From contig DELI01000007.1 in NCBI GenBank assembly GCA_002354335.1, positions 62,001 through 126,000 on the forward strand: a stretch of 64,000 nucleotides of DNA. The letters are read 5' to 3'. Made by a program: the position numbers and the translations under genes. This document shows positions 1 to 64,000 of the stretch, piece after piece (position 1 is the first letter of the stretch; the number at the start of each line of letters is the position of its first letter). The stretch is from Sphingobacterium sp. UBA2700 (GTDB lineage: Bacteria > Bacteroidota > Bacteroidia > Sphingobacteriales > Sphingobacteriaceae). Below the pieces are notes generated by a model. That model was not told the origin of the DNA. It did not search any database and saw only the letters and a list, made by a program, of their open reading frames with translations.

Positions 1-2141
1 TTAGACTGCTCGTAACTCGTATACCCCAATAGTGAGATTGCGCGACTTTGTTTCTCCGTTGTATCTTTGAGTGCGATTTCTTTTAATTTGCCGACGAAGC
101 CGTCTAGACTTTCATTTGATGAGCTATTGATGGCATAAAGTAGTCCTTTATTATTGGGTTTAAGTTCTTGCTTTCTGCCGTTTAAAGCTTCTGATAGCCC
201 TAGTAGGGCGGATATCTTCCATTCATCAACAGCATCCGGAGTAACTAGGCGATGGAAGAAGTCGGAGGCTTCAGCAATAGTTCCGCCATGCCCGAGCAGC
301 CTTCCTAAGTCCTGCATCACTGCGGCATAAGCTTTTGGTTCGGCCGATTTCATACTTGCAAAAGCGGTAATAAATTCTTGAGAACGACCCGACAGCCCGC
401 TTAATACAGCTGCACGAGTCCACTTATCGGAGCCGTCTTTTGCCGCAATTTTAGCTAAAGCTTGAACAGCTTCATTCGTGTTGATATTCCCTAAAGCGAT
501 TGCTGCATAATATCTTACACGTGCCGACGGATCTTCTGCCAGTTTGTTCAATGTAGATTTCGCCTGGTCATATTTTGTATGGCTAGCAAGGATTTGCACA
601 GCTTGTTCACGAATGGAAGGTTCATCGCTTGCTAAGGCCTGATTAAGGCTTTCCAAGCTAAGCATGCCTAGATTATGAGCTAACCAAAGCGCTCTGGATT
701 TCCCTTCATTGTTCGAACCCTTAGCAATCGTTTCTTTCAATAAGTCATTGATATCTCCTGGCTTAGACTCCAAAAGTAAGCGAAAGGCTGTCGCTCTTTT
801 CCACTCGTCGGCAGAACTCAAGGCATCGACCAAGTCTTTGTTAGTCGCTCCTGTCGCCACTTTTCCGGTTTTGTCTTCATCCCCATCGTCGAAGTCTTTG
901 CGTACGACCCTATAGATTCTTCCGTCGGTTTTGCCGGCCTCAAAATCCAGCTGCCCGCGCATCTCCTCTGGAACATAGGCTGGATGGTCAATCACCTTGC
1001 GATGCATGTCAACAATATACAAGGCACCTTCCGGACCATGCTGCGCATAGACCGGGCGGAACCATTCATCCGTTGATGCTAAGAACTCTTTGCCCTCATT
1101 CGCAATTGCGGAAGTGAAGCTTGCTCCATCTTCTTTCACAATCTGTCTCTGAACCAAGTTCTGAGCCGATTCACAGATAAAAATATTGCCTTTATGCTCT
1201 GGTTTTAATGCCGTTCCATTGTAAACGACTAAACCGCTAGCGGCAGTAAAAGTGCCGGTATGCGATTTCCCCATGAGGTCCGGGATGTACTCCGCAGTAG
1301 TTACTGCATTACTGATGGGATAAACTACGGCATTGGCTTCAACTGGCGATACATTCTGTACCATCTCATTAAAGGTTAAATGCGGATTGCGCGAGAGGTT
1401 CCAGGGCTCCATCACGATCTGCATGACCGGATGTCGATTTGATGTGCCGAAGCGATGTCCATAGGGATCGATAGTGAGGCCAAATTGACTTTTCCCGCCC
1501 GTGACCTGGAATTCATAGGTCTCGGGATTGAAACGGCCATCTGCAGCCGTGTAAACTACTGCCGGGCGATCAGGATGCTCTGGCGAAGTAATACTACCGC
1601 CGTTTAAACCTCCTGTAACATAGATCCAACCGTCTAAGCCCAAGGTCGGATGGCTCATGCGAATTTGCGAGGTCTTCGTGTCATTGAATCCCGTCAGTAC
1701 GGTTTTTTTAATGTCAGCAATCCCGTCGCCATCAGAATCTTTGTAATAGTAAATATGTGGTGCACAGGTTATAAAGACCCCTCCTTTCCATGGCAGGATG
1801 CCATTGGGATAAGTGAGTCCTGTCGCGAATTCGTTTCTTTTGTCATAAGTGCCATCGCCGTCGGTGTCTTCCAATAAAACGATTCTACCGAGCGTTGTTG
1901 GCTCACCTTCCTCTGCCGGATCGGGATATCCACGATCCTCGACAACATACATTCTTCGATTTTCATCAAAAGCGAAGGCTACAGGATCGATGACCATAGG
2001 CTCATAGGCAACTGGTTCAATTCGAAGTCCCTCCTCCAGCTGAAAGGCATCTAAGGCCTGTTGGATTCGTTCATTCTCATGTTTCTTTTTACAGCCGACG
2101 AGCAATACGAGTAAGGATGCGGCTAGAATTGGATATCTCAT
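1..2141 (-). CDS. PVC-type membrane-bound dehydrogenase-like lipoprotein with HEAT repeats (3' end outside window)
   Basis: The frame is open from an ATG at 2141 to the left edge (713 codons visible), so the C-terminus is missing. The N-terminus MRYPILAASLLVLLVGCKKK is a lipoprotein signal with lipobox LVGC. Residues from about 40 to 410 resemble the Pirellula/Verrucomicrobium-type 'putative membrane-bound dehydrogenase' beta-propeller (TIGR02604-like), with DTDGDGTYD and DSDGDGIAD calcium-type loops and the stretch GPEGALYIVDMHR. The rest is alanine/leucine-rich alpha-helical repeat resembling HEAT repeats. In this family a heme-binding CxxCH cytochrome domain often follows, but that part would lie outside the window. 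It is the last visible gene of the minus-strand SusC/SusD/ceramidase-like locus, 39 bp after the first ceramidase-like stop. The substrate is unknown; an envelope-anchored sugar-oxidising role is inferred from family only. Confidence 0.75.
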   Translation of the reverse strand, partial: MRYPILAASLLVLLVGCKKKHENERIQQALDAFQLEEGLRIEPVAYEPMVIDPVAFAFDENRRMYVVEDRGYPDPAEEGEPTTLGRIVLLEDTDGDGTYDKRNEFATGLTYPNGILPWKGGVFITCAPHIYYYKDSDGDGIADIKKTVLTGFNDTKTSQIRMSHPTLGLDGWIYVTGGLNGGSITSPEHPDRPAVVYTAADGRFNPETYEFQVTGGKSQFGLTIDPYGHRFGTSNRHPVMQIVMEPWNLSRNPHLTFNEMVQNVSPVEANAVVYPISNAVTTAEYIPDLMGKSHTGTFTAASGLVVYNGTALKPEHKGNIFICESAQNLVQRQIVKEDGASFTSAIANEGKEFLASTDEWFRPVYAQHGPEGALYIVDMHRKVIDHPAYVPEEMRGQLDFEAGKTDGRIYRVVRKDFDDGDEDKTGKVATGATNKDLVDALSSADEWKRATAFRLLLESKPGDINDLLKETIAKGSNNEGKSRALWLAHNLGMLSLESLNQALASDEPSIREQAVQILASHTKYDQAKSTLNKLAEDPSARVRYYAAIALGNINTNEAVQALAKIAAKDGSDKWTRAAVLSGLSGRSQEFITAFASMKSAEPKAYAAVMQDLGRLLGHGGTIAEASDFFHRLVTPDAVDEWKISALLGLSEALNGRKQELKPNNKGLLYAINSSSNESLDGFVGKLKEIALKDTTEKQSRAISLLGYTSYEQS

Positions 2142-2180
2142 TGGGTTGATAGTTGATTATAGACTTTTGTTGTAATGGAA

Positions 2181-3626
2181 TTATTTACCCGCTTTATGAT
2201 CATTTAACAGGCGGAGCAATACAGCAAGTATCTTGTCTGCTGCAGTTTCTTCTAAGTAGCTTGAACGCGCACGCCAAGTTTCATAGCCGCCTAATTTGTG
2301 ATGTTTTGCAGTCGGTAGATAACCATTGTAGCCGTTCGCCAGCTCGATGTTGAAGGTCGGTTTGAATGGACTTTTCGCTTTTAGTTCCAGCCCAATCTCT
2401 ACGAATACTTCCGCAGGAATGGCCGTGATGGCTAAATCACCAATTTTGAACACTTGAAGAATCAAGTCGACCTGATCAGGGTAATCTTTTAACAACAAAG
2501 TTTCACGTGCATAGATTTCTTCAAGAGACTGCATGCTGGGGCCGGCCGCTTTAGCGACGATGCCTTCCGCACGCTTAATATCCTGTGCATTTGGTTTTCT
2601 TACGCCCAATCGAATTTCTTCTTGCTTGGCCGCTAGTTTGATGGTTTTTTGTGGAGGGGCACTCTTAATAGCCGAGTAGGAGGCGCTAGCCACCTTATCC
2701 GCGACAGAGCGTATTTTCTCATACTGAGGTAATGCTTCTGTTTTCTTTCCAGGCCAATTGATGTTGTTGATATCGCCACTGGTTCCATTGCTCATGATGC
2801 CCACAAATGGAGGGTCATTTAATGTATTCTCGCTTAGCACAAGGTCTCCAATTCGATCGGCAAAGGCGCCGTAATAGTCTGCAGAGATCTCACCTGGTCC
2901 GGTGCCACCGACATAGTGCAACGAATAATTAGCAAGTACTGCAATAGGTTTACCATCTACCGTTTTTAAGAAAATGCTGGGCACCTCCGGATCGGTAGGG
3001 CCAGCAGGTTTATCCATATTTGGGTTTTCAACACCCGGATTCATCTTCACCTGATCCTGCCCGCCAAAGGGGTTCGGCATTGCAGTTCCCGGCTTCATAT
3101 ACCAGCGGCGGTTAAACACTTCCGTCGCTTCCTTGCCAACACCCCAAGAGATAACTGCAGGCGCACGATTCTCATAAGCACGAATAAGTGCGTCTGCAGT
3201 TCTTTCGACGATAAAGTCTAGGTAGTCTGGATCGGGATCACTTTGAAACACGCCGCAGGCAGTACCTGCAGAATGCGTATGTGTCGCCGACATCATCATA
3301 TTTTGTACCGGGATTCCGGTAAACTCGGAAGCGCGCTGTTTTGCTTTGTCCAGCGTTTCTCTGGATACCATACATAGATCCAAAACCACAAAACCCAACT
3401 TCGTCTGTCCATCATCCAAGACTAGTGCTCTGGCATGGATATCATCATGCACATGCCTCACCGTCACGTCCTGCATATTCCCATTGATAGAAGACCCTAT
3501 TTTTGGAGTAATGGTACTTTTTGCGGCGCCCGCCTGAAACACTTTGCTGGCGGAATTGCTCTGCGCCAGGGCGCTGCCTGCGAGAAAGAGCATGGATAAT
3601 AGAAAGGTACAGACTGAAGATTTCAT
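2181..3626 (-). CDS. Secreted neutral/alkaline ceramidase N-terminal-domain family protein (paralogue 1)
   Basis: This 481-residue protein has a signal peptide (residues 1-22, ending ALAQ) and a single domain like the N-terminal zinc-hydrolase domain of neutral ceramidase. The separate C-terminal Ig-like domain of true ceramidases is absent. Expected zinc-ligand positions are present: SATHTHSA (H116/H118), NYSLHY (H237), IPAEVF and NGYNGYLPT. The position of the amidase motif GDVSPN reads GDINNIN (about 284-290), so the nucleophilic Ser is not conserved. It is therefore probably not a ceramidase; another amide or ester bond may be cut, or the metal site may be used differently. It lies 35 bp after the next paralogue and 39 bp before the PVC-type lipoprotein, consistent with one transcript. 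Confidence 0.82.
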   Translation of the reverse strand: MKSSVCTFLLSMLFLAGSALAQSNSASKVFQAGAAKSTITPKIGSSINGNMQDVTVRHVHDDIHARALVLDDGQTKLGFVVLDLCMVSRETLDKAKQRASEFTGIPVQNMMMSATHTHSAGTACGVFQSDPDPDYLDFIVERTADALIRAYENRAPAVISWGVGKEATEVFNRRWYMKPGTAMPNPFGGQDQVKMNPGVENPNMDKPAGPTDPEVPSIFLKTVDGKPIAVLANYSLHYVGGTGPGEISADYYGAFADRIGDLVLSENTLNDPPFVGIMSNGTSGDINNINWPGKKTEALPQYEKIRSVADKVASASYSAIKSAPPQKTIKLAAKQEEIRLGVRKPNAQDIKRAEGIVAKAAGPSMQSLEEIYARETLLLKDYPDQVDLILQVFKIGDLAITAIPAEVFVEIGLELKAKSPFKPTFNIELANGYNGYLPTAKHHKLGGYETWRARSSYLEETAADKILAVLLRLLNDHKAGK

Positions 3627-3661
3627 AGCGTTTTGGGTTTTGATTAGTATGCTGTTCTTGT

Positions 3662-5122
3662 TTAATTCATCTGAGAAAATAGGTTGTTAATCGTGCTGAA
3701 AATTTTTCTAGAAGCATTTACCTCTACACGATTCGTTCCTAGCCAAGTCTCGTATCCACCGAGTTTATGCTGCTCTGGCGTTGGCAAGTAGCCATAAGAA
3801 CCATTGGCGAAAGAAATCGTAAATGTTTTATTCTTTGGATATTGCGTCTTGAGGGCTAAACCCGACTCGGCGAATGTTTCGAAAGGTATGGCTGCGATTT
3901 GCAAATCCCCGATGCGAAAAGTTTGTAATACTACGGATATTTCATTCGGCCATTCATTCTGTAATTGCGTAATACGCTCGGCATAGGTTCTTTCCAACGG
4001 ATGGTTGATAGGTTTGCTACCTTCTGGCATGGAAAAGATTTGCTTCGCTAGGGCCAGTTGCTTGTCCGTCGGTTTACGGACGATGAGCGTTTGTTCCGCT
4101 TGCTTTGCCTGTAGTTTAAGCCAAGGTTGGTACTTCACGTTTTGTAATGCGCTGTATACTTTTTGAGCAATGTCATTTGCTACAAATTTCATCTTTTCGT
4201 AGGGAGCATCTTTTGGCGGAGCGCCTTGCACATTGATATTATTGATGTCTCCTGAAGTGCCGTTAGTCATAATTCCTACAAAAGGGGCTTCCGGGTTATT
4301 CTGCGTGAGCAACTCTTGCATTCGATTGGCGAAGACGGCAAAGTAATCGGCAGAAATATCGTGCATAGGAACTCCTCCGATATAGTGTAAGGAGTAATTT
4401 GCCAGGAGCGCGATTGCTCGACCATCGATTGCCTGAACTGATAGAAAGGATACTTCCGGATCCGTTGGTCCCGCCGGTTTTACAATATCCGGATTGCCAA
4501 TGCCGGGGTTAAATCTTACCGGTTCTTTTTCTCCAAAAGGATTTACGACAAGATCTTTCATATGCCATCTTCTATTAAAGACATGTTCAGGAATGTTTAC
4601 CGAGCCCCAGCCGATCTTTGCGGGTTCCATTCGGTAAATAGCCATTTCGACCGCATCCGCAATTCGTAGTGCTAACATATCCTGATATTGATCAAGGCCT
4701 TCCTGCGGGTTCCAGCCGCGGCGCTTAGGGCCTTCCCCTTCGGCACTCGTTGCAGAATGGGTATGTGTACCGGCGATTAAAATATTGGATGTGGGAATAC
4801 CGGTACGTTCATTAATTTCTTTTTTTGCAACATCGCACACCTTGCGCGCAAGTCCGATATTATCACAGATGATAAAAGCAAGTTTGTTGTCGCCATCGTC
4901 AAGAACGATACTCCGCGCATGAAGTTCGTCGTGAATGTTCTTAGCCTCAGGAGGTATTCCAAAATTCCCAACAATTCCACCACCAAGGTAGGGGGTAATG
5001 ACCGTCGTGGCAGCACCTGCCATAAAGCTGCGCTGTTGCCCAAAACTTAGCATTGCTGATAAGATGAATAACGTAGAAAGTAAGAAACTTCTCACTGTCT
5101 GCTTATTGATTTTTCTTTCCAT
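3662..5122 (-). CDS. Secreted neutral/alkaline ceramidase N-terminal-domain family protein (paralogue 2)
   Basis: This 486-residue protein has an uncleaved-looking basic start and a hydrophobic segment at about residues 12-29 ending FGQQ, consistent with export. It is a close paralogue of the downstream gene: the same FNRRW segment, AGTHTHSA (H120/H122), NYSLHY (H246), IPFETF (E415) and NGSYGYLPT at the zinc-ligand positions, and GDINNIN (291-297) in place of GDVSPN. As in paralogue 1, the catalytic Ser is replaced by Asn. The gene begins after a 177-bp gap holding HutC-like palindromes (5229-5257), so it may have its own promoter within the locus. The C-terminal ceramidase domain is absent. 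The true substrate is unknown. Confidence 0.82.
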   Translation of the reverse strand: MERKINKQTVRSFLLSTLFILSAMLSFGQQRSFMAGAATTVITPYLGGGIVGNFGIPPEAKNIHDELHARSIVLDDGDNKLAFIICDNIGLARKVCDVAKKEINERTGIPTSNILIAGTHTHSATSAEGEGPKRRGWNPQEGLDQYQDMLALRIADAVEMAIYRMEPAKIGWGSVNIPEHVFNRRWHMKDLVVNPFGEKEPVRFNPGIGNPDIVKPAGPTDPEVSFLSVQAIDGRAIALLANYSLHYIGGVPMHDISADYFAVFANRMQELLTQNNPEAPFVGIMTNGTSGDINNINVQGAPPKDAPYEKMKFVANDIAQKVYSALQNVKYQPWLKLQAKQAEQTLIVRKPTDKQLALAKQIFSMPEGSKPINHPLERTYAERITQLQNEWPNEISVVLQTFRIGDLQIAAIPFETFAESGLALKTQYPKNKTFTISFANGSYGYLPTPEQHKLGGYETWLGTNRVEVNASRKIFSTINNLFSQMN

Positions 5123-5228
5123 AATTATAAGGTTAGTTTAAAGCCTTACAGATATGATGTGAAATTTGTTCAGGTATGATGTTTATTGCGGAGTCATCTT
5201 TAGGTTTAATCGTTCTCAACAGACTCGT

Positions 5229-5257
5229 CTTGTAAATATACAACTTGTGTAGACAAG
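5229..5257. promoter_or_regulatory. Two adjacent HutC/GntR-type operator candidates upstream of ceramidase-like gene
   Basis: CTTGTGTAGACAAG (5244-5257) has perfect CTTGT/ACAAG arms and a GTnTAnAC core (5247-5254). The 14-mer just left of it, TTGTAAATATACAA (5230-5243), is 12/14 palindromic. Similar sites surround the gntR/susC divergent promoter at 12077, 12191 and 12275. They sit 107-135 bp before the start at 5122. Binding by the local GntR protein is inferred. Confidence 0.6.
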
Positions 5258-5299
5258 AACAAATAGTTTACATCTTTTATCTTGTTAAAAATTTGTTTT

Positions 5300-6826
5300 T
5301 TATTTATGTTCAGGCGGTACATTGCCATATCCCCAGGCTTGTTTAAATGCTGGGGGAGGAGGAGGACTCGGTATTTTTCCCGGCGTCATCTGATTGGCGA
5401 GCTCAATACCTGTATTCGCGATTTGTCGACCAGCGGATACTTCCAAATTGGAATAGGAGGTCAATCGAGTCTCGTATCCTCCGCCATTTGGTCCCATAGC
5501 TTCCTCTGTCGGTACATAGCCCACACAACCATTTGCGAGTTCGACTATAAAAGTGAACGGAAAGTGACTCGCTTTTTTAATGTCCAAACCAAATTGAACG
5601 AAGTATTCTGCAGGATTCGAAACGAAGGCGATCGGCCCCACTTGAATGGCCTGCACTTCTACCTCCGCTTTCGGCCTTTTCTTAATCATCGCGTCTAAAA
5701 GCAGGATTTCCTTGGCGAATGTCCATTCCACACTTCCCGCTTTCTCGGGTCCCTGCTTTACCAGTTCCAACGATTTCTTGACTTTTTCTTTTGTCGGAAT
5801 TCGACGGCTTACCGTCCATACTTTCTGTCTGGAATCCAATGGTATGTCCGAACCTGCTCCTCTTTTTGCGAGTAACATGGTTTTGTAAGCCTCAGCACCG
5901 ACACGACCTCCAACGAGTTCCCACCATTCTTCCGCCGAGGGGTTTGCATGTTTTGCCATATTGTCTACCTGCGTAATGTCTCCACAGGCTCCCTGCATGA
6001 ATACGACAGGTAGGGCGGCATTACCCGTTACGCCACGTAGTGTTCTTTCCATGGCACCAATCCAGTTCGCAGATATCCCATCGGGGTTGGTGGTCGCATG
6101 ACAGGCGAAATTGACGACCATACCTAATAGATTGTCTTTTAGATCCCAAACACCAATAGTTCCTACATCCGGATCGATTGGACCTGCATAATCAATGATA
6201 TCGGGATTGCCTACACCCGGATGGGTGTAGGTCAAGCCATTTTTCATGCGCATGCGACGGTTGAAAGCAACTTTGTCTTCTTTCCCAACCCCCACGGCAA
6301 GTTTTGCATCTTGAAGACTGGCATTTGCGTCGACCACAGCTGCGACAATTTGATGTTGCAAGTACTGTATAAAACCCGGATCCGAAACGATAGACATATT
6401 AGTGGCAAGATCTTTTACTAAAGGATCTGCATCATCAAAATCTCCGGGTTCTGACATCGCGATGGGACCAGAGGAATGGGAATGTGAAGCTCCTATCATG
6501 ATGTCCTTGCCGGAAATACCGCAGGCAGATTCTATTTCTGCGCGAGTAATTTCCACGACACGGCGCGTTATGAAGATAAGATCGACTCCTACGAGTGCAA
6601 CTTTCTTCCTTCCATCATCAAAAACGACGGCGCGGACTTTACACTGGTCGTGAAATTTCTTATGATAGCTTTTGCCATAGTTTCCAGGTTGCTCCATACC
6701 AATGTCGGGAGTAATATCCTTTTCCGAAAAGCCAGCTCTAAAAGTCGGAGCAGTACCGTTAAAAGGACTAGCATGTAAATGAGCAATGAAAAAAACTGCA
6801 AATATGGATGTTATAAAGTATTTCAT
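5300..6826 (-). CDS. Secreted neutral/alkaline ceramidase N-terminal-domain family protein (paralogue 3, divergent)
   Basis: This 508-residue protein has a signal peptide (residues 1-19, AHLHAS). It is the most divergent of the three. It keeps GASHSHSSGP (H115/H117), VNFACHATTN (H243), NPAEYF and NGCVGYVPT at zinc-ligand positions. It carries MQGACGDITQVD (about 278-288), closer to the true ceramidase QG.AGDVSPN, but with Thr instead of the nucleophilic Ser. The C-terminus ends in a proline-rich tail (IPSPPPPPAFK). It starts 22 bp after the SusD stop, so it is the first enzyme of the SusC-SusD transcript; the other two paralogues follow after a 177-bp gap. As with its neighbours, ceramidase activity should not be assumed. 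Confidence 0.82.
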   Translation of the reverse strand: MKYFITSIFAVFFIAHLHASPFNGTAPTFRAGFSEKDITPDIGMEQPGNYGKSYHKKFHDQCKVRAVVFDDGRKKVALVGVDLIFITRRVVEITRAEIESACGISGKDIMIGASHSHSSGPIAMSEPGDFDDADPLVKDLATNMSIVSDPGFIQYLQHQIVAAVVDANASLQDAKLAVGVGKEDKVAFNRRMRMKNGLTYTHPGVGNPDIIDYAGPIDPDVGTIGVWDLKDNLLGMVVNFACHATTNPDGISANWIGAMERTLRGVTGNAALPVVFMQGACGDITQVDNMAKHANPSAEEWWELVGGRVGAEAYKTMLLAKRGAGSDIPLDSRQKVWTVSRRIPTKEKVKKSLELVKQGPEKAGSVEWTFAKEILLLDAMIKKRPKAEVEVQAIQVGPIAFVSNPAEYFVQFGLDIKKASHFPFTFIVELANGCVGYVPTEEAMGPNGGGYETRLTSYSNLEVSAGRQIANTGIELANQMTPGKIPSPPPPPAFKQAWGYGNVPPEHK

Positions 6827-6847
6827 GTTTTTTTGATTTATAGAAGC

Positions 6848-8482
6848 TTATTGCCAACCTGGATTCTGTGTTAAGCTCGGATTGAGCGTAATTTCTTGTG
6901 TTGGGATTGGATAGAGATAAAGTTTGTTATCCCATTTCCTCGCTGTGAATCCCGGGTAAACGACACGTAAATTACCATCTGCAGGATTTCTAGCACCAAG
7001 AATAGTCTTTGGGTTTTCCAATAGCTTCCCTGCTTTCCAACGCACCAGGTCGTCCCATCGGTCTCCCTCTGCAGAAGTTTCTATTCTGCGTTCTCGACGT
7101 ATTTCGTTTAAAAGCGGGGAGATTGGCACCTCCCATTTCGGCCAATTAGGATCTGTAAATCCTACAGCGACCGTCAAGTGTGGCATCCCTACGCGATCGC
7201 GTAAAAGATTGATCGTTCGATCTAAGACGGCCTGTGTGCATTCGCCTAATTCCGCTTTTGCCTCTGCATAATCCAAAAGCACTTTACCATAACGATAGAT
7301 GAAATCGTCAATAATAGAAGTACTCGGTAAGCGATCCTTTTCGAAAGGACTGTATCCTTTGATAATGAAGTAGCTTGTCGGACAGTTAGAGTTCAGGAAC
7401 TCGGGCATTTCTTTGTAATTCACCGTTCCATTGTCGAAAATACGATAGGGTCGATCTTCGTGATAGATCGATTGTCGCATTCTTGGATCTCGATTTACAA
7501 ATTCATCTGCGAAGTTAGCATCGCCCTTATATAGCGGGCTTAACGCAATCGGTAAACCATCCGCACACAAATAAGACTCAACAAAATCCTTGCTATAGCC
7601 TGTTTGCGGTTCCCCGAGTTGTCGTACGTTGTTGTGCATCCTTTTGTCGGTAATGAATCGCTGTACCAAAATGCCTTCGGGGTTGCCTTTAAGCTCATAT
7701 TGCACAAACAAATCAAAGAAATCTTGCTCTGCTTTTCCAGTTTTATAAACAGCGAATAGGTTGGAATTAATAATTTGTTCAGCCGAAGTCGCGGCAAGTC
7801 TCAACAGTTCGTCATGTCCAGTCCCCACTTGATGATATTTGCGAAAAGTACCTTCATAAAGACTAACCTCTGTTTTAAGTGCTAGAGCTGCATACTTCGT
7901 CAGTCGGTCGGCGGCGGAGCTTTCAGGAAGATTGGCAATGGCGAAATCCAGGTCTGCTAGAATATTTTTCGTCACGGTTTCTCTACTGTCTCTTGCTGCG
8001 GTTAGTTCGGGTGACTCAGGCGTTAAGCTCGTATTCAACCAAGGCACTTCTCCGAATTTTTTAAGCTTCTCAAAGTAGTGAAAGGATTTAAAAAAGCGTA
8101 TTTCTCCCTCCGCTCTTTTCAGCGCAGGGTCGCTGATCGTCATGGTAGCAATGCGATCAAGCGCATAATTACAGCGACGTATTTGTAACCAATCTCCTTT
8201 TCCCCAACCGCCATCGGTTGCCGGTACATTGTACTCATTCCAGGTGTAAATATTTCTACTGCTTGGTATTTGGTTGTCACTTGCGTTATCTACGCTGAAC
8301 CAAGCCAATCTGGCGTCAAAAAGTGTAGCATAGAACTGGTTAGCATACATCTCCACATCCGATGCTGTTTTCCAAAATGTTGCGTCGCTGATTTCGTCTA
8401 AGGGATATTTTTCAAGGTAATCGTCGTTGCACGAAGTCGCTAAGAATATAGCCAACAAACCTATTTTGTATATCTTGTTCAT
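6848..8482 (-). CDS. SusD-like nutrient-binding outer-membrane lipoprotein
   Basis: SusD/RagB family protein. I place the start at the ATG at 8482, because MNKIYKIGLLAIFLATSC is then a clean lipoprotein signal; an upstream ATG at 8533 would overlap the SusC gene and add 17 unlikely residues. The mature part begins NDDYLEKYPLDEISDATFW, a typical SusD start. The C-terminus has IRRERRIETSAEGDRWDDLVRWK and ends YLYPIPTQEITLNPSLTQNPGWQ, the usual SusD ending. It follows susC by 28 bp. It caps the SusC pore on the cell surface and captures the substrate, presumably the one processed by the three downstream ceramidase-like proteins. Confidence 0.92.
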   Translation of the reverse strand: MNKIYKIGLLAIFLATSCNDDYLEKYPLDEISDATFWKTASDVEMYANQFYATLFDARLAWFSVDNASDNQIPSSRNIYTWNEYNVPATDGGWGKGDWLQIRRCNYALDRIATMTISDPALKRAEGEIRFFKSFHYFEKLKKFGEVPWLNTSLTPESPELTAARDSRETVTKNILADLDFAIANLPESSAADRLTKYAALALKTEVSLYEGTFRKYHQVGTGHDELLRLAATSAEQIINSNLFAVYKTGKAEQDFFDLFVQYELKGNPEGILVQRFITDKRMHNNVRQLGEPQTGYSKDFVESYLCADGLPIALSPLYKGDANFADEFVNRDPRMRQSIYHEDRPYRIFDNGTVNYKEMPEFLNSNCPTSYFIIKGYSPFEKDRLPSTSIIDDFIYRYGKVLLDYAEAKAELGECTQAVLDRTINLLRDRVGMPHLTVAVGFTDPNWPKWEVPISPLLNEIRRERRIETSAEGDRWDDLVRWKAGKLLENPKTILGARNPADGNLRVVYPGFTARKWDNKLYLYPIPTQEITLNPSLTQNPGWQ

Positions 8483-8510
8483 TATAGTTTTTTTAGGTAA
8501 TGAATGTTGA

Positions 8511-11500
8511 TTAAAAACTGAAGTTTGCTCCAAACGAGAACGAGCGGAACATAGGATAAGCGCTAGGTCCGGCGAGTTCAGGGTCAGAAATCTTAATCAT
8601 TTTGGTTAATGTCCATAAATTGCTTCCCGTGAAGAATACGCGAATTCTATCCGAACTAATCTTCTGTGTCAACTCTTGTGGAAGTGTATATCCCAAGGTC
8701 AATTGCTTCAGGCGTAGGTAGGCAGCGTTTTGCAAATAGCGCGTTTGTACGGTTGTAATATCGGCTGCCCCAGCAATTATGGGTCTAGGAAAGAAAGCGT
8801 CGGGGTTTTCTGGAGACCAATAATCCATAGCAACTTTCGGGATACCAACCCACTCATTCGAATACTGAGTCAGATAATATAAGTTGGAGATTACCAGGTC
8901 ACGTTTTCCAACGCCTTGGAAAAAAATATCCATATCGAATCCTTTCCAAGCTAGATTCGTTCTCAAACCGAAACTATAACGAGGCGTATTGTTCCCGATG
9001 ATGCTCATATCGCCAGGGTTGCTTAGTGTTTGTGCGCCCCTTGTGATCTTGCCATCACCGTTGATATCCACCATCCATAAATCGCCGGCTTGTCTTTTTC
9101 TGCCGTTGATATTACTCTGGTCTAGTGCAAGAGCTTCTGCGTCAGTTTGGAAGAGTCCTCCGGTTGTTAATCCCCAGATATTTCCCATGTCAGCACCTTC
9201 ATAATAATCAGAAATTAATCCGCTAGGGTTACTGAATCTGGTAATCTTGGCAAGATAGTCGGATAGAATTCCTGTAAATCCATATCTGAAATCGCCTACC
9301 TGATCGTTCCAGTTGAGGGTCAAATCAAATCCTTTCGTTCTCAGGTCTGCAGCGTTCGCCTGCGGTTCTGTGACGGCTAATACTGCAGGAAGCGTTTGCG
9401 ACTTTGTCAACATGTTTTTCGTATCGCGGGTATAGAAATCGAAAGAGCCGTTCAGTCGGTTATCTAAGAAACCGAAGTCTACGCCGAAGTTTTTCTGGGT
9501 CACCGTTTCCCAAGTCAAGGTCGAACTCACTAAGCCCGGTGCATACACCGACATCGGACGGTCACCATTGATTAGGTAGTTTACTTCGGCTGCGGTCATA
9601 GTCGCGATATAAGGGTAGTACAGGTCGATATTTTGATTTCCTAAGTTACCGTAGGAAGCGCGGAATTTCAGTTGATTTATGGTTTTCTTAATCGGTTCAA
9701 AAAATGGCTCATTATCCACACGCCATCCGACTGAAACCGAAGGGAAGAATGCAAACCTGTCGCGTTGAGCAAATTTGGAGGTGCCATCGTAGCGGCCATT
9801 GAATTCGACCAAATAACGGTCAGCATAGCTATAATTTATACGAGAAAATGCGCCCCGGATAGCATATTCGTTGATCCCATCGTAGGCAAATCGGTCCCCA
9901 GAAGCTAAATTGATATAAGGAACCTCGTTAATGATCAGATTTCTACGTTCGGCACTTACGGAATTATATTGTGCATGCTCTTGGTTAAATCCTAGCATCG
10001 CCTTGAAATAGTGTTTCTCGGCAAAAGTTTTGGTATAATCTGCGTATGCATTGAACACATAATAGCGATCGTCATAATTCGTACGGCTTACTCGATTTGG
10101 ATTACTTCCGCCGTAATAACCCATTACCTCACCAGCGACATTATAGAATGGCTGTTTTGCAAGATAGGACATCTCTTTAGTAGCTTTATTGTTGAACGAG
10201 TAGTCTACATTGATGCTCACCTCTTTTACAGGTGTTAGCTTGACCAAACCGGTCATCCACATATCGTTTACATGACGGGTTTGATAACCGCCTTCGCTTA
10301 ACATTTGCGCCGGATTGAAGATAGAGCCCTCATGCCCCCAATTGCCGTTTGGATCCCTTACAGGCTGTGTGGAATAGACGTTGGTTTGATAAATGGTGCC
10401 GTCTTCCGGAAAGGAGTTTCTGAATTGCGGATCGTTGGGTGGAAAATGTTTATTCCCGTTGTTGATACTTACTTTCGTCCCAACGGTTATCCATTCTTTG
10501 ATATGATAGTTTAAGTTGGTCATAAAGTTATAGCGCTTGTAGTACTCATCAAACAAATCCTTGTTGGCAAGACCGTCCTGCTTTATGAAAGAGAACGAAG
10601 AGTAATAGTCGAACTTCTCTGAACCACCCGTGATGCTTGCGGTATGCTGTTGCATTGGATAGCTTTTATTCATCAGTACATCTTCCCAGTTGGTATTCGC
10701 TACTCCTCTCCACTCATCTTTCGAGCTTGGATGCACAAAAGAATTGGGTTTTGACGGATCATTATAATGGGCCATCATGGCTTCCATCGTCAAATCATCA
10801 AAATAGTTTCTCCCATTGACCCGCATTGACGCCTCATTCATGTAAGCGATGCGATCTTTGGTGTCGATAAAGTCGATCTTGCTTATTGGGCTATTGGAAG
10901 AGAATAAGGTAGAAAAGCTGATTACTGGTTTATCTTTTTTACCGGATTTAGTGGTGATTAGGATAACCCCATAGGCAGCGCGAGCTCCGTAGATTGCTGC
11001 CGAGGCTGCATCTTTTAAAATCGTCACGCTCTCGATATCCGAAGGACTGATCAGGTTCGGATCCATCGGCACGCCGTTAACTAGAATTAATGGACCTCCG
11101 CCATTGATGGATGTATTACCACGTACATTAAAGGTGGAACCCTTTCCTGGTGCACCGCTCCCTTGCGTAACGTTTAGGTTAGGGGCTGTTCCCTGTAATC
11201 CCTGCCCCAAGGTAGTAATCGGGCGGCTTTCCAGTACCTCCGAAGTAACCGTTGAAACGGCACCAGTAAGATTTTCCTTCTTCTGCGTACCATATCCGAT
11301 CACCACCACATCGCCAATGGAAGTCACATCCGATTGTAGCGTCACATCCGTAACACCACTACCTCCGATAGCAATTTCCTGTGTGATATAGCCTACGGTG
11401 CTGAAAACAAGCGTGTTTGCTTCATTATTGGCTTGTAGACTGTACTGACCGTCTGCATTGGTCGATGTCGCTGCGGTTGAACCCTTCACTTTCACACTCA

Positions 11501-11741
11501 CCCCTTCGAGTGGAACACCGTCGGCATTTCGCACCGTCCCTGATAATGTTCGTTGTTGATTGATGTTGCTGTGCGCAACATGTGTTCTTTTGAGCGACTT
11601 GCCCTTGATCAAGGACAAGTTAGAATCGCGGTCGCTCTCGGAATAGGCCGATAGGCTCCCGGTACACATAATCAGCCCTGCGCTGATAAAGAATACTCGT
11701 AGGATTCGCGATAGTTGCTCTTGGCTGCTAATCTGTTCCAT
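8511..11741 (-). CDS. SusC/RagA-family TonB-linked outer-membrane transporter
   Basis: About 1076 residues. An N-terminal hydrophobic signal (VFFISAGLIMCTGSLSA) is followed by a carboxypeptidase-D-like regulatory domain (SGTVRNADGVPLEGVSVKVKG), the SusC-type motif DVVVIGYGTQKKENLTGAVS, a plug domain (VRGNTSINGGGPLILVNGVPM; SVTILKDAASAAIYGARAAYG) and a beta-barrel ending FRSFSFGANFSF. The ATG at 11741 is preferred; an in-frame ATG at 11777 would only lengthen the n-region. It imports a substrate across the outer membrane using TonB energy. It is transcribed divergently from gntR, with HutC-type palindromes between them, so control by that regulator is likely. The substrate is unknown. Confidence 0.92.
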   Translation of the reverse strand: MEQISSQEQLSRILRVFFISAGLIMCTGSLSAYSESDRDSNLSLIKGKSLKRTHVAHSNINQQRTLSGTVRNADGVPLEGVSVKVKGSTAATSTNADGQYSLQANNEANTLVFSTVGYITQEIAIGGSGVTDVTLQSDVTSIGDVVVIGYGTQKKENLTGAVSTVTSEVLESRPITTLGQGLQGTAPNLNVTQGSGAPGKGSTFNVRGNTSINGGGPLILVNGVPMDPNLISPSDIESVTILKDAASAAIYGARAAYGVILITTKSGKKDKPVISFSTLFSSNSPISKIDFIDTKDRIAYMNEASMRVNGRNYFDDLTMEAMMAHYNDPSKPNSFVHPSSKDEWRGVANTNWEDVLMNKSYPMQQHTASITGGSEKFDYYSSFSFIKQDGLANKDLFDEYYKRYNFMTNLNYHIKEWITVGTKVSINNGNKHFPPNDPQFRNSFPEDGTIYQTNVYSTQPVRDPNGNWGHEGSIFNPAQMLSEGGYQTRHVNDMWMTGLVKLTPVKEVSINVDYSFNNKATKEMSYLAKQPFYNVAGEVMGYYGGSNPNRVSRTNYDDRYYVFNAYADYTKTFAEKHYFKAMLGFNQEHAQYNSVSAERRNLIINEVPYINLASGDRFAYDGINEYAIRGAFSRINYSYADRYLVEFNGRYDGTSKFAQRDRFAFFPSVSVGWRVDNEPFFEPIKKTINQLKFRASYGNLGNQNIDLYYPYIATMTAAEVNYLINGDRPMSVYAPGLVSSTLTWETVTQKNFGVDFGFLDNRLNGSFDFYTRDTKNMLTKSQTLPAVLAVTEPQANAADLRTKGFDLTLNWNDQVGDFRYGFTGILSDYLAKITRFSNPSGLISDYYEGADMGNIWGLTTGGLFQTDAEALALDQSNINGRKRQAGDLWMVDINGDGKITRGAQTLSNPGDMSIIGNNTPRYSFGLRTNLAWKGFDMDIFFQGVGKRDLVISNLYYLTQYSNEWVGIPKVAMDYWSPENPDAFFPRPIIAGAADITTVQTRYLQNAAYLRLKQLTLGYTLPQELTQKISSDRIRVFFTGSNLWTLTKMIKISDPELAGPSAYPMFRSFSFGANFSF

Positions 11742-12060
11742 ATACATTGATTGAATTAAACTTGACTCTGACCCCATTGCCCGAATCGCCAGGCATCGGG
11801 GTATAGCGAATATTTGTACACAAGAATTCCAGGGCCCTATTTTTCGCTATTATTTTAGGGCAGGTACTAGGTAATCGTTTAAGTCGTTGTTCAATGAATC
11901 CAAATGTATCGAACGCACGGTTTAGGGATCTTTCAAGCTAAACATTTGGATGCATCATCTAAGTTTCAGCATGTATGGAGAAGGATTTTTACAATAGTCA
12001 TTGCTATTGTCTTCTCATAATTTTCGGTATTAAGTTTATCCGTTGATATAATTAGTTGAA

Positions 12061-12090
12061 CAAATATATAAAAATACTTGTATATACAAG
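12061..12090 (-). promoter_or_regulatory. Candidate susC promoter with overlapping GntR operator
   Basis: CAAATATA at 12061-12068 reads TATATTTG on the minus strand, matching the Bacteroidota -7 box TAnnTTTG. Eighteen bases upstream is a TTG inside the perfect 14-bp palindrome CTTGTATATACAAG (12077-12090), whose core GTATATAC fits the HutC-subfamily operator GTnTAnAC. A regulator bound there would cover the -33 element, which predicts repression relieved by a ligand. Confidence 0.6.
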
Positions 12091-12190
12091 AAATAAAATA
12101 TAAAAAGTTTAATTAAGTTGTTCGATTGACTGTAAATTGCTGTTTATCTATTGTTTAAGGCGCGATTTATTTTTTTTAACAAATTTTATA

Positions 12191-12202
12191 TGTCTATACA
12201 AG
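12191..12202. promoter_or_regulatory. Half-conserved HutC-type operator candidate
   Basis: TGTCTATACAAG contains the core GTCTATAC (12192-12199) with only the right arm ACAAG matching the consensus seen at 12077. It lies between the susC and gntR starts. Confidence 0.4.
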
Positions 12203-12274
12203 TAATTAAAGTGGTTGATAGCATATGGCATTCACAACTTTTTGAGCAGATAGTCAACCAATTGCGAATTTTGA

Positions 12275-12288
12275 CCTGTATATACAAG
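12275..12288. promoter_or_regulatory. HutC-type operator candidate upstream of gntR
   Basis: CCTGTATATACAAG differs from the perfect palindrome at 12077 by one base and has core GTATATAC (12278-12285). It lies about 60 bp before the gntR ATG, a position that suits autoregulation. Confidence 0.55.
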
Positions 12289-12346
12289 AAAAGGCTTGAA
12301 AAATACTCATTGTTGAGTATATTTGTCTTTACTAAATATAGAGCTT

Positions 12347-13063
12347 ATGCAAAGATCGTCGGGAACCCCTCTCTACAAGAAAGTATTCGAAGAGTTAAAA
12401 AGCCAGATCGATTCTGGGCTATACAAAATGGGTGATTTATTGCCATCGGAGAACGAGCTTTGTAAACTTTATTTTACCACGCGCCCTACCGTACGCCAAG
12501 CGCTCAACGACCTTAGTAACCTAGGTTATATTGTCAGACAGCATGGGAAGGGCAGCATCGTCTCTGAACCGAAGAATGGTCTAGGGATTTTATCGCTTAA
12601 AGGGTCTACAGCCGGCGTTGGAAAGCATAACCTAAAAACAGCCATCATTACGAAACCTATTAAGCAGACCTGGCCTGATTCCTTTGAATTTGAACTAACC
12701 CCAGAGGAGAAAGAAGCGGGTTCCATTTACCTTTCGCGCCTGCGTTATGTTGATGGCTTGCCAACCCTATTCGAAGAGACTTATATCTCAAACATAGATT
12801 TACCCCGTTTTACGCTCCATAATTTGGAAAAAAACTCGCTCTTTGAGACATTAAAGAATTATCATGATGTGGAGGTAAAGGAGGGCGAACAAAAAATATG
12901 GGCGATTGAGGCATCGAAAGATTTGGCGGAAATGTTCAATATCAAAACGAAAAAACCCGTTTTGCATATGAAACGTCGATTAAAAACCAATAAGAAAAAC
13001 CTGTTCATCTATTCTTTTCTTTATTGTAATACACAGGATTTCTTTATTCAGGATTATTTTTAG
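12347..13063 (+). CDS. GntR-family (HutC/UTRA) transcriptional regulator
   Basis: The ATG at 12347 (MQRSSGTPLYKKVFEELKS) is preferred over an in-frame TTG 24 bp earlier. The N-terminal winged helix (residues about 7-70) shows the GntR signature: SGLYKMGDLLPSENELCKLY, then TTRPTVRQALNDLSNLGYIV and RQHGKGSIV. Residues about 85-238 form a UTRA ligand-binding domain (SRLRYVDGLPTLFEETYI). Members of this subfamily sense sugars, amino sugars or related metabolites and bind GTnTAnAC palindromes. Such palindromes lie directly upstream and again before the ceramidase-like gene at 5122. This is the likely local regulator of the minus-strand locus. Confidence 0.9.
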   Translation: MQRSSGTPLYKKVFEELKSQIDSGLYKMGDLLPSENELCKLYFTTRPTVRQALNDLSNLGYIVRQHGKGSIVSEPKNGLGILSLKGSTAGVGKHNLKTAIITKPIKQTWPDSFEFELTPEEKEAGSIYLSRLRYVDGLPTLFEETYISNIDLPRFTLHNLEKNSLFETLKNYHDVEVKEGEQKIWAIEASKDLAEMFNIKTKKPVLHMKRRLKTNKKNLFIYSFLYCNTQDFFIQDYF

Positions 13064-13169
13064 GTAGTTGCTGAATACAGCTCTTCTTTCTGAAATTAAC
13101 TAATTTCAATAAATCTCATCTTTTTTCGGGACAAACTTTCCGGCTGCTCGTCTTATTAATAAATCGCTT

Positions 13170-13532
13170 ATGAGGAGAGTCTTTTCATTATTGTTGTTAT
13201 TGATGGCTGCACTATGTTCAGTGTATGCGCAGGACTATGTAGATGAAGAGGCCTTATTCATGAAGATTGTACGTCAGGTACGCGCAAAGGATTTTGATTT
13301 GAAATCTTTAGACGGATTTAACCGGACGGCATTTATCAACCGAGAAAATAAGCTGGTAAGTATCAAGACGAAACCCGCCGAAACCAAGACCTTGACGCGT
13401 TCTGAACTATTTAAGAAAAATAAACCCCATGTATATCGTTTTATCCGAGTTTTCCGCAATGCGGAAAGCGGTGCTTTAATGATAGAGAATGTTGCAACGG
13501 CATTTCGCAGCCTTCAGTTTTCCGATCCATAG
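13170..13532 (+). CDS. Small secreted protein of unknown function
   Basis: 120 residues with a clear signal peptide (MRRVFSLLLLLMAALCSVYAQ). The mature part is about 100 residues, basic and without Cys pairs or a motif I recognise. It stands alone between gntR and the next SusC, 107 bp after the gntR stop and about 260 bp before susC. It is not obviously part of either. A short hairpin (TGAAATTA/TAATTTCA) precedes it. It is kept as a gene because of the good signal peptide and the lack of a competing frame. Confidence 0.6.
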   Translation: MRRVFSLLLLLMAALCSVYAQDYVDEEALFMKIVRQVRAKDFDLKSLDGFNRTAFINRENKLVSIKTKPAETKTLTRSELFKKNKPHVYRFIRVFRNAESGALMIENVATAFRSLQFSDP

Positions 13533-13738
13533 CCCTTCTTCTATAAGCTGTTATTTCCTCAAAAATCAACTGTCAGGACAGTTCAGGATGGTTTAATAAT
13601 GAATATGAAAGATGAAGTAAAAAAATATTAACAACATGTTAAAAATCAATGTTTTAAATATTGATATAGAAAGATAAGTAAGTTTTGTAATTATAAAACC
13701 CTGCAAATTGTGGTTATTATTTCGCGCTGTTCTTCAGG

Positions 13739-13746
13739 TATATTTG
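13739..13746 (+). promoter_or_regulatory. Candidate -7 box for the second SusC gene
   Basis: TATATTTG matches the Bacteroidota TAnnTTTG box exactly and lies 45 bp before the ATG at 13791, giving a leader of about 35-40 nt. No good -33 TTTG was found at the usual spacing. Confidence 0.45.
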
Positions 13747-13790
13747 AATAGAGAAGACCACTTTTATTCACTAACCAAAATCTATTAACT

Positions 13791-16700
13791 ATGGAAAGAA
13801 GATTACGTTTCATTTTGATGCTGGTTATCCCGTTATTAACTATGGCGTTCGCACAGGCGCAGCAGCGGACATACTCCGGTGTAGTTAGGGATACAGAAGG
13901 AAAGCCAATCGTTGGCGCCAGTATCGTTGTGGTGGGGACCGCTGTAGGGACCTCATCTTCGGAAACTGGACAGTACAGTATCCAGGCGAATCAGGGAAGT
14001 AGGATCAGCTACTCACTTGTTGGCAAGGAGTCCGCGACAATAACCACGACCAGTAATACAACAATCAATGTGACCCTGAGTGATGCAAATCAGGAAATTG
14101 AAGACGTCGTTGTAATTGCTTATGGTACGGCAAAGAAGAAGGATTTGACGGGAGCAATCAGCACTGTTGATTCAAAGGTGCTTGGTGCGCAGGCGAACTC
14201 AACGCTGACCAAAGCCTTGGAAGGCGCTGTTCCGGGTATTCAAGTCTCCTCTGTCGATGGGCAGCCGGGGGTCGATATGGGCGTTCGTGTTCGTGGTATT
14301 GGATCCTCCAGTCAGAACAACTCGAATGCGCTTATCGTTATCGATGGTGTTCCTGTGACGGCGGGTTTCAATCCCCTATCGACGATGAATCCTAAGGATA
14401 TCGAATCCGTGACGATTCTGAAGGATGCTGCATCAACGGCGCTATGGGGCTCCAGAGGAGCAAATGGTGTCATCATGGTTACTTCAAAAAAAGGCGCTCG
14501 AGGCGGAACAAAGATAGACTTCGACACTAAATTAGGAGCAAACATGATTGCTAACAACCAACCAAAACTTATTCGCGGTGTCGAAGACAACTATGAAATG
14601 ATGTGGGAAAGCATCTATAACTCGGTTCGGTACGGTAGCACGGAGAAATACAAAACCAACTTCAGCAATCCGAACATGTCGCATGAAGAAGCAGCCTTGT
14701 TTGCAAGTCAGCATTTATTCAACTATACCGGAAGCAAGACTAATTTCGCAGGCCCTAATGGCTTGTCGAACTGGATGTATTACCGTGTTCCCGGAGCAAG
14801 GTATGTTTCTACCGGTACAGGAGACACCCGATCGGCGACCATGCTGGACAACTACTTGATTGATCCGGCAACAGGAAAGATCAATAAAGATGCTGTAAAG
14901 CTGTATGATGTGGATGATTGGAGAGATATCGCATACAGAGATCGCTTTCGCCAAGAGTATACCGTATCGGCGAGCGGAGGAACAGAGAAGACGGATTATT
15001 TTATCTCTACCGGTTTCTTATCCGATCCTTCCTATATCGCTAACTCTAACTTCAAGCGTTATAACGTGCGTTCGAATGTAAACTCTCAGATTACCGAATG
15101 GTTGAAAGCAGGTATAAATGCGACCTACTCGAACCGTTCTACTCGTTTACAGAATGGTCGTTTCAGTTCGCGTAATCCGGGCGCTGCCGTTCAGAACGTG
15201 TTCCGTTGGACAGATGGGTATCGTCCATTAGCGTCCATTTATGAGCGCGATGAAAATGGGAATATGGTCTATGACGCAAGCGGCAACCCACAGGTAGTTC
15301 GCTTGGTAGGCCAGCAGTATTCGCCACTAGGGGTTGTAACCCCAAAGGCGGGAGGATCTACATCAATGGGCTACGACTTAGAATATCAGATGGAGAACTC
15401 CCAATCTGAATATGTATCCAACGATATTTCTACCATCGGTTATTTACAGGCAAAGTTCTGGAATGACTTCACATTCAATGTGCAGATGGCGGTAAACCAA
15501 TCTTACCATATGCGTTATGTTTCCTTGCCGAAAGCGTGGGGAGAGTCTTCTAACGCTGAGCAGGGGATGATCGGTCGCTACCATACACAATACTTAGATC
15601 TCAACTCACAACAAACATTGAATTGGGGACATGATTATGGCAAGCACCATGTGGATGCCATGATTGGCCATGAGTTCACTTGGATGAAAACAGAGAACAT
15701 GAACTACAAAGCGTCGCTATCGCTTATCGACAATTTCACAGGTTCAGGAAACTACTTGTTCTTAAACAACGGAGGAACTTTCTCTGGTGTTGGCTTCGGC
15801 ACAAATAAGGAGGCCATGGAAGGTTACTTTGCTCGTGCAAATTATATATACGATAATAAATATATTGCTACAGGTTCCGTTCGTCGTGATGGCTCATCGA
15901 AGTTCCGCTATGACGAAGATCGTTGGGGCATATTCTGGAGCTTAGGCGGTGCATGGCGTATTTCCTCAGAGGCCTTTATGGAGCCGACGAAAGGATGGTT
16001 AAACGACTTAAAGCTTCGCGCAAGCTACGGTGTCATCGGTAACCAAAATGGTATTGGACGCTACGCAGGGTACCAAACCTGGAATTATGGTGCTTTGGGT
16101 TACACGACGCCGGGTTCTTATGCCCCGAGCGGATATACCCTGACCATGGGCGCGGCAGTAAACAGTTCCTTGACCTGGGAGAAAAAGAATACCATTGATG
16201 CAGGTCTCGACCTTAGCCTATTTAACCGTGTCAATGCAACCATAGACTGGTATAAAACCAATACAACGGATTTATTATTGGATGTTCCTGTTTCCTATGC
16301 CATGGCCGGACAATCCACCTTACTACAAAATGAAGGCGAGTTGGAGTCCAAAGGTTTGGAAGTCGATGTCAATGTTGATCTAATCAAACGCGATGACTTC
16401 AATTGGTCGGTCAACGTCAATACCGGACATTATAAAGTAAAGGTAGTAAAGATGCCAGAGACGATGATCAACCAGCAGGATGCACTGCACGATCACAAGT
16501 GGTGGTATGCTACGGCAGATGCCTGGGGAGCTGTAGGTAACACAGGTTCGGGTTCAGGAGCTGCATACAGACGTTGGATCGGTGGAGATTACTATAATGT
16601 AATCTTCGCGAAATATATGGGCGTGGATAAGGGTACAGGTCTACCGCTTTACGGAGCGCTAGTAACCGAAGGAAACCAAGGTAAATTCCCGAATGCGAAA

Positions 16701-17300
16701 GTTGGAGATGTTGTCTCGACGACAGATTATTCCGAAGCTTATATGTTTGACTATGGAGATGCTACGCCGGATTTAATAGGTGGTTTCGGAACTTCCGTAC
16801 GCTGGAAGAACTTTGATTTGGCAGCAAACTTCGCTTACCAATTAGGCGGCCTTTTCTTTAGTAATTTATACGGGAACTTTATCTACAACACTTCCGACAT
16901 CGGAAACCAAATGTTATCAGAAGATCTGCTGAACAATACATTTAATGAGTCCAATCAGGATGCCAAATTCCCGATGCTTATGGTGAACTCCCCGAATGCA
17001 AGTACAATTTATAGCAATGGTACGCGGGTTTCATCGGGAAATACCTATACGGATCTTTCGGTGTTCGATGCTTCTTACCTAAACATCAAGAATATCACGG
17101 TGGGCTATACGCTACCCGAGAAATGGGCAAGCAAAGCGAAGATGGCAAGCGTACGTGCCTATGTATCGTTAGACAATATGTGGGTATTTGCTAAAAGTGG
17201 TATAGATCCGCGCAATTCCATCGTCGGAGGATTAGATGTAGGCGCATATACTTATCCGATGATACGTTCAAGTTCATTTGGTATAAAAGTAACCTTTTAA
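13791..17300 (+). CDS. SusC/RagA-family TonB-linked outer-membrane transporter (orphan pair)
   Basis: 1169 residues. Signal peptide MERRLRFILMLVIPLLTMAFAQAQ, carboxypeptidase-like domain (YSGVVRDTEGKPIVGASIVV), linker DVVVIAYGTAKKKDLTGAIS, plug (VRVRGIGSSSQNN; TILKDAASTALWGSRGANG), and a barrel ending MIRSSSFGIKVTF. The stop overlaps the susD start by one base, so the pair is translationally coupled. No degradative enzyme, sigma factor or dedicated regulator adjoins it; the nearest plus-strand genes are gntR and a small secreted protein. The substrate cannot be inferred. Confidence 0.92.
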   Translation: MERRLRFILMLVIPLLTMAFAQAQQRTYSGVVRDTEGKPIVGASIVVVGTAVGTSSSETGQYSIQANQGSRISYSLVGKESATITTTSNTTINVTLSDANQEIEDVVVIAYGTAKKKDLTGAISTVDSKVLGAQANSTLTKALEGAVPGIQVSSVDGQPGVDMGVRVRGIGSSSQNNSNALIVIDGVPVTAGFNPLSTMNPKDIESVTILKDAASTALWGSRGANGVIMVTSKKGARGGTKIDFDTKLGANMIANNQPKLIRGVEDNYEMMWESIYNSVRYGSTEKYKTNFSNPNMSHEEAALFASQHLFNYTGSKTNFAGPNGLSNWMYYRVPGARYVSTGTGDTRSATMLDNYLIDPATGKINKDAVKLYDVDDWRDIAYRDRFRQEYTVSASGGTEKTDYFISTGFLSDPSYIANSNFKRYNVRSNVNSQITEWLKAGINATYSNRSTRLQNGRFSSRNPGAAVQNVFRWTDGYRPLASIYERDENGNMVYDASGNPQVVRLVGQQYSPLGVVTPKAGGSTSMGYDLEYQMENSQSEYVSNDISTIGYLQAKFWNDFTFNVQMAVNQSYHMRYVSLPKAWGESSNAEQGMIGRYHTQYLDLNSQQTLNWGHDYGKHHVDAMIGHEFTWMKTENMNYKASLSLIDNFTGSGNYLFLNNGGTFSGVGFGTNKEAMEGYFARANYIYDNKYIATGSVRRDGSSKFRYDEDRWGIFWSLGGAWRISSEAFMEPTKGWLNDLKLRASYGVIGNQNGIGRYAGYQTWNYGALGYTTPGSYAPSGYTLTMGAAVNSSLTWEKKNTIDAGLDLSLFNRVNATIDWYKTNTTDLLLDVPVSYAMAGQSTLLQNEGELESKGLEVDVNVDLIKRDDFNWSVNVNTGHYKVKVVKMPETMINQQDALHDHKWWYATADAWGAVGNTGSGSGAAYRRWIGGDYYNVIFAKYMGVDKGTGLPLYGALVTEGNQGKFPNAKVGDVVSTTDYSEAYMFDYGDATPDLIGGFGTSVRWKNFDLAANFAYQLGGLFFSNLYGNFIYNTSDIGNQMLSEDLLNNTFNESNQDAKFPMLMVNSPNASTIYSNGTRVSSGNTYTDLSVFDASYLNIKNITVGYTLPEKWASKAKMASVRAYVSLDNMWVFAKSGIDPRNSIVGGLDVGAYTYPMIRSSSFGIKVTF

Positions 17301-18955
17301 TGATGAAAACTATGAGATACTTAATAGCACTTGTGATGATGGCGATGTTAGCCACATCGTGTAATAAGAAATTAGATATTGCCCCACCTGATAACATCAT
17401 TGATGAGCAAGTGCGGGAGCTGTTGAGAACAGCCGATGAGGAAACAGTAAAAAGTTTATTGAAAAGTATTGCCGATGGACTTCCACCACATATGCGTGGG
17501 GGTGGCTATAATTTCCGCTTCTCTAACATGCTCGACAATACATGGAGCGGGCAGTTGTCGGCACGTATGATGTTAGGTAATGATGTTGTTGTCGGCAACT
17601 GGGCTATCCCGGCGGATAACGATTATTATTCAGGCCAGGACATAACCTCTGAGAATAATGCATCCAACCCGAGCTGGTGGCATCGCGCATTCAGTATGAC
17701 CGTGGCAGCCAATAAAGTCGCCAATATTATTACGCCGGATTTGCTGAAAGAAAACGCCAGCATCACCTTACGCGACTATTCTGGACGTGCCTATTTGATA
17801 CGCGCTTTTGGCTATCTATATGCACAGCAAAACTTCGGAACGAATAAGTTGGGGATGTCTATCTATACGAAGTTCGACGTGGGACAGCCCCTGCAAGAGC
17901 GCTCTTCCGCATTAGCGACGCTTGATTCCATTATCAATTGGGCGACCACCGCAGATGAACTTTTTGCACAGGCCAATATTGGATTCAAAGCAACAAGCAC
18001 ATCGGACCTGACGCGCGGACTTACTAATTACGTCATCGCCAAAGCAGCGCTTTTGGCAGTTGAAGCCGAAGGTGCTAGCCCGGCAAAATACTACAGTATT
18101 GCTTCCGCAGCATGCGATCGCGTCATCAACAGCGGCGCACTCTCTTTAATGAAGGAAGACCAGTATGTGCAAAAACAATCCGGAACGGTGGTCGTGAATG
18201 GACTGACTTTGCCGATCTTTCTTGCCGAGACATCCGGATTCTTAAATTTTGCTAAAAACCCAGAAGCAGCATTCGGTTTCGGCTGGCAGTTTGGCGGCAA
18301 TGGCCCGGCAATAGAGAGCAACCCATGGGGTGGTTCTTATCGTATCGATGACCGATTATTTAATAAAATAGACGATCGTGACTACCGCAAGAAGAACTTC
18401 CATAAAAATAGACCAACCGATTTCCCAACGATTTATTATCCTGGCCCTTCCAACTTTATGAACGGCGGACAGAGTGAGGTTCCTACCTATTGGGTTTCCA
18501 AATTTGCCAATAACGTCGGATTGGGAAGCGTAGTGGGTGCTCAAAATGTTTCCAACCGCAATCGTGCTGACTATGCGATGGTGCGCCTATCGGAGTTCTA
18601 TTTGATGAAAGCAGAAGCGCAGGCGCGTTCCGGAGCGGAAGGCAATGCGAAAACGACTTTAAACACCCTTCTGGCGGCACGTACGGCTGCAGGAAGCAGC
18701 ACGCTGACCGTGGACAATTATGCCAGCATGAGTGGATTGACCGTATTGCAAATGATTCAATTGCAGTCGCGTATCGAGCTTTGGGGCGAAGGAAGCCAAG
18801 AATGGGATAATAACAGACGCTGGAACATCCCGGTAGATCGTAAAGGATCAACTGTTCATTGGAACCCTTCATTGGTTTATCCGGTGTCTTTGATGACGAT
18901 GAAAATTCCGTCAGAGGAGATATCGACCAATCCAAAAAGTCAGCAAAACCCTTAA
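17300..18955 (+). CDS. SusD-like outer-membrane lipoprotein
   Basis: 551 residues. Lipoprotein signal MMKTMRYLIALVMMAMLATSC, then NKKLDIAPPDNIIDEQ. The middle has the SusD helical-repeat character (RAYLIRAFGYLYAQQNFG), and the C-terminus has QLQSRIELWGEGSQEWDNNRRW and ends KIPSEEISTNPKSQQNP. Partner of the upstream SusC, which it overlaps by one base. A strong intrinsic terminator follows 80 bp later, so this is a two-gene operon. Confidence 0.9.
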   Translation: MMKTMRYLIALVMMAMLATSCNKKLDIAPPDNIIDEQVRELLRTADEETVKSLLKSIADGLPPHMRGGGYNFRFSNMLDNTWSGQLSARMMLGNDVVVGNWAIPADNDYYSGQDITSENNASNPSWWHRAFSMTVAANKVANIITPDLLKENASITLRDYSGRAYLIRAFGYLYAQQNFGTNKLGMSIYTKFDVGQPLQERSSALATLDSIINWATTADELFAQANIGFKATSTSDLTRGLTNYVIAKAALLAVEAEGASPAKYYSIASAACDRVINSGALSLMKEDQYVQKQSGTVVVNGLTLPIFLAETSGFLNFAKNPEAAFGFGWQFGGNGPAIESNPWGGSYRIDDRLFNKIDDRDYRKKNFHKNRPTDFPTIYYPGPSNFMNGGQSEVPTYWVSKFANNVGLGSVVGAQNVSNRNRADYAMVRLSEFYLMKAEAQARSGAEGNAKTTLNTLLAARTAAGSSTLTVDNYASMSGLTVLQMIQLQSRIELWGEGSQEWDNNRRWNIPVDRKGSTVHWNPSLVYPVSLMTMKIPSEEISTNPKSQQNP

Positions 18956-19034
18956 GATAGAATCGAAAAGAGATAAATAATTTGTAGGCTTCGATAGCCT
19001 CGAGATAATCAACAAAAAACCAAAAACAACTAGA

Positions 19035-19064
19035 GTAAGCTGCCAATCGGCAGCTTACTTTTTT
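19035..19064 (+). terminator. Intrinsic terminator after the orphan SusC-SusD pair
   Basis: A perfect 10-bp stem GTAAGCTGCC / GGCAGCTTAC (19035-19044 and 19049-19058) with loop AATC is followed directly by six T. Confidence 0.85.
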
Positions 19065-19548
19065 ATGTAAAGGTCTGTTATCAAAGGACCCAAGAGCTCT
19101 CATTCCTGTGGCTGTTTCAATGGCATATGAAAGGTTTTATATCACCCTTCTCTTCTCTATTTAGAGAAAATAAGCTTTCAAAAGACGAATCGACTTCAGG
19201 ATATCAAAGAACAGTTTCTGCCGAACCCTCACGGAGCGGAATAAAATATCTGGTTGATTCAAACAATCAATCCAGTATATCTTACCCCACAAAACTATAG
19301 CAAGAGCCATTCAAAGTATGTTAATTAAGCTTTATCGTTTTATGAACCTGTATTAGCAGGCATCGTTTACCCCTTTATTTTTAAATATGGTATTTCAATT
19401 GTATCGCTATTCCTTGGGAGGAGTAAGGGTTGCCTCACTTATCAATGCACATGCGTAAAGCCACAACAAAAGGCGCCTCCTTTCGAAAGCGCCCTTAACC
19501 AAGTTAAAATATAACAAACAGTGTTATGAATAAAGATCTTTTCCTCGT
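19065..19548. other. Convergent intergenic region without a gene
   Basis: 484 bp between convergent operons. I see no supported gene. It holds the minus-strand terminator at 19472-19493; the rest is AT-rich without obvious structure. Confidence 0.6.
19472..19493 (-). terminator. Probable terminator of the ribose/ADP-ribose operon
   Basis: On the minus strand GGCGC and GCGCC arms (19489-19493 with 19472-19476) enclose the self-complementary TTTCGAAA and are followed by TTTTG. It lies 56 bp after the stop at 19549. Confidence 0.55.
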
Positions 19549-21102
19549 TTAATGAACATGCTGCTCAATCCCTTTATTCGGCTGATCAGAATAGATGATA
19601 TAACTATTCATATCTACCCAATACCCAGGCTTTTCTTCCGTCTGCACGAGCTTTACTTTATGCTTTCCTTTTGGAAGATCATACACCCAAAAGATCTCAT
19701 CTTTTCTCCTCAAATAGTTTGTCGGATGTATAAATGATGCATGTTTCTTACCATCAATATAGATATCCAGCGGGATATCAAAATCAGGCATGCTCTTCTC
19801 ATTTTTCTTAGCAGCACCTACCAGTACAAAACCTGTACCCTCGATCTCAAACTCATAGCTACCTTTCAACTGCTTGTTCACCCCCACTTTACGAACAGGG
19901 TAAACCCCATCAAAAGCCTTCTCGAATCGTACGGCAACAGGTTGCTGAACCTTAATCTCCACGTCGTTCTTACTCACTTTTCCGCCATTACGTTTAATCA
20001 TCTCTAGCGCATGGTTGAAGCTCATTTTATATACACGGTTCAACGATGTTTTAGTGTATTTGAAATCGATGTCTTCCGCTTCAGCCAATCCCATTTTCCA
20101 ATATTTAGGGATCTTGCTGTAGCCATACATCGTGCCCAGGATACCTGCGGCACTTGCCGGATTACAGTCTGAATCCTGACCAGCACGTGTAGAAATCTCT
20201 AAGGTTTGTGTGAAATCACCCGCGCCATATAAAAGGCCAAGCACAACATAAGCCGCATTCACTTTCGCGTCGATGTTGTAAGGCATGTGCACGCCTTCAG
20301 GACAGCCAACTTCTTCAGCCCATTTTTGCTGAATTTCAAACCAGTTGCGCTTCCAGTTGTCCGGATGTTCTTTATGCCACTGAATCACATCAGCAATACA
20401 TTGATAGAATTCGCTTTCTGCCGGAATAGTCTTCAATGCTTCCGTAACGATGTAATTGATGTCGTCAGAAACAAAGGCTAAGGTGTACATGGCGCCAATA
20501 TAAACACCACCATACCAGCCGTCGCCATAGTTCATGATGTGACCGATCTTATCACTGATATCCGACGCGGTATTTGGCATACCAGGACTCATTAAGCCCG
20601 CGAAGTCAGCCTCGATTTGATAGTCAATATCATCCGCATGCGGATTGTTCTTCCAGTGGCCCGATTCCGGAGCCTTTATGCCTGTCAAAATATTATAGCG
20701 TGCAGCTTGATTCGCGTGCCATAGCGAGTAGCTTGCATTCGCAAATGCATTCGCGAAAGAGTCTACTGGTGCATCCATACCCACACGATCATAAACCTCA
20801 ACGAAGGTCAGATCCATATAGATATCATCATATAAATGCGGATTATGAACCATCGTACTTTTGATATAGCCATCGTACCAGGCGAGGTTCTCATAGTCTT
20901 GAATGAACGTGCCACGGTATCGGAATTCTGTTGGACCACCAAAGGTTACACCAATGGTCTGCCCCGCCCATCCGCCTTTAATCTTATCTTGTAATTCCGC
21001 CTTTGTCAGCTTGACTTTCGCAGGCTGTTGGGCAACGACTACATTGCCAGCACAGATTAAACCAACTCCTAATAAAAGGGTACTCCAAAGCGATCTTTTC
21101 AT
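19549..21102 (-). CDS. Secreted ADP-ribosylglycohydrolase-family protein with C-terminal beta domain
   Basis: 517 residues with a signal peptide (ending NVVVAQQ). Residues about 30-370 are an ADP-ribosylglycohydrolase fold: GGWAGQTIGVTFGGPTEF at the start, DDIYMDLTFVEV and ADDIDYQIEADF acid clusters, and AGQDSDCNPASAAGILG as the C-terminal metal-binding motif. Residues about 385-510 form an added beta-rich domain (YEFEIEGTGFVLVG; GKHKVKLVQ) that may bind carbohydrate. Enzymes of this family cleave N- or O-glycosidic bonds to ADP-ribose. Here an exported form next to a sugar transporter and ribokinase suggests release of ribose from ADP-ribosylated or nucleoside-like material. It is the last gene of the minus-strand operon. 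Confidence 0.85.
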   Translation of the reverse strand: MKRSLWSTLLLGVGLICAGNVVVAQQPAKVKLTKAELQDKIKGGWAGQTIGVTFGGPTEFRYRGTFIQDYENLAWYDGYIKSTMVHNPHLYDDIYMDLTFVEVYDRVGMDAPVDSFANAFANASYSLWHANQAARYNILTGIKAPESGHWKNNPHADDIDYQIEADFAGLMSPGMPNTASDISDKIGHIMNYGDGWYGGVYIGAMYTLAFVSDDINYIVTEALKTIPAESEFYQCIADVIQWHKEHPDNWKRNWFEIQQKWAEEVGCPEGVHMPYNIDAKVNAAYVVLGLLYGAGDFTQTLEISTRAGQDSDCNPASAAGILGTMYGYSKIPKYWKMGLAEAEDIDFKYTKTSLNRVYKMSFNHALEMIKRNGGKVSKNDVEIKVQQPVAVRFEKAFDGVYPVRKVGVNKQLKGSYEFEIEGTGFVLVGAAKKNEKSMPDFDIPLDIYIDGKKHASFIHPTNYLRRKDEIFWVYDLPKGKHKVKLVQTEEKPGYWVDMNSYIIYSDQPNKGIEQHVH

Positions 21103-21153
21103 GTTTTTCTTTTTATTATAGGTTTGTATTTATTTTCTTTTTGAATGTTACAA

Positions 21154-22158
21154 CTAGCTCCCTGACCAAATAATAAGGCCCAACCCGGCGATAAAGCACA
21201 GAAACATCGCCAGCAACAGGGAATTTACCTTACTGTCGGCTCCTTTGAATTCTTTCCATACCAGTACGCCCCATAGAGCAGCGACCAGAGTCGCCCCCTG
21301 TCCCAAGCCATAGGAAATAGCTGGGCCCGCTTTACCGGCTGCAATCAGATTTAGAATGTTGCCCAAGCCCCAAATACTTCCACCCAGGATACCAATTAAG
21401 TGATAGCGGAATGAACCCGCAAAATACTCGCTATAGGTTAGCGGTTTGCCCTCCAACGGTTTTTTCATCAGTACACTGTTGAAAACGATGTTGCTCAGGA
21501 AAATTCCTACAGCAAATACCACAAAAGCGCTATAAGGCGTCATTTTACCAGCCGCCGGCTGTTGGAAATTTTCTAAATCCATACCTGATGCCAGGAAAGG
21601 ATAGAACGAGGACATCAAGAAACCAGCGATAACCGATATGATGATCCACTTTCCGATGCCTGCTTTTTCGCTTCCGCCTTTATGCTTTTTGAAGGCAACA
21701 GCGTTCAGGATGATTGCCAAAGTGACCAAGCCAACACCCAAAAACAAAAGGGTAGGGTCGCCTTTCTGCTGAATCATATAGTTAAAAAACACGCCCGCAA
21801 CCAAGGCAATACCGATGCCAATGGGGAAGGCAACAGACATCCCTGCTGCCGCAATGGCTGCCGTTAAAAGGATATTAGCCAGGTTGAAGAGCACGCCGCT
21901 CAATAAGGCATTTAAAATATTGCTTGAACTCGTCTGGGCTATATCTTCTAGAAAAGGTCTCCCTTGTTCGCCCATGCTGCCCAGAGTAAAGGCGCTCAGT
22001 AGGGAAAAAATGAGGATACCGATTACATAATCCCAATAAAAAAGCTCAAAACGCCAGCCCTTTTGACTGATCTTTTGTGTGTTTGCCCAAGACCCCCAAC
22101 AGATCATGGTGATAAAGCAAAACAGCACTGCCACATTATAATCAGATACAATAAACAT
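21154..22158 (-). CDS. GRP/RhaT-type sugar transporter, probably for ribose
   Basis: 334 residues with ten predicted membrane segments and almost no signal beyond them. It resembles the glucose/ribose porter (RbsU/GlcU) and L-rhamnose transporter group of the drug/metabolite transporter superfamily (ICWGSWANTQK; GGSIWGLGNILNLIAAGKAGPAISYGLGQ). It lies 36 bp downstream of ribokinase and 51 bp upstream of the ADP-ribosylglycohydrolase, so ribose is the best guess for its substrate. It acts in the inner membrane. Transport of another pentose or nucleoside is possible. Confidence 0.82.
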   Translation of the reverse strand: MFIVSDYNVAVLFCFITMICWGSWANTQKISQKGWRFELFYWDYVIGILIFSLLSAFTLGSMGEQGRPFLEDIAQTSSSNILNALLSGVLFNLANILLTAAIAAAGMSVAFPIGIGIALVAGVFFNYMIQQKGDPTLLFLGVGLVTLAIILNAVAFKKHKGGSEKAGIGKWIIISVIAGFLMSSFYPFLASGMDLENFQQPAAGKMTPYSAFVVFAVGIFLSNIVFNSVLMKKPLEGKPLTYSEYFAGSFRYHLIGILGGSIWGLGNILNLIAAGKAGPAISYGLGQGATLVAALWGVLVWKEFKGADSKVNSLLLAMFLCFIAGLGLIIWSGS

Positions 22159-22194
22159 AATTCTTCGGTTTAAAGGTTATCCATCCCTAATGAC

Positions 22195-23112
22195 TTAGTC
22201 AAAGTAGGTCAGGAGAATTTCATTTCTATATGGAATAGAAGACTGAGCTCCCATTTTTGTCACCGCAATAGCAGCCGCGCGGCAGGCAAAAGTAACCGCA
22301 TTTTTCAGGCTCTTGCCTTCTGATAATGCAACGGCAAACGCTCCGTTAAATACATCGCCTGCGGCGGTACTGTCTACTGCTTCTACTTTTGGCGCTTCAA
22401 TATGCTGCACATCGTCTTCCGTGAGCAAAATAGCACCTTCTTCGCCCAAAGTGATAATGACCGTTTTGACCCCCAGCGCTTGAATTTTCTTCGCCGCAGC
22501 AATGGCGCTATCCACATCGCTGATGGGATGCTTGGATAAGGCTTCCGCTTCGTGCGCATTCGGTGTAATGATATCTATCTTATCCAACAATTTGGATACT
22601 GCCGCATTCATGGGTGCGGGATTTAAAATCACGGTAATCTGCTTCGAGCGCGCATACCTGATGGCCGCCTCGACCGTTTCCATCGGAATTTCCAACTGCA
22701 CCAGCAATACGCCAGCCTGCGGATACTTGTCGAAAGCATCCTGTACGTTCGCCTCGTTCAAGAAAGCGTTCGCCCCAGGAGCAACAACAATGCTATTTTC
22801 GCCCTTATCATCCACCGTGATCAAGGCAATGCCCGAAGGGCTGTTCATCTCTGCATAGATCCCGCCGATATCGACACCTTCATCGTCGAAAATCTTTGAT
22901 GACTGCTTCCCGAAGATGTCATTGCCTATCTTGCTGATGAACGTTACATCGCCACCGAGACGAGCCACAGCAACGGCCTGGTTGGCGCCTTTGCCGCCGG
23001 GGTTCATAAAAAAAGTACCCCCCAAAACGGTCTCCCCTGGTTTAGGAATATGATCTGTTTTGACGACCATGTCCATATTTGTGCTGCCGACTACGACTAT
23101 TTTATTTTTCAT
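22195..23112 (-). CDS. rbsK: Ribokinase
   Basis: 305 residues of the PfkB carbohydrate-kinase family. The first signature is NPGGKGANQAVAVARLGG (about 37-54) and the second DSTAAGDVFNGAF (about 247-259), with D253 as the catalytic base. It phosphorylates D-ribose to ribose 5-phosphate in the cytoplasm. The start MKNKIVVVGSTNMDMVV is the usual ribokinase N-terminus. It is the promoter-proximal gene of a three-gene operon with the transporter and ADP-ribosylglycohydrolase. A deoxyribokinase role is possible but less likely. Confidence 0.9.
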   Translation of the reverse strand: MKNKIVVVGSTNMDMVVKTDHIPKPGETVLGGTFFMNPGGKGANQAVAVARLGGDVTFISKIGNDIFGKQSSKIFDDEGVDIGGIYAEMNSPSGIALITVDDKGENSIVVAPGANAFLNEANVQDAFDKYPQAGVLLVQLEIPMETVEAAIRYARSKQITVILNPAPMNAAVSKLLDKIDIITPNAHEAEALSKHPISDVDSAIAAAKKIQALGVKTVIITLGEEGAILLTEDDVQHIEAPKVEAVDSTAAGDVFNGAFAVALSEGKSLKNAVTFACRAAAIAVTKMGAQSSIPYRNEILLTYFD

Positions 23113-23288
23113 GTTTGCTTAGGTTTATTTGAAAAGATTCCTAAAATTAAATGCAAACCCATAAATAAAAAGACAAAAAGTTTAGTTATCATATATTCCT
23201 AATTGCAATAAATGCTATTAAGTAAGGTTGCATTTTATTAATAATTAGTATATTAGTGTTTGTAAAACCTACAATTCTCGATAAACCT

Positions 23289-24758
23289 ATGTCCTACCAA
23301 GATCTTGAAAAACTGATATATTCCCTGTCCTCATCGGAGAAAAAGCAATTCCAGCTCTATACGAACCAATCGAAGAATGAAAAATACTATGCATTGCTCT
23401 TCCAAATCATTCTGGAACATAGAAACAAGCAGGGTTCCCAATGGCAGCAGGATTTTCGACAGCGATATCCCGGCGTATCCTTAGAAAGCACGGCAAATTA
23501 CCTCTTTAAAGTACTTACCGATGTGCTGTTGCAAATCCGGATCGAACAAGACTCCTGGTTTCAACAGTATTATGGTCTGATGAAGGCGCGTTTATGTTTC
23601 GAACGCTCTATTCCAGACAAGGGTCTGAAAGAGATACAGGCGGTATATAAAAAAGCGAATCAAACGGAAAACTTCATTAATAAATACAGCGCGTTGCGCA
23701 TGGAATTGGACGTGCTTCACAGTTCAAAATTCTCGAATTATAATGAGCAGGAAATCGTCGACAAGCAAATGGAGGCGAAATTGGCGCTTCAATCCATTCG
23801 CGAAGTGCAGGAGCATTACAGTCTTTACGAGCAATTAAATATCCGTTTGGCCCATAACCCTACATTGGATCAATATACAGATGATTTGATCCTTGGCGAG
23901 TTGAGTTTATCTTTTCGGGGCAATAAGAGCCGCTTCGAAACACAGAAGCTACATTTGCTTTTTCAGGCTTTTTATTTCATTCATAAAGGCGAGTACCGCT
24001 CGGCATTGCAGATTTTTAAGGAGCTCTCGAAGTTATTTGAAGCGAATCTTTCCATGTGGAACTTCCCACCCTATGATTACCTATCAACATTAGATGGTAT
24101 CTTGAACAGTCTTGGAAATATGAGGCAATACACGGAAATGCAGGGTTACATTGATAAACTGGCTGAGTTGCAGCGAGGCAATTATACCGAACATTTTCAC
24201 AACCTGGCAAAGCTTACTATCGCTTGCTATGAATTGCAGAAGCTGCTTGGCGAGCGGAAGATTAGCGAAGCGGCAGAATTTATCCAAAATGCCAAAGAAA
24301 GTCACCTGCAGATCCATATCGGGGATGTGGAGAAGACCATGGAATGGTATTTCTTACTGGCTTCCACCAGTTTCTATTCCGGTAATTATGCAGCATGCAA
24401 AAAGATATTGAATGAAATGTTTGATCATTGTGTCCATGGCACGCGCTACAGCATTTATCGAGCGGCCAAATTACTCTATCTAAAAACAATATACGAGCTG
24501 CACGATTGCGATTACATGGAATCGGAAGTGCGCGCACATAAAAGGCAGTTGCAGAAACTCGGCAAGCGGTATAACACGGAAAACATGGTATTTCGATTAA
24601 TTGCGACCGAACCAAAGCGGCGTGGCAACGAATGGAAAAGGAAAACGCTCGGCAGCTATCAAAGTCAATTGATGGAACTGCAAGCCAACCAAAAGGGCGA
24701 GCCACTATTGCGTTATTTCGACTATGAGAGCTGGGTGAACCGATTACTGAAAACCTAA
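23289..24758 (+). CDS. Helical-repeat (TPR-like) protein of unknown function
   Basis: The ATG at 23289 (MSYQDLEKLIYSLSSSEKKQF) is preferred over a GTG 33 bp upstream. The protein is about 489 residues, soluble, and almost all alpha-helical, with paired-helix periodicity suggesting divergent TPRs. The first 25 residues (LEKLIYSLSSSEKKQFQLY) recall an N-terminus I associate with large Bacteroidota cytoplasmic repeat proteins. No enzymatic motif or classical HTH is visible. It is divergent from the ribokinase operon across 176 bp, so a regulatory or scaffold role in ribose use is a guess from context. Confidence 0.7.
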   Translation: MSYQDLEKLIYSLSSSEKKQFQLYTNQSKNEKYYALLFQIILEHRNKQGSQWQQDFRQRYPGVSLESTANYLFKVLTDVLLQIRIEQDSWFQQYYGLMKARLCFERSIPDKGLKEIQAVYKKANQTENFINKYSALRMELDVLHSSKFSNYNEQEIVDKQMEAKLALQSIREVQEHYSLYEQLNIRLAHNPTLDQYTDDLILGELSLSFRGNKSRFETQKLHLLFQAFYFIHKGEYRSALQIFKELSKLFEANLSMWNFPPYDYLSTLDGILNSLGNMRQYTEMQGYIDKLAELQRGNYTEHFHNLAKLTIACYELQKLLGERKISEAAEFIQNAKESHLQIHIGDVEKTMEWYFLLASTSFYSGNYAACKKILNEMFDHCVHGTRYSIYRAAKLLYLKTIYELHDCDYMESEVRAHKRQLQKLGKRYNTENMVFRLIATEPKRRGNEWKRKTLGSYQSQLMELQANQKGEPLLRYFDYESWVNRLLKT

Positions 24759-24765
24759 CAGCATG

Positions 24766-25269
24766 CTAGGAGCGTTTTTTTGCGCGCTGAATCAGTTTTA
24801 ATAAATAGTCTCTGTTTTTTGAAGAGCTGACACCTTTTGGAAGGCGGCTACCTATGCTGCGGTTCATATACAATATTCCCGAGCGTCGGCGGTGCTGATC
24901 TTTGATATGTCGTTCGATAACCTCCAAGTGTTGTTCATTATATGCCCATAGCAGTCCATGCACCGTGTCCATTTGATACCAAACGCTGAAACCAAAGAAG
25001 GGATCGATTGGCGCATTCATATGGAGAACGCGACCGTATACAGCTTTCCCACGGCTGTTCTGGTAGAAGAGAACTTTCGGTGTATTCGCCAGCCGTATCG
25101 CATATCCGCAAGAAGAACACGAAAACCGAACCCGCTCTTCGATTTCATCTCTCGACGCATTCGCCATCGCCCCAATAACCAATGCTTTCTTCTGACATTT
25201 TGGACATAGCACATCAATGCGCTCTATAAAATCGCTATTTTGAACCGAATAGGCGTTAACTGACTCCAT
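24766..25269 (-). CDS. Zinc-ribbon protein of unknown function
   Basis: 167 residues. CPKC at about 21-24 and CSSC at about 50-53 form a zinc ribbon resembling those of transcription or replication proteins. The rest (FFGFSVWYQMDTVHGLLWAYNEQHLEVIERHIKDQHRRR) is mixed and ends in a basic tail (LIQRAKKRS). It converges with the helical-repeat gene, 7 bp apart, and a repeat-rich gap lies upstream. I know similar short zinc-ribbon proteins in this phylum only as hypothetical. No function is proposed. Confidence 0.65.
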   Translation of the reverse strand: MESVNAYSVQNSDFIERIDVLCPKCQKKALVIGAMANASRDEIEERVRFSCSSCGYAIRLANTPKVLFYQNSRGKAVYGRVLHMNAPIDPFFGFSVWYQMDTVHGLLWAYNEQHLEVIERHIKDQHRRRSGILYMNRSIGSRLPKGVSSSKNRDYLLKLIQRAKKRS

Positions 25270-25427
25270 TTGTTAATTCGTAGATCGTTTTTATTGTAGG
25301 GTAGATGGTCATATCTTATTGCAAAGATAGAGCTTGATAAGCGCAGCACTAATACCTAGTATCAGGTATTTTTTAATGTTTGGTTATTCATTGTACGAGA
25401 ATCTGACGGCTCTTGTTTTGGTTAGTC

Positions 25428-25498
25428 CCCTTTCAAAGCCCTTTCAAACCCAATGTATAACCCTTTCATAACCGCTCGGAAAGGGCTAAGCATTGGGT
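25428..25498. repeat. REP-like palindromic intergenic repeat, copy 1
   Basis: A 71-bp unit of two CCCTTTC direct repeats followed by a hairpin: ACCCAATG (25448) pairs with CATTGGGT (25491) and CCCTTTC with GAAAGGG around CATAACCGCTCG. A second copy of the same length lies at 47817-47887; by hand about 56 of 71 positions agree. Confidence 0.75.
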
Positions 25499-25542
25499 GT
25501 GGAAGGAGAGAGGATGGGGATTTAGACCTTTGATATTAGAAC

Positions 25543-25671
25543 GTGTCTTGAACCAGGATAGGAAGGATTTAAGGGTTGGCAGTATCGGGCGTGTTGTCTT
25601 CCGTTCCTGATATTCAAAACAGACAGGGGTCTAAAATCTAACGTCTAAAATCTCATATCTAATATCTAATT
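25543..25671. repeat. Second repeat-like block, with tandem TCTAA-rich units
   Basis: The right part reads GTCTAAAATCTAA, CGTCTAAAATCTCA, TATCTAATATCTAAT, a degenerate tandem array. The left part has GTCTTGAACCAGGATAGGAA facing TTCCTGATATTCAAAACAGAC, an imperfect inverted repeat. Such blocks are common as dispersed intergenic repeats in Sphingobacteriales as I recall. No gene is present. Confidence 0.5.
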
Positions 25672-26764
25672 ATGGAATCTTCTTTGTTTTTTTGATTACT
25701 TTTTCCCTATAATCGTGGGGGCTGCATTTCTTTTCGATCTTGAAATGCCTGTAGAAGGAAGCTCGTGAATTGAAACCACATTGAAAGGCCAGTTCGTCGA
25801 TAGCGATATTCAGCACCTCTTTTTCCAATTCCAGACAAGCCGCGTCGATTCGTAGAATATTGATGGCTTGTATAAATCCGAATCCAAATAAGCTTTTGAA
25901 TAATAGATTAATCTGTTGCTGCGTTAATTTGAGATCTTTTTTTATTTTCTCGACGTTGAAGGCAGCGGCTAGATAGGGGTGAGTTGCGAGATATTGCAAG
26001 ATTTTCTCTTGGTCGTTGCTGTGGGGGAGGTTTGTTTTAATCCCGATGGAGGGAATCGCTTGCTGAATATGATTAATCCTGCTGATCAAGCTGCTGTCGG
26101 AACTGAGATGACGATTCAGGAGGTTGAAGAAATAGTTGTGTATGATTATCATGACGATCAACATGATCAGGTAGACGAAGTTGCTGGATGCGCCATAGGT
26201 TTTAGACAGCGAAGATCCGTTGTAGGACAGGGCATAGGGTATTTCGAAGGAAGCCAACAGCAGCATCATCATGGTAAAGAAGAAGTACTTTTTTTGATTC
26301 GGATTATTCTCTCTCACCTTCGAGGTTGCTTTAAACAAAAGGACGGTGGGATAGAGAAGCCAACTGATGCCAAAGGAGATGTATAAGATTTTTAGATAAG
26401 CTATGCCGTATAGGTTTCTGAATTCTTCGGAAACAAGAAAGATAATATAGACGCTTAGAAATAAGAAAAAGGGCAGAAGATTGTAGAAAAGGGTCTGTTT
26501 CGAGAATTTGTCGTGATCCATAGAAACAAATAACTGGAAAAGTAAAGGGCCGTAAATCAGGCCGACCGGCGCGCCCAGATCGACATACCTTAATTGGGGT
26601 ATAATTTCTCTGAAGATGCCCCCATAAATCGCATGAAGTCCAACAAGGCAGTTGAAAATAAGAATGACTTCGTCGAATTTTGTTTTTAAGGGGAGTCGTT
26701 TGTAGTAGCGTAAATTAATACAGCTAAAAACGACGATAACCGTAAATAAGATTAAACTGAACAT
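25670..26764 (-). CDS. AraC-family regulator with N-terminal membrane domain
   Basis: The ATG at 26764 (MFSLILFTVIVVFSCINLRYY) is preferred over one 57 bp upstream, giving 364 residues. The first about 215 residues contain seven or so membrane segments, and the last about 100 an AraC HTH domain (LTQQQINLLFKSLFGFGFIQ, then IAIDELAFQCGFNSRASFYRHFK). Membrane-anchored AraC proteins of this type are common in Bacteroidota. It is divergent from the third SusC-SusD pair across 418 bp, so it is the natural candidate regulator of that pair. The signal it senses is unknown. Confidence 0.85.
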   Translation of the reverse strand: MFSLILFTVIVVFSCINLRYYKRLPLKTKFDEVILIFNCLVGLHAIYGGIFREIIPQLRYVDLGAPVGLIYGPLLFQLFVSMDHDKFSKQTLFYNLLPFFLFLSVYIIFLVSEEFRNLYGIAYLKILYISFGISWLLYPTVLLFKATSKVRENNPNQKKYFFFTMMMLLLASFEIPYALSYNGSSLSKTYGASSNFVYLIMLIVMIIIHNYFFNLLNRHLSSDSSLISRINHIQQAIPSIGIKTNLPHSNDQEKILQYLATHPYLAAAFNVEKIKKDLKLTQQQINLLFKSLFGFGFIQAINILRIDAACLELEKEVLNIAIDELAFQCGFNSRASFYRHFKIEKKCSPHDYREKVIKKTKKIP

Positions 26765-27182
26765 GGCAGTCGATTTAAGGCAGATGTAAATTTCCTCTCG
26801 TCCTCCCGAACCTATCGCCAAAGTTAATCATCGATAGGCATGTGTGATAAACAATTTCTTAAAATCTGTATCAATTTTCTCGATTTGAAGAGAATCGGCA
26901 AGATGTTGCGAAAAAATTGAAGCCGAAGAAGGACGAGCTGTGAATACCTGCATACAGATTGTTCGGCGCTCTGCGTATATATTTTACCGCTTTCCTCATA
27001 AAAATATCCTATTCTCATAACAAAATGGTTACAATGACGTTAAAAGTATAGCCGTTCGTTCTGCTGTGTAATAAATTAGGATGCTTTTTCCTTATTGCTT
27101 AAACGTTTTACCTAAACCGTCCATAGCCGTTATACGTAGAGTGATTTATGATTACGATTCTTTTAACATTTTATTTAAACAT
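26765..27182. other. Divergent intergenic region, araC-type regulator / susC
   Basis: 418 bp with no supported gene; a 64-codon minus-strand frame at 26824-27018 has no recognisable features. Promoters for both flanking genes must lie here, but I could not assign boxes. Confidence 0.5.
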
Positions 27183-30100
27183 ATGATGCAAAACCTCTAT
27201 TATTCACTCTTCATGATCTGTGCGCTGATATTTTATGGGCAGCGTAGTGAGGCAAAAAATCTAAATAGCCTCCATCGGAATCACTTAAATTCGACTAAGC
27301 TGAAGTCCATTGCTAAGTTAGACTCTATCAAAATTACAGGAAAAGTAACTGACGCCAATGGCACTGCCTTGGAAGGGGTGGTGATTACGGAGAAGAACAC
27401 GACGAACTCCAGTATTTCCGATAAAGATGGTGCTTATGAGCTCTCCGCGGGAGCTAGCGGCACCTTGGTGTTTCTAAAGTCAGGCTTCCAAACAAAAGAA
27501 GTGCCCGTAAATAATCAAAAAGAAATTATTGTGAGCTTATTGGCTGGTGAAGACAAGCCGGAGGCTGCGGCTGAGCAGGACACTTTGAAAAAAGAAGTGC
27601 CTGATACGGTTGCGAAGCAAGTTCCCAAATCTAATGTACAGGCTCCGACAACGCAAGCTCAGGGTACCGTTAGTGGTACAGTTTCTGGCCCGTCGGGTCC
27701 TTTAGCTGGCGTTACGGTACAGGTGCGGGGCACGAGTGTGAGCAGCAGTACCGATCAAGACGGGAAGTTTGAAATTGCGGCGTCGCCAGGGCAGACCTTA
27801 ACCTTCAATTCGGTGGGCTATGCCCCTAGTAGTCGGACAGTGGGCGATAGCAAGACGCTTCAGGTTACTCTCGAAACGGAGACCAATACCATTGAATCAG
27901 TACAGGTCGTTGCTGTTGGTTATGGTACGATGAAACGTGCAACCTTGCCTACGGCGGTATCCAGTATTGGCGCCTCGGAAATTGAAAATGAAGTGTTGCC
28001 AAGTATTACACAAGCTATCCAAGGGAAAGCCGGCGGTGTGCAGGTGACGCAGAAATCGGGTTCTCCAGGTTCAGGAATTAATATCCGCGTGCGTGGTACG
28101 ACCTCTATTAATGCGAGTTCAGATCCCTTATATGTGGTTGACGGTATTCCAGTGAACAGCACGACAAACTTTACCGGGGGTTCGAGCTTTGAGCTTGGAG
28201 GTGGAACGCAGGGTATCAATGTGTTGGCATCGATCAACCCTTCGGATGTGCAATCCATTGAGATATTGAAGGATGCGGCTTCGTCATCCATTTACGGATC
28301 CCGCGCGGCTAATGGCGTGGTGCTGATAACGACAAAAAAAGGAGTTGCAGGCAAAAGTGAGTTTAATTTCAATATGTATGAAGGCTTTTCGAATGTTCCG
28401 CGCGAGCGCTATCATAAAATGATGAATACCACGCAGTATCAGGATTACATGACTGATATGTATAAATATGTGAAGGAGAATAATCCCAATGCGACGATCC
28501 CTGATCAGATTTTTGCAAATCCGGATGTGAATACGGACTGGCAGGATGCGATCTTCCGCACCGCTCCAACGAGAAGCTATGAGCTATCGGCGAGCGGCGG
28601 CAGTGAGAAAACGCAGTATTACACTTCAGTTGGCTATATGCGACAGGGGGGGGTATTGTTGAATTCTGATTTCAACAGGCTGAGTGGCCGTTTAAACCTG
28701 AATCATCAGCATAATGAGAAGTTGCGCTTTGCTGCTTCGATTAACCTGACACGTGCTATCAATCAGCGGGTTCAGGAGGAAAACTCCAAAGAGGGTCCGA
28801 CGAAGAACGGGATTTTCTCGCCACCTAATATCGGAATCTATGATGCGCAGGGGAATTATGCTTATGATATGGTCACGAGAACCCGTGAGAACCCTGTAGC
28901 GATGTTAGAATTGCCGACCAACGAAGCGAATACTTTCCGTGCATTAGCGAATGCAAGTGCTGAGTATAGCTTTATTCCTGAATTAACGTTGAAGACGAGC
29001 TTTGGAACCGATATCAGTTTTATCGACGAGACCTTCTTTATGCCACCAATCGGGCTTCGCTCCTGGGCGAGTCGTGGAGGTGTAGGCGCAAGAAGAAATA
29101 CCAGAGACCAGTTATGGATCAATGAGACGACTTTGACCTACGATAAAACGGTAGGCGATCACTACTTCAATGCCTTAGCAGGGTTCTCGGTGCAAGAGTC
29201 TCGATTGGAATTTGTACATGGGCAGCGTTCGAATTTTCCGAGCAACGATATCAATCAGCTCGTTGCGGGCGGTATAGTCGATAATGCGAACGCCTTTCCT
29301 GAGGAATGGGCAATTGCGTCGGGGTTTGCCAGGGTAAATTATAATTACTTGGAAAAATATATCTTAAATCTAAACTTGAGAGCTGATGGCTCCTCACGAT
29401 TTGGTGCGGATAATCGTTGGGCATATTTCCCATCGGTTGCTGCTGCCTGGAGAATTAATCAGGAGGATTTCTTAAAAGACAATAAAACCTTCAGTGATTT
29501 GAAGCTTCGTGCAAGCTGGGGTATTACCGGGAATCAGAACATTGGTAACTATGCTAGCCGTTCTCTGTATTCTGCGGGGAATAACTACATGGGCGTACCG
29601 GGATTTGTTCCGAATGTCTTGGGAGATCAAGGCTTGAAATGGGAAACGACCATGCAGTGGAATGTGGGTACCGATGTTGGTCTTTTCAATAACCGAATCT
29701 CTTTGTTGGCAGATTATTACCATAAGAAAACGACTGACCTGCTATTGGGCATGCCGATTCTGCTGAGTTCAGGATTCGGGACTTATTTTACGAATGCTGG
29801 TAATATCGAGAATAAGGGTTTTGAGTTCGAATTAAGTTCAAAGAATTTAGTCGGTGAGTTTAAATGGTCAACTTCCTTGAACATGACTTTCAATAGGAAT
29901 AAGATTTTGAAGCTTGCGGATGGTGTTGACGAAATGTTCGGTGGTATCGAAGGGGTGAACCGTGCGCGGATAGGCGAGCCGCTGGGTGTTTTTTACGGAT
30001 ATAAAGCGGTAGGTGTGAATACGCAGACGGGTATGATCGATTACCAAGCTCATGACGGCTCTGTTGGTCCGCCGAAGGATAATAATTTCTATAAGATTGG

Positions 30101-30620
30101 CGATCCGAATCCCCAGTTCTTCGGAGGTATCAGCAATAACTTCAGCTACAAAAACTTTGATTTAAGTATCCTGGGGCAATTTACCTATGGCAATGATATT
30201 CTGAACTATGGTTTAGCAAATGGTTTGGAAGGCTATAATGTGAGCTCGAATGCATTCGTAGACTGGGAGCGGAGATGGAGACAGCCGGGCGATATAACCG
30301 ATGTACCTAGACCGACGCCGAGCAACTCCGACAATGGTAAAGTATCTACTCGATTTATTCAGGATGGTTCTTTTTTCAGGATTCGTAATGTTACTTTTGG
30401 CTATACCTTGCCAGAGTCTATTTCGGAAAAAATCAGAATGAAAAAGCTTCGTTGGTATTTCACCGTGCAGAACGCTTATGTCTTTACGAACTACAGAGGT
30501 TTTGACCCCGAAGTAAGCTCGAGCCATGGCGGCGCGAATGCAGGTCTTATTTATGGATATGACTATGGAAGTTATCCGCAGCCAAGAATGTTTACTACCG
30601 GCTTTAACATCACGTTCTAA
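27183..30620 (+). CDS. SusC/RagA-family transporter with two N-terminal carboxypeptidase-like domains
   Basis: The ATG at 27183 (MMQNLYYSLFMICALIFYGQ) is chosen because it starts the hydrophobic signal; the frame extends 102 bp further upstream without coding character. The 1145-residue protein has two regulatory domains in tandem, ITGKVTDANGTALEGVVITEKN and VSGTVSGPSGPLAGVTVQVRG, joined by a charged linker (KPEAAAEQDTLKKEVPDTVA). Then come VVAVGYGTMKRATLPTAVSS, the plug (IRVRGTTSINASSDPLYVVD) and a barrel ending MFTTGFNITF. One such domain is usual, so the duplication is notable. Partner SusD follows 17 bp later. Confidence 0.9.
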   Translation: MMQNLYYSLFMICALIFYGQRSEAKNLNSLHRNHLNSTKLKSIAKLDSIKITGKVTDANGTALEGVVITEKNTTNSSISDKDGAYELSAGASGTLVFLKSGFQTKEVPVNNQKEIIVSLLAGEDKPEAAAEQDTLKKEVPDTVAKQVPKSNVQAPTTQAQGTVSGTVSGPSGPLAGVTVQVRGTSVSSSTDQDGKFEIAASPGQTLTFNSVGYAPSSRTVGDSKTLQVTLETETNTIESVQVVAVGYGTMKRATLPTAVSSIGASEIENEVLPSITQAIQGKAGGVQVTQKSGSPGSGINIRVRGTTSINASSDPLYVVDGIPVNSTTNFTGGSSFELGGGTQGINVLASINPSDVQSIEILKDAASSSIYGSRAANGVVLITTKKGVAGKSEFNFNMYEGFSNVPRERYHKMMNTTQYQDYMTDMYKYVKENNPNATIPDQIFANPDVNTDWQDAIFRTAPTRSYELSASGGSEKTQYYTSVGYMRQGGVLLNSDFNRLSGRLNLNHQHNEKLRFAASINLTRAINQRVQEENSKEGPTKNGIFSPPNIGIYDAQGNYAYDMVTRTRENPVAMLELPTNEANTFRALANASAEYSFIPELTLKTSFGTDISFIDETFFMPPIGLRSWASRGGVGARRNTRDQLWINETTLTYDKTVGDHYFNALAGFSVQESRLEFVHGQRSNFPSNDINQLVAGGIVDNANAFPEEWAIASGFARVNYNYLEKYILNLNLRADGSSRFGADNRWAYFPSVAAAWRINQEDFLKDNKTFSDLKLRASWGITGNQNIGNYASRSLYSAGNNYMGVPGFVPNVLGDQGLKWETTMQWNVGTDVGLFNNRISLLADYYHKKTTDLLLGMPILLSSGFGTYFTNAGNIENKGFEFELSSKNLVGEFKWSTSLNMTFNRNKILKLADGVDEMFGGIEGVNRARIGEPLGVFYGYKAVGVNTQTGMIDYQAHDGSVGPPKDNNFYKIGDPNPQFFGGISNNFSYKNFDLSILGQFTYGNDILNYGLANGLEGYNVSSNAFVDWERRWRQPGDITDVPRPTPSNSDNGKVSTRFIQDGSFFRIRNVTFGYTLPESISEKIRMKKLRWYFTVQNAYVFTNYRGFDPEVSSSHGGANAGLIYGYDYGSYPQPRMFTTGFNITF

Positions 30621-30637
30621 CTATAATTGCAAAACAC

Positions 30638-32026
30638 ATGAAAAAGAATATAATCAGATTATTAATATGTTGCGGGTTAGGGCTATCGGTTTCTTCCTGT
30701 GATAAGTTTTTGGATCGCGAGCCGTTAGGACAGATCGGTGCGAGCGAATATTTTAAGACGGAAACGAATGCGAATTCTGCAGTCATGGGAATGTACCGGA
30801 CGATGATGAATTCCTTTTCTTTCGGGCAATCCTTTATTACAGTTCCGGAGTTCTCGGCGGTTCATATTGAGCATTCCGCGAAATTTCAGGAGTACGAGTT
30901 GATGGCGATTCATAAGATCAATACGGTGAATCCATGGATGAAGAATATATGGCAGGCGGCCTATACAACCATTAACGCGGCAAACAATATTATTGCGGAG
31001 GTTCCTAATATGGCTGAGGGATCGATTTCGAATGAAAAGAGAGATCAGTTTGTTGGGGAAGCGAAGTTTGTGCGCGCGTTGAACTTTTTCTTCTTGGTTC
31101 GTGCGTTTGGTAATATACCAGTGCCATTAACGGCGACGAAGGAGGGGACAGCTCATGATTTGGATCAGTCGGCACCTGCCGAAGTGTACAAGCAGATTGT
31201 TCAGGATTTGACAGATGCGAGCAGCTTACTGCCTGTGAATAATCCGAATACGGGTGATGCCGTTCGTGGAAGAGCTTCGCATTGGGCAGCAAAGGCGCTG
31301 TTGTCGAAGGTTTACTTATATCAAGGTTCATTGACGAATGATTACTCAAAGGCAGCAAGTTTAGCGGAGGAGGTTATCAAATCTGGCAAATATTCGTTGG
31401 CTAGTGATTTCAGCTCGATATGGATAACAGAGAATAGTGCGGAAGCGATTTTTGAGCTTCAGTTTGATGGTCAAGCAACTAATCCCTTGGCCTCTGTCGC
31501 AAATAACAATGCGAGTGTTTTGTTCTTTGCAAAAGAGCCTTTCATTGATGGCTTGTTTGAGGCGACAGATAAGCGGAAGGCTTTTTCCTATAAAAAAGAG
31601 GCTTTGAAGACTGACCCAAAGACTACGAGAGCGTTTATGGGGAAATTTCCAAACTTCTCTCCGGCCAGTCAGAACTTTCCAGCAATCCGATTGGCGGAGC
31701 TGTATTTAATTCATGCGGAAGCGAAAGCCAGAGTTGACAACAGTGTCAGCGCGGCATCTTACGCTTCTTTGAAAATGGTTCAAGATCGCGCAGGTATCAG
31801 CAAGCCGATCAGCACCTACACAAGCTTGGCGGATTATATTACAGCCATACAGGATGAAAAAGAGCGAGAGCTAGTTTTTGAGGGGGAAACTTGGTTTGAT
31901 CAATGCCGTACGAAATACGCTTTGAAAAAGCACAGTACGTTGACCAGTGAGAACTTTTTCCTATATCCAATCCCTGTGGATGAGATTAATCAAAGTAGTA
32001 AATTAAAGCAGAATCCGGGATATTAA
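30638..32026 (+). CDS. SusD-like outer-membrane lipoprotein
   Basis: 462 residues. Signal MKKNIIRLLICCGLGLSVSSC, then DKFLDREPLGQIGASEYF. The helical core contains GEAKFVRALNFFFLVRAFGNIPVP, abbreviated here to its key words GEAKFVRALNFFF and RAFGNIPVP, and the C-terminus has DEKERELVFEGETWFDQCR and ends YPIPVDEINQSSKLKQNPGY. Partner of the preceding SusC and closed by an intrinsic terminator. No enzyme is encoded with the pair, so the substrate is open. Confidence 0.92.
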   Translation: MKKNIIRLLICCGLGLSVSSCDKFLDREPLGQIGASEYFKTETNANSAVMGMYRTMMNSFSFGQSFITVPEFSAVHIEHSAKFQEYELMAIHKINTVNPWMKNIWQAAYTTINAANNIIAEVPNMAEGSISNEKRDQFVGEAKFVRALNFFFLVRAFGNIPVPLTATKEGTAHDLDQSAPAEVYKQIVQDLTDASSLLPVNNPNTGDAVRGRASHWAAKALLSKVYLYQGSLTNDYSKAASLAEEVIKSGKYSLASDFSSIWITENSAEAIFELQFDGQATNPLASVANNNASVLFFAKEPFIDGLFEATDKRKAFSYKKEALKTDPKTTRAFMGKFPNFSPASQNFPAIRLAELYLIHAEAKARVDNSVSAASYASLKMVQDRAGISKPISTYTSLADYITAIQDEKERELVFEGETWFDQCRTKYALKKHSTLTSENFFLYPIPVDEINQSSKLKQNPGY

Positions 32027-32040
32027 TAGGATTCGATAGG

Positions 32041-32076
32041 TATAGCGCTCAATAGCATTGGGCGCTATATTTTTTT
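32041..32076 (+). terminator. Intrinsic terminator after the third SusC-SusD pair
   Basis: TATAGCGCTCAA and TTGGGCGCTATA form a long stem with one mismatch, followed by a T-rich tract (TTTTTTT), 15 bp after the susD stop. Confidence 0.8.
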
Positions 32077-32113
32077 CTAGATAGTCGGGTTTTAAGTGTC
32101 GTGAAGAAGTGTG

Positions 32114-33917
32114 TTACGGCTCGATGGATCGAAGAAATTGCTCCAGGTCGCTTTCTTTCGGTAGTTCGAATTTCTGTTTTAAGCGGTATTTGAACATTCT
32201 TACACTTTGAGCTTCAATATGCAGCACCTGCGCTATTTGTTTCGTGCTCATCTGAAGGTAGATATATGCGCAATATCGTAAATCAAGGGCGGTAAGTTTA
32301 TTATTGGATTTCTCCATGAGGCGTTGGAAGAAGTTGGGATGGAGTTGAGAAATCTGCCAGCGAATGTCTTCGAAGTCCGCATTTAGCAGCGCTTCTTCTT
32401 TTAAAAGTTTGTTGATGTCTTGTGCATCTCCTGCTTGCAATTTCAGTTTAATCTGCTTGAGCATGTCATTCTTATGCTCAATTAATAAGCTATTAGCTAA
32501 AGCTTCTTTTTGTAGTTGCTGATGTTTCAATTCGAGTAGGTCTTGTTCGGCTTTTAGTCTAGCCTGCTCTTCTTTTTCTAGCCGTACCTGCATCTTTGCT
32601 GTTTGTTCAGCATCCTCCTTTTCCTTAGCGAGTTTCTTTTCCCGCTCGATGGAGTAGCGTAATTTATAATGATACGACCGGAACATAAATCCTAATCCCA
32701 ACAAAGCCAATAGCGCCACGCCTCCATAGAGGTAGTTCATGGTTTGCCGTAGATTCGCGGTTTCCGTCAAGAGTTTGAGCTGCTGATCCTTCTTTTCTGT
32801 CTCGTATTGCATTTCAAGCTTCTGCGCATTGAATATCTGAAGCTGATCAAAGTTCTTTTTTAACACTTCTTCAGCTTTTTCTTGACAGGCTATCGCTGTT
32901 GGGTAGTCCTTCTTTTTTTTACTGATGTCGACCAGGCCTTTATATAGCGTATGCTCTAACCAAAGCATGCTATTGTCGTTTTGCTGCTCAAATTGTTTAA
33001 CCTTCTAAGAGGTAATTTTCAGCGGTTTCCAGATCGCCCTCCGGCATAGCAAATTCGCTCTTTATTCCGTATATATTCACCCAGCGTTTGAACGGCGCTC
33101 GCTTTTCCTCTAAGGTAGTCTCCGCTATTTTAAGATATTTGTAGGCCTCGACTTTTCGGGTAGTCAGGGACTCCGAGGAATGTTCTAGGAGATAATTTGC
33201 GAAATTGATCATCATGATGACCAGCGTGCTGCCGCTCACTTCTGTGGGATGGCTTTGATATGTTTTATATGCTTTTTGTAGGTAAAATTGATTACTATCC
33301 AAGTCGGATACTTTGTTGTTTTCTCGGAAGCGAAAGAGGTAGATGGCAGATAGACCTAGATCTACATTGGCTTTGTAATTAGGATTTCCACTTTGCTGCG
33401 CATACTTATCACATTCTTTGATATACTGCATCATCTTATCTTCGTCCTTCCATCCGCTATAGGTAGCATATAAGAGGTAGTTTAGATGATACTTGAGGTC
33501 TAGGTGTCCTTCTTGGTTTTCTATAAGTTGGAGCCCTGTTATAGCGTCTTTTACCACCTCGTCCGGCAAATTGAAAAAGCTATTTAGCAGACTTTTGAAT
33601 CGAAAAGCTACCGCTTTGGAAACCGGGCTCTTCGCATTCGGTAGAAATTCAAGGCTTTTTTCAATAGCTTCTCTCGCCAATTTCACACTGTCAATATTGA
33701 TATAAAGCCCGCCTAAATATCCATAAAGCTGTGTGAGATCATCCTCCGTATTCTTTGGATTAGCAATCGCGTTCTCTATAGTTTTGATACCCTCATCAAA
33801 CTTATTCTTCTGCGAGAGTTGCTCCACCTTACTTATGCACTTTTCAGTAGATTGGCGTAGCACTTGCGCATGGGTAGAGAATGATAGCAGTGATAAAAAG
33901 GTGAGAATAATTCGCAT
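32114..33917 (-). pseudogene. TPR / coiled-coil / HTH regulator split by a one-base frameshift
   Basis: Two frames make one protein. The first (33917-32997, 306 aa) has a signal-like start (MRIILTFLSLLSFSTHAQ) and TPR-like helices, ending AENYLLEG. The second runs from about 33000 to 32114 and reads VKQFEQQNDNSMLWLEHTLY, a TPR end, a membrane segment (NYLYGGVALLALLGLGFMF), a long coiled coil rich in E/K/Q, and a LuxR-like HTH (LTALDLRYCAYIYLQMSTKQ, then IAQVLHIEAQSVRMFKYRLK). Removing one G near 33000 joins them smoothly (LLE-VKQF). This is a known Bacteroidota one-component regulator layout. Either the gene is broken or the base is a consensus error. It converges on the SusC-SusD pair. Confidence 0.75.
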
Positions 33918-34222
33918 AGGTGATTGACTATTAGTATATACAATCTATAAATTATTTTCTAAATAGCCCTGATGGGATCAGTTTGAAGCGAGTGCGTTTA
34001 TTGGACTAAAAGTCCGTGGAGCACTTTCAGGTACATTTTGGTAGATAAAATGTATATACGAATGTATGTAGTCTGTATTGGAGTATAACAAGCGATTAGC
34101 CCCAAATGTAGCAGATATGGTCACATTCGTTAAATCAAGTTCTCATGCATAATTGGTATTCAATAAGTACATAAAAAAGCCGTCTTTATGGACGGCTCTA
34201 AATGTCTTTATTTTTTGAAAGC
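33918..34222. other. Intergenic region with a minus-strand terminator
   Basis: 305 bp without a supported gene. At 34178-34197 AGCCGTC/GACGGCT form a hairpin followed on the minus strand by T6 (34172-34177), a terminator for the small membrane-protein gene at 34223. Two isolated GTATATAC words are discussed as rejected. Confidence 0.6.
34172..34197 (-). terminator. Intrinsic terminator of the small membrane-protein gene
   Basis: Seven-base stem AGCCGTC/GACGGCT with loop TTTATG, followed on the minus strand by six T, 26 bp past the stop at 34223. Confidence 0.7.
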
Positions 34223-34477
34223 TTATATAACGCGCTGCGTTCTAGTACGCAGCTCTTGCTTAATTTCTCTTAATTTTAATAATCCTGGAAGCGTACTTAA
34301 AATAGATGCAATCACTAACACAGGCAATACAATATCCTGTTGTTGATTCAAATAGATCGTTGCGAAGCTCAACATGATGATATTTAACATCAAAGAAGCT
34401 AATACGAAATTATAACTATTCCTGCGTTGAATATTTAGTTGTCTATTGCTTAACTCAGAGACATTATAATTCTTCAT
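34223..34477 (-). CDS. Small two-helix membrane protein
   Basis: 84 residues. A polar N-terminus (MKNYNVSELSNRQLNIQRRN) is followed by two membrane segments (FVLASLMLNIIMLSFATIYL and IVLPVLVIASILSTLPGLL) and a basic tail (KLREIKQELRTRTQRVI). Its own terminator lies just downstream, which supports it as a real gene. No family recognised. It stands alone between the split regulator and the fimbrillin-like locus. Confidence 0.7.
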   Translation of the reverse strand: MKNYNVSELSNRQLNIQRRNSYNFVLASLMLNIIMLSFATIYLNQQQDIVLPVLVIASILSTLPGLLKLREIKQELRTRTQRVI

Positions 34478-34917
34478 GATCTATTTCTAAATTTTAACCT
34501 AGCATCAGTACACATTTTAGTAATGTACCAATGGAAAGTTTAAACTTAGGAAATAGTAGGAGTAAGTGCAATAGTTTTTTTTACTTTTATTCAAAGCTTT
34601 TTAAAAGATTAAAGAAAAGCTGTAGAAAATAAGCCACATGCGCTATCGATTTTCAGTCATTACATAACATTTGTAATGTATCATGTAACAACCGCCATTA
34701 CACGTTTCTGCCGGACGCGTAATGGCTTATTGGGGATAACCTTAAACAATCAATGTTAAAATCATCAAAAAAAACAGTGTTGTTTAAGCCAATTGGTTGT
34801 CTACATGTTTGCATGTTTTAATTTCCTGCTGTTCTAACGCATCGCACGTTTTTAAACGGAGTTTGAAGGATGTTGAAACTTCCTATGATATTGATGTTTA
34901 GCAATTCAGTTTCCATT
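34478..34917. other. Intergenic region with inverted repeats
   Basis: 440 bp with no gene found. Its notable content is the pair of CATTAC-based inverted repeats at 34658-34726. Confidence 0.5.
34658..34726. repeat. Two CATTAC-based inverted repeats
   Basis: CATTACA/TGTAATG (34658-34664 and 34672-34678) and GCCATTAC/GTAATGGC (34694-34701 and 34719-34726, extended inside by CGT/ACG) lie 15 bp apart. Neither is followed by a T tract on either strand, so they look like protein-binding or RNA-structure elements rather than terminators. Confidence 0.45.
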
Positions 34918-36470
34918 CTATTGAAGAAGGCGTTTGAGAGGTAAAGCTCTGGAACCTGCATTAATCAACGGAGGTAAAGCTATTATCTCATTGGAAGTCC
35001 ACACGTTAGCAGAGTTTCCGAAGCTATTTCCAAAGTCTAAGCTTAGTAGCTCAAATATACTGATTGCATTACCCTGTCCATTGTAGTTGAAACGGAGTTT
35101 ATTGCTCGGGTAAGGAGCTGCTGTTCCGCTAGCGGGGTATTCATAATAGCCCAATCCACCGACATTTCCCCTACTTCCCGAATGGGATAACAGATTGTCG
35201 TAGTCTGCTTCCGTAGCAATGCGCCATACGCCTTCCGGATACACTAAGCTGCATGGGTCTACATCTTGATCTCGAACGGCCCAGTTTTCAGGAAGGTGCG
35301 CTTTGAAAGCGAAGTAACTATTACGACTGCTATTGTGGTTGTAGGTGTGGTTAAAACGGTAAGGGTTGTGCCCCGCTTCATAATAGATATTCTGTCTTGC
35401 CCATTTTACGGTTCCCACGGTTAACGCGGATTCGATCATATCTACACTAACTGTACGACTTACTCCTAAAGACGAATTAGCTAAATTGACCGACGAAAGC
35501 ACAACTGGCGTCGTAAAACTGCGTATACTGCCGTCATCGATATGGATGCTGAGTTTATTTAAGATAACCTGAAAATTGTTGATTGTATTCGGATTAGCGG
35601 TATAAAAGTAAGCAACGTTGCGGTCGCCATAAGCATATCCCGGCACTTGTTGAAAGTTAGAAGATACCGGCGTTGCGGAATAATTTCCCTCGTTGCTGAC
35701 TGCGCCAGTAAATAGATTTAATGTCACTTTCCCAAAATAATTACCACCAAACGTAATCTCCGCGGCGCTCAGGTCTGCAAACATTCCCATGGTGTTTAGC
35801 TCGACGGCAACTCTGGATAACTTATGTTTAAAAACAATACCTAATGGCGTGTTTCCCGTATTGGCCACTTCTATGGTGTCTGTAGCATAGAGTAAGTCAT
35901 AGTCTCGCCTGTAGGTATGTTTGGAGAAAGGGGGGCGGAGACATTCGGCAATGGGATGCTATTATCTCTATTGTAGGAGTATGCGATCCATCGATAGCTA
36001 GCACCTTTTACAACATCAATCTTTAGCTCCGTGCCGGCGGTCGCTTCGACATTCGCATGCAAACTGCCATCCATATTGCAAAGCAGCATCCTGAAGAGGA
36101 TTCCTGAGGCTACAGACTCTGCTCTGATACCTCCAGACGACTGCTTATTCTTACTTGATGATATCAGCCTGATCTTATCGTTTGTCTTATATTCATCGCG
36201 TTTAACATCGATGACATAATCGAGCGCCCCCTCGGTTTGGATGGTCGGGCGAGTAAGTATGGAACTTCTCACGTTGCTTGATGCCTTTTGGCCGTTTGGA
36301 TTATCTTCAGTCGCGATAGTCTCAGTTCCGAGAATGGAAACCGTCAATCCTGCGAGTTTAGATGGGTCGATCTCGTTAGAAACTTCCCTAGAGCAAGATG
36401 TTAAAATGAAGATGTAGAGGATCAAAAGCCCTATTATTTGAAACCTCTTATATATAATACGTTTTTTCAT
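34918..36470 (-). pseudogene. Fimbrillin-like / FISUMP-type surface lipoprotein, frame broken at a C6 tract
   Basis: The ATG at 36470 gives the lipoprotein signal MKKRIIYKRFQIIGLLILYI followed by FILTSC. The first frame stops at 35871; a second frame resumes through it. Adding one C to the C6 run (35930-35935, G on the plus strand) yields VSAPPFSKHTYRRDYDLLYA, then TDTIEVANTGNTPLGIVFKH, which is typical of fimbrillin-like proteins (FKHKLSRVAVELNT). The C-terminal part (GVWRIATEADYDNLLS; GYYEYPASG) resembles the FISUMP paralogous domain seen in surface adhesins. The full product would be about 517 residues. It may be phase-variable, mutant, or a sequencing error. A short peptide gene lies 35 bp upstream. 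Confidence 0.75.
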
Positions 36471-36505
36471 GTGAAAATCTATGTCGATTGTAGAAATAAT
36501 TAAGG

Positions 36506-36700
36506 TTAAAGTTCTCCTCTTACGGTATCTGAAGATTGTTCCGCGCCCCAAGGGTCAACGGCTGGCGTATATTCATTGGAGGAGTTCTCACCTCCGGATA
36601 CTGTTGCCGACGATTGAGCAATACCCGACTCCAGTTCGACAAACGTCCAGCTTATTTGAGCGCTTTTGTATTTTTGTTTCTGTTGTTCCATGTTTTTCAA
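36506..36700 (-). CDS. Short Trp/Glu-type peptide gene upstream of the fimbrillin-like gene
   Basis: 64 codons (or 61 from the ATG at 36691). The product begins with a basic, Gln/Lys-rich stretch (MKNMEQQKQKYKSAQISWTF) and continues VELESGIAQSSATVSGGENS, ending with an acidic Asn/Pro/Asp-rich tail. The pattern 'ELE.GIA..SA.V.GG' matches short Bacteroidota proteins I recall next to fimbrillin-like genes. It has no export signal. It lies 35 bp upstream of the fimbrillin-like start on the same strand, so the two are probably cotranscribed. Function unknown. Confidence 0.6.
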   Translation of the reverse strand: MKNMEQQKQKYKSAQISWTFVELESGIAQSSATVSGGENSSNEYTPAVDPWGAEQSSDTVRGEL

Positions 36701-37306
36701 ATTAAGTTGTATGTGTTCTGTTGTTGCTCGGTATAATCAACAAGTCATACAGCGTCATCAGAGATACCATATCCGATATCGAGATCTATATCTCCGGTCC
36801 TAATACGGGGCACAGCAAATAGATTCGATCCAGTTGACTTGTTCGATGACTTTTAAAATGAAAAACAGTAAAAAATGCTTGCTACTTTACACGAAACGGA
36901 TGCCGTGTCCGGCTCCTTGTGCTCGATCGCTTTATAATGTTTAGCAGGCAGAGAAAGATTTTAGAAACGATTCGAAAATCTTAATAATATCTTAATATTT
37001 AAAATTTATCCTTTTCAAATATTTTTTTAAAATAATGCAAATATAATAACAACATGATTATGTTGGTATCTGGTAATAATGATTTTTGAATAAAAAGACC
37101 TTTCAACCTACTCTTTTGGAGGATTTACGGCTATTTATTTTGTGATTTTTAGCAATTCATCTTCTCTTTTTTATGTCTCGAAATAGTGAGGTGTAGACGG
37201 ATTGTATATGGCCGTTATAAGCGCTGTAGATGGTTTATCTATGCTAAATCTAAGGTTATCAAAGAAATAACATTCAACTTAGGGTCGTACTAAAAATCGA
37301 ATTATT
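36701..37306. other. AT-rich divergent intergenic region
   Basis: 606 bp between the peptide gene and the DUF4870-like gene. It is strongly AT-rich around 36980-37080. CAAATATA near 37038 reads TATATTTG on the minus strand and could be a distant -7 box for the fimbrillin transcript, but the leader would exceed 300 nt. No gene found. Confidence 0.5.
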
Positions 37307-37627
37307 ATGAACGGAAAAACACATTCAATACTAAGCTATTTAGGGATTTTATGGCTGGTTGCATTTTTTGCAGGGAAAGACACGAGAGATGATCTAAGCA
37401 GGTTCCATCTTAAACAGGGTTTCGGACTTTTTATTATTGGAATTATCTTCAACGTAGTTGTTATGATCATTGCGATGGTAGCTCCATCTATCGGGCTTAT
37501 TTTAAGCTATTTCGGAATCGCATTCGTCGTTTTGATGATTATTGGAATCATCCATGCTGTTAACGAAGTTAAAAAGCCACTACCTATTATTGGAAATGTG
37601 TTCGTCGACAAGTTCGACTTTGTCTAG
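37307..37627 (+). CDS. DUF4870/Tic20-like small membrane protein
   Basis: 106 residues with three membrane segments. The pattern is that of DUF4870: a first helix SYLGILWLVAFFAG, a charged loop with FHLKQGFGLFI, then VVVMIIAMVAPSIGLILSYF and FVVLMIIGIIHAVNEVKKPLPIIG at the end (written here in two parts of the same region). The motif 'HLKQG' after the first helix and 'P..G' near the C-terminus are usual for the family. Function in bacteria is not established. It is a single-gene unit followed by a hairpin at 37643. Confidence 0.82.
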   Translation: MNGKTHSILSYLGILWLVAFFAGKDTRDDLSRFHLKQGFGLFIIGIIFNVVVMIIAMVAPSIGLILSYFGIAFVVLMIIGIIHAVNEVKKPLPIIGNVFVDKFDFV

Positions 37628-37642
37628 CGGTCGTTAAAGTTG

Positions 37643-37682
37643 CCCCTTATTGTACTAATGCGTTTGAAAGTACAATAGGGGG
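37643..37682 (+). terminator. Long hairpin after the DUF4870-like gene
   Basis: A 14-bp stem (37643-37656 with 37669-37682, CCCCTTATTGTACT against AGTACAATAGGGGG) with one G-T wobble and a 12-nt loop starts 16 bp after the stop. No T tract follows, so termination is likely but not certain. Confidence 0.5.
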
Positions 37683-37937
37683 AACTTAAAACTTCAATCA
37701 AAATTTAAATTAGTGACGGAAAGAGGTAGCAACTTGAGAGAAGTTACATTTTATAGCTTAATTAATGACAAACCTCAACCATCTTTCAAGAAATGTTGAG
37801 TTACTTTTAGTTTTATTTAATATTATTTTAATATTGTAGAAAAATTTATACATTTACCCTGAGCATTTAAATTATGAAAAGCAATTCTTCTCGGGACTTG
37901 CATCATACACTAATAACGAAACAAAGGGTAAATCATA
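37683..37937. other. Upstream region of the ECF sigma gene
   Basis: The remaining 255 bp are AT-rich. TACATTTA at 37849-37856 is one base from TAnnTTTG and could be the -7 box of the sigma operon. No gene seen. Confidence 0.35.
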
Positions 37938-38462
37938 ATGGTAGTCGCGGATAAGGTATTATTCACAAAATACTATAAACTGCTGTGTTTCTTTGCATGG
38001 AAGATGGTAAAGGATCAAGCGCAAGCCGAAGATCTGGCTCAGGATGCCTTTGTTTCTTATTTTCAAAATAAATCACGCGTATCTACCGACGAAGCTGCTA
38101 TCAAGTCTTTCCTATATTCCGCAGTCCGTTTTGCTGTATTCAACCAAAATAGAAAAAGTCTTTCTGAGAAAAAATATTGGGAAAGAAGTCCGTTTTCAGA
38201 AGCAGATTCTATCGACTACGAGCACCAAATTATTCAAGCAGAATTCACGTTCGAAATACATGCTGCCCTTCAAAAACTTCCAGAGGCATGCCAGAAAGTA
38301 TTTACCCTCAGCTACCTTGAAGGGATGACTACGGAAGAAATTGCTAACGAGCTTGGGGTAAGTATCAACACCATTAAAACCCATAAAAAGAGGGGTTTAA
38401 AAGCGCTAAGGGATATGTTGCGCCCTGAATTCTTCTCCTTATTTTTACTCTTCTTAAAATAA
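37938..38462 (+). CDS. ECF RNA polymerase sigma factor (FecI-like)
   Basis: 174 residues of the sigma-70 ECF group. Region 2 contains YYKLLCFFAWKMVKDQAQAE and DLAQDAFVSYF (about 12-42). Region 4 contains ALQKLPEACQKVFTLSYLEG, then MTTEEIANELGVSINTIKTH and KKRGLKALRDML (about 115-162). It is followed after 64 bp by a FecR anti-sigma and then a SusC with STN domain. In this arrangement the STN domain signals substrate binding through FecR to release the sigma factor, which transcribes the susCD operon. Confidence 0.92.
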   Translation: MVVADKVLFTKYYKLLCFFAWKMVKDQAQAEDLAQDAFVSYFQNKSRVSTDEAAIKSFLYSAVRFAVFNQNRKSLSEKKYWERSPFSEADSIDYEHQIIQAEFTFEIHAALQKLPEACQKVFTLSYLEGMTTEEIANELGVSINTIKTHKKRGLKALRDMLRPEFFSLFLLFLK

Positions 38463-38526
38463 TTTCACTTTTTTTTATTTTCCTGTCACCCCAAAATCCT
38501 CTTTGCGTTTCTTAGTCTTAGATCAC

Positions 38527-39666
38527 ATGATTATAACCGCAATCAGAATAGCTAAATTATTGGTCAAAAAGTATCGTAACGAACTTACGGACCAAGATCG
38601 AATGGAATTAGAGAGATGGTATTCAGCCCATCCTACGAATAAGCCGTTCGAAGATACACTTATGTCCAACGATGTCGACCAAAAGGAGCTTGCATGGTTG
38701 GATTCTATAGATAGTGAAGCTGCTTGGAAGAAAGCCGAGAAACGGCACCCTAGAAGAAAGAAAATTATCTATTGGGGTACCGCAGCGGCAATTCTTGCTA
38801 TTACTAGTTTTGGCTATTTGGCATTAAAAGAAAGATCTACTCTCGAAACGATGCAACAAGATGTCATTGCTTCGGTGATCGAAGAAGATATTAATCCAGC
38901 GTTGCTTGGCGCGAAGATCATTCTTGCGAATGGAGAACAAAAGCAGGTTGCTGAGAAATTAAGCTTATCGGAGAGTAGTAATCTTTTTACTACGGAGAGC
39001 CAATCTCAGAATTTATCAGCGCGTTCCGTTGTTACCATGTTGAATACGTTGGTCGTTCCTATGGCGAATCATTTTCAACTAACTCTTTCCGATGGAACGT
39101 CCATTTGGGTTAATGCTAATAGCGAGTTAAAATTTCCTACAAAATTCAGCGAGAGTGAAAGAAAGGTCTACTTGAAAGGAGAGGCTTATTTCGAGGTTGC
39201 CAAAGATGCAAAAAAACCGTTCTATGTAGTGACAGAAAATGGGACAGTGAAAGTTCTGGGAACACACTTTAATGTCTCAGCCTATGGAAATACTTCCAAA
39301 ACAACCCTTTCCGAAGGTTTGGTAGAGGTTTCTAAATCAGGAAATAGAGAGATCATCAAGCCCGGTGAGAAGGCCGAAATAAGAGGGGATGAGATACAAG
39401 TTAAGAAAGCTAATCTTCAAAAAGATCTAGCTTGGAAAAACAATGAATTTTATTTCAACAAAGATAACATCGTAGATATTGCAACCCAGTTAAAGATGTG
39501 GTATGATTTAGATGTGTCCTTAGGATCTGATGTATCACTTACAGAAACTTATTCAGGAGAGATCAAGAGAGATTCTAAGTTATCGGAGGTAATAAATATG
39601 TTGGAATTCGTCAGCGACTTAAAATTTGCACTGAACAAAAATAAATTATTGATAACCAAAAAATAG
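38527..39666 (+). CDS. FecR-type anti-sigma factor
   Basis: The ATG at 38527 (MIITAIRIAKLLVKKYRNEL) is preferred over a TTG 24 bp earlier. The protein is 379 residues: a cytoplasmic sigma-binding part (LTDQDRMELERWYSAHPTNK), a membrane helix (WGTAAAILAITSFGYLAL, about 77-94), and a periplasmic FecR domain (LTLSDGTSIWVNANSELKFP, then VYLKGEAYFEVAKDAKKPF), and a C-terminal DUF4974-like domain (FYFNKDNIVDIATQLKMWYD). It partners the ECF sigma upstream and the STN domain of the SusC downstream. Confidence 0.92.
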   Translation: MIITAIRIAKLLVKKYRNELTDQDRMELERWYSAHPTNKPFEDTLMSNDVDQKELAWLDSIDSEAAWKKAEKRHPRRKKIIYWGTAAAILAITSFGYLALKERSTLETMQQDVIASVIEEDINPALLGAKIILANGEQKQVAEKLSLSESSNLFTTESQSQNLSARSVVTMLNTLVVPMANHFQLTLSDGTSIWVNANSELKFPTKFSESERKVYLKGEAYFEVAKDAKKPFYVVTENGTVKVLGTHFNVSAYGNTSKTTLSEGLVEVSKSGNREIIKPGEKAEIRGDEIQVKKANLQKDLAWKNNEFYFNKDNIVDIATQLKMWYDLDVSLGSDVSLTETYSGEIKRDSKLSEVINMLEFVSDLKFALNKNKLLITKK

Positions 39667-39710
39667 ATTATGGAAATAAAAATTTACACAAACCAATAGC
39701 AATAAAAAAA

Positions 39711-39732
39711 CAGGAGTGTTGCAGCACTCCTG
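39711..39732. other. Hairpin between fecR and susC
   Basis: CAGGAGTG/CACTCCTG (8-bp stem, loop TTGCAG) lies 45 bp after the fecR stop, flanked by A7 on the left and TAAGTTTTA on the right. It could be a weak terminator or attenuator that separates regulator expression from the transporter genes. Confidence 0.5.
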
Positions 39733-39793
39733 TAAGTTTTATCAAGTTAAAAAACAAATAGTAACCTAATTCATTAACTCAATTATCAAATGT

Positions 39794-42700
39794 ATGAATA
39801 ACATTTCATTTGGCAAAAGGGCTCGAAACCTCTATGGTTCCCCTTTTGGCATAATTATCCGAATTATGAAAATTACAACATTTCTCTTGTTGGTTTTTAT
39901 GTCTTGTGCTTATGCCGATGGAATTGCACAAAACGTTTCCTTGCGTCTTAAAGATGCAAAACTAGAGGATGCTTTTCTTTCTATATCAAAGCAAACGAAA
40001 TATAAGTTTCTATATAGCGACGATGTTTTAAGGCATGCACCTAATGTAAATCTTAATGTTAATAACGCTCCATTAAGGGACGTATTGGCGCAACTATTGA
40101 ATGATGATAGCTTTTCATTTAAGATTATTGCAAATACCATCTCTGTAAATTACAAGCCATCAACAAAAGTACTCGCGACTACTGTAAACGCTGTTCAACA
40201 TCAAGTAAGTGGAACGGTGAAAGGATCAGATGGAAAGGCGCTTTCAAATGCTTCTGTTCAAGTAAAAGGCGGTGCTGCAGGAACGTCGACCAGCGACAAT
40301 GGATCGTATAGTCTTAACGCACCAGCGAACGCTACGTTAGTCGTTCGTTATGTGGGGTATAAGACTAGAGAAATTGCAGTGGATGGTCGCTCGACGATTC
40401 ACATCGTGTTAGAATCCTCAGAACAAGCTATTGACGAAGTAAACGTTGTTGCAACAGGATACCAAAACTTAGATCGTAAGCTATTTACCGGTGCTACAAC
40501 TCGTGTTAATGCAAAAGATGCTGAAAGAAACGGGGTGCCAGATATCTCTAGAATGCTAGAAGGTCAAGTGGCAGGTGTTGCCGTTCAAAACGTGTCAGGT
40601 ACTTTTGGAGCTGCTCCGAAAATCCGTGTGCGTGGTGCGACCTCCCTGTCTGGAGAAAATAAACCTCTTTGGGTAGTAGACGGTATTATCTTAGAAGATC
40701 TTGTGAATATCTCAAATGAAGCCTTATCAACAGGGGATGCTAATACCTTAATCGGTTCATCGGTGGCAGGATTAAACCCTGATGATATCGAATCTTTTAC
40801 CATCCTAAAAGATGCTGCTGCAACAGCGATGTACGGTGCAAGAGCCATGAATGGAGTTATCGTCGTGACGACTAAAAAGGGTAGAAATACAGATGGTAAA
40901 CCAAATGTAAACTATTCCGGTAACTTTACAACTTACTTGAAACCAAATTACGACCAATTCGACATTATGAATTCTGCTGAACAGATGTCGATTCTGTTAG
41001 AGCTAGATAATAAAGGATATTTCAATCACTCTAGTGTTTCACGAAGTTCAAGTGGTGGTATTTTCGCTAAGATGTACAACAAAATGTACGAGTATGATGA
41101 GTCGAACGGAACGTTTGGTTTAGAGAATACTACAGAAGCAAAGCTCGGTTTCCTTGAGCGTTATGCGAAGGCGAATACTGACTGGTTCGACGTACTTTTC
41201 AAAAACTCGTTATTGCAAGACCACTCCGTAAGTATAACTTCAGGATCTGCAAAATCGCAAACATACTTATCAACAAGTTTTGTACATGACTCTGGACAAA
41301 CCCTAGGTGATAATGTTAAGCGATATACAGCGAACTTCAGAAACAATATGCGTTTCAGCGAGAAATTCAGCGCTGAAATCTTGGTTAATGGATCCATCCG
41401 TGATCAACGTGCTCCAGGAACGCTGACGAGGACTTCAGACCCTGTTTATGGAAAGTATTCGAGAGATTTTGATATCAACCCATATTCATATGCATTAAAC
41501 ACAAGCCGTTTAATTACGCCTTATGATGAATTTGGAAACCTTGAATACAACACCATTAACTACGCTCCATTTAATATCTTAAGTGAGCTTGACAACAACT
41601 ATTTAAATCTGAACAATATGGATTTAAAAGTTCAAGGGGGCTTGCGTTATAAAATTATTCCGCAATTAACAGCTTCTGTTGATGCAGCTTATCGCTATGC
41701 AACAACAGAAAGACAACACTATATCAAGGAAGAATCAAATATGGCAAACGCGTTCAGAGCCGCTGGCGATGCTACAATTGCTGACGGTAACAAATATCTG
41801 TACAACGATCCTGATTTACCAAATTCACTTCCTCAGGTTATTCTTCCTGAAGGTGGTTTCTTCAATTCTAACATGAATAACCTGAAAAACTTTTATTTCA
41901 GATCGAACTTAGAATTTGATGAGACATTCAAGCAACATCACCGTCTGAATCTATTTGGATCATTCGAGATCAGACATACAGATCGCCAGAATTCCGAATA
42001 TGAAGGTGTAGGATACCAATATGCTAACGGAGGACTAGTGAATCCAAACTATAGGTTCTTCAAAAAGATGATCGAAGCAGGTGATCCATATTTTGGTATG
42101 GGTTATGAGTACGACCGTTTCGTTGCAGGTATGTTCCGCGCAGCATACGCTTATAAAGATAAATACAGTATCAATGCCACCACACGTATTGACGGATCGA
42201 ATAAACTAGGCGAATCTAAAGTTGCTCGTTGGTTGCCTACCTGGAATGTTTCAGGTAAATGGAATATTGACCAAGAAGATTTCTTCAACGAAGATAATGG
42301 TATCTTATCAGCTGTCGGAGTTCGTGCGACTTATGGTTTAGTTGCAAGTCTGGGGAGTGCCACAAACTCTGCTCCTGTATTCTATAACCGTATCTCTTAC
42401 CGTCCTTACGAAGATGAGAAAGAAGCAATTACATTCATTAGCGGTCTGGAGAACTCAGAACTTACATGGGAGAAATTATACGAGTTAAATATCGGAGCCG
42501 ACTTACAGTTATTCAATAAAATCGATGTAACTGCTGATTGGTATAAACGTGATATTTTCGACTTAATCGGTACGATCAGAACATCCGGTATCGGTGGACA
42601 GTATAACAAGCAAGCCAACTATGCGGATATGAAAGCTTCTGGTTTTGAATTAACGTTAGCGGGATTTCCTATTCGAAGAGAAAGCGGATTTACTTGGAGA

Positions 42701-43495
42701 ACTCAATTCAACTTTGGTATCAACAAAAATGAAGTAACGAAGTTAGATGTTAACCAAAACATTTGGACGCTTGTACGTGCCGAAGGTGCCGCGGTATTAA
42801 ACCACGCGCAGAGAGGCCTGTTTTCAGCAAAATTCGATGGCCTAGACCCGAATTATGGTTTCCCTACTTTTATCGGAACAGAAGGAATTAAAGATACTTA
42901 TATCAACCCTCAAAGTGAAGACATCGATTATTTAACGTACCATGGCCCGGTTGACCCAACATTTACAGGAGGTTTCTATAATAACTTCAGATATAAGAAC
43001 TTTGGTTTAACGGCTTTATTCACATTCTCTACAGGGAACTACATTCGTTTACAACCAACTTATGAAGCGTCTTATAACGATCTAACAGCAATTAGTAAAG
43101 ACATGGTAAATCGTTGGTTAATACCTGGTGACGAGCAGCTTACTAATATACCGTCTTTGTTGGATGCACATTCAATGAATTATAACGTGTTACGTCCGAA
43201 TGGATCAGCTGTATCAGCGGTGTACCCTTATAACATGTACAACTATTCTGACCAACGTGTTGCGAAAGGTGATTTTATTAGATTGAAACAAGTACAATTG
43301 TCTTATACCCTTCCTCAGAGCATCGCGAACAGATTAAGAATGACAACAGCGCAAGTTTCGTTGGTAGGAAACAACATCGCCTTGCTTTATTCTGATAAGA
43401 AGCTTAATGGAGCAGATCCAGAATTCTTTAATAACGGTGGTGTAGCAATGCCAGTTCCAAGACAATACACGCTTTCACTAAAAGTTGGATTTTAA
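39794..43495 (+). CDS. SusC-family transporter with N-terminal STN signalling domain
   Basis: 1233 residues. A long basic leader (MNNISFGKRARNLYGSPFG) precedes the signal helix (MKITTFLLLVFMSCAYADG), as is usual in STN-type SusC proteins. Residues about 50-120 form the STN domain (LEDAFLSISKQTKYKFLYSD; LRDVLAQLLNDDSFSFKI), next a carboxypeptidase-like domain (VSGTVKGSDGKALSNASVQV), the DEVNVVATGYQNLDRKLFTG linker, a plug (IRVRGATSLSGENKPLWVVD) and a barrel ending RQYTLSLKVGF. The STN domain contacts FecR, encoded just upstream, so the import of substrate induces the operon. Downstream genes suggest a protein or peptide-linked substrate. Confidence 0.93.
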   Translation: MNNISFGKRARNLYGSPFGIIIRIMKITTFLLLVFMSCAYADGIAQNVSLRLKDAKLEDAFLSISKQTKYKFLYSDDVLRHAPNVNLNVNNAPLRDVLAQLLNDDSFSFKIIANTISVNYKPSTKVLATTVNAVQHQVSGTVKGSDGKALSNASVQVKGGAAGTSTSDNGSYSLNAPANATLVVRYVGYKTREIAVDGRSTIHIVLESSEQAIDEVNVVATGYQNLDRKLFTGATTRVNAKDAERNGVPDISRMLEGQVAGVAVQNVSGTFGAAPKIRVRGATSLSGENKPLWVVDGIILEDLVNISNEALSTGDANTLIGSSVAGLNPDDIESFTILKDAAATAMYGARAMNGVIVVTTKKGRNTDGKPNVNYSGNFTTYLKPNYDQFDIMNSAEQMSILLELDNKGYFNHSSVSRSSSGGIFAKMYNKMYEYDESNGTFGLENTTEAKLGFLERYAKANTDWFDVLFKNSLLQDHSVSITSGSAKSQTYLSTSFVHDSGQTLGDNVKRYTANFRNNMRFSEKFSAEILVNGSIRDQRAPGTLTRTSDPVYGKYSRDFDINPYSYALNTSRLITPYDEFGNLEYNTINYAPFNILSELDNNYLNLNNMDLKVQGGLRYKIIPQLTASVDAAYRYATTERQHYIKEESNMANAFRAAGDATIADGNKYLYNDPDLPNSLPQVILPEGGFFNSNMNNLKNFYFRSNLEFDETFKQHHRLNLFGSFEIRHTDRQNSEYEGVGYQYANGGLVNPNYRFFKKMIEAGDPYFGMGYEYDRFVAGMFRAAYAYKDKYSINATTRIDGSNKLGESKVARWLPTWNVSGKWNIDQEDFFNEDNGILSAVGVRATYGLVASLGSATNSAPVFYNRISYRPYEDEKEAITFISGLENSELTWEKLYELNIGADLQLFNKIDVTADWYKRDIFDLIGTIRTSGIGGQYNKQANYADMKASGFELTLAGFPIRRESGFTWRTQFNFGINKNEVTKLDVNQNIWTLVRAEGAAVLNHAQRGLFSAKFDGLDPNYGFPTFIGTEGIKDTYINPQSEDIDYLTYHGPVDPTFTGGFYNNFRYKNFGLTALFTFSTGNYIRLQPTYEASYNDLTAISKDMVNRWLIPGDEQLTNIPSLLDAHSMNYNVLRPNGSAVSAVYPYNMYNYSDQRVAKGDFIRLKQVQLSYTLPQSIANRLRMTTAQVSLVGNNIALLYSDKKLNGADPEFFNNGGVAMPVPRQYTLSLKVGF

Positions 43496-43507
43496 TACCT
43501 GATAACA

Positions 43508-44986
43508 ATGAAAATTTATAAATATATTCTATTAAGTTTCCTCGGGGTTGGTTCACTAACTTCTTGTGAAAAATATTTAGATCATGCCCCTGATATGCGA
43601 ACTAAGATCGATAATGTCGAAAAAGTAGCGCAGTTGGTAGGCTCTGCATATCCGAGATATAACTATCTAGCGATGGCAGAATCATATTCTGATAATGTCA
43701 TCGACAAGGGGGCAGCGATTGGTCATATTGATGATCCTTATGTTTCCTTTTACATGTGGGAAGATGTCGAGGGCAGTGGAAACAATACCCCAACACAATA
43801 TTGGAATGGCGTATATGAAGGGATAGCAGCTGCAAACCAAGCTTTGGAGGCAATTGCAGACAATAATTTCGGAGCGGAAGCAAACGCGTACAAAGGCGAA
43901 GCCTTAGTGGCGAGAGCTTATGGGCATTTTATGCTTTCAATTTTCTTCGCGCAACCTTATAATATTGCCGGTGATAATTCTTCCCCGGGTATTCCGTATG
44001 TCGATGCGCCCGAAAAAGTCGCTTTAAAATCCTATGATAGAGAAACGGTAAAGGATACCTACGACAAAATCAGAAAAGATCTTGAAGAAGGTCTTCCATT
44101 ATTGCAAGGCGGTAAATGGAAAGTTCCAAAATACCATTTTACATCTGCTGCAGCCAACGCTTTCGCAGCCCGCTTTTATATGTTTACGGGCGAATGGGAT
44201 AAGGCAATTGCTGCTGCAAATAATGTGTTCCCTGGCGGAGACTATGCTGGAAAAATTAGACCGATCACAACGACAATTCAGAATTATAGCCTAGCGCAGC
44301 AATTGATTGAGTTGACCAAAGCAGATAAAGATTATAATCTCTTATTGCGGGAGACTTACTCAGTTTATCAAAGAACTAACTCGTCTATTTATTCGAGATT
44401 CGGTTATGGGCAGCGAAAATATAATGAGATGTTCAACACACCTGTATTTACAGGAACAACTATGCATTCGAGAGGGATTAGTTATAACTCTGGGCAGCAT
44501 TACTCGGTGTATATGTACAATGAATATTTCTACTACACGAACGTACAAGCTGGAATCGGCTATCCTTATATTATGCAACCCTTGCTTACTGCAGATGAAG
44601 CATTAATCAATCGCGCGGAAGCGTATGTGCAAAAAGGCGATTTTGGAAAAGCATTAGCAGACATTAACCAATTTTTAAGCACAAGAGTTCAAAACTTTGC
44701 TATCGGTACGCATGGATTGACCGTGGAGAAAGCTACCAGTTTTTATGGAATAGACGATCCGAAAAAAGCAATAACTGAGGCGATTTTGAGAATCAAGCAA
44801 AGAGCATTTATGTCAGAAGGTGTTCGTTGGATGGATATCGTTAGACATAAACTTCCGGTAACTCATGTAGTAATTGCTCCTGATGACACCGAATCTGAAA
44901 TTGTTCTTGAACCAAATGATTTAAGAAGAGTATTCCAAATTCCTAGTGAAGCACAATTAGCTGGTGTTGAACTTAACCCAAGGTAA
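43508..44986 (+). CDS. SusD-like outer-membrane lipoprotein
   Basis: 492 residues. Signal MKIYKYILLSFLGVGSLTSC, then EKYLDHAPDMRTKIDNVEKV. The core has GEALVARAYGHFMLSIFFAQ and the C-terminus has RIKQRAFMSEGVRWMDIVRH, ending VFQIPSEAQLAGVELNPR. Belongs to the RagB/SusD group that occurs with zinc metallohydrolase lipoproteins. It follows susC by 12 bp and precedes the metallohydrolase by 7 bp. Confidence 0.92.
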   Translation: MKIYKYILLSFLGVGSLTSCEKYLDHAPDMRTKIDNVEKVAQLVGSAYPRYNYLAMAESYSDNVIDKGAAIGHIDDPYVSFYMWEDVEGSGNNTPTQYWNGVYEGIAAANQALEAIADNNFGAEANAYKGEALVARAYGHFMLSIFFAQPYNIAGDNSSPGIPYVDAPEKVALKSYDRETVKDTYDKIRKDLEEGLPLLQGGKWKVPKYHFTSAAANAFAARFYMFTGEWDKAIAAANNVFPGGDYAGKIRPITTTIQNYSLAQQLIELTKADKDYNLLLRETYSVYQRTNSSIYSRFGYGQRKYNEMFNTPVFTGTTMHSRGISYNSGQHYSVYMYNEYFYYTNVQAGIGYPYIMQPLLTADEALINRAEAYVQKGDFGKALADINQFLSTRVQNFAIGTHGLTVEKATSFYGIDDPKKAITEAILRIKQRAFMSEGVRWMDIVRHKLPVTHVVIAPDDTESEIVLEPNDLRRVFQIPSEAQLAGVELNPR

Positions 44987-44993
44987 AAAAGTT

Positions 44994-46376
44994 ATGAAAA
45001 GATTATTCAACTGCATATTAGCACTAACCTTAGGGTTAGGAATATCATCTTGTAGTAAGGATGAAAACTTAGATGTCGATTTAACTAAATATAACTATGA
45101 CACATTTGAGAAACTTCCAATAGATGATTATATAAATACCAACTTAACGGTTCCTTATAACATTGAAGTGGTATACCGTTTTGACAGAAGTCAAACTGAT
45201 ATCAATAAAAACATATCGCCTCCGAAAATCGAACAAGTTCAACCGGCTGTTGATATGGTGATAAACGGCTTCTTAAAAGTATTTGAAAAGGTCGCAGGCC
45301 CAACGTTTATTAAAACTTACACGCCTAAACAATTTGTATTGTTTGGTTCGCACGCTTATAACTCCAATGGGTCGGTGACATTAGGAACCGCAGATGGTGG
45401 ACGCAGAGTTGTACTTTATGATATCAATAATGTCAATCCTAACAGTCCGACTGATATTAAGCGTCGCTTAAGAACGATTCATCATGAATTTACGCACATC
45501 GTCAATCAAATCGTTGCAATTCCTCCTTCTTTTAGAGAGGTTACGACAGACCATGTTGCGGACTGGACCGCCGCTGCAAATACGGACGCGGAGGCTTTGC
45601 GCCTAGGATTTATTTCTCAATATTCGAGAAGTAATTTTGGTGAAGATTTCGCAGAAACCGTAGCCCATCTTTTAATCGAAGGTCAAGCGTACTATAATCA
45701 ACGTATTGCAGCCTCTTCTGAGGATGGTGCAAAGAAGCTAAGAGCAAAGCAAACCATCGTTGAAGACTACTACAAACAGTTCTTTGATATTGATTTTAAA
45801 GAATTACAGTACGAAGTTTACTTGATGTTAAACCAGACTTATGGTGACCAAAGTCAGGCGTTTTTGACGAACTTGAAGAACAACCGTGTTGCTTCAATTA
45901 ACTTCAACTTGGATTCAGGAACTGAATACACCTTGTACGGTAAATCGGTAGCATTTGACGCCGTTTGGAAAGAAGTTAAAGCGAAATTACCTACGATTTC
46001 AAACAACGCAGGTCGTCAGGCGGTATCTTTCAACTTAGTTTTCTTAAATGAAAACAAAGTTCAATTGCAGGCTGGGTATAAAAATGCTGCAGGATCTAAT
46101 CTTGCGGCATGGTATGATTTCACGATGACATACAATACTGATGGCACAATCAAACTCAAATATGTAGATGAAGGGCTGACTGATACAGGATATGGAAATG
46201 GCCGAATTGTAATCGAAGGTTGGAGGGCGTTAATTACGTATTTAGAAACAAATACGTTCAGACCTGATTGGGTGTCTCCAACGATTGTAGGTTATAATAA
46301 CTCCATGAAATTCGCTGGATTCTATGTTGCTGGCGATGAAACAAATTATTTATATGGTCCAGTTACCTTAAAATAA
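44994..46376 (+). CDS. Substrate import-associated zinc metallohydrolase lipoprotein
   Basis: The ATG at 44994 (MKRLFNCILALTLGLGISSC) gives a lipoprotein signal and avoids overlap with susD. The 460-residue protein has the zincin motif HHEFTH (HEFTH at about 164-168) and a following acidic helix FGEDFAETVAHLL, probably the third ligand. It matches the family known as substrate import-associated zinc metallohydrolase lipoprotein, found next to SusC/SusD pairs. It is likely surface-exposed and cleaves a peptide bond, or another amide bond, before import. The actual substrate is unknown. Confidence 0.85.
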   Translation: MKRLFNCILALTLGLGISSCSKDENLDVDLTKYNYDTFEKLPIDDYINTNLTVPYNIEVVYRFDRSQTDINKNISPPKIEQVQPAVDMVINGFLKVFEKVAGPTFIKTYTPKQFVLFGSHAYNSNGSVTLGTADGGRRVVLYDINNVNPNSPTDIKRRLRTIHHEFTHIVNQIVAIPPSFREVTTDHVADWTAAANTDAEALRLGFISQYSRSNFGEDFAETVAHLLIEGQAYYNQRIAASSEDGAKKLRAKQTIVEDYYKQFFDIDFKELQYEVYLMLNQTYGDQSQAFLTNLKNNRVASINFNLDSGTEYTLYGKSVAFDAVWKEVKAKLPTISNNAGRQAVSFNLVFLNENKVQLQAGYKNAAGSNLAAWYDFTMTYNTDGTIKLKYVDEGLTDTGYGNGRIVIEGWRALITYLETNTFRPDWVSPTIVGYNNSMKFAGFYVAGDETNYLYGPVTLK

Positions 46377-46382
46377 GAAAAA

Positions 46383-47702
46383 ATGAAAAAGATATTAATA
46401 TATATAGTTGGCCTTTTCTTATTAGCTGGTTGTGAAGAAGAAAAGGTAGATCTTACGTTCGGCGAAAAGCCCGAAGAACGCATGAGCGAGCGCTTGAATG
46501 AGCTTCGTGGAATGTTAACCTCAGCGGAAAATGGATGGAAAGCACATCTAACAACAGGTGCTAAAGGGGGGTATGGATTCTATTTTGATTTTGAAGATGC
46601 GAAAAATGTAAAAATGCTTAGCGATCTTACCGCTGCAACTTCTACATCTGCGAATACATCAACATATCGTGTAATTTGGGCAATGAATGCATCTTTAGTT
46701 TTTGATACGTTCAATTATTTAACGATGCTTCAGGAACCTTCTGGAAATTACGGAGGAACAGCACCGAACGGATATCAAAGTGATATTGAATTTGAATACG
46801 TGAAAAACTCTGGCGATTCTATCTACATGCGCGGGAAGAGGTATAAGCAACCCCTGATATTAACTAAAGCAACCGCGGCGGAAAAGGTTGCTTACAACGA
46901 TGGATCTTATAAGACATCTATAGATAAAACAACTGCTGTTTACCAATCTTATAGCAACCCTTATATCGAAGTGGATCTTGCCGGCGTTAAAACAAGAATT
47001 GCATTGACTTTGTCAAACACATCAAAGACAATTGATTTCGGATCTGTTGATGCTAGTAATAAAGCGATCATTAATACGTCTAAATTTGCATTCAATCTAA
47101 CAGGCTTCGATATTTTAAGTGGCGGATTGCATAGAGATGTATTATTTACTAGAGGAGAAGTTGAGGGCAATAATCTCTCTGTTTATGACTCCAACGGTAC
47201 GAAATATCCTGTAATGAGCACTAATATGCCAATCTTGCCGATTGATGTTATGTTCAATTATTCAGGTGCTTTCAACGGAATGGCAATCAATGGTTTAACT
47301 TTGCCTCCGGGAATCAATTCTAGCTTTAATGCTACTTGGACAGCGCTTACAAATTTCCATGCTTCGAATAATATGAGAACCGTGTCGCTTACATTTAAAT
47401 TGACCAGTGCCCGCGTTGCAACTTTGGATGTTCGTTTCACAAATGGCTCAACGGTTTATTCTGCGGCTGCAGACTATAACTATACTTTGGTGGATGGAAC
47501 ACTAACCCTAACCAGCCCAATCTCTACAAATGGAAACTGGAATAATGGATGGGTATCATTGGCAGTGAGAAATTATTTTGACAAAGGAGTCTTTAAATTG
47601 ACTTATTTGACTAGCTCGGATCCTAACGCAGGAACTATCGGCGGATTAATCAAGTCTAATGACGAGACAGCGATCTTCTACGGAAAGTTAGGAAGATACT
47701 AA
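46383..47702 (+). CDS. DUF4302-family lipoprotein
   Basis: 439 residues. Lipoprotein signal MKKILIYIVGLFLLAGC, then the conserved start RMSERLNELRGMLTSAENGW and WKAHLTTGAKGGYGFYFDF of DUF4302, a family usually found beside SusC/SusD and zinc metallohydrolase genes. The rest is beta-rich and Thr/Asn-rich, as in surface-exposed binding lipoproteins. It lies 6 bp after the metallohydrolase and is the last gene of the operon, followed by a hairpin at 47748. A surface substrate-binding role is inferred from context. Confidence 0.85.
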   Translation: MKKILIYIVGLFLLAGCEEEKVDLTFGEKPEERMSERLNELRGMLTSAENGWKAHLTTGAKGGYGFYFDFEDAKNVKMLSDLTAATSTSANTSTYRVIWAMNASLVFDTFNYLTMLQEPSGNYGGTAPNGYQSDIEFEYVKNSGDSIYMRGKRYKQPLILTKATAAEKVAYNDGSYKTSIDKTTAVYQSYSNPYIEVDLAGVKTRIALTLSNTSKTIDFGSVDASNKAIINTSKFAFNLTGFDILSGGLHRDVLFTRGEVEGNNLSVYDSNGTKYPVMSTNMPILPIDVMFNYSGAFNGMAINGLTLPPGINSSFNATWTALTNFHASNNMRTVSLTFKLTSARVATLDVRFTNGSTVYSAAADYNYTLVDGTLTLTSPISTNGNWNNGWVSLAVRNYFDKGVFKLTYLTSSDPNAGTIGGLIKSNDETAIFYGKLGRY

Positions 47703-47747
47703 AAACAAAGTAATCGAATTAACATTCCCTAATCATTCATAAAAAAA

Positions 47748-47773
47748 GAAAGGCTGCCTATTGGCAGCCTTTC
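47748..47773. terminator. Terminator-type hairpin after the FecIR-SusCD operon
   Basis: A perfect 11-bp stem GAAAGGCTGCC/GGCAGCCTTTC with loop TATT, 45 bp after the stop. An A7 tract lies on the left, so the U tract faces the minus strand; the plus-strand stem itself ends in TTTCC. Confidence 0.65.
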
Positions 47774-47816
47774 CTATTATCATTCCTCCCGACCTCAACC
47801 CTTCTTTAACTTAAAA

Positions 47817-47887
47817 CCCTTTCACTCCCCTTTCACTCCCAATGTATAGCCCAATCACAACCGCTCGCAAAGGGCTTTGATATGGGT
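47817..47887. repeat. REP-like palindromic intergenic repeat, copy 2
   Basis: Same 71-bp layout as at 25428-25498: two CCCTTTC repeats, CCCAATGTATAGCCC, AACCGCTCG in the loop, and AAAGGGCT...TATGGGT. The arms have changed together less well here (AGCCC/GGGCT retained). Several differences fall in paired positions. Confidence 0.75.
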
Positions 47888-47969
47888 CTGAAAAGCTTAT
47901 AATAAACGACATCCTCGAATCATTCCTCAAAAAGATTCGCTATCTTCAAGTAATAGCCAATCCGAAACC

Positions 47970-48251
47970 ATGAAAGATTATAAACTACTGCTCGCTTATG
48001 GCTCCTTTCTGCTCAATGTCGCATATTTTGGCTCTTGGGTATATTGCTCATCCATGCATGAAACCATGGTCGATGCGGTGGTAGCCTTCGAAAAAGTGCC
48101 AATCTTTGTACATTTTTATTGGGATGTTATTTTCTTTATCGCAACGATCCTCGCTATCATTGTTTTCGCTAGGCGAAAGGGTATCCTCAGTAAGGCCGCT
48201 CTGATCCTGCAGATTCTCTTTGCAAGCGGATACCTGTGGACACATATGTAA
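47970..48251 (+). CDS. Small three-helix membrane protein (DUF2834-like)
   Basis: 93 residues with three membrane segments: LLLAYGSFLLNVAYFGSWVY, FYWDVIFFIATILAIIVFA and AALILQILFASGYLWTHM. The pattern resembles small DUF2834-type proteins but I am not certain. It stands alone between the repeat and lacI, with no partner that suggests a role. Confidence 0.6.
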   Translation: MKDYKLLLAYGSFLLNVAYFGSWVYCSSMHETMVDAVVAFEKVPIFVHFYWDVIFFIATILAIIVFARRKGILSKAALILQILFASGYLWTHM

Positions 48252-48413
48252 ACAGCAGGAGATAAGCGTTCTTCGTGGAATCAATCCCTTAAAATACTTT
48301 AGCAGTAGATGTGCAAATTTGCTATATTAGCACACAATCTTTATGAATAGAATCGCTGTAAAAACATCACCTCTATCCGTGAAAGATTGTGCTAGTATAA
48401 GATAGACGCTGTT

Positions 48414-49424
48414 ATGGCAAAGATTGATATTATCCAATTGGCAAAAGTGCTGAACTTGTCGAAGTCCACGGTTTCTCGTGCGTTTCGGGACAGTAGTGAT
48501 ATCAATCCGAAGACGAAGGAGCGTATCTTGAAGGTTGCGAAGGAACTCAATTACCAACCGAATCATTATGCGAGCAATCTGCGCGAACAAAAGAGCAAGA
48601 CCATTGCCATTGTTCTGCCAGAACTAGCCAACAACTACTTTACTCAGATTATTCAGGGCGCCGAGAAGGAAGCTAAAAAACACGGATATCATATCTTGAT
48701 CTTTGTTACCGATGATGATATCGCAAAAGAACGCGATTTCATCCGTAGTCTTGCGAGTGGGCGTGTGGATGGCGTCATTATGTCGGCATCGGGCGAGTCG
48801 ACGGATCACAGTTATTTGGAGAGCATCAATTACGAGCATCTTCCGATTGTGTTATTCGACCGTATCTATGATGATATAGATTTGCCAAAAATTGTTACAG
48901 ACGATTACCATAGTAGCTTTATGGCAACGGAGCATCTTATCCAGAATGGCTGTCAGCGTATTGCTTATCTGGTTATCAATAAGGAATTATCGATTGGTAA
49001 GACCCGTATGCAGGGCTATGAAGATGCGCTGAAGAAATATAAGATTCCATTACGGAAGCGCTTGATTATTGACTGTTCAAATTCTTATGAGGAAAACAGT
49101 GAGATTATTGAGACAGCTATTCGCAAGCAAGCACCAGACGGGATCCTTGCTTCGGTAGAGCGTTTAGCATTTTCAACCTACTATGTGTGTCGACGCATGG
49201 GCATACAAATTCCGCAAGACCTCAAGGTCGTATCCTTTTCTAGCCTGGAAATAGCAGGGCTGTTGCATCCTCCGCTATCTGTTGTGCGCCAACCGGCAGT
49301 GCTAATCGGGGAGAAGGCTGCCGCAACCTTATTGAAGCAGCTTTCAGGAGAATCATTAGCCGAAGAGGAAAAGTTTGTAATGATGCGTTCGGATTTAGTT
49401 GTCCGAAATTCTTCACAAGCTTAA
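48414..49424 (+). CDS. LacI-family transcriptional regulator
   Basis: 336 residues. N-terminal HTH IIQLAKVLNLSKSTVSRAFR (about 5-24), hinge LNYQPNHYASNLREQKSKTI, and a periplasmic-binding-protein-like domain (VLPELANNYFTQIIQGAEKE; SGRVDGVIMSASG; LPIVLFDRIYDDIDLPKIVT). Converges with the MFS transporter gene, 1 bp between stops. In related bacteria LacI proteins beside an MFS maltose transporter control alpha-glucan loci, so maltose or a maltodextrin is the likely effector. A CG-centred palindrome at 57435 is a candidate target. Confidence 0.9.
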   Translation: MAKIDIIQLAKVLNLSKSTVSRAFRDSSDINPKTKERILKVAKELNYQPNHYASNLREQKSKTIAIVLPELANNYFTQIIQGAEKEAKKHGYHILIFVTDDDIAKERDFIRSLASGRVDGVIMSASGESTDHSYLESINYEHLPIVLFDRIYDDIDLPKIVTDDYHSSFMATEHLIQNGCQRIAYLVINKELSIGKTRMQGYEDALKKYKIPLRKRLIIDCSNSYEENSEIIETAIRKQAPDGILASVERLAFSTYYVCRRMGIQIPQDLKVVSFSSLEIAGLLHPPLSVVRQPAVLIGEKAAATLLKQLSGESLAEEEKFVMMRSDLVVRNSSQA

Positions 49425-49425
49425 A

Positions 49426-50766
49426 CTAGTCTGCCTTGACGGTCATCGTCGAGGCTGCCGCAAGAAGCATAAAAACTCCCGCCATCGTTAAACAATACAC
49501 CGCCTGATGTTGAAATACATGCTTCACCAATACCGTACCGAGTACTCCATTGACCAATTGAGGCAAGGTGATAAAGAAATTGAATAAACCCATATACAAG
49601 CCCATCTTCTTTGCGGGCACAACGCCCGATAGGATGGAATATGGCGTAGCCAAAATACTTGCCCAGGCAATGCCGACCGCAATCATTGGGATATACAATA
49701 AGTTGGGGTCTTGTATAAATAGAATCGATATAAGGCCAATACCTGAAACGCCTAAAGCCAGCATATGCGTTTTCTTTTTCCCTATAGCCTGATAGAGTTT
49801 GGGTAGGATAAGGGCGAATATCGTCGCCACCAAATTGTACACCCCGAACAGCACCCCGGTTAAATTTCCAGCATCGGCATACGCTGCGGACGAGGTGTCC
49901 GACGTCGGCAGATGGTAAATATGTTGTGCAATGGCGGGCGTCGTGAATACCCACATGGAAAACAAGGCAAACCAAGAGAAGAACTGCACTAAGCCTAGTT
50001 GCTTCATCGCTGTTGGCATATTCTTAAAGTCTTTAAAAATAGAGCCGAAGCTATGTGCATGCTGTTCCTCGTCATCAGCATGCTCGTCAAAGGAACGCAG
50101 TTCTTCTGCAGAGTATTCTTTCGTCGTGATGACTGTCCACAACAGGGAGAGTACCAATACGATGGCTCCGGCATAGAATGACCAGATAACATTGTCGGGC
50201 ACATGTCCCTGTTCTGCGATTTTTGATACGCCGAGATATTCGGAAAGCACATAAGGCAAAAAAGACCCTATAATGGCACCGGCTCCGATTAAGAAGGTCT
50301 GCACCGCATAGCCATAGCCATGTTGTTCTTTGGGCAGGTTGTCAGCAACTAAAGCGCGGAACGGCTCCATCGAAACGTTAAAAGCAACATCCATGATCAT
50401 TAGCATTCCGGCGCCGATAAGTAAGGGCGGGATCAGTAGGGTCAGGACGGAAGCATTGGGCATCAGGGCAAGGGCTGCCGCTGCCACCAGCGCTCCGCCT
50501 AGAAAAAAAGGTCTGCGTCTTCCCAATCTGGTCCAGGTCTTATCCGAGAAATAACCTATAATCGGCTGAATGAGCATTCCTGAAAGGGGGGCAACTAACC
50601 AAAAAAGCGATAAATGTTCCACATCGGCACCGAAGGTTTGTAGTATGCGGGAGGCGTTTCCTGTCTGCAGGGCAAAGCCAAATTGTATACCGAAAAACCC
50701 AAAGCTCATGTTGAAAATTTGAGCACGGGTAAGCCTAGGCTTTGATCGTTTTGAAGTCTGTTGCAT
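49426..50766 (-). CDS. SLC45-like MFS sugar transporter, probable maltose/maltodextrin uptake
   Basis: 446 residues with twelve membrane segments. The pattern is that of SLC45/GPH-type MFS proteins: MSFGFFGIQFGFALQTGNAS at the start, SLFWLVAPLSGMLIQPIIGY, and SDKTWTRLGRRRPFFLGGAL with the loop 2-3 motif, and LGVSGIGLISILF. These proteins are used for maltose or sucrose import in Bacteroidota. It is the last gene of a four-gene minus-strand operon with two esterases and an alcohol dehydrogenase, 26 bp after the esterase. Confidence 0.87.
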   Translation of the reverse strand: MQQTSKRSKPRLTRAQIFNMSFGFFGIQFGFALQTGNASRILQTFGADVEHLSLFWLVAPLSGMLIQPIIGYFSDKTWTRLGRRRPFFLGGALVAAAALALMPNASVLTLLIPPLLIGAGMLMIMDVAFNVSMEPFRALVADNLPKEQHGYGYAVQTFLIGAGAIIGSFLPYVLSEYLGVSKIAEQGHVPDNVIWSFYAGAIVLVLSLLWTVITTKEYSAEELRSFDEHADDEEQHAHSFGSIFKDFKNMPTAMKQLGLVQFFSWFALFSMWVFTTPAIAQHIYHLPTSDTSSAAYADAGNLTGVLFGVYNLVATIFALILPKLYQAIGKKKTHMLALGVSGIGLISILFIQDPNLLYIPMIAVGIAWASILATPYSILSGVVPAKKMGLYMGLFNFFITLPQLVNGVLGTVLVKHVFQHQAVYCLTMAGVFMLLAAASTMTVKAD

Positions 50767-50792
50767 GTGTAGTTTCGTTTATTGATTGGTTT

Positions 50793-51587
50793 CTAGAAAC
50801 GTAAATTAAAAAATAATATCGTTTTCATAATATTATTTTTCCAATAGTCCCAGCTATGCCCACCTTCAAACTCTTCATAATCGTGGGGAATATTGGCTTC
50901 TAATAGCTTAGAGTGAAGTTTTTGGTTGTATGCAAGGAGTAGATCATCTTTTCCACAATCGAATCTGAAGTAAGGCAATCGTTCTTTGTTAGCTATTAAA
51001 CTATCTATCAAGGATAGTTCTGTATCCATTTGGTAACTGTCGAGATTTTCTTCTACGAGATGTGCAAACTCAGCAATGCTGGTAATGGACGAAAGGCCTG
51101 CGAACGAAGTGAAAACATCCGGATGTCGAGCGCCAATTCTCATGGCGCCATAGCCGCCCATAGAAAGCCCTGCAATAAAGAATTTGGAAGCCTGACTGAT
51201 CTGATCTGGGGCTAGCTGTCGGGCAACTGCGATGACATCCTCCACAATCCACTTTTCAAAATCCTGCTTCTGATGTTTTACATAGCCGGAACCGTCACCC
51301 CAAAGCCCGTCAGAGGGCATCACAAGAATCAGTGGCTTGATTATGCCCTCTTTTATTGCTTGATCGACCTGCTTATGAACGCCCGACGATAGCGGCCAGC
51401 TCCAGGCACTTCCATAAACACCATGCAACAAAATCACTACCGGGACATCCATAGGGCAATTTTCTGGTATATAGATGCAAATATCGCCACGTGACCCCAA
51501 CTGTGGCGACTTAATGGTTACAAAGTGTAAATTCCGGATACCGTAATTGGGATTAGATTGCTCTATGGATCTGAATGTTTCTTTCAT
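50793..51587 (-). CDS. Cytoplasmic alpha/beta-hydrolase esterase (esterase D-like)
   Basis: 264 residues without a signal peptide. The nucleophile elbow is GLSMGG (S142 in GLSMGGYGAMRIG), the oxyanion region is LLHGVYGSAWSW, and the catalytic His lies in FEGGHSWDYW near residue 246. It belongs to the putative-esterase family that includes esterase D/S-formylglutathione hydrolase and mycolyltransferase-like folds. It is 6 bp from the dehydrogenase and 26 bp from the MFS gene. A role in removing acyl groups from an imported sugar is inferred from the operon. Confidence 0.82.
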   Translation of the reverse strand: MKETFRSIEQSNPNYGIRNLHFVTIKSPQLGSRGDICIYIPENCPMDVPVVILLHGVYGSAWSWPLSSGVHKQVDQAIKEGIIKPLILVMPSDGLWGDGSGYVKHQKQDFEKWIVEDVIAVARQLAPDQISQASKFFIAGLSMGGYGAMRIGARHPDVFTSFAGLSSITSIAEFAHLVEENLDSYQMDTELSLIDSLIANKERLPYFRFDCGKDDLLLAYNQKLHSKLLEANIPHDYEEFEGGHSWDYWKNNIMKTILFFNLRF

Positions 51588-51593
51588 AAATGA

Positions 51594-52712
51594 TTATTTA
51601 AATAGGATAACGCCCTTCGCATTTTTGCCCTTCAGCATATCATCAAAGGCTAAAGGCAAATTCTCTAAGTTATAACGTGCGGAAATCATTTCATCCAATA
51701 GCAATTCGCCATGCTGATAATGTTGGATGATACGATCGAAGTCCCTATGCGGGTTGCATTTGCCATACAGCGGATTCAGGTATAGTTTGTCCCATTCGAA
51801 TAGGTTCATATCGAAAGGTATTTCCTGCTCGATTCCACTGACTTGTATGGCAGTTCCTGCATTTCTGATCATCGCAAGCGGTGCTGCACCGAGTTCGGGG
51901 CGAGCGGTACATTCAAAAGCATAATCTGCGCCCCTGCCACCGCACAATTGCTTCACCTGTTGAGCCATCTGTAATAAGCCTTGATCCTGAGCGTCGGCCA
52001 GTAGACAGTGGGTGGCCCCAAATTGCTTCGCCATTTCCAATCGTTTTGGATTGACGTCAATTCCAATGATCATTCCTGCCTTAGCAATTTTGGCAACTTG
52101 GATAACGCTCAAACCTACGCCGCCGGTCCCCAAAACAACGACAGAACATCCCGCTTGGACTTTCGCAGCATTGACTACCGAGCCATAGCCTGTCATAACC
52201 CCACAACCTATAATTGCAGCACATTCATAGGGAAGTGTTGCGGTCTTTATTTTCGTCACGGCTGCGGCTTTGACTAGCGTATATTCCGAAAGCGTTCCTA
52301 AGTGAAAGGATCGCGCTATAGATTCGCCCTTCCACAGGCAGCCAGCTGCATGTGCATGTCCTAAATTACTGGCATGCCCTTGCCCGGTGACAGGTGAATT
52401 CTGTTCGCAGATATGATAGTTCTCCAACTTACACTGAAAACAGGTCATGCAGGGGATTGCCCAGTTTAGCAAAACCGGATCATCGGCTTTCACGTGGCTA
52501 ACATGGGAACCGACTTGATAAACGATGCCAGCACCTTCATGGCCTAATACTAAGGGTTGGTTCCAATTGAGCGAGTCATAATCCGTATGACAGACCCCCG
52601 CAGCCTTGATTTTAACGAGTACCTCATCTGGGGCGGGTTCAGCCACCTGAATGTTGTCAATAAAGTATTGGCCTTTTCCGTCGGTGATCGCTGCTCTGCA
52701 CGTTATTTTCAT
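51594..52712 (-). CDS. Zinc-dependent alcohol dehydrogenase (MDR family)
   Basis: 372 residues. Catalytic zinc ligands are in AGVCHTDYDSL (C41) and LGHEGAG (H58-E59); four structural-zinc cysteines lie in CMTCFQCKLENYHIC (88, 91, 94, 102). The nucleotide fold has VVVLGTGGVGLSVIQVAKIA and a following acidic residue in IIGIDVNPKRL, favouring NAD. The lengths and motifs are nearest to class I/III alcohol dehydrogenases. Its start overlaps the upstream esterase stop by 4 bp (ATGA). The substrate is unknown; an alcohol or aldehyde released by the adjacent esterases is possible. Confidence 0.87.
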   Translation of the reverse strand: MKITCRAAITDGKGQYFIDNIQVAEPAPDEVLVKIKAAGVCHTDYDSLNWNQPLVLGHEGAGIVYQVGSHVSHVKADDPVLLNWAIPCMTCFQCKLENYHICEQNSPVTGQGHASNLGHAHAAGCLWKGESIARSFHLGTLSEYTLVKAAAVTKIKTATLPYECAAIIGCGVMTGYGSVVNAAKVQAGCSVVVLGTGGVGLSVIQVAKIAKAGMIIGIDVNPKRLEMAKQFGATHCLLADAQDQGLLQMAQQVKQLCGGRGADYAFECTARPELGAAPLAMIRNAGTAIQVSGIEQEIPFDMNLFEWDKLYLNPLYGKCNPHRDFDRIIQHYQHGELLLDEMISARYNLENLPLAFDDMLKGKNAKGVILFK

Positions 52713-53833
52713 TTTTTTGGAAATAGGAATTTATAGGGTATGTGTAATCTTTTTGACCAAGCAATTTCATTGTGCGGGTCGTCCGGGAACTCTTCATACC
52801 GCAGATTGATATGTTTGTCTTTCGTTAAAATGTCTCTCACTATTTGGTTGCTCGGGAGGAAATCATAGTCGAGGTCTTTGCCTCCGCAATCCAAGTAGAT
52901 TTTGCTATGTTGGAACGGAGCTAGATCCTTTCTGATCTGCTCCATGATATTCCCGTCGTCGAAATAAAACCCGCTGGATAAGCAAGCGGCTTTGGAGAAG
53001 ATCTGTGGATATTTGTAGAGGGCATAAAAGGAGATTAAACCACCCATAGAAGAACCAATAATCGCTGTATGCTCTCTGTCGGTCTTTGTTCTGTAGGTTT
53101 TGTCGATAAAGGGTTTCAGTTCGGTACTGATAAACCGAAGGTAATTATCGCCTTCGGGCGTTCCGTTATATTCAATCCAGCGATCTTTAGTGTTCGCCAT
53201 GCCGACGATGATGAACTCCTCAATTTCTCCCTTACGCATCAGACTATCGGCTACTTCGTCCATACGCCATTCGCTTCCGCTCAAATTGGTATGATCGAAA
53301 AGGTTCTGTCCATCATGGGCGTATAGAACGGGGTATCGCCTATTTGAGTCTTTCGCATAGCTCGGAGGAAGCCATACGACAATATTGCGGGTGTTGCGAA
53401 GATAGCTGCTCGAGTAATTATGATGATAGCGCACGCTGCCCACGATACTTCGCTGATAGATATCGTTCCAATTGCTTGGACTGAGGGTGATTGTTGTATC
53501 CTTCGTCAACGTGAATTTTACAGGTTGCGCGCTATGTCCGTTTCCGTTGTAAAGCGCTTCTTTATAGTAAGATCCTCGCGTAATCTTAAACTCAATAGGG
53601 CTGTTTACAGGTATACTGTAGGTATCCTCCCATACATTGTTTCCTTTAGGTTTTAGCGCTTTGCTCTTCGGATAGATCCAAAATCCCCAAATGCCTTGAT
53701 TACCGATTGGCAGAATAGAATCCTGAGCGGGTGTGGTCGCAGGGGCGATCACACGAATCGTTAATTTGGCGTCCTGCGCAAAAAGCGAAAAAGCGAAGAC
53801 AGTCAAGAGGGTCAGTGTGACAAATTTCTTCAT
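52709..53833 (-). CDS. Secreted esterase with N-terminal carbohydrate-binding-like domain
   Basis: 374 residues with signal peptide MKKFVTLTLLTVFAFSLFAQ. Residues about 22-120 form a beta domain (GIWGFWIYPKSKALK; VWEDTYSIPVNSPIEFKITR) resembling starch-binding CBM20/CBM48-type modules. Residues about 130-370 are an enterochelin-esterase-like alpha/beta hydrolase: VVWLPPSYAKDSNRRYPVLY, GSSMGG (S262) and FPDDPHNEIAW with the catalytic His. This is the first gene of a four-gene operon, divergent from an AraC regulator across 121 bp. Deacylation of a substituted alpha-glucan in the periplasm or outside is a reasonable inference. Confidence 0.82.
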   Translation of the reverse strand: MKKFVTLTLLTVFAFSLFAQDAKLTIRVIAPATTPAQDSILPIGNQGIWGFWIYPKSKALKPKGNNVWEDTYSIPVNSPIEFKITRGSYYKEALYNGNGHSAQPVKFTLTKDTTITLSPSNWNDIYQRSIVGSVRYHHNYSSSYLRNTRNIVVWLPPSYAKDSNRRYPVLYAHDGQNLFDHTNLSGSEWRMDEVADSLMRKGEIEEFIIVGMANTKDRWIEYNGTPEGDNYLRFISTELKPFIDKTYRTKTDREHTAIIGSSMGGLISFYALYKYPQIFSKAACLSSGFYFDDGNIMEQIRKDLAPFQHSKIYLDCGGKDLDYDFLPSNQIVRDILTKDKHINLRYEEFPDDPHNEIAWSKRLHIPYKFLFPKK

Positions 53834-53954
53834 TGCTGTTTATAATGGTTATACTAAGTTGTTAGTTTTCAATAAGTACTCGTCGTACAATTTTAATCGA
53901 AATATGGCTTATTTTGGAAATTTCACTTAACTTGATGGATAGAAAGTCCAATAT

Positions 53955-54800
53955 ATGCAAAAAGCAAAGCCCGAGATATTACAGAACGGTCTGCAGGAGT
54001 CATTCTTGATTCGGACCTTTGGCCACGAGGCATTTTTGGCTCCCTATCATTATCATCCGGAGTACGAGCTTACTTATATTATCCGTGGCAAAGGTAAGCG
54101 CTATGTCGGCAACCGTCTGGACGATTTCGGCGATGGCGACTTCGTATTGATTGGTCCTAATCAGCCTCATTGCTGGAAATTGGATCAACCCGATACGAAA
54201 GCCTCTGCGGTCGTCATCCAGTTTACGCATGACTTCCTAGGTGCTGAATTCTTCGAAAAACCAGAATTTTCCCCAATTAATGCACTGTTGAAAGAGAGCC
54301 AGGCGGTGCTTAGCTTTCCCCAACCCAAGGAAATGACCAAATATATCCTTCGCCTTCGTAAGTCGGAAGGGGTAGAAAGGATCCTTCATTTGCTGGAATT
54401 ACTGAAATTGCTTACCGAACAAAATTATAAAGCTATCGATATCGGAGCGTTGGAAAACAACAGTGATAGTAATGCGGATAGCAATCGGATCAATGTGATC
54501 ATGGCCTATATTGTCGAGAACTTTAAGAACGATATTAGCTTAGACGATGTGGCTAATGTGGCGAATCTGACACCGAACGCCTTCTGTAAATATTTCAAGA
54601 AGCTGACGCGAAAGACCTTTGTGGAGATGTTGGTGCAATATCGGATGAACTATGCTGTTCAACAGCTATTGCATACCGACGATCCAATCAGTGCGATCGC
54701 TTTAGCATCCGGTTTTAATGATATGTCTTATTTCTACAAAACTTTCCGATCGAAGATGGGTATGAGCCCTCTTGCCTATCGGAAAGAATTTATGGAATAA
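53955..54800 (+). CDS. AraC-family regulator with cupin sensor domain
   Basis: 281 residues. A cupin domain (residues about 20-95: APYHYHPEYELTYIIRGKGK, FVLIGPNQPHCWKL) is followed by an AraC HTH pair (ISLDDVANVANLTPNAFCKY, then AIALASGFNDMSYFYKTFRS; about 187-281). The cupin suggests a sugar-type effector. Divergent from the esterase/dehydrogenase/MFS operon (121 bp) and convergent with the GH13 gene (6 bp). The likely target is the divergent operon. Confidence 0.9.
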   Translation: MQKAKPEILQNGLQESFLIRTFGHEAFLAPYHYHPEYELTYIIRGKGKRYVGNRLDDFGDGDFVLIGPNQPHCWKLDQPDTKASAVVIQFTHDFLGAEFFEKPEFSPINALLKESQAVLSFPQPKEMTKYILRLRKSEGVERILHLLELLKLLTEQNYKAIDIGALENNSDSNADSNRINVIMAYIVENFKNDISLDDVANVANLTPNAFCKYFKKLTRKTFVEMLVQYRMNYAVQQLLHTDDPISAIALASGFNDMSYFYKTFRSKMGMSPLAYRKEFME

Positions 54801-54806
54801 GAAGGC

Positions 54807-56390
54807 TTAATTGATAGACCATACCTGCGTACTATAGCCGGCAATACTAATCGCCTGCTGCTTGTTTTTCCACTCGCCTGTATTTTCACCATAGACTATT
54901 TTCGGCACCCCCTCTGCTATGGGGATCTCAAGATTTACGGCATCTGCTGAAAGATTGATCAAGACCATTGCTTTTTTTGGCCCTTTCGTTCTGTAGAAGC
55001 TGACGACGCTTTTGCTATCATTTGGGATGGATTGGTATCCCCCCTGAATGAGTAGGGGTTCTTGTTTTCGAAGCTTAATCAAGGCTTTATAAGTGTTGAG
55101 AAGTGAATTAGGATCGCTCGCTTGCTCTTCTACCGAAATGCCATCATTGCTTTTTACCGTGCTGGTTTCCCACCAAGGGCCAGAGTCTCTATACCAATAG
55201 GCCATTCCCGGACTATCTTTATCCTTTGTCCATTCGAAGGCTTCCCGATAGGGTATTTCATTCGCATCAGTAATGCCGCCATATTTACCGAAGAAGCTGT
55301 CGCCTAGCATTCCGATCTCTTGTCCGTAATAAATGGACGGTACTCCTGCCATCAATAAGTTTAGCGCAGCGCCGACTTTTTCCTTGCCTTTGTCTTGCTT
55401 TACCGCGGTCGAGAAGCGCGGGATATCATGGTTTTCGATGAAGATAATTTGGTTATTTCCTTCCGGACTATCGCGAAAGGTCGTGTCCGCATAAGCCATG
55501 ATCTTGTCCTTGTCCATTGTGCGTATGGCTTGCTGAATGCGGAAGGCAAAGACCCAGTCTACTTTAGCTTTCGTCAGGTAATCGATTCCATAGGATCCCC
55601 AATCGGCTTGTTCGGCCATAATATGAATCTTCGGGTTGATGCTTTTCAGTGTATCAATCAGTGGAACCCAAAAGTCTTTGAATAGATTCGTCAATCGACC
55701 TTTGTTATCTAGGTCGTCCATCATATGATCGAGCCGGAATCCATCAACCCCATCGTCGAAGTTTCCATCTTGATTAGGGTCGAGCCAATAAGCAAAAAGA
55801 TCTTTGTTGTACTGTATCACATTTTTGTTGAGCAGATTTACGGTAGTAATCTTTCTGCGCTGCCCATCATATCCTCTTAAGTCGTATAGATCGAATACAA
55901 TAGTGGATGGCTTGCGCTGTTCTTTATCGTCGTAAAGAATATAGTCGGAATAGGGCGAACTTGGATTTCCATAAGAGTCTGTATACCAGGGATGATCCTC
56001 CGTAGCGTATTGGGTTTCCATGTCCATGTATAGCTTCATGCCGCGTTTGTGCATTTCTTTCACTAAAGAAAGGTATTCCTCCTTAGTTCCGTAGGTCGAG
56101 TCGATTTTCTCGAAAGCGCTGGAATAGTAGTTATGGTAATATACCGACTCATACAACGGGGTCATTAAAATGGATGTAACTCCGAGATCCTGAAGATAAT
56201 CAAGCTTCTGTTGGATGCCGGGTAAATCGCCATGCTGATCACCATTGCTATCAAAGAAACTCCGCTGGAAGACATGATAGATAATCTCGTCTTTAACCGA
56301 GTCCGTATCTGTTTGCTTCTTCTGACAACTCGTGAGCATTCCAGCAGCCCAGCATAGTGTCAAAAGGAGAATGTGCTGTAGTCCTTTCAT
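54807..56390 (-). CDS. GH13 alpha-amylase-family lipoprotein with atypical region I
   Basis: 527 residues. Lipoprotein signal MKGLQHILLLTLCWAAGMLTSC. The GH13 barrel begins IIYHVFQRSFFDSNGDQHGD, with nucleophile D221 in GVDGFRLDH, acid/base E260 in IMAEQADWG, and D322 in ENHD. Region I, normally D.V.NH, reads DMETQY (123-128), so the conserved His is Tyr. The C-terminal beta domain ends AISIAGYSTQVWSIN. It lies 21 bp downstream of a phytanoyl-dioxygenase gene in a two-gene transcript. It should act on alpha-glucosidic bonds near the cell surface or in the periplasm, but the altered -1 subsite suggests an unusual specificity. Confidence 0.88.
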   Translation of the reverse strand: MKGLQHILLLTLCWAAGMLTSCQKKQTDTDSVKDEIIYHVFQRSFFDSNGDQHGDLPGIQQKLDYLQDLGVTSILMTPLYESVYYHNYYSSAFEKIDSTYGTKEEYLSLVKEMHKRGMKLYMDMETQYATEDHPWYTDSYGNPSSPYSDYILYDDKEQRKPSTIVFDLYDLRGYDGQRRKITTVNLLNKNVIQYNKDLFAYWLDPNQDGNFDDGVDGFRLDHMMDDLDNKGRLTNLFKDFWVPLIDTLKSINPKIHIMAEQADWGSYGIDYLTKAKVDWVFAFRIQQAIRTMDKDKIMAYADTTFRDSPEGNNQIIFIENHDIPRFSTAVKQDKGKEKVGAALNLLMAGVPSIYYGQEIGMLGDSFFGKYGGITDANEIPYREAFEWTKDKDSPGMAYWYRDSGPWWETSTVKSNDGISVEEQASDPNSLLNTYKALIKLRKQEPLLIQGGYQSIPNDSKSVVSFYRTKGPKKAMVLINLSADAVNLEIPIAEGVPKIVYGENTGEWKNKQQAISIAGYSTQVWSIN

Positions 56391-56410
56391 TTACTTTTCT
56401 CCTTCAGCTT

Positions 56411-57229
56411 TTACAATAATAGCGGATTAATTTCGGAGTCTGCTAAGCTTCCTGCTTCCTTACCCATTAGCCATTGCTGTCGGTCATTCTCCTGCCATTT
56501 ATGCTTCGGTTGGGTTACTTTAGCGCCATCCGCATAGTAGATGATCGTCATAACGGCGCGCATCTTGTCAGATGAGTTGCCCGGTGCATTGTGAATCGTA
56601 TAGCCATAATGGAATGTGGCATCACCCGCGTTCATGTAGTCGGGATGTACGACAGGGAAGTTGTTTTCTTTGACATATTCGGAGAATGTTTTTTCCGATT
56701 CATCCGAAATAATAACATCCGATACGTTGTTTTGCTTGTGAGAACCTGTGGCAAAGGTCAGCATACCCATCTCTGGATTGGGAATATCGACAAGTGGCAT
56801 CCACATGGTGATCGTATTTTTTGTATCCAATGGCCAATAGTTTTGATCTTGATGCCACGGCGTCGGGCCGCCGCCAGCTTCTTTAAATAAGGCCTGATCA
56901 TGGTAGAGCCTCACATTTTCAACACCCAATAGGTCAGCGGCGATCTTCGCGAAACGCTTCGCCATCACGAACTGCTTCACTTCCTCATCGACGCGCCAAA
57001 GGTTCATGATCTGTAAAAAGGCTTTGCCATAGGTGTCACGATCTTCCAGCTTTCTTTTTTCTTCGTTATGCTTGTCGGCCGCTTGACTGATTACCTCACG
57101 GAAGTGCTCCGCAGTTTTTCTATCTAGTATATCACGAATGAGAATATGTCCATTATCTTGAAACTCGGCAGTCTCTGCTGCGGATACAGGTTTTACCTGA
57201 TCAAGAATTTGATTCGTTTTTGTGCTCAT
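56411..57229 (-). CDS. Phytanoyl-CoA dioxygenase (PhyH)-family Fe(II)/2-oxoglutarate oxygenase
   Basis: 272 residues, no signal peptide, so cytoplasmic. Iron ligands are visible as HxD in TPWHQDQNYW (H126, D128) and a distal H213 in YTIHNAPGNSS; R224 in DKMRAVMT would bind 2-oxoglutarate. Family members hydroxylate diverse small molecules, and the length is typical. The gene precedes the atypical GH13 by 21 bp and is divergent from susC. A dioxygenase paired with a GH13 in a maltose locus is odd. It may modify or remove a substituent from the imported sugar, or handle an aglycone. Confidence 0.87.
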   Translation of the reverse strand: MSTKTNQILDQVKPVSAAETAEFQDNGHILIRDILDRKTAEHFREVISQAADKHNEEKRKLEDRDTYGKAFLQIMNLWRVDEEVKQFVMAKRFAKIAADLLGVENVRLYHDQALFKEAGGGPTPWHQDQNYWPLDTKNTITMWMPLVDIPNPEMGMLTFATGSHKQNNVSDVIISDESEKTFSEYVKENNFPVVHPDYMNAGDATFHYGYTIHNAPGNSSDKMRAVMTIIYYADGAKVTQPKHKWQENDRQQWLMGKEAGSLADSEINPLLL

Positions 57230-57434
57230 GATTTATAAAGTTGGTTTATACTCAAAGTTACGGACGAAGCAGAGCAGACTCTCGGGGGGATTTAATCTGT
57301 TATATGGTTTATTTTATCCTAATTGCCTTACATGTCATCAATTTTGATAAAATAGACTGTGTTGTTTCGCGGTATTATTTGGGGAGCTTTTTTCTGTAAA
57401 TAGTAGATTTTAAGAAGAAAATGCTGTTTTGATT

Positions 57435-57448
57435 CGGGAACGTTCTCG
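57435..57448. promoter_or_regulatory. Candidate LacI-type operator
   Basis: CGGGAACGTTCTCG is 12/14 palindromic around a central CG (core GAACGTTC, 57438-57445), the usual form of LacI-family operators. It lies between the phyH and susC starts. The LacI regulator at 48414 is the obvious candidate. Confidence 0.45.
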
Positions 57449-57534
57449 AATATTCCCGGGGGTTTTTATTGTTTTTGAGTCGATTTTTGTTTTGTAATTA
57501 TAATGAAATCAAAAGGTTACAATAATAAAATGCA

Positions 57535-57542
57535 TATTTTTG
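57535..57542 (+). promoter_or_regulatory. Candidate -7 box of susC
   Basis: TATTTTTG matches TAnnTTTG and lies 116 bp before the susC ATG, giving a leader of roughly 105-110 nt. No -33 element at normal spacing. Confidence 0.3.
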
Positions 57543-57657
57543 TATAAAAATAAAAAAATCAGAAAACTCTTTTTTTTATAAATTTTCTACAATAATTTAG
57601 TAGTCAACCAAAAGGGAGACAATGTACGTCTGCCGATTATAAACAAAAAATAAAATT

Positions 57658-60621
57658 ATGGTTAGGGATTTTTACAATTGGCACTTTCGGCTAATAGTTA
57701 TCTTCATCTTCAGTTTTCAATTTGTTTCGGCTCAACAGAATTTACAGCTTTCGGGGAAAGTGGTAGATGATGCGGGTAAGGAGCTTGCTGGAGCGACGGT
57801 AAGTATTAAAGGAACAAACATGCAAGTTTCAACGGATGAGTCCGGGAACTATGTATTGCAAGGAATAAATGCGGGGGCTATGATCGTACAGGCGTCCTAT
57901 GTTGGCCACGCCAGCTCGGAACAAAGCATAAACCTGACGGCTTCGCAAAGTTTAAACTTCACTTTATCTTCTAATGCCGCTGAAATCGGTGAGGTTGTGG
58001 TGATTGGTTATGGCACGGTCGAGCGTAAGCATGTGACCGGTGCGGTTTCCAATGTGCAATCGAAGGACTTTCAAAAGGGAGCAATCACTTCTCCGGATCA
58101 ATTGATTCAAGGTAAGGTATCGGGTGTTTCTATTACCTCCAATGGGGGTGCGCCGGGTGCAGGAAGTACGATCCGCGTGCGCGGGGGAGCTTCATTGTCC
58201 GCAAGTAACAACCCGTTGATCGTTGTTGATGGAAACCCACTAAGTGGTGAGAATGTATCAGGAGCCGCAAACCCACTTTCGCTTATCAATCCGAATGATA
58301 TCGAATCGATGACCATCTTAAAAGATGCGAATGCGACAGCTATCTACGGTTCTAGAGCATCTAACGGTGTCATCTTGATTACAACTAAAAAGGGCAAGAT
58401 GGGCAGACCGAAGCTGAATCTCTCAACAGTGAACTCTCTATCGACTATCGCAAATCAAGTGGATGTCCTAACGGCTGATGAGGTGCGGTCTTATGTGAAT
58501 GAATATGGAACTGCAACGCAGAAAGGCTTAGTAGGATCGGCAAATACAGATTGGCAAGACTTGATTTATCACAATGCATTTACCACAGATAACAACATCT
58601 CGCTGTCGGGCGGTGTAAAAAATATGCCTTATCGTGTTTCCATCGGATATTTGGAGCAAGCAGGGATCTTAAAGACGGATATGCTTAGAAGAGGAACCGC
58701 AGGGGTAAATATTTCTCCTCGTTTCTTTGACAATCACTTGAAATTGGATATCAACTTTAAAGGTACATTGACGAATCAAGAGTTTGCAAATACAGGAGCG
58801 ATTGGTTCTGCCATTGTATTCGACCCTACTCAAAATGTATATGATCCGAACAGTCCGTATGGTGGGTTCTTCGAATGGCAAGAGGGCGCAGTTCCGAATT
58901 CCTTGTCCCCAAGAAACCCAGTGTCCTTGTTAGAGAACTATGGTAATAGAGCGGCTGCGGGTAGAAGTATCGGTAATGCGCAATTGGATTATTCTTTCCA
59001 CTTCCTTCCGGAGTTACACGCGAATATTAATGTGGGTTATGATATCGCTTCAGGTAAAGGTGCAACCAGCATTCCTGATTTTGCAGCATCAAACTTTGCA
59101 AACAAAGGCTTCTTTCAACGCTATAGAGGCAGACAGAACAATACCTTTATCGAGGGATATCTGAACTACGTTAAAGACATTGAAAGTATCAATAGCAATA
59201 TCAACGTAACAGCAGGATATGGCTATTACGATAATAAAGAGACAAACTACAACTTCAATTCTTATAACGCGCATGGCGATATAATCACTACACCAGTGCA
59301 TGTGGACAATGTTCCACAGAATAGATTGCTTTCTTATTATGGAAGATTGATCTACTCTTTTGCTGACCGATATATCCTATCCGGTACCATTCGTGCGGAT
59401 GGGTCTTCGAAATTTAATCCGGACGGACGTTGGGGTATTTTTCCTTCAGCAGCATTTACATGGCGTATTAAAGGAGAGAACTTCCTAAAGGATAACAACA
59501 GTGTATCTGACTTAAAGCTTCGTTTAAGCTATGGCGAGACTGGAAATAAAGATGGTATTACGAACTATGGTTATATCCCGGTTTACTACTACAGTACGAA
59601 TGAAGCGCAATATCAAATCGGCGATCAATTCTACCATGTGTATTCGCCAATTGCATATGATAAAACTCTCCGTTGGGAATCTACTGCGACAACTAACATC
59701 GGTTTAGACTATGGATTCTGGGGAGGACGCATCTATGGTGCAATCGATGCTTATCATAAGAAAACAAAAGATTTGTTGGCAACGACGGAAATCTCTGTAG
59801 GAACGAACTACAGTAACCAATTATTGACTAACGTTGGTAACATGGAGAATCGCGGTATCGAGGGTAGCATCAATATTCAGGCGGTGAAGTCAGAAAACTT
59901 CAATTGGGACTTAGGTTTCAATATGACGGTTAATGAAAGCAAGGTGACTAATCTAACCTTGAATGATAACCCAGGATATCAGTTGGCAGCAGGTTGGATT
60001 ACCGGTGGTACAGGTAATGTGATCCAATACCATACAGTAGGTCTGGCACCATTCCAATACTATGTTTACAAGCAAGTTTATGATCAGCAAGGGAATCCGT
60101 TAGAAGGCGTATATGAAGATCTGAATGGCGACGGCGCTGTAACACCTGCCGACCGTTATTATTATCAAAAACCGGCACCAGATTACTTTATGGGTTTTAC
60201 AACATCCATCAATTACAAACGCCTAACGTTGAACACGGTATTGAGAGCAAGCTTCGGAAACTATGTTTATGATAATATCTCTTCCAACTTCGGCGTGGCT
60301 CGTAATATTTTAAATCCTTCGGGCTTCATCAATAACGCAACAACGGATATCTACAACACGAATTTTAATAATAACCAATACTCAAGCGATTACTACATCA
60401 ACAATGCATCCTTCCTACGTATGGACAACCTAGGTTTAGTTTACAACGTCGGAAACTTAGATAAAGAAGGAACGGTGACAATGATGATCAATGCGAATGT
60501 TCAGAACGTATTCACAGTCTCTAAGTACAAAGGAATTGATCCGGAATTGTTCAATGGTATTGACTATACGCTATATCCAAGACCAAGAGTTTATTCATTA
60601 GGGTTGAACTTCGGGTTTTAA
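57658..60621 (+). CDS. susC: SusC-like alpha-glucan outer-membrane transporter
   Basis: 987 residues. Signal MVRDFYNWHFRLIVIFIFSF ending VSAQQ. Carboxypeptidase-like domain (LSGKVVDDAGKELAGATVSI), linker EVVVIGYGTVERKHVTGAVS, plug (IRVRGGASLSASNNPLIVVD) and a barrel ending VYSLGLNFGF. At under 1000 residues it is close in length to the Bacteroides thetaiotaomicron SusC. Together with SusD, SusE and a neopullulanase-like GH13 downstream, and a LacI/MFS pair nearby, this identifies a starch/maltodextrin import system. Confidence 0.9.
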   Translation: MVRDFYNWHFRLIVIFIFSFQFVSAQQNLQLSGKVVDDAGKELAGATVSIKGTNMQVSTDESGNYVLQGINAGAMIVQASYVGHASSEQSINLTASQSLNFTLSSNAAEIGEVVVIGYGTVERKHVTGAVSNVQSKDFQKGAITSPDQLIQGKVSGVSITSNGGAPGAGSTIRVRGGASLSASNNPLIVVDGNPLSGENVSGAANPLSLINPNDIESMTILKDANATAIYGSRASNGVILITTKKGKMGRPKLNLSTVNSLSTIANQVDVLTADEVRSYVNEYGTATQKGLVGSANTDWQDLIYHNAFTTDNNISLSGGVKNMPYRVSIGYLEQAGILKTDMLRRGTAGVNISPRFFDNHLKLDINFKGTLTNQEFANTGAIGSAIVFDPTQNVYDPNSPYGGFFEWQEGAVPNSLSPRNPVSLLENYGNRAAAGRSIGNAQLDYSFHFLPELHANINVGYDIASGKGATSIPDFAASNFANKGFFQRYRGRQNNTFIEGYLNYVKDIESINSNINVTAGYGYYDNKETNYNFNSYNAHGDIITTPVHVDNVPQNRLLSYYGRLIYSFADRYILSGTIRADGSSKFNPDGRWGIFPSAAFTWRIKGENFLKDNNSVSDLKLRLSYGETGNKDGITNYGYIPVYYYSTNEAQYQIGDQFYHVYSPIAYDKTLRWESTATTNIGLDYGFWGGRIYGAIDAYHKKTKDLLATTEISVGTNYSNQLLTNVGNMENRGIEGSINIQAVKSENFNWDLGFNMTVNESKVTNLTLNDNPGYQLAAGWITGGTGNVIQYHTVGLAPFQYYVYKQVYDQQGNPLEGVYEDLNGDGAVTPADRYYYQKPAPDYFMGFTTSINYKRLTLNTVLRASFGNYVYDNISSNFGVARNILNPSGFINNATTDIYNTNFNNNQYSSDYYINNASFLRMDNLGLVYNVGNLDKEGTVTMMINANVQNVFTVSKYKGIDPELFNGIDYTLYPRPRVYSLGLNFGF

Positions 60622-60638
60622 CATTAAATAAGAAATTC

Positions 60639-62218
60639 ATGAAAAGATTAATAAAAAATACGATTTGGGGCAGCATGCTGATCTTGTCTGTTTCTTCATG
60701 TAGTGAAGACTTATTGAACTTAAGCCCAAAGAATGATATTACTGCAGATCAGGTTTATGGATCTGAGCTAGGTTATAAAGAAGCTTTCCTAAAAGTGTAT
60801 GGCAGTCTTTCGATGACTTCTGGCGGAGGCGAAGGAGCAAGTGATCTAGCAGGTATTGATGCCGGCCAATCTGATTTCTTGCGTCTGTATTGGAATATTC
60901 AGCAATTAACATCAGATGAAACCTTATGTGGCTGGAATGACCCTGGCGTTCCTGACATGGTTTATGGTACTCCCGACGCAGATGATATCATGGTCAAAGG
61001 ATTATACACCCGCTGTATCTACACCATCACCGTGGCAAACGAGTTCCTTCGTGAAAGCACGCCAGACAAGCTGTCTGCCAGAGGAATAACTAATACTGCG
61101 GAGATTGACGCTTATCGGGCAGAGGCGAGATTCGTCAGAGCTTACCAATATTGGGTATTGCTAGATTTATTCGGTAATCCTCCTTTTGTAACCGAGGAAA
61201 ATCTGATAGGTAAAGTCTCTCCTAACCAAATCAAGCGTCCCGACCTGTTCAATTATGTGGAGAAGGAATTGTTGGAGATCGAACCATTGATGAAAGCACC
61301 CAAGCAGAACGAATACGGGCGTGCAGATCAGGGAGCGGTTTGGACCTTGTTAACAAGATTATACTTGAATGCGCAGGTGTACACAGGAACTGCTAAATAC
61401 ACCGAAGCAATTACTTATGCGAATAAGATTATCAACGGAGGATACGCTTTAGCGAGCAATTATGCGAACTTATTCTTAGAAGATAACTATGTGACGAGCA
61501 AAGATGAAATCATCTTTACCATCAATTATGATGGCGTAAAAACCAGAAACTACGGCGGTACGACTTTCTTGATCAACTCACTGATCAACGGTGAGATGGG
61601 ACCTGCTTCATATGGAGTTCCTACTGGTGGCTGGGGTGGTAATCGCGCTACGAAAGCACTTCCTACCGCTTTCCCGGATTATAGCGGCAACACCGATAAA
61701 CGAGCGATGTTCTTTGGCGACAAGCTGGAGAATGATGAGCTAGGAGAGTTTAAAGATGGTCTTCGCGTAACGAAGTTTAAAAATGTGAATCAAACGGTAC
61801 GCCTGGTGCTTCGCAAGGAGGAACATTCAGCTCCTTAGACTTCCCGCTATTCCGATTGGCAGATGTTTACTTGATGTATGCGGAGGCGGTACTACGTGGC
61901 GGATCCGGAGGTTCTACTGCACAAGCATTAGGATACTTCAACCAAGTGAGAGCTAGAGCGTATGGTAATGCTAGTGGCAATGCATCGGCAATTACGCTGG
62001 ATGATATCTTAAATGAGCGCGCGAGAGAGCTATACTTTGAAGGATATCGCAGAACAGACTTAATTCGTTTTGGGAAATTCACAGGTGGCAATTACATATG
62101 GCCATGGAAAGGTGGAGTTAAAGACGGAAGATCTATCGCTGATTTCAGAGCGCTCCTTCCGTTACCATCATCTGATGTTATTGCCAATACCAACTTAACG
62201 CAAAACCAAGGCTATTAA
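60639..62218 (+). pseudogene. susD: SusD-like lipoprotein with a one-base frameshift
   Basis: Lipoprotein signal MKRLIKNTIWGSMLILSVSSC, then SEDLLNLSPKNDITADQVYG, typical SusD. The first frame stops at 61838; the second frame, from about 61816, continues with no loss (GTPGASQGGTFSSLDFPLFR, then LADVYLMYAEAVLRGG) and ends LPLPSSDVIANTNLTQNQGY. Inserting one G after CAAACGG near 61816 restores a full-length product of about 526 residues. Because SusC, SusE and the enzyme are intact and both halves look conserved, a consensus error is more likely than a dead gene. It would bind starch or maltodextrin on the cell surface as SusC's partner. Confidence 0.85.
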
Positions 62219-62235
62219 CATTAACACTAGAAATT

Positions 62236-63252
62236 ATGAACCTTATTAATAGACTTCTGATATTATTCTGCCTGAGTAGCCTGATGTTCACTTCATGCGA
62301 AAAGGATGAAGTAAAAACAATAGCAAAAGACGGGCAATCAGGTAACCTGACGAGCTCAGCAACATCTGTTGCACTCTCGAAAGCAACCTTGAACGACAAG
62401 GTCATTGAGTTTAACCATACGCTTTCTGATTTCGGCTATAATGCCGGAATCACTTATTCTCTTCAATTTGGATTGAAAGGAACCAACTTTACGCCAGCAA
62501 GAGAGGTCGTACTAGAAAACGGAGTGACTACGAAATCCTATACCGGGCTTGAGCTAAATAATCTTTTGTCGGCTATGAACCTATCATTTGATGAAAACTC
62601 AGATGTAGAAGTTCGTCTGAAGTCGGCAATATCAAATAGCGTTGCGGTTTACAGTAATGTGGTCAATATCAGTACTAAACCTATTCCATTGACTTCATGG
62701 ATCTATCTACCGGGAGCTTATCAGGGATGGAACCCTGCAACGGCAGATAGTTTGATCTCACCTACAGGCAACGGTATTTATACCGGCATCCTACGCTTCC
62801 CGGCCAAAGATTCGGAGTTCAAAATTACGCCTGCGAAGAACTGGAATGTGAACTACGGAGATGGTGGCAACGGAACTATTAGCCCAACAGGAGGCAACTT
62901 TAAGTCTATTGCCGAGGGCACCGTGTTGATCACTATGGATATGAACAGCAATACCTGGATGATGGAGACGGCAGCGACATGGGGCATGATAGGAGATGCG
63001 GTTCCAAATTCGAACTGGTCGGTTGATGCAGACATGAAATTCGTAAATGATGGCGCTGGAAACTGGGTACTTCAGACTGTTCTTAATCCAGGTAAATTCA
63101 AGTTCCGTAGAAACCACGATTGGGGAACCAACCTAGGTGGCAGTGGAGGCACATTAACATTGGGCGGTGCTGATATCGCGATTACGGAAACTGGAAACTA
63201 CACCGTGACCATGAACCCGACTGCTTTAACTTATACAATCGTAAAAAACTAA
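62236..63252 (+). CDS. susE: SusE-like starch-binding outer-membrane lipoprotein
   Basis: 338 residues. Lipoprotein signal MNLINRLLILFCLSSLMFTSC, then a SusE N-terminal Ig-like domain (TSVALSKATLNDKVIEFNHT) and two C-terminal starch-binding-type modules with WIYLPGAYQGWNPATADSLI and WGMIGDAVPNSNWSVDADMK (about 155 and 245), each of about 90 residues. SusE is not an enzyme; it binds alpha-glucan at the surface and influences the length of imported chains. One module fewer than the B. thetaiotaomicron SusF. It lies 17 bp after susD and 13 bp before the GH13. Confidence 0.9.
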   Translation: MNLINRLLILFCLSSLMFTSCEKDEVKTIAKDGQSGNLTSSATSVALSKATLNDKVIEFNHTLSDFGYNAGITYSLQFGLKGTNFTPAREVVLENGVTTKSYTGLELNNLLSAMNLSFDENSDVEVRLKSAISNSVAVYSNVVNISTKPIPLTSWIYLPGAYQGWNPATADSLISPTGNGIYTGILRFPAKDSEFKITPAKNWNVNYGDGGNGTISPTGGNFKSIAEGTVLITMDMNSNTWMMETAATWGMIGDAVPNSNWSVDADMKFVNDGAGNWVLQTVLNPGKFKFRRNHDWGTNLGGSGGTLTLGGADIAITETGNYTVTMNPTALTYTIVKN

Positions 63253-63265
63253 ACAACAAACGAAT

Positions 63266-64000
63266 ATGAGGATCGTTATTGCCATTATCTTTATTTTCAT
63301 ACATCTAGCCTCCTTTGCGCAGGTAGATCGTATTGAACCGTTGAACTGGTGGGTTGGAATGAATAATCCCAATGTTCAATTATTGATCTATGGCAATAAC
63401 ATCTCTAAAAAAACAGTCCGTATCGACTACCCCGGTGTTGAGCTAATCAGACAACAGCAGGTAGAAAACCCGAACTATTTATTCTTGGACCTCAAGATAC
63501 ATCCAGATGCAAAAGCTGGAAAGGTTTCTTTGGTATTCCAAGAAAAAGGAAAGAAAGATTATGTGAAAGCGTATGAGCTAAAAGCGCGAGATGCCGCTAA
63601 GCGCGCCCTCCAAGGCGTTGATGCGTCAGACTTCGTCTATCTCATTATGCCGGACCGCTTTGCCAATGGCGACCCTTCCAATGATCGTATTAAAGGGATG
63701 GCCGATCAATCCCTAAATAGGGATAGCATGTACTATCGTCATGGCGGCGATTTACAAGGAATCATCAATAATCTCGATTATCTGGAAGAGCTTGGCGTCA
63801 CAGCTTTATGGCTAAATCCAGTATTGACCAATGATCAGCCGTTGACCTCCTACCATGGTTATGCAAATACCGAAAGCTATTATGTTGATCCTCGGTTTGG
63901 TGGTAATGAGGCTTATCGTAAGTTGATTGAGGAATGCCACAAGCGAAGCATCAAAATGATTCAGGACCTAGTGCATAATCATTTCGGAACGGAGCATTTT
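63266..64000 (+). CDS. susA: Neopullulanase-like GH13 with N-terminal domain (3' end outside window)
   Basis: The frame opens at 63266 and runs to the right edge, so 245 codons are seen. A signal peptide (MRIVIAIIFIFIHLASFAQ) is followed by a cyclomaltodextrinase-type N-terminal beta domain (IEPLNWWVGMNNPNVQLLIY) and the start of the GH13 barrel (DFVYLIMPDRFANGDPSNDR; GDLQGIINNLDYLEELGVTA), with region I in normal form, QDLVHNHFG. This layout matches periplasmic neopullulanase SusA. It cleaves imported maltooligosaccharides. Fourth gene after susC, susD and susE. The symbol is by family and context. Confidence 0.85.
   Translation, partial: MRIVIAIIFIFIHLASFAQVDRIEPLNWWVGMNNPNVQLLIYGNNISKKTVRIDYPGVELIRQQQVENPNYLFLDLKIHPDAKAGKVSLVFQEKGKKDYVKAYELKARDAAKRALQGVDASDFVYLIMPDRFANGDPSNDRIKGMADQSLNRDSMYYRHGGDLQGIINNLDYLEELGVTALWLNPVLTNDQPLTSYHGYANTESYYVDPRFGGNEAYRKLIEECHKRSIKMIQDLVHNHFGTEHF

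Follow-up and report, generated by a model that had tools for sequence, protein, structure and literature searches.

Ceramidase-fold proteins in a SusC/SusD locus of a Sphingobacterium genome: a possible GntR-controlled regulon for glycoside catabolism

What do three exported proteins of the ceramidase family do beside a SusC/SusD pair, and does the altered catalytic Ser position set them apart from their relatives? We addressed this question for a window of 64,000 nucleotides, the whole stretch of DNA analysed here, from Sphingobacterium sp. UBA2700. The genes and sites concerned are the following.

3..2141, reverse strand: PVC-type lipoprotein (DUF7133/TIGR02604 and HEAT), first 713 amino acids, cut by the window start
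2181..3626, reverse strand: Cer1, ceramidase-family protein of 481 amino acids, Asn at the Ser site, signal peptide by eye
3662..5122, reverse strand: Cer2, ceramidase-fold protein of 486 amino acids, Asn294 at the Ser site, signal peptide by eye
5244..5257, no strand assigned: operator-like palindrome CTTGTGTAGACAAG, inside the 177-base Cer3-Cer2 gap
5300..6826, reverse strand: Cer3, ceramidase-fold protein of 508 amino acids, Thr285 at the Ser site, signal peptide by eye
6848..8533, reverse strand: SusD-type lipoprotein, judged by eye probably to start at the ATG near 8482
8511..11777, reverse strand: SusC/RagA TonB-linked outer-membrane protein
12077..12090, no strand assigned: operator-like palindrome CTTGTATATACAAG, between SusC and gntR
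12275..12288, no strand assigned: second operator-like site, with one mismatch, directly upstream of gntR
12323..13063, forward strand: HutC-type GntR/UTRA regulator, nearest solved relatives YvoA/NagR and DasR

Pfam and NCBIfam confirmed the adjacent SusC/SusD pair (TIGR04056 and SusD domains), and the operon extends past the window start.

The Pfam model Ceramidase_alk (PF04734, cut-off 32.1 bits) recognised Cer1 (40.9 bits) and Cer2 (49.2 bits); Cer3, at 24.9 bits, fell below the cut-off in the release used. A profile built from 19 relatives matched both solved neutral ceramidases, with E values of 7.7e-23 for 2zws and 2.1e-19 for 4wgk; those of the remaining two sequences listed were 0.47 and 0.78. 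By structural match to 2zws, Cer2 and Cer3 have the catalytic-domain fold of neutral ceramidase. The match stops at 2zws residue 487 and Pfam found no C-terminal ceramidase domain in the three proteins (481–508 amino acids), as the original prediction had claimed. Its placement of the trio in a branch apart from neutral ceramidase also agrees with the NCBIfam equivalog NF041649, with which Cer1 scored 25.4 bits against a cut-off of 1200 and Cer2 and Cer3 were not listed.

Translation of the three reading frames bore out the metal-site motifs, which in the order Cer1, Cer2, Cer3 read THTH, THTH and SHSH; PAE, PFE and PAE; GYLPT, GYLPT and GYVPT. Alignment predicts the zinc ligands His-x-His, His, Glu and Tyr in all three, and these ligands together with an Arg/Tyr set are near-invariant over 161 aligned relatives. 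In the same alignment the Ser of the GDVSPN-type motif is replaced by Asn in Cer1 and Cer2 (both GDINNIN) and by Thr in Cer3 (GDITQVD). The claim of a lost catalytic Ser is thus correct as a statement about sequence, but not as a special feature of this locus: 126 of the 161 relatives carry Asn and three carry Ser, so that the loss is the rule in this branch and no exception. The Ser after Arg in the NRS motif is likewise Arg in 145 rows. According to one view Ser acts as the nucleophile in neutral ceramidases; zinc-bound water has been proposed as an alternative.

A replacement nucleophile elsewhere in the fold was sought and rejected. Ser, Thr or Cys is conserved in at least 85% of the 161 rows only at Cer2 columns 43, 119, 121, 123 and 257; since columns 123 and 257 are, on our reading of the alignment, Ser in 2zws too (257 stands opposite Asn in 4wgk), no new nucleophile is suggested.

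Relatives are numerous: at E 0.001 Cer2 matched at least 8000 sequences, all of the candidates scored, and Cer3 matched 3958 of 7997. Among the matches listed (120 for each of these two proteins), some are named neutral ceramidase or ceramidase-domain protein by their source databases. To our knowledge, no activity has been measured in the Cer1-3 clades. A quick tree (SH-aLRT support only, with a program warning for many of its long branches) put Cer1 and Cer2 into different subclades of PVC sequences and gave Cer3 a deep branch of its own with members from Verrucomicrobia; a recent tandem duplication as the origin of the trio is rejected on this basis. The resemblance to PVC bacteria noted at the outset is borne out by this position and by the PVC-like gene content. 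Sulfatase genes repeatedly adjoin Cer genes in PVC genomes, an observation made without a control; no PVC-wide neighbourhood counts are drawn, because the greedy ORF caller picked antisense reading frames where GC content is high and missed Cer genes known to be there.

The lipoprotein matched the PVC-type heme-binding CxxCH family TIGR02604 (NCBIfam) with 275.2 bits (cut-off 122.2). Its cytochrome c CxxCH motif falls beyond the window start and is seen as CVVCH in the full-length copy (977 amino acids) of the nearest genome, G001. The predicted grouping of the trio with SusC/SusD and a PVC-type partner stands, while the proposed five-family set is too short: in relatives the gene set extends further and includes genes of sugar catabolism as well as the regulator. 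The locus is also carried by Parapedobacter indicus. There the Cer genes accompany Gfo/Idh, PVC-type and PF06439 genes; in G001, PF06439 protein(s) lie beside the dehydrogenases, outside the window. A NagB-like protein (31.5 bits, cut-off 236.9; no solved relative at E 0.01) and a PIG-L protein (122.9 bits, cut-off 182.5 for BshB1) are remote resemblances. The NagB/PIG-L/aldolase block was missing from genome G372 in the stretch read.

The regulator consists of GntR and UTRA domains and scored 97.4 bits with the trehalose-operon repressor and 91.4 bits with the histidine-utilisation repressor of NCBIfam, over neither cut-off. Since the palindrome pattern was picked after it had turned up in two of the window's gaps, neither the expected number of 0.12 nor the p of 6e-5 for two of the three G001 sites falling within 19 kb constitutes a test. 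The remaining exact site of that genome (C1:3925941) lies between FAD/Rieske-like and HemW-like genes, identified by eye, and no link was found. Sampling of 58 further genomes of the genus gave 17 sites, spread over 12 of them, and the palindrome was missing from the g98 loci examined. The SusC-gntR interval is filled by other DNA in two of four genomes of the genus. In G442 the DNA between SusC and a gntR copy holds a sialic-acid-type operon (BNR, GH20, GlcNAc 2-epimerase, MFS and DHDPS-family genes). Because this operon runs towards the SusC operator and not away from it, it is not used as evidence on the substrate.

Our tentative answer, to which we give a probability of roughly 0.45, is a regulon under GntR control for the catabolism of a glycoside, probably one with an N-acylated amino sugar, of which this locus provides the front end in the outer membrane and periplasm. 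The analysis shows the fold, the conserved zinc ligands, the gene set conserved in relatives and the common palindrome. From protein families and gene order we infer that SusC/SusD would import an oligosaccharide, whose sugar may be oxidised in the periplasm by the PVC-type lipoprotein, with electrons passing to its own cytochrome c domain. The keto-glycoside could then be cleaved by proteins of the 3-keto-disaccharide-hydrolase family, and the exported Cer1, Cer2 and Cer3 might remove acyl groups, bound as amide or ester, from the substrate or its products by hydrolysis. Zinc-bound water would serve them as nucleophile, with the Arg/His/Tyr set retained and the ceramidase Ser changed to Asn or Thr. 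Gfo/Idh dehydrogenases, a PIG-L deacetylase, a NagB-like deaminating isomerase, a PfkB kinase and a class I aldolase would finish the pathway in the cytoplasm. The amino-sugar label rests on the remote NagB-like and PIG-L resemblances, and NCBIfam does not group the regulator with repressors of amino-sugar genes. Should PIG-L take off the acyl group in the cytoplasm, a deacylase role for the Cer proteins would not be required.

Could the regulon instead degrade a cyclitol or inosamine? GfoB scored 107 bits with inositol 2-dehydrogenase (cut-off 355), scyllo-inositol dehydrogenase is among the solved relatives of GfoA, the kinase scored 60.2 bits with IolC (cut-off 300), and kinase and LacD-type aldolase recall the IolC-DUF2090 step described in PMC9007349. 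However, GfoB scores equally with UDP-GlcNAc dehydrogenase, ribokinase models match the kinase as well as IolC does, IolB, IolD and IolE were not found among the module genes identified, and the SusC/SusD and PF06439 genes indicate an oligosaccharide, which makes a cyclitol substrate unlikely.

We know of no 3-keto-glycoside eliminase with a ceramidase fold. Cer1-3 might nevertheless be metal-dependent enzymes of elimination, hydrolysis or hydration on 3-keto-sugars and not acyl hydrolases, the change from Ser to Asn marking a switch in chemistry. Their company of Gfo/Idh, PVC-type and PF06439 genes would fit, as would a second G001 locus in which two further Cer proteins occur together with ThuA and a PVC protein. 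The 3-keto-glycoside eliminases described in PMC10628242 speak for it in using a metal bound through His/Asp/Glu beside a catalytic His, but are TIM barrels with Mn; the PF06439 proteins, moreover, already cover the step, and we regard this role as quite unlikely. That the trio have no catalytic role and serve a periplasmic complex as binding proteins or scaffold would agree with three paralogues being retained together; near-invariant zinc ligands and Arg/Tyr set are unusual in dead enzymes and make it very unlikely. Bacteroidota make sphingolipids, and fold and zinc-ligand set are those of neutral ceramidase, but that the trio work as ceramidases, unchanged or little changed, on sphingolipids or other lipid amides is highly improbable given the altered Ser and NRS sites, the missing C-terminal domain, the equivalog score and the sugar-catabolic neighbours.

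If the sugar reading is true, the database name ceramidase misleads for the relatives that bear it. A further and quite unlikely step would make the Asn-type branch a widespread group of enzymes acting on carbohydrates. The three members here would then work one after another, or in a complex, together with a periplasmic sugar dehydrogenase coupled to a cytochrome; glycosides would be broken by 3-keto chemistry, perhaps with keto-sugars as the direct substrates of the trio, and what is called "ceramidase" in many PVC bacteria and Bacteroidota would be a hidden family of glycan degradation. With one regulator, one palindrome and three candidate promoters, the gene set is small enough that both substrate and reaction could be found, for the Asn-type ceramidase fold and for the PVC-type cytochrome proteins alike.

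Compared with known systems, Cer1-3 share with neutral ceramidase (Pseudomonas aeruginosa 2zws/2zxc; human 4wgk) the catalytic-domain fold and, by alignment, the predicted zinc site, Arg and second Tyr, and differ in Asn or Thr for Ser, NRR for NRS, the absent C-terminal domain and sugar-type neighbours. As in the HutC-type regulons of NagR/YvoA and DasR, a GntR/UTRA regulator goes with a short palindromic site, here the candidate CTTGTNTANACAAG, whereas this regulator passes no NCBIfam equivalog cut-off. The SusC/SusD pair and co-oriented exported proteins recall polysaccharide utilisation loci, but ceramidase-fold and PF06439 proteins are present and no glycoside hydrolase was identified among the annotated module genes. 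Lac161_ORF7, a PVC-type protein encoded on a verrucomicrobial cosmid from soil and reported to be a beta-galactosidase (PMC5342196, whose main text lacks the term "Ceramidase"), has the same Piru_Ver_Nterm, HEAT_2 and cytochrome c CxxCH arrangement as the full-length lipoprotein. With the 3-keto-glycoside pathways BT2156-2160 of B. thetaiotaomicron and LacABC of Caulobacter, the latter with a DUF1080 protein, the locus has in common Gfo/Idh-type genes and PF06439 (DUF1080) proteins, and these pathways cleave oxidised glycosides (PMC9007349). The Gfo/Idh proteins here reach at most 37 bits against the BT_2158/BT_2159 equivalog cut-offs of 650 and 750, a PVC-type protein takes the place of LacABC, and the Cer trio, NagB-like protein, PIG-L and aldolase are additional.

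By ORF reading, the start of the window falls inside a minus-strand operon that includes the three exported ceramidase-fold proteins, Cer1, Cer2 and Cer3. The features, from the truncated end onwards, are as follows.

Features of the operon and its divergent regulator gene
3-2141, minus strand: PVC-type lipoprotein, sixth gene, truncated at the window start
2181-3626, minus strand: Cer1, fifth, after Cer2
3662-5122, minus strand: Cer2, fourth, after Cer3
5300-6826, minus strand: Cer3, third, after SusD
6848-8533, minus strand: SusD, second, after SusC
8511-11777, minus strand: SusC, first from the promoter side
12323-13063, plus strand: GntR/UTRA regulator gene (gntR), divergent from SusC

In these coordinates the SusD ORF overlaps that of SusC, the remaining operon gaps are 21, 177, 35 and 39 bases in gene order, and 545 bases separate SusC from the divergently oriented gntR. 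A further SusC/SusD-like pair lies immediately past gntR (13791-18955, plus strand).

Genes beyond window position 1 are described from other genomes and from G001, the nearest genome, which has 97% of the window's sampled 31-letter words in common and an identical operon gene order. In G001 the full-length PVC-type lipoprotein runs to 977 aa; its DUF7133 part is joined by HEAT repeats and by a cytochrome c domain whose motif reads CVVCH. Downstream of it are two proteins of the 3-keto-disaccharide hydrolase family (PF06439), a Gfo/Idh dehydrogenase, a NagB-like protein and a PIG-L protein. A DeoC/LacD-family aldolase comes next, with MJ0400 and LsrF as its nearest solved relatives; another Gfo/Idh dehydrogenase and a PfkB kinase come after it. 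Judged by eye, the Cer proteins, the PVC-type protein and the PF06439 proteins carry signal peptides, and the remaining module proteins do not. The original prediction described the window sequence correctly, and its general direction of interpretation was a good guess, but the five-family set it proposed was too short: the unit is a longer sugar gene set, probably co-regulated. No published description of a Cer-type sugar locus was found in a literature search that covers few subscription journals.

Conservation of the module was compared in 14 of 15 family loci, the fifteenth being a fragment. Cer2 directly adjoins Cer3 in 13 of the 14, with the order of the two swapped in genus g98; in the exception, G385, Cer2 stands two genes off. 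Cer1 and the PVC-type protein (>1000 bits) were found in 12/14 loci, both misses being contig ends. Among eight genomes with the catabolic flank read far enough, phmmer searches with the G001 proteins placed the NagB-like, PIG-L-like, aldolase, PfkB and GfoA (a Gfo/Idh dehydrogenase) genes in seven; the set was not found within the stretch read in G372. In two further genomes, G405 and G390, GfoA and PfkB are visible at the edge of the stretch. The g98 loci carry extra Cer paralogues (up to 5 Cer paralogues in all at each of L098, L100, L101 and L103), sulfatase (L098, L103), DMFA2_C-domain proteins (L098) and lactate-utilisation-family genes (L107). In the conserved locus of Parapedobacter indicus, Cer3 and Cer2 have a 796-aa protein between them (L007, 7335-9722); its start looks twin-arginine-like by eye, and Pfam gave no match at E 0.001.

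The regulator belongs to the HutC type. Among solved proteins YvoA/NagR (E 6.1e-16) comes closest, with DasR weaker (E 1.5e-9), yet the top-scoring NCBIfam equivalogs, all under cut-off, are the trehalose-operon repressor (97.4 bits), LSA1692 (96.4) and HutC (91.4); relatives in Parapedobacter and G524 behave likewise. Its identity is 68% with the divergently oriented regulator next to Cer3 of Parapedobacter and 84% with a G360 copy. An operator-like palindrome, CTTGTNTANACAAG, has three window sites with at most one mismatch, at 5244, 12077 and 12275; the pattern was picked after sighting in two of those gaps, and the expectation of 0.12 is after the fact and no test. Independent of the choice of pattern, the palindrome precedes the PF06439 genes (one mismatch) in 4/4 same-genus loci, and in Parapedobacter palindromes precede Cer3, the Cer2 unit and a unit headed by a Gfo-like gene. 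It also precedes SusC in all four same-genus loci. The whole of G001 has three exact sites, two of them at the Cer operon locus. Sampling of 58 more genomes of the genus gave 17 sites, spread over 12 genomes; the palindrome was not found in the g98 loci examined. In the window, as in G001 and G524, gntR adjoins the SusC operator; other DNA of ~3 kb (G360) and ~22 kb (G442) separates the two elsewhere. The G442 locus (L174, 1181-16611) holds a sialic-acid-type operon (BNR, GH20, GlcNAc 2-epimerase, MFS and DHDPS-family genes), flanked by the SusC operator on one side and by a second copy of gntR and operator on the other.

Loss of the Ser of GDVSPN, on one view the nucleophile of neutral ceramidases, had been taken as a peculiarity of Cer1-3; it proves to be the rule in the branch. 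A Cer profile over 167 loci gave 193 matches, 188 with at least 300 aa, of which 158 remained without near-copies and the window's own; with the three window proteins (2 Asn, 1 Thr) these make 161 rows, having Asn in 126, Thr in 15, Ala in 4, Ser in 3 and others in 13. By origin of the rows, Asn occupies the site in 64/65 from a Cer2-pattern scan (biased to Cer2), 18/21 Pfam-found rows from eight genomes (mostly PVC), and 7/24 Pfam-found rows from Bacteroidota, where many are distant and carry an unlike motif, leaving the alignment unsure; other loci of the window's family have 35 Asn, 12 Thr and 1 Ser (48 rows). From these counts Asn is the usual residue of the branch, less clear-cut in distant Bacteroidota members. 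In the Arg-containing NRS motif, the residue following Arg is Ser in both solved neutral ceramidases (2zws, 4wgk) and Arg in 145/161 rows. An extra Cer pair in G524 (L106, 3-9819), one member having Ser at the site (GDISPH), neighbours a GH3 enzyme, a PfkB kinase, a class III aminotransferase and a weak L-fucose-isomerase-like match.

A quick tree was built from 141 rows (Poribacteria reduced from 35 rows to 5, rows <380 aa left out, 10 database proteins included). It places Cer1 and Cer2 in separate subclades amid sequences of Planctomycetota and Verrucomicrobiota; Cer3 forms a tight, long-stemmed clade with Verrucomicrobia members. Cer1-3 are old paralogues, either brought or kept together. 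Cer3 matches at E 1e-60 or better are rare: the class sample has them in 1/295 genomes, that one being G001, and the family sample in 15/399 (3/25 genera). A second Cer locus in G001 (L006, 8745-14982; G001:C1:1292500-1311500) combines two more Cer proteins (GDINP, GDQNP) with ThuA, SusC/SusD-like genes, a DUF7133 protein and a HiPIP gene.

In the pathway we propose, SusC/SusD would import the substrate, oxidation and cleavage would take place in the periplasm with zinc-dependent trimming by the Cer trio, and deacetylation, deamination, phosphorylation and aldol cleavage would occur in the cytoplasm. Weak pointers to an amino sugar are the NagB-like protein, the PIG-L deacetylase, the Gfo/Idh protein related to UDP-GlcNAc 3-dehydrogenase and, least, the regulator. 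That Gfo/Idh protein scores 103.7 bits against UDP-GlcNAc 3-dehydrogenase (cut-off 450) and as high, 107 bits, against inositol 2-dehydrogenase (cut-off 355), which makes a cyclitol a conceivable substrate as well. The least certain step is the Cer reaction: we put acyl-bond hydrolysis by zinc-water at roughly 45%, and rank below it direct action on keto-sugars, which seems unlikely.

Some DUF7133 proteins in Cer loci have cytochrome c (CxxCH) as a further domain, others a plastocyanin-like domain (L107, L110); that of L006 is without both and has the HiPIP gene directly behind it. These pairings suggest, from sequence, that DUF7133 proteins may transfer electrons. The L107 (8377-11469) and L110 (8848-11970) proteins have an N-terminal GDSL lipase domain, and their C-terminal plastocyanin/azurin-like copper domain stands in place of cytochrome c. 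Cheng et al. 2017 (PMC5342196) purified a PVC-type protein that shares all three domains of the G001 lipoprotein, and reported lactose cleavage, followed through glucose release (Km 1.8 mM). Taken with the PF06439 genes, the electron-transfer features fit oxidation-assisted glycoside cleavage, of which PMC9007349 reports the case of 3-ketotrehalose (BT2157) and proposes that of lactose.
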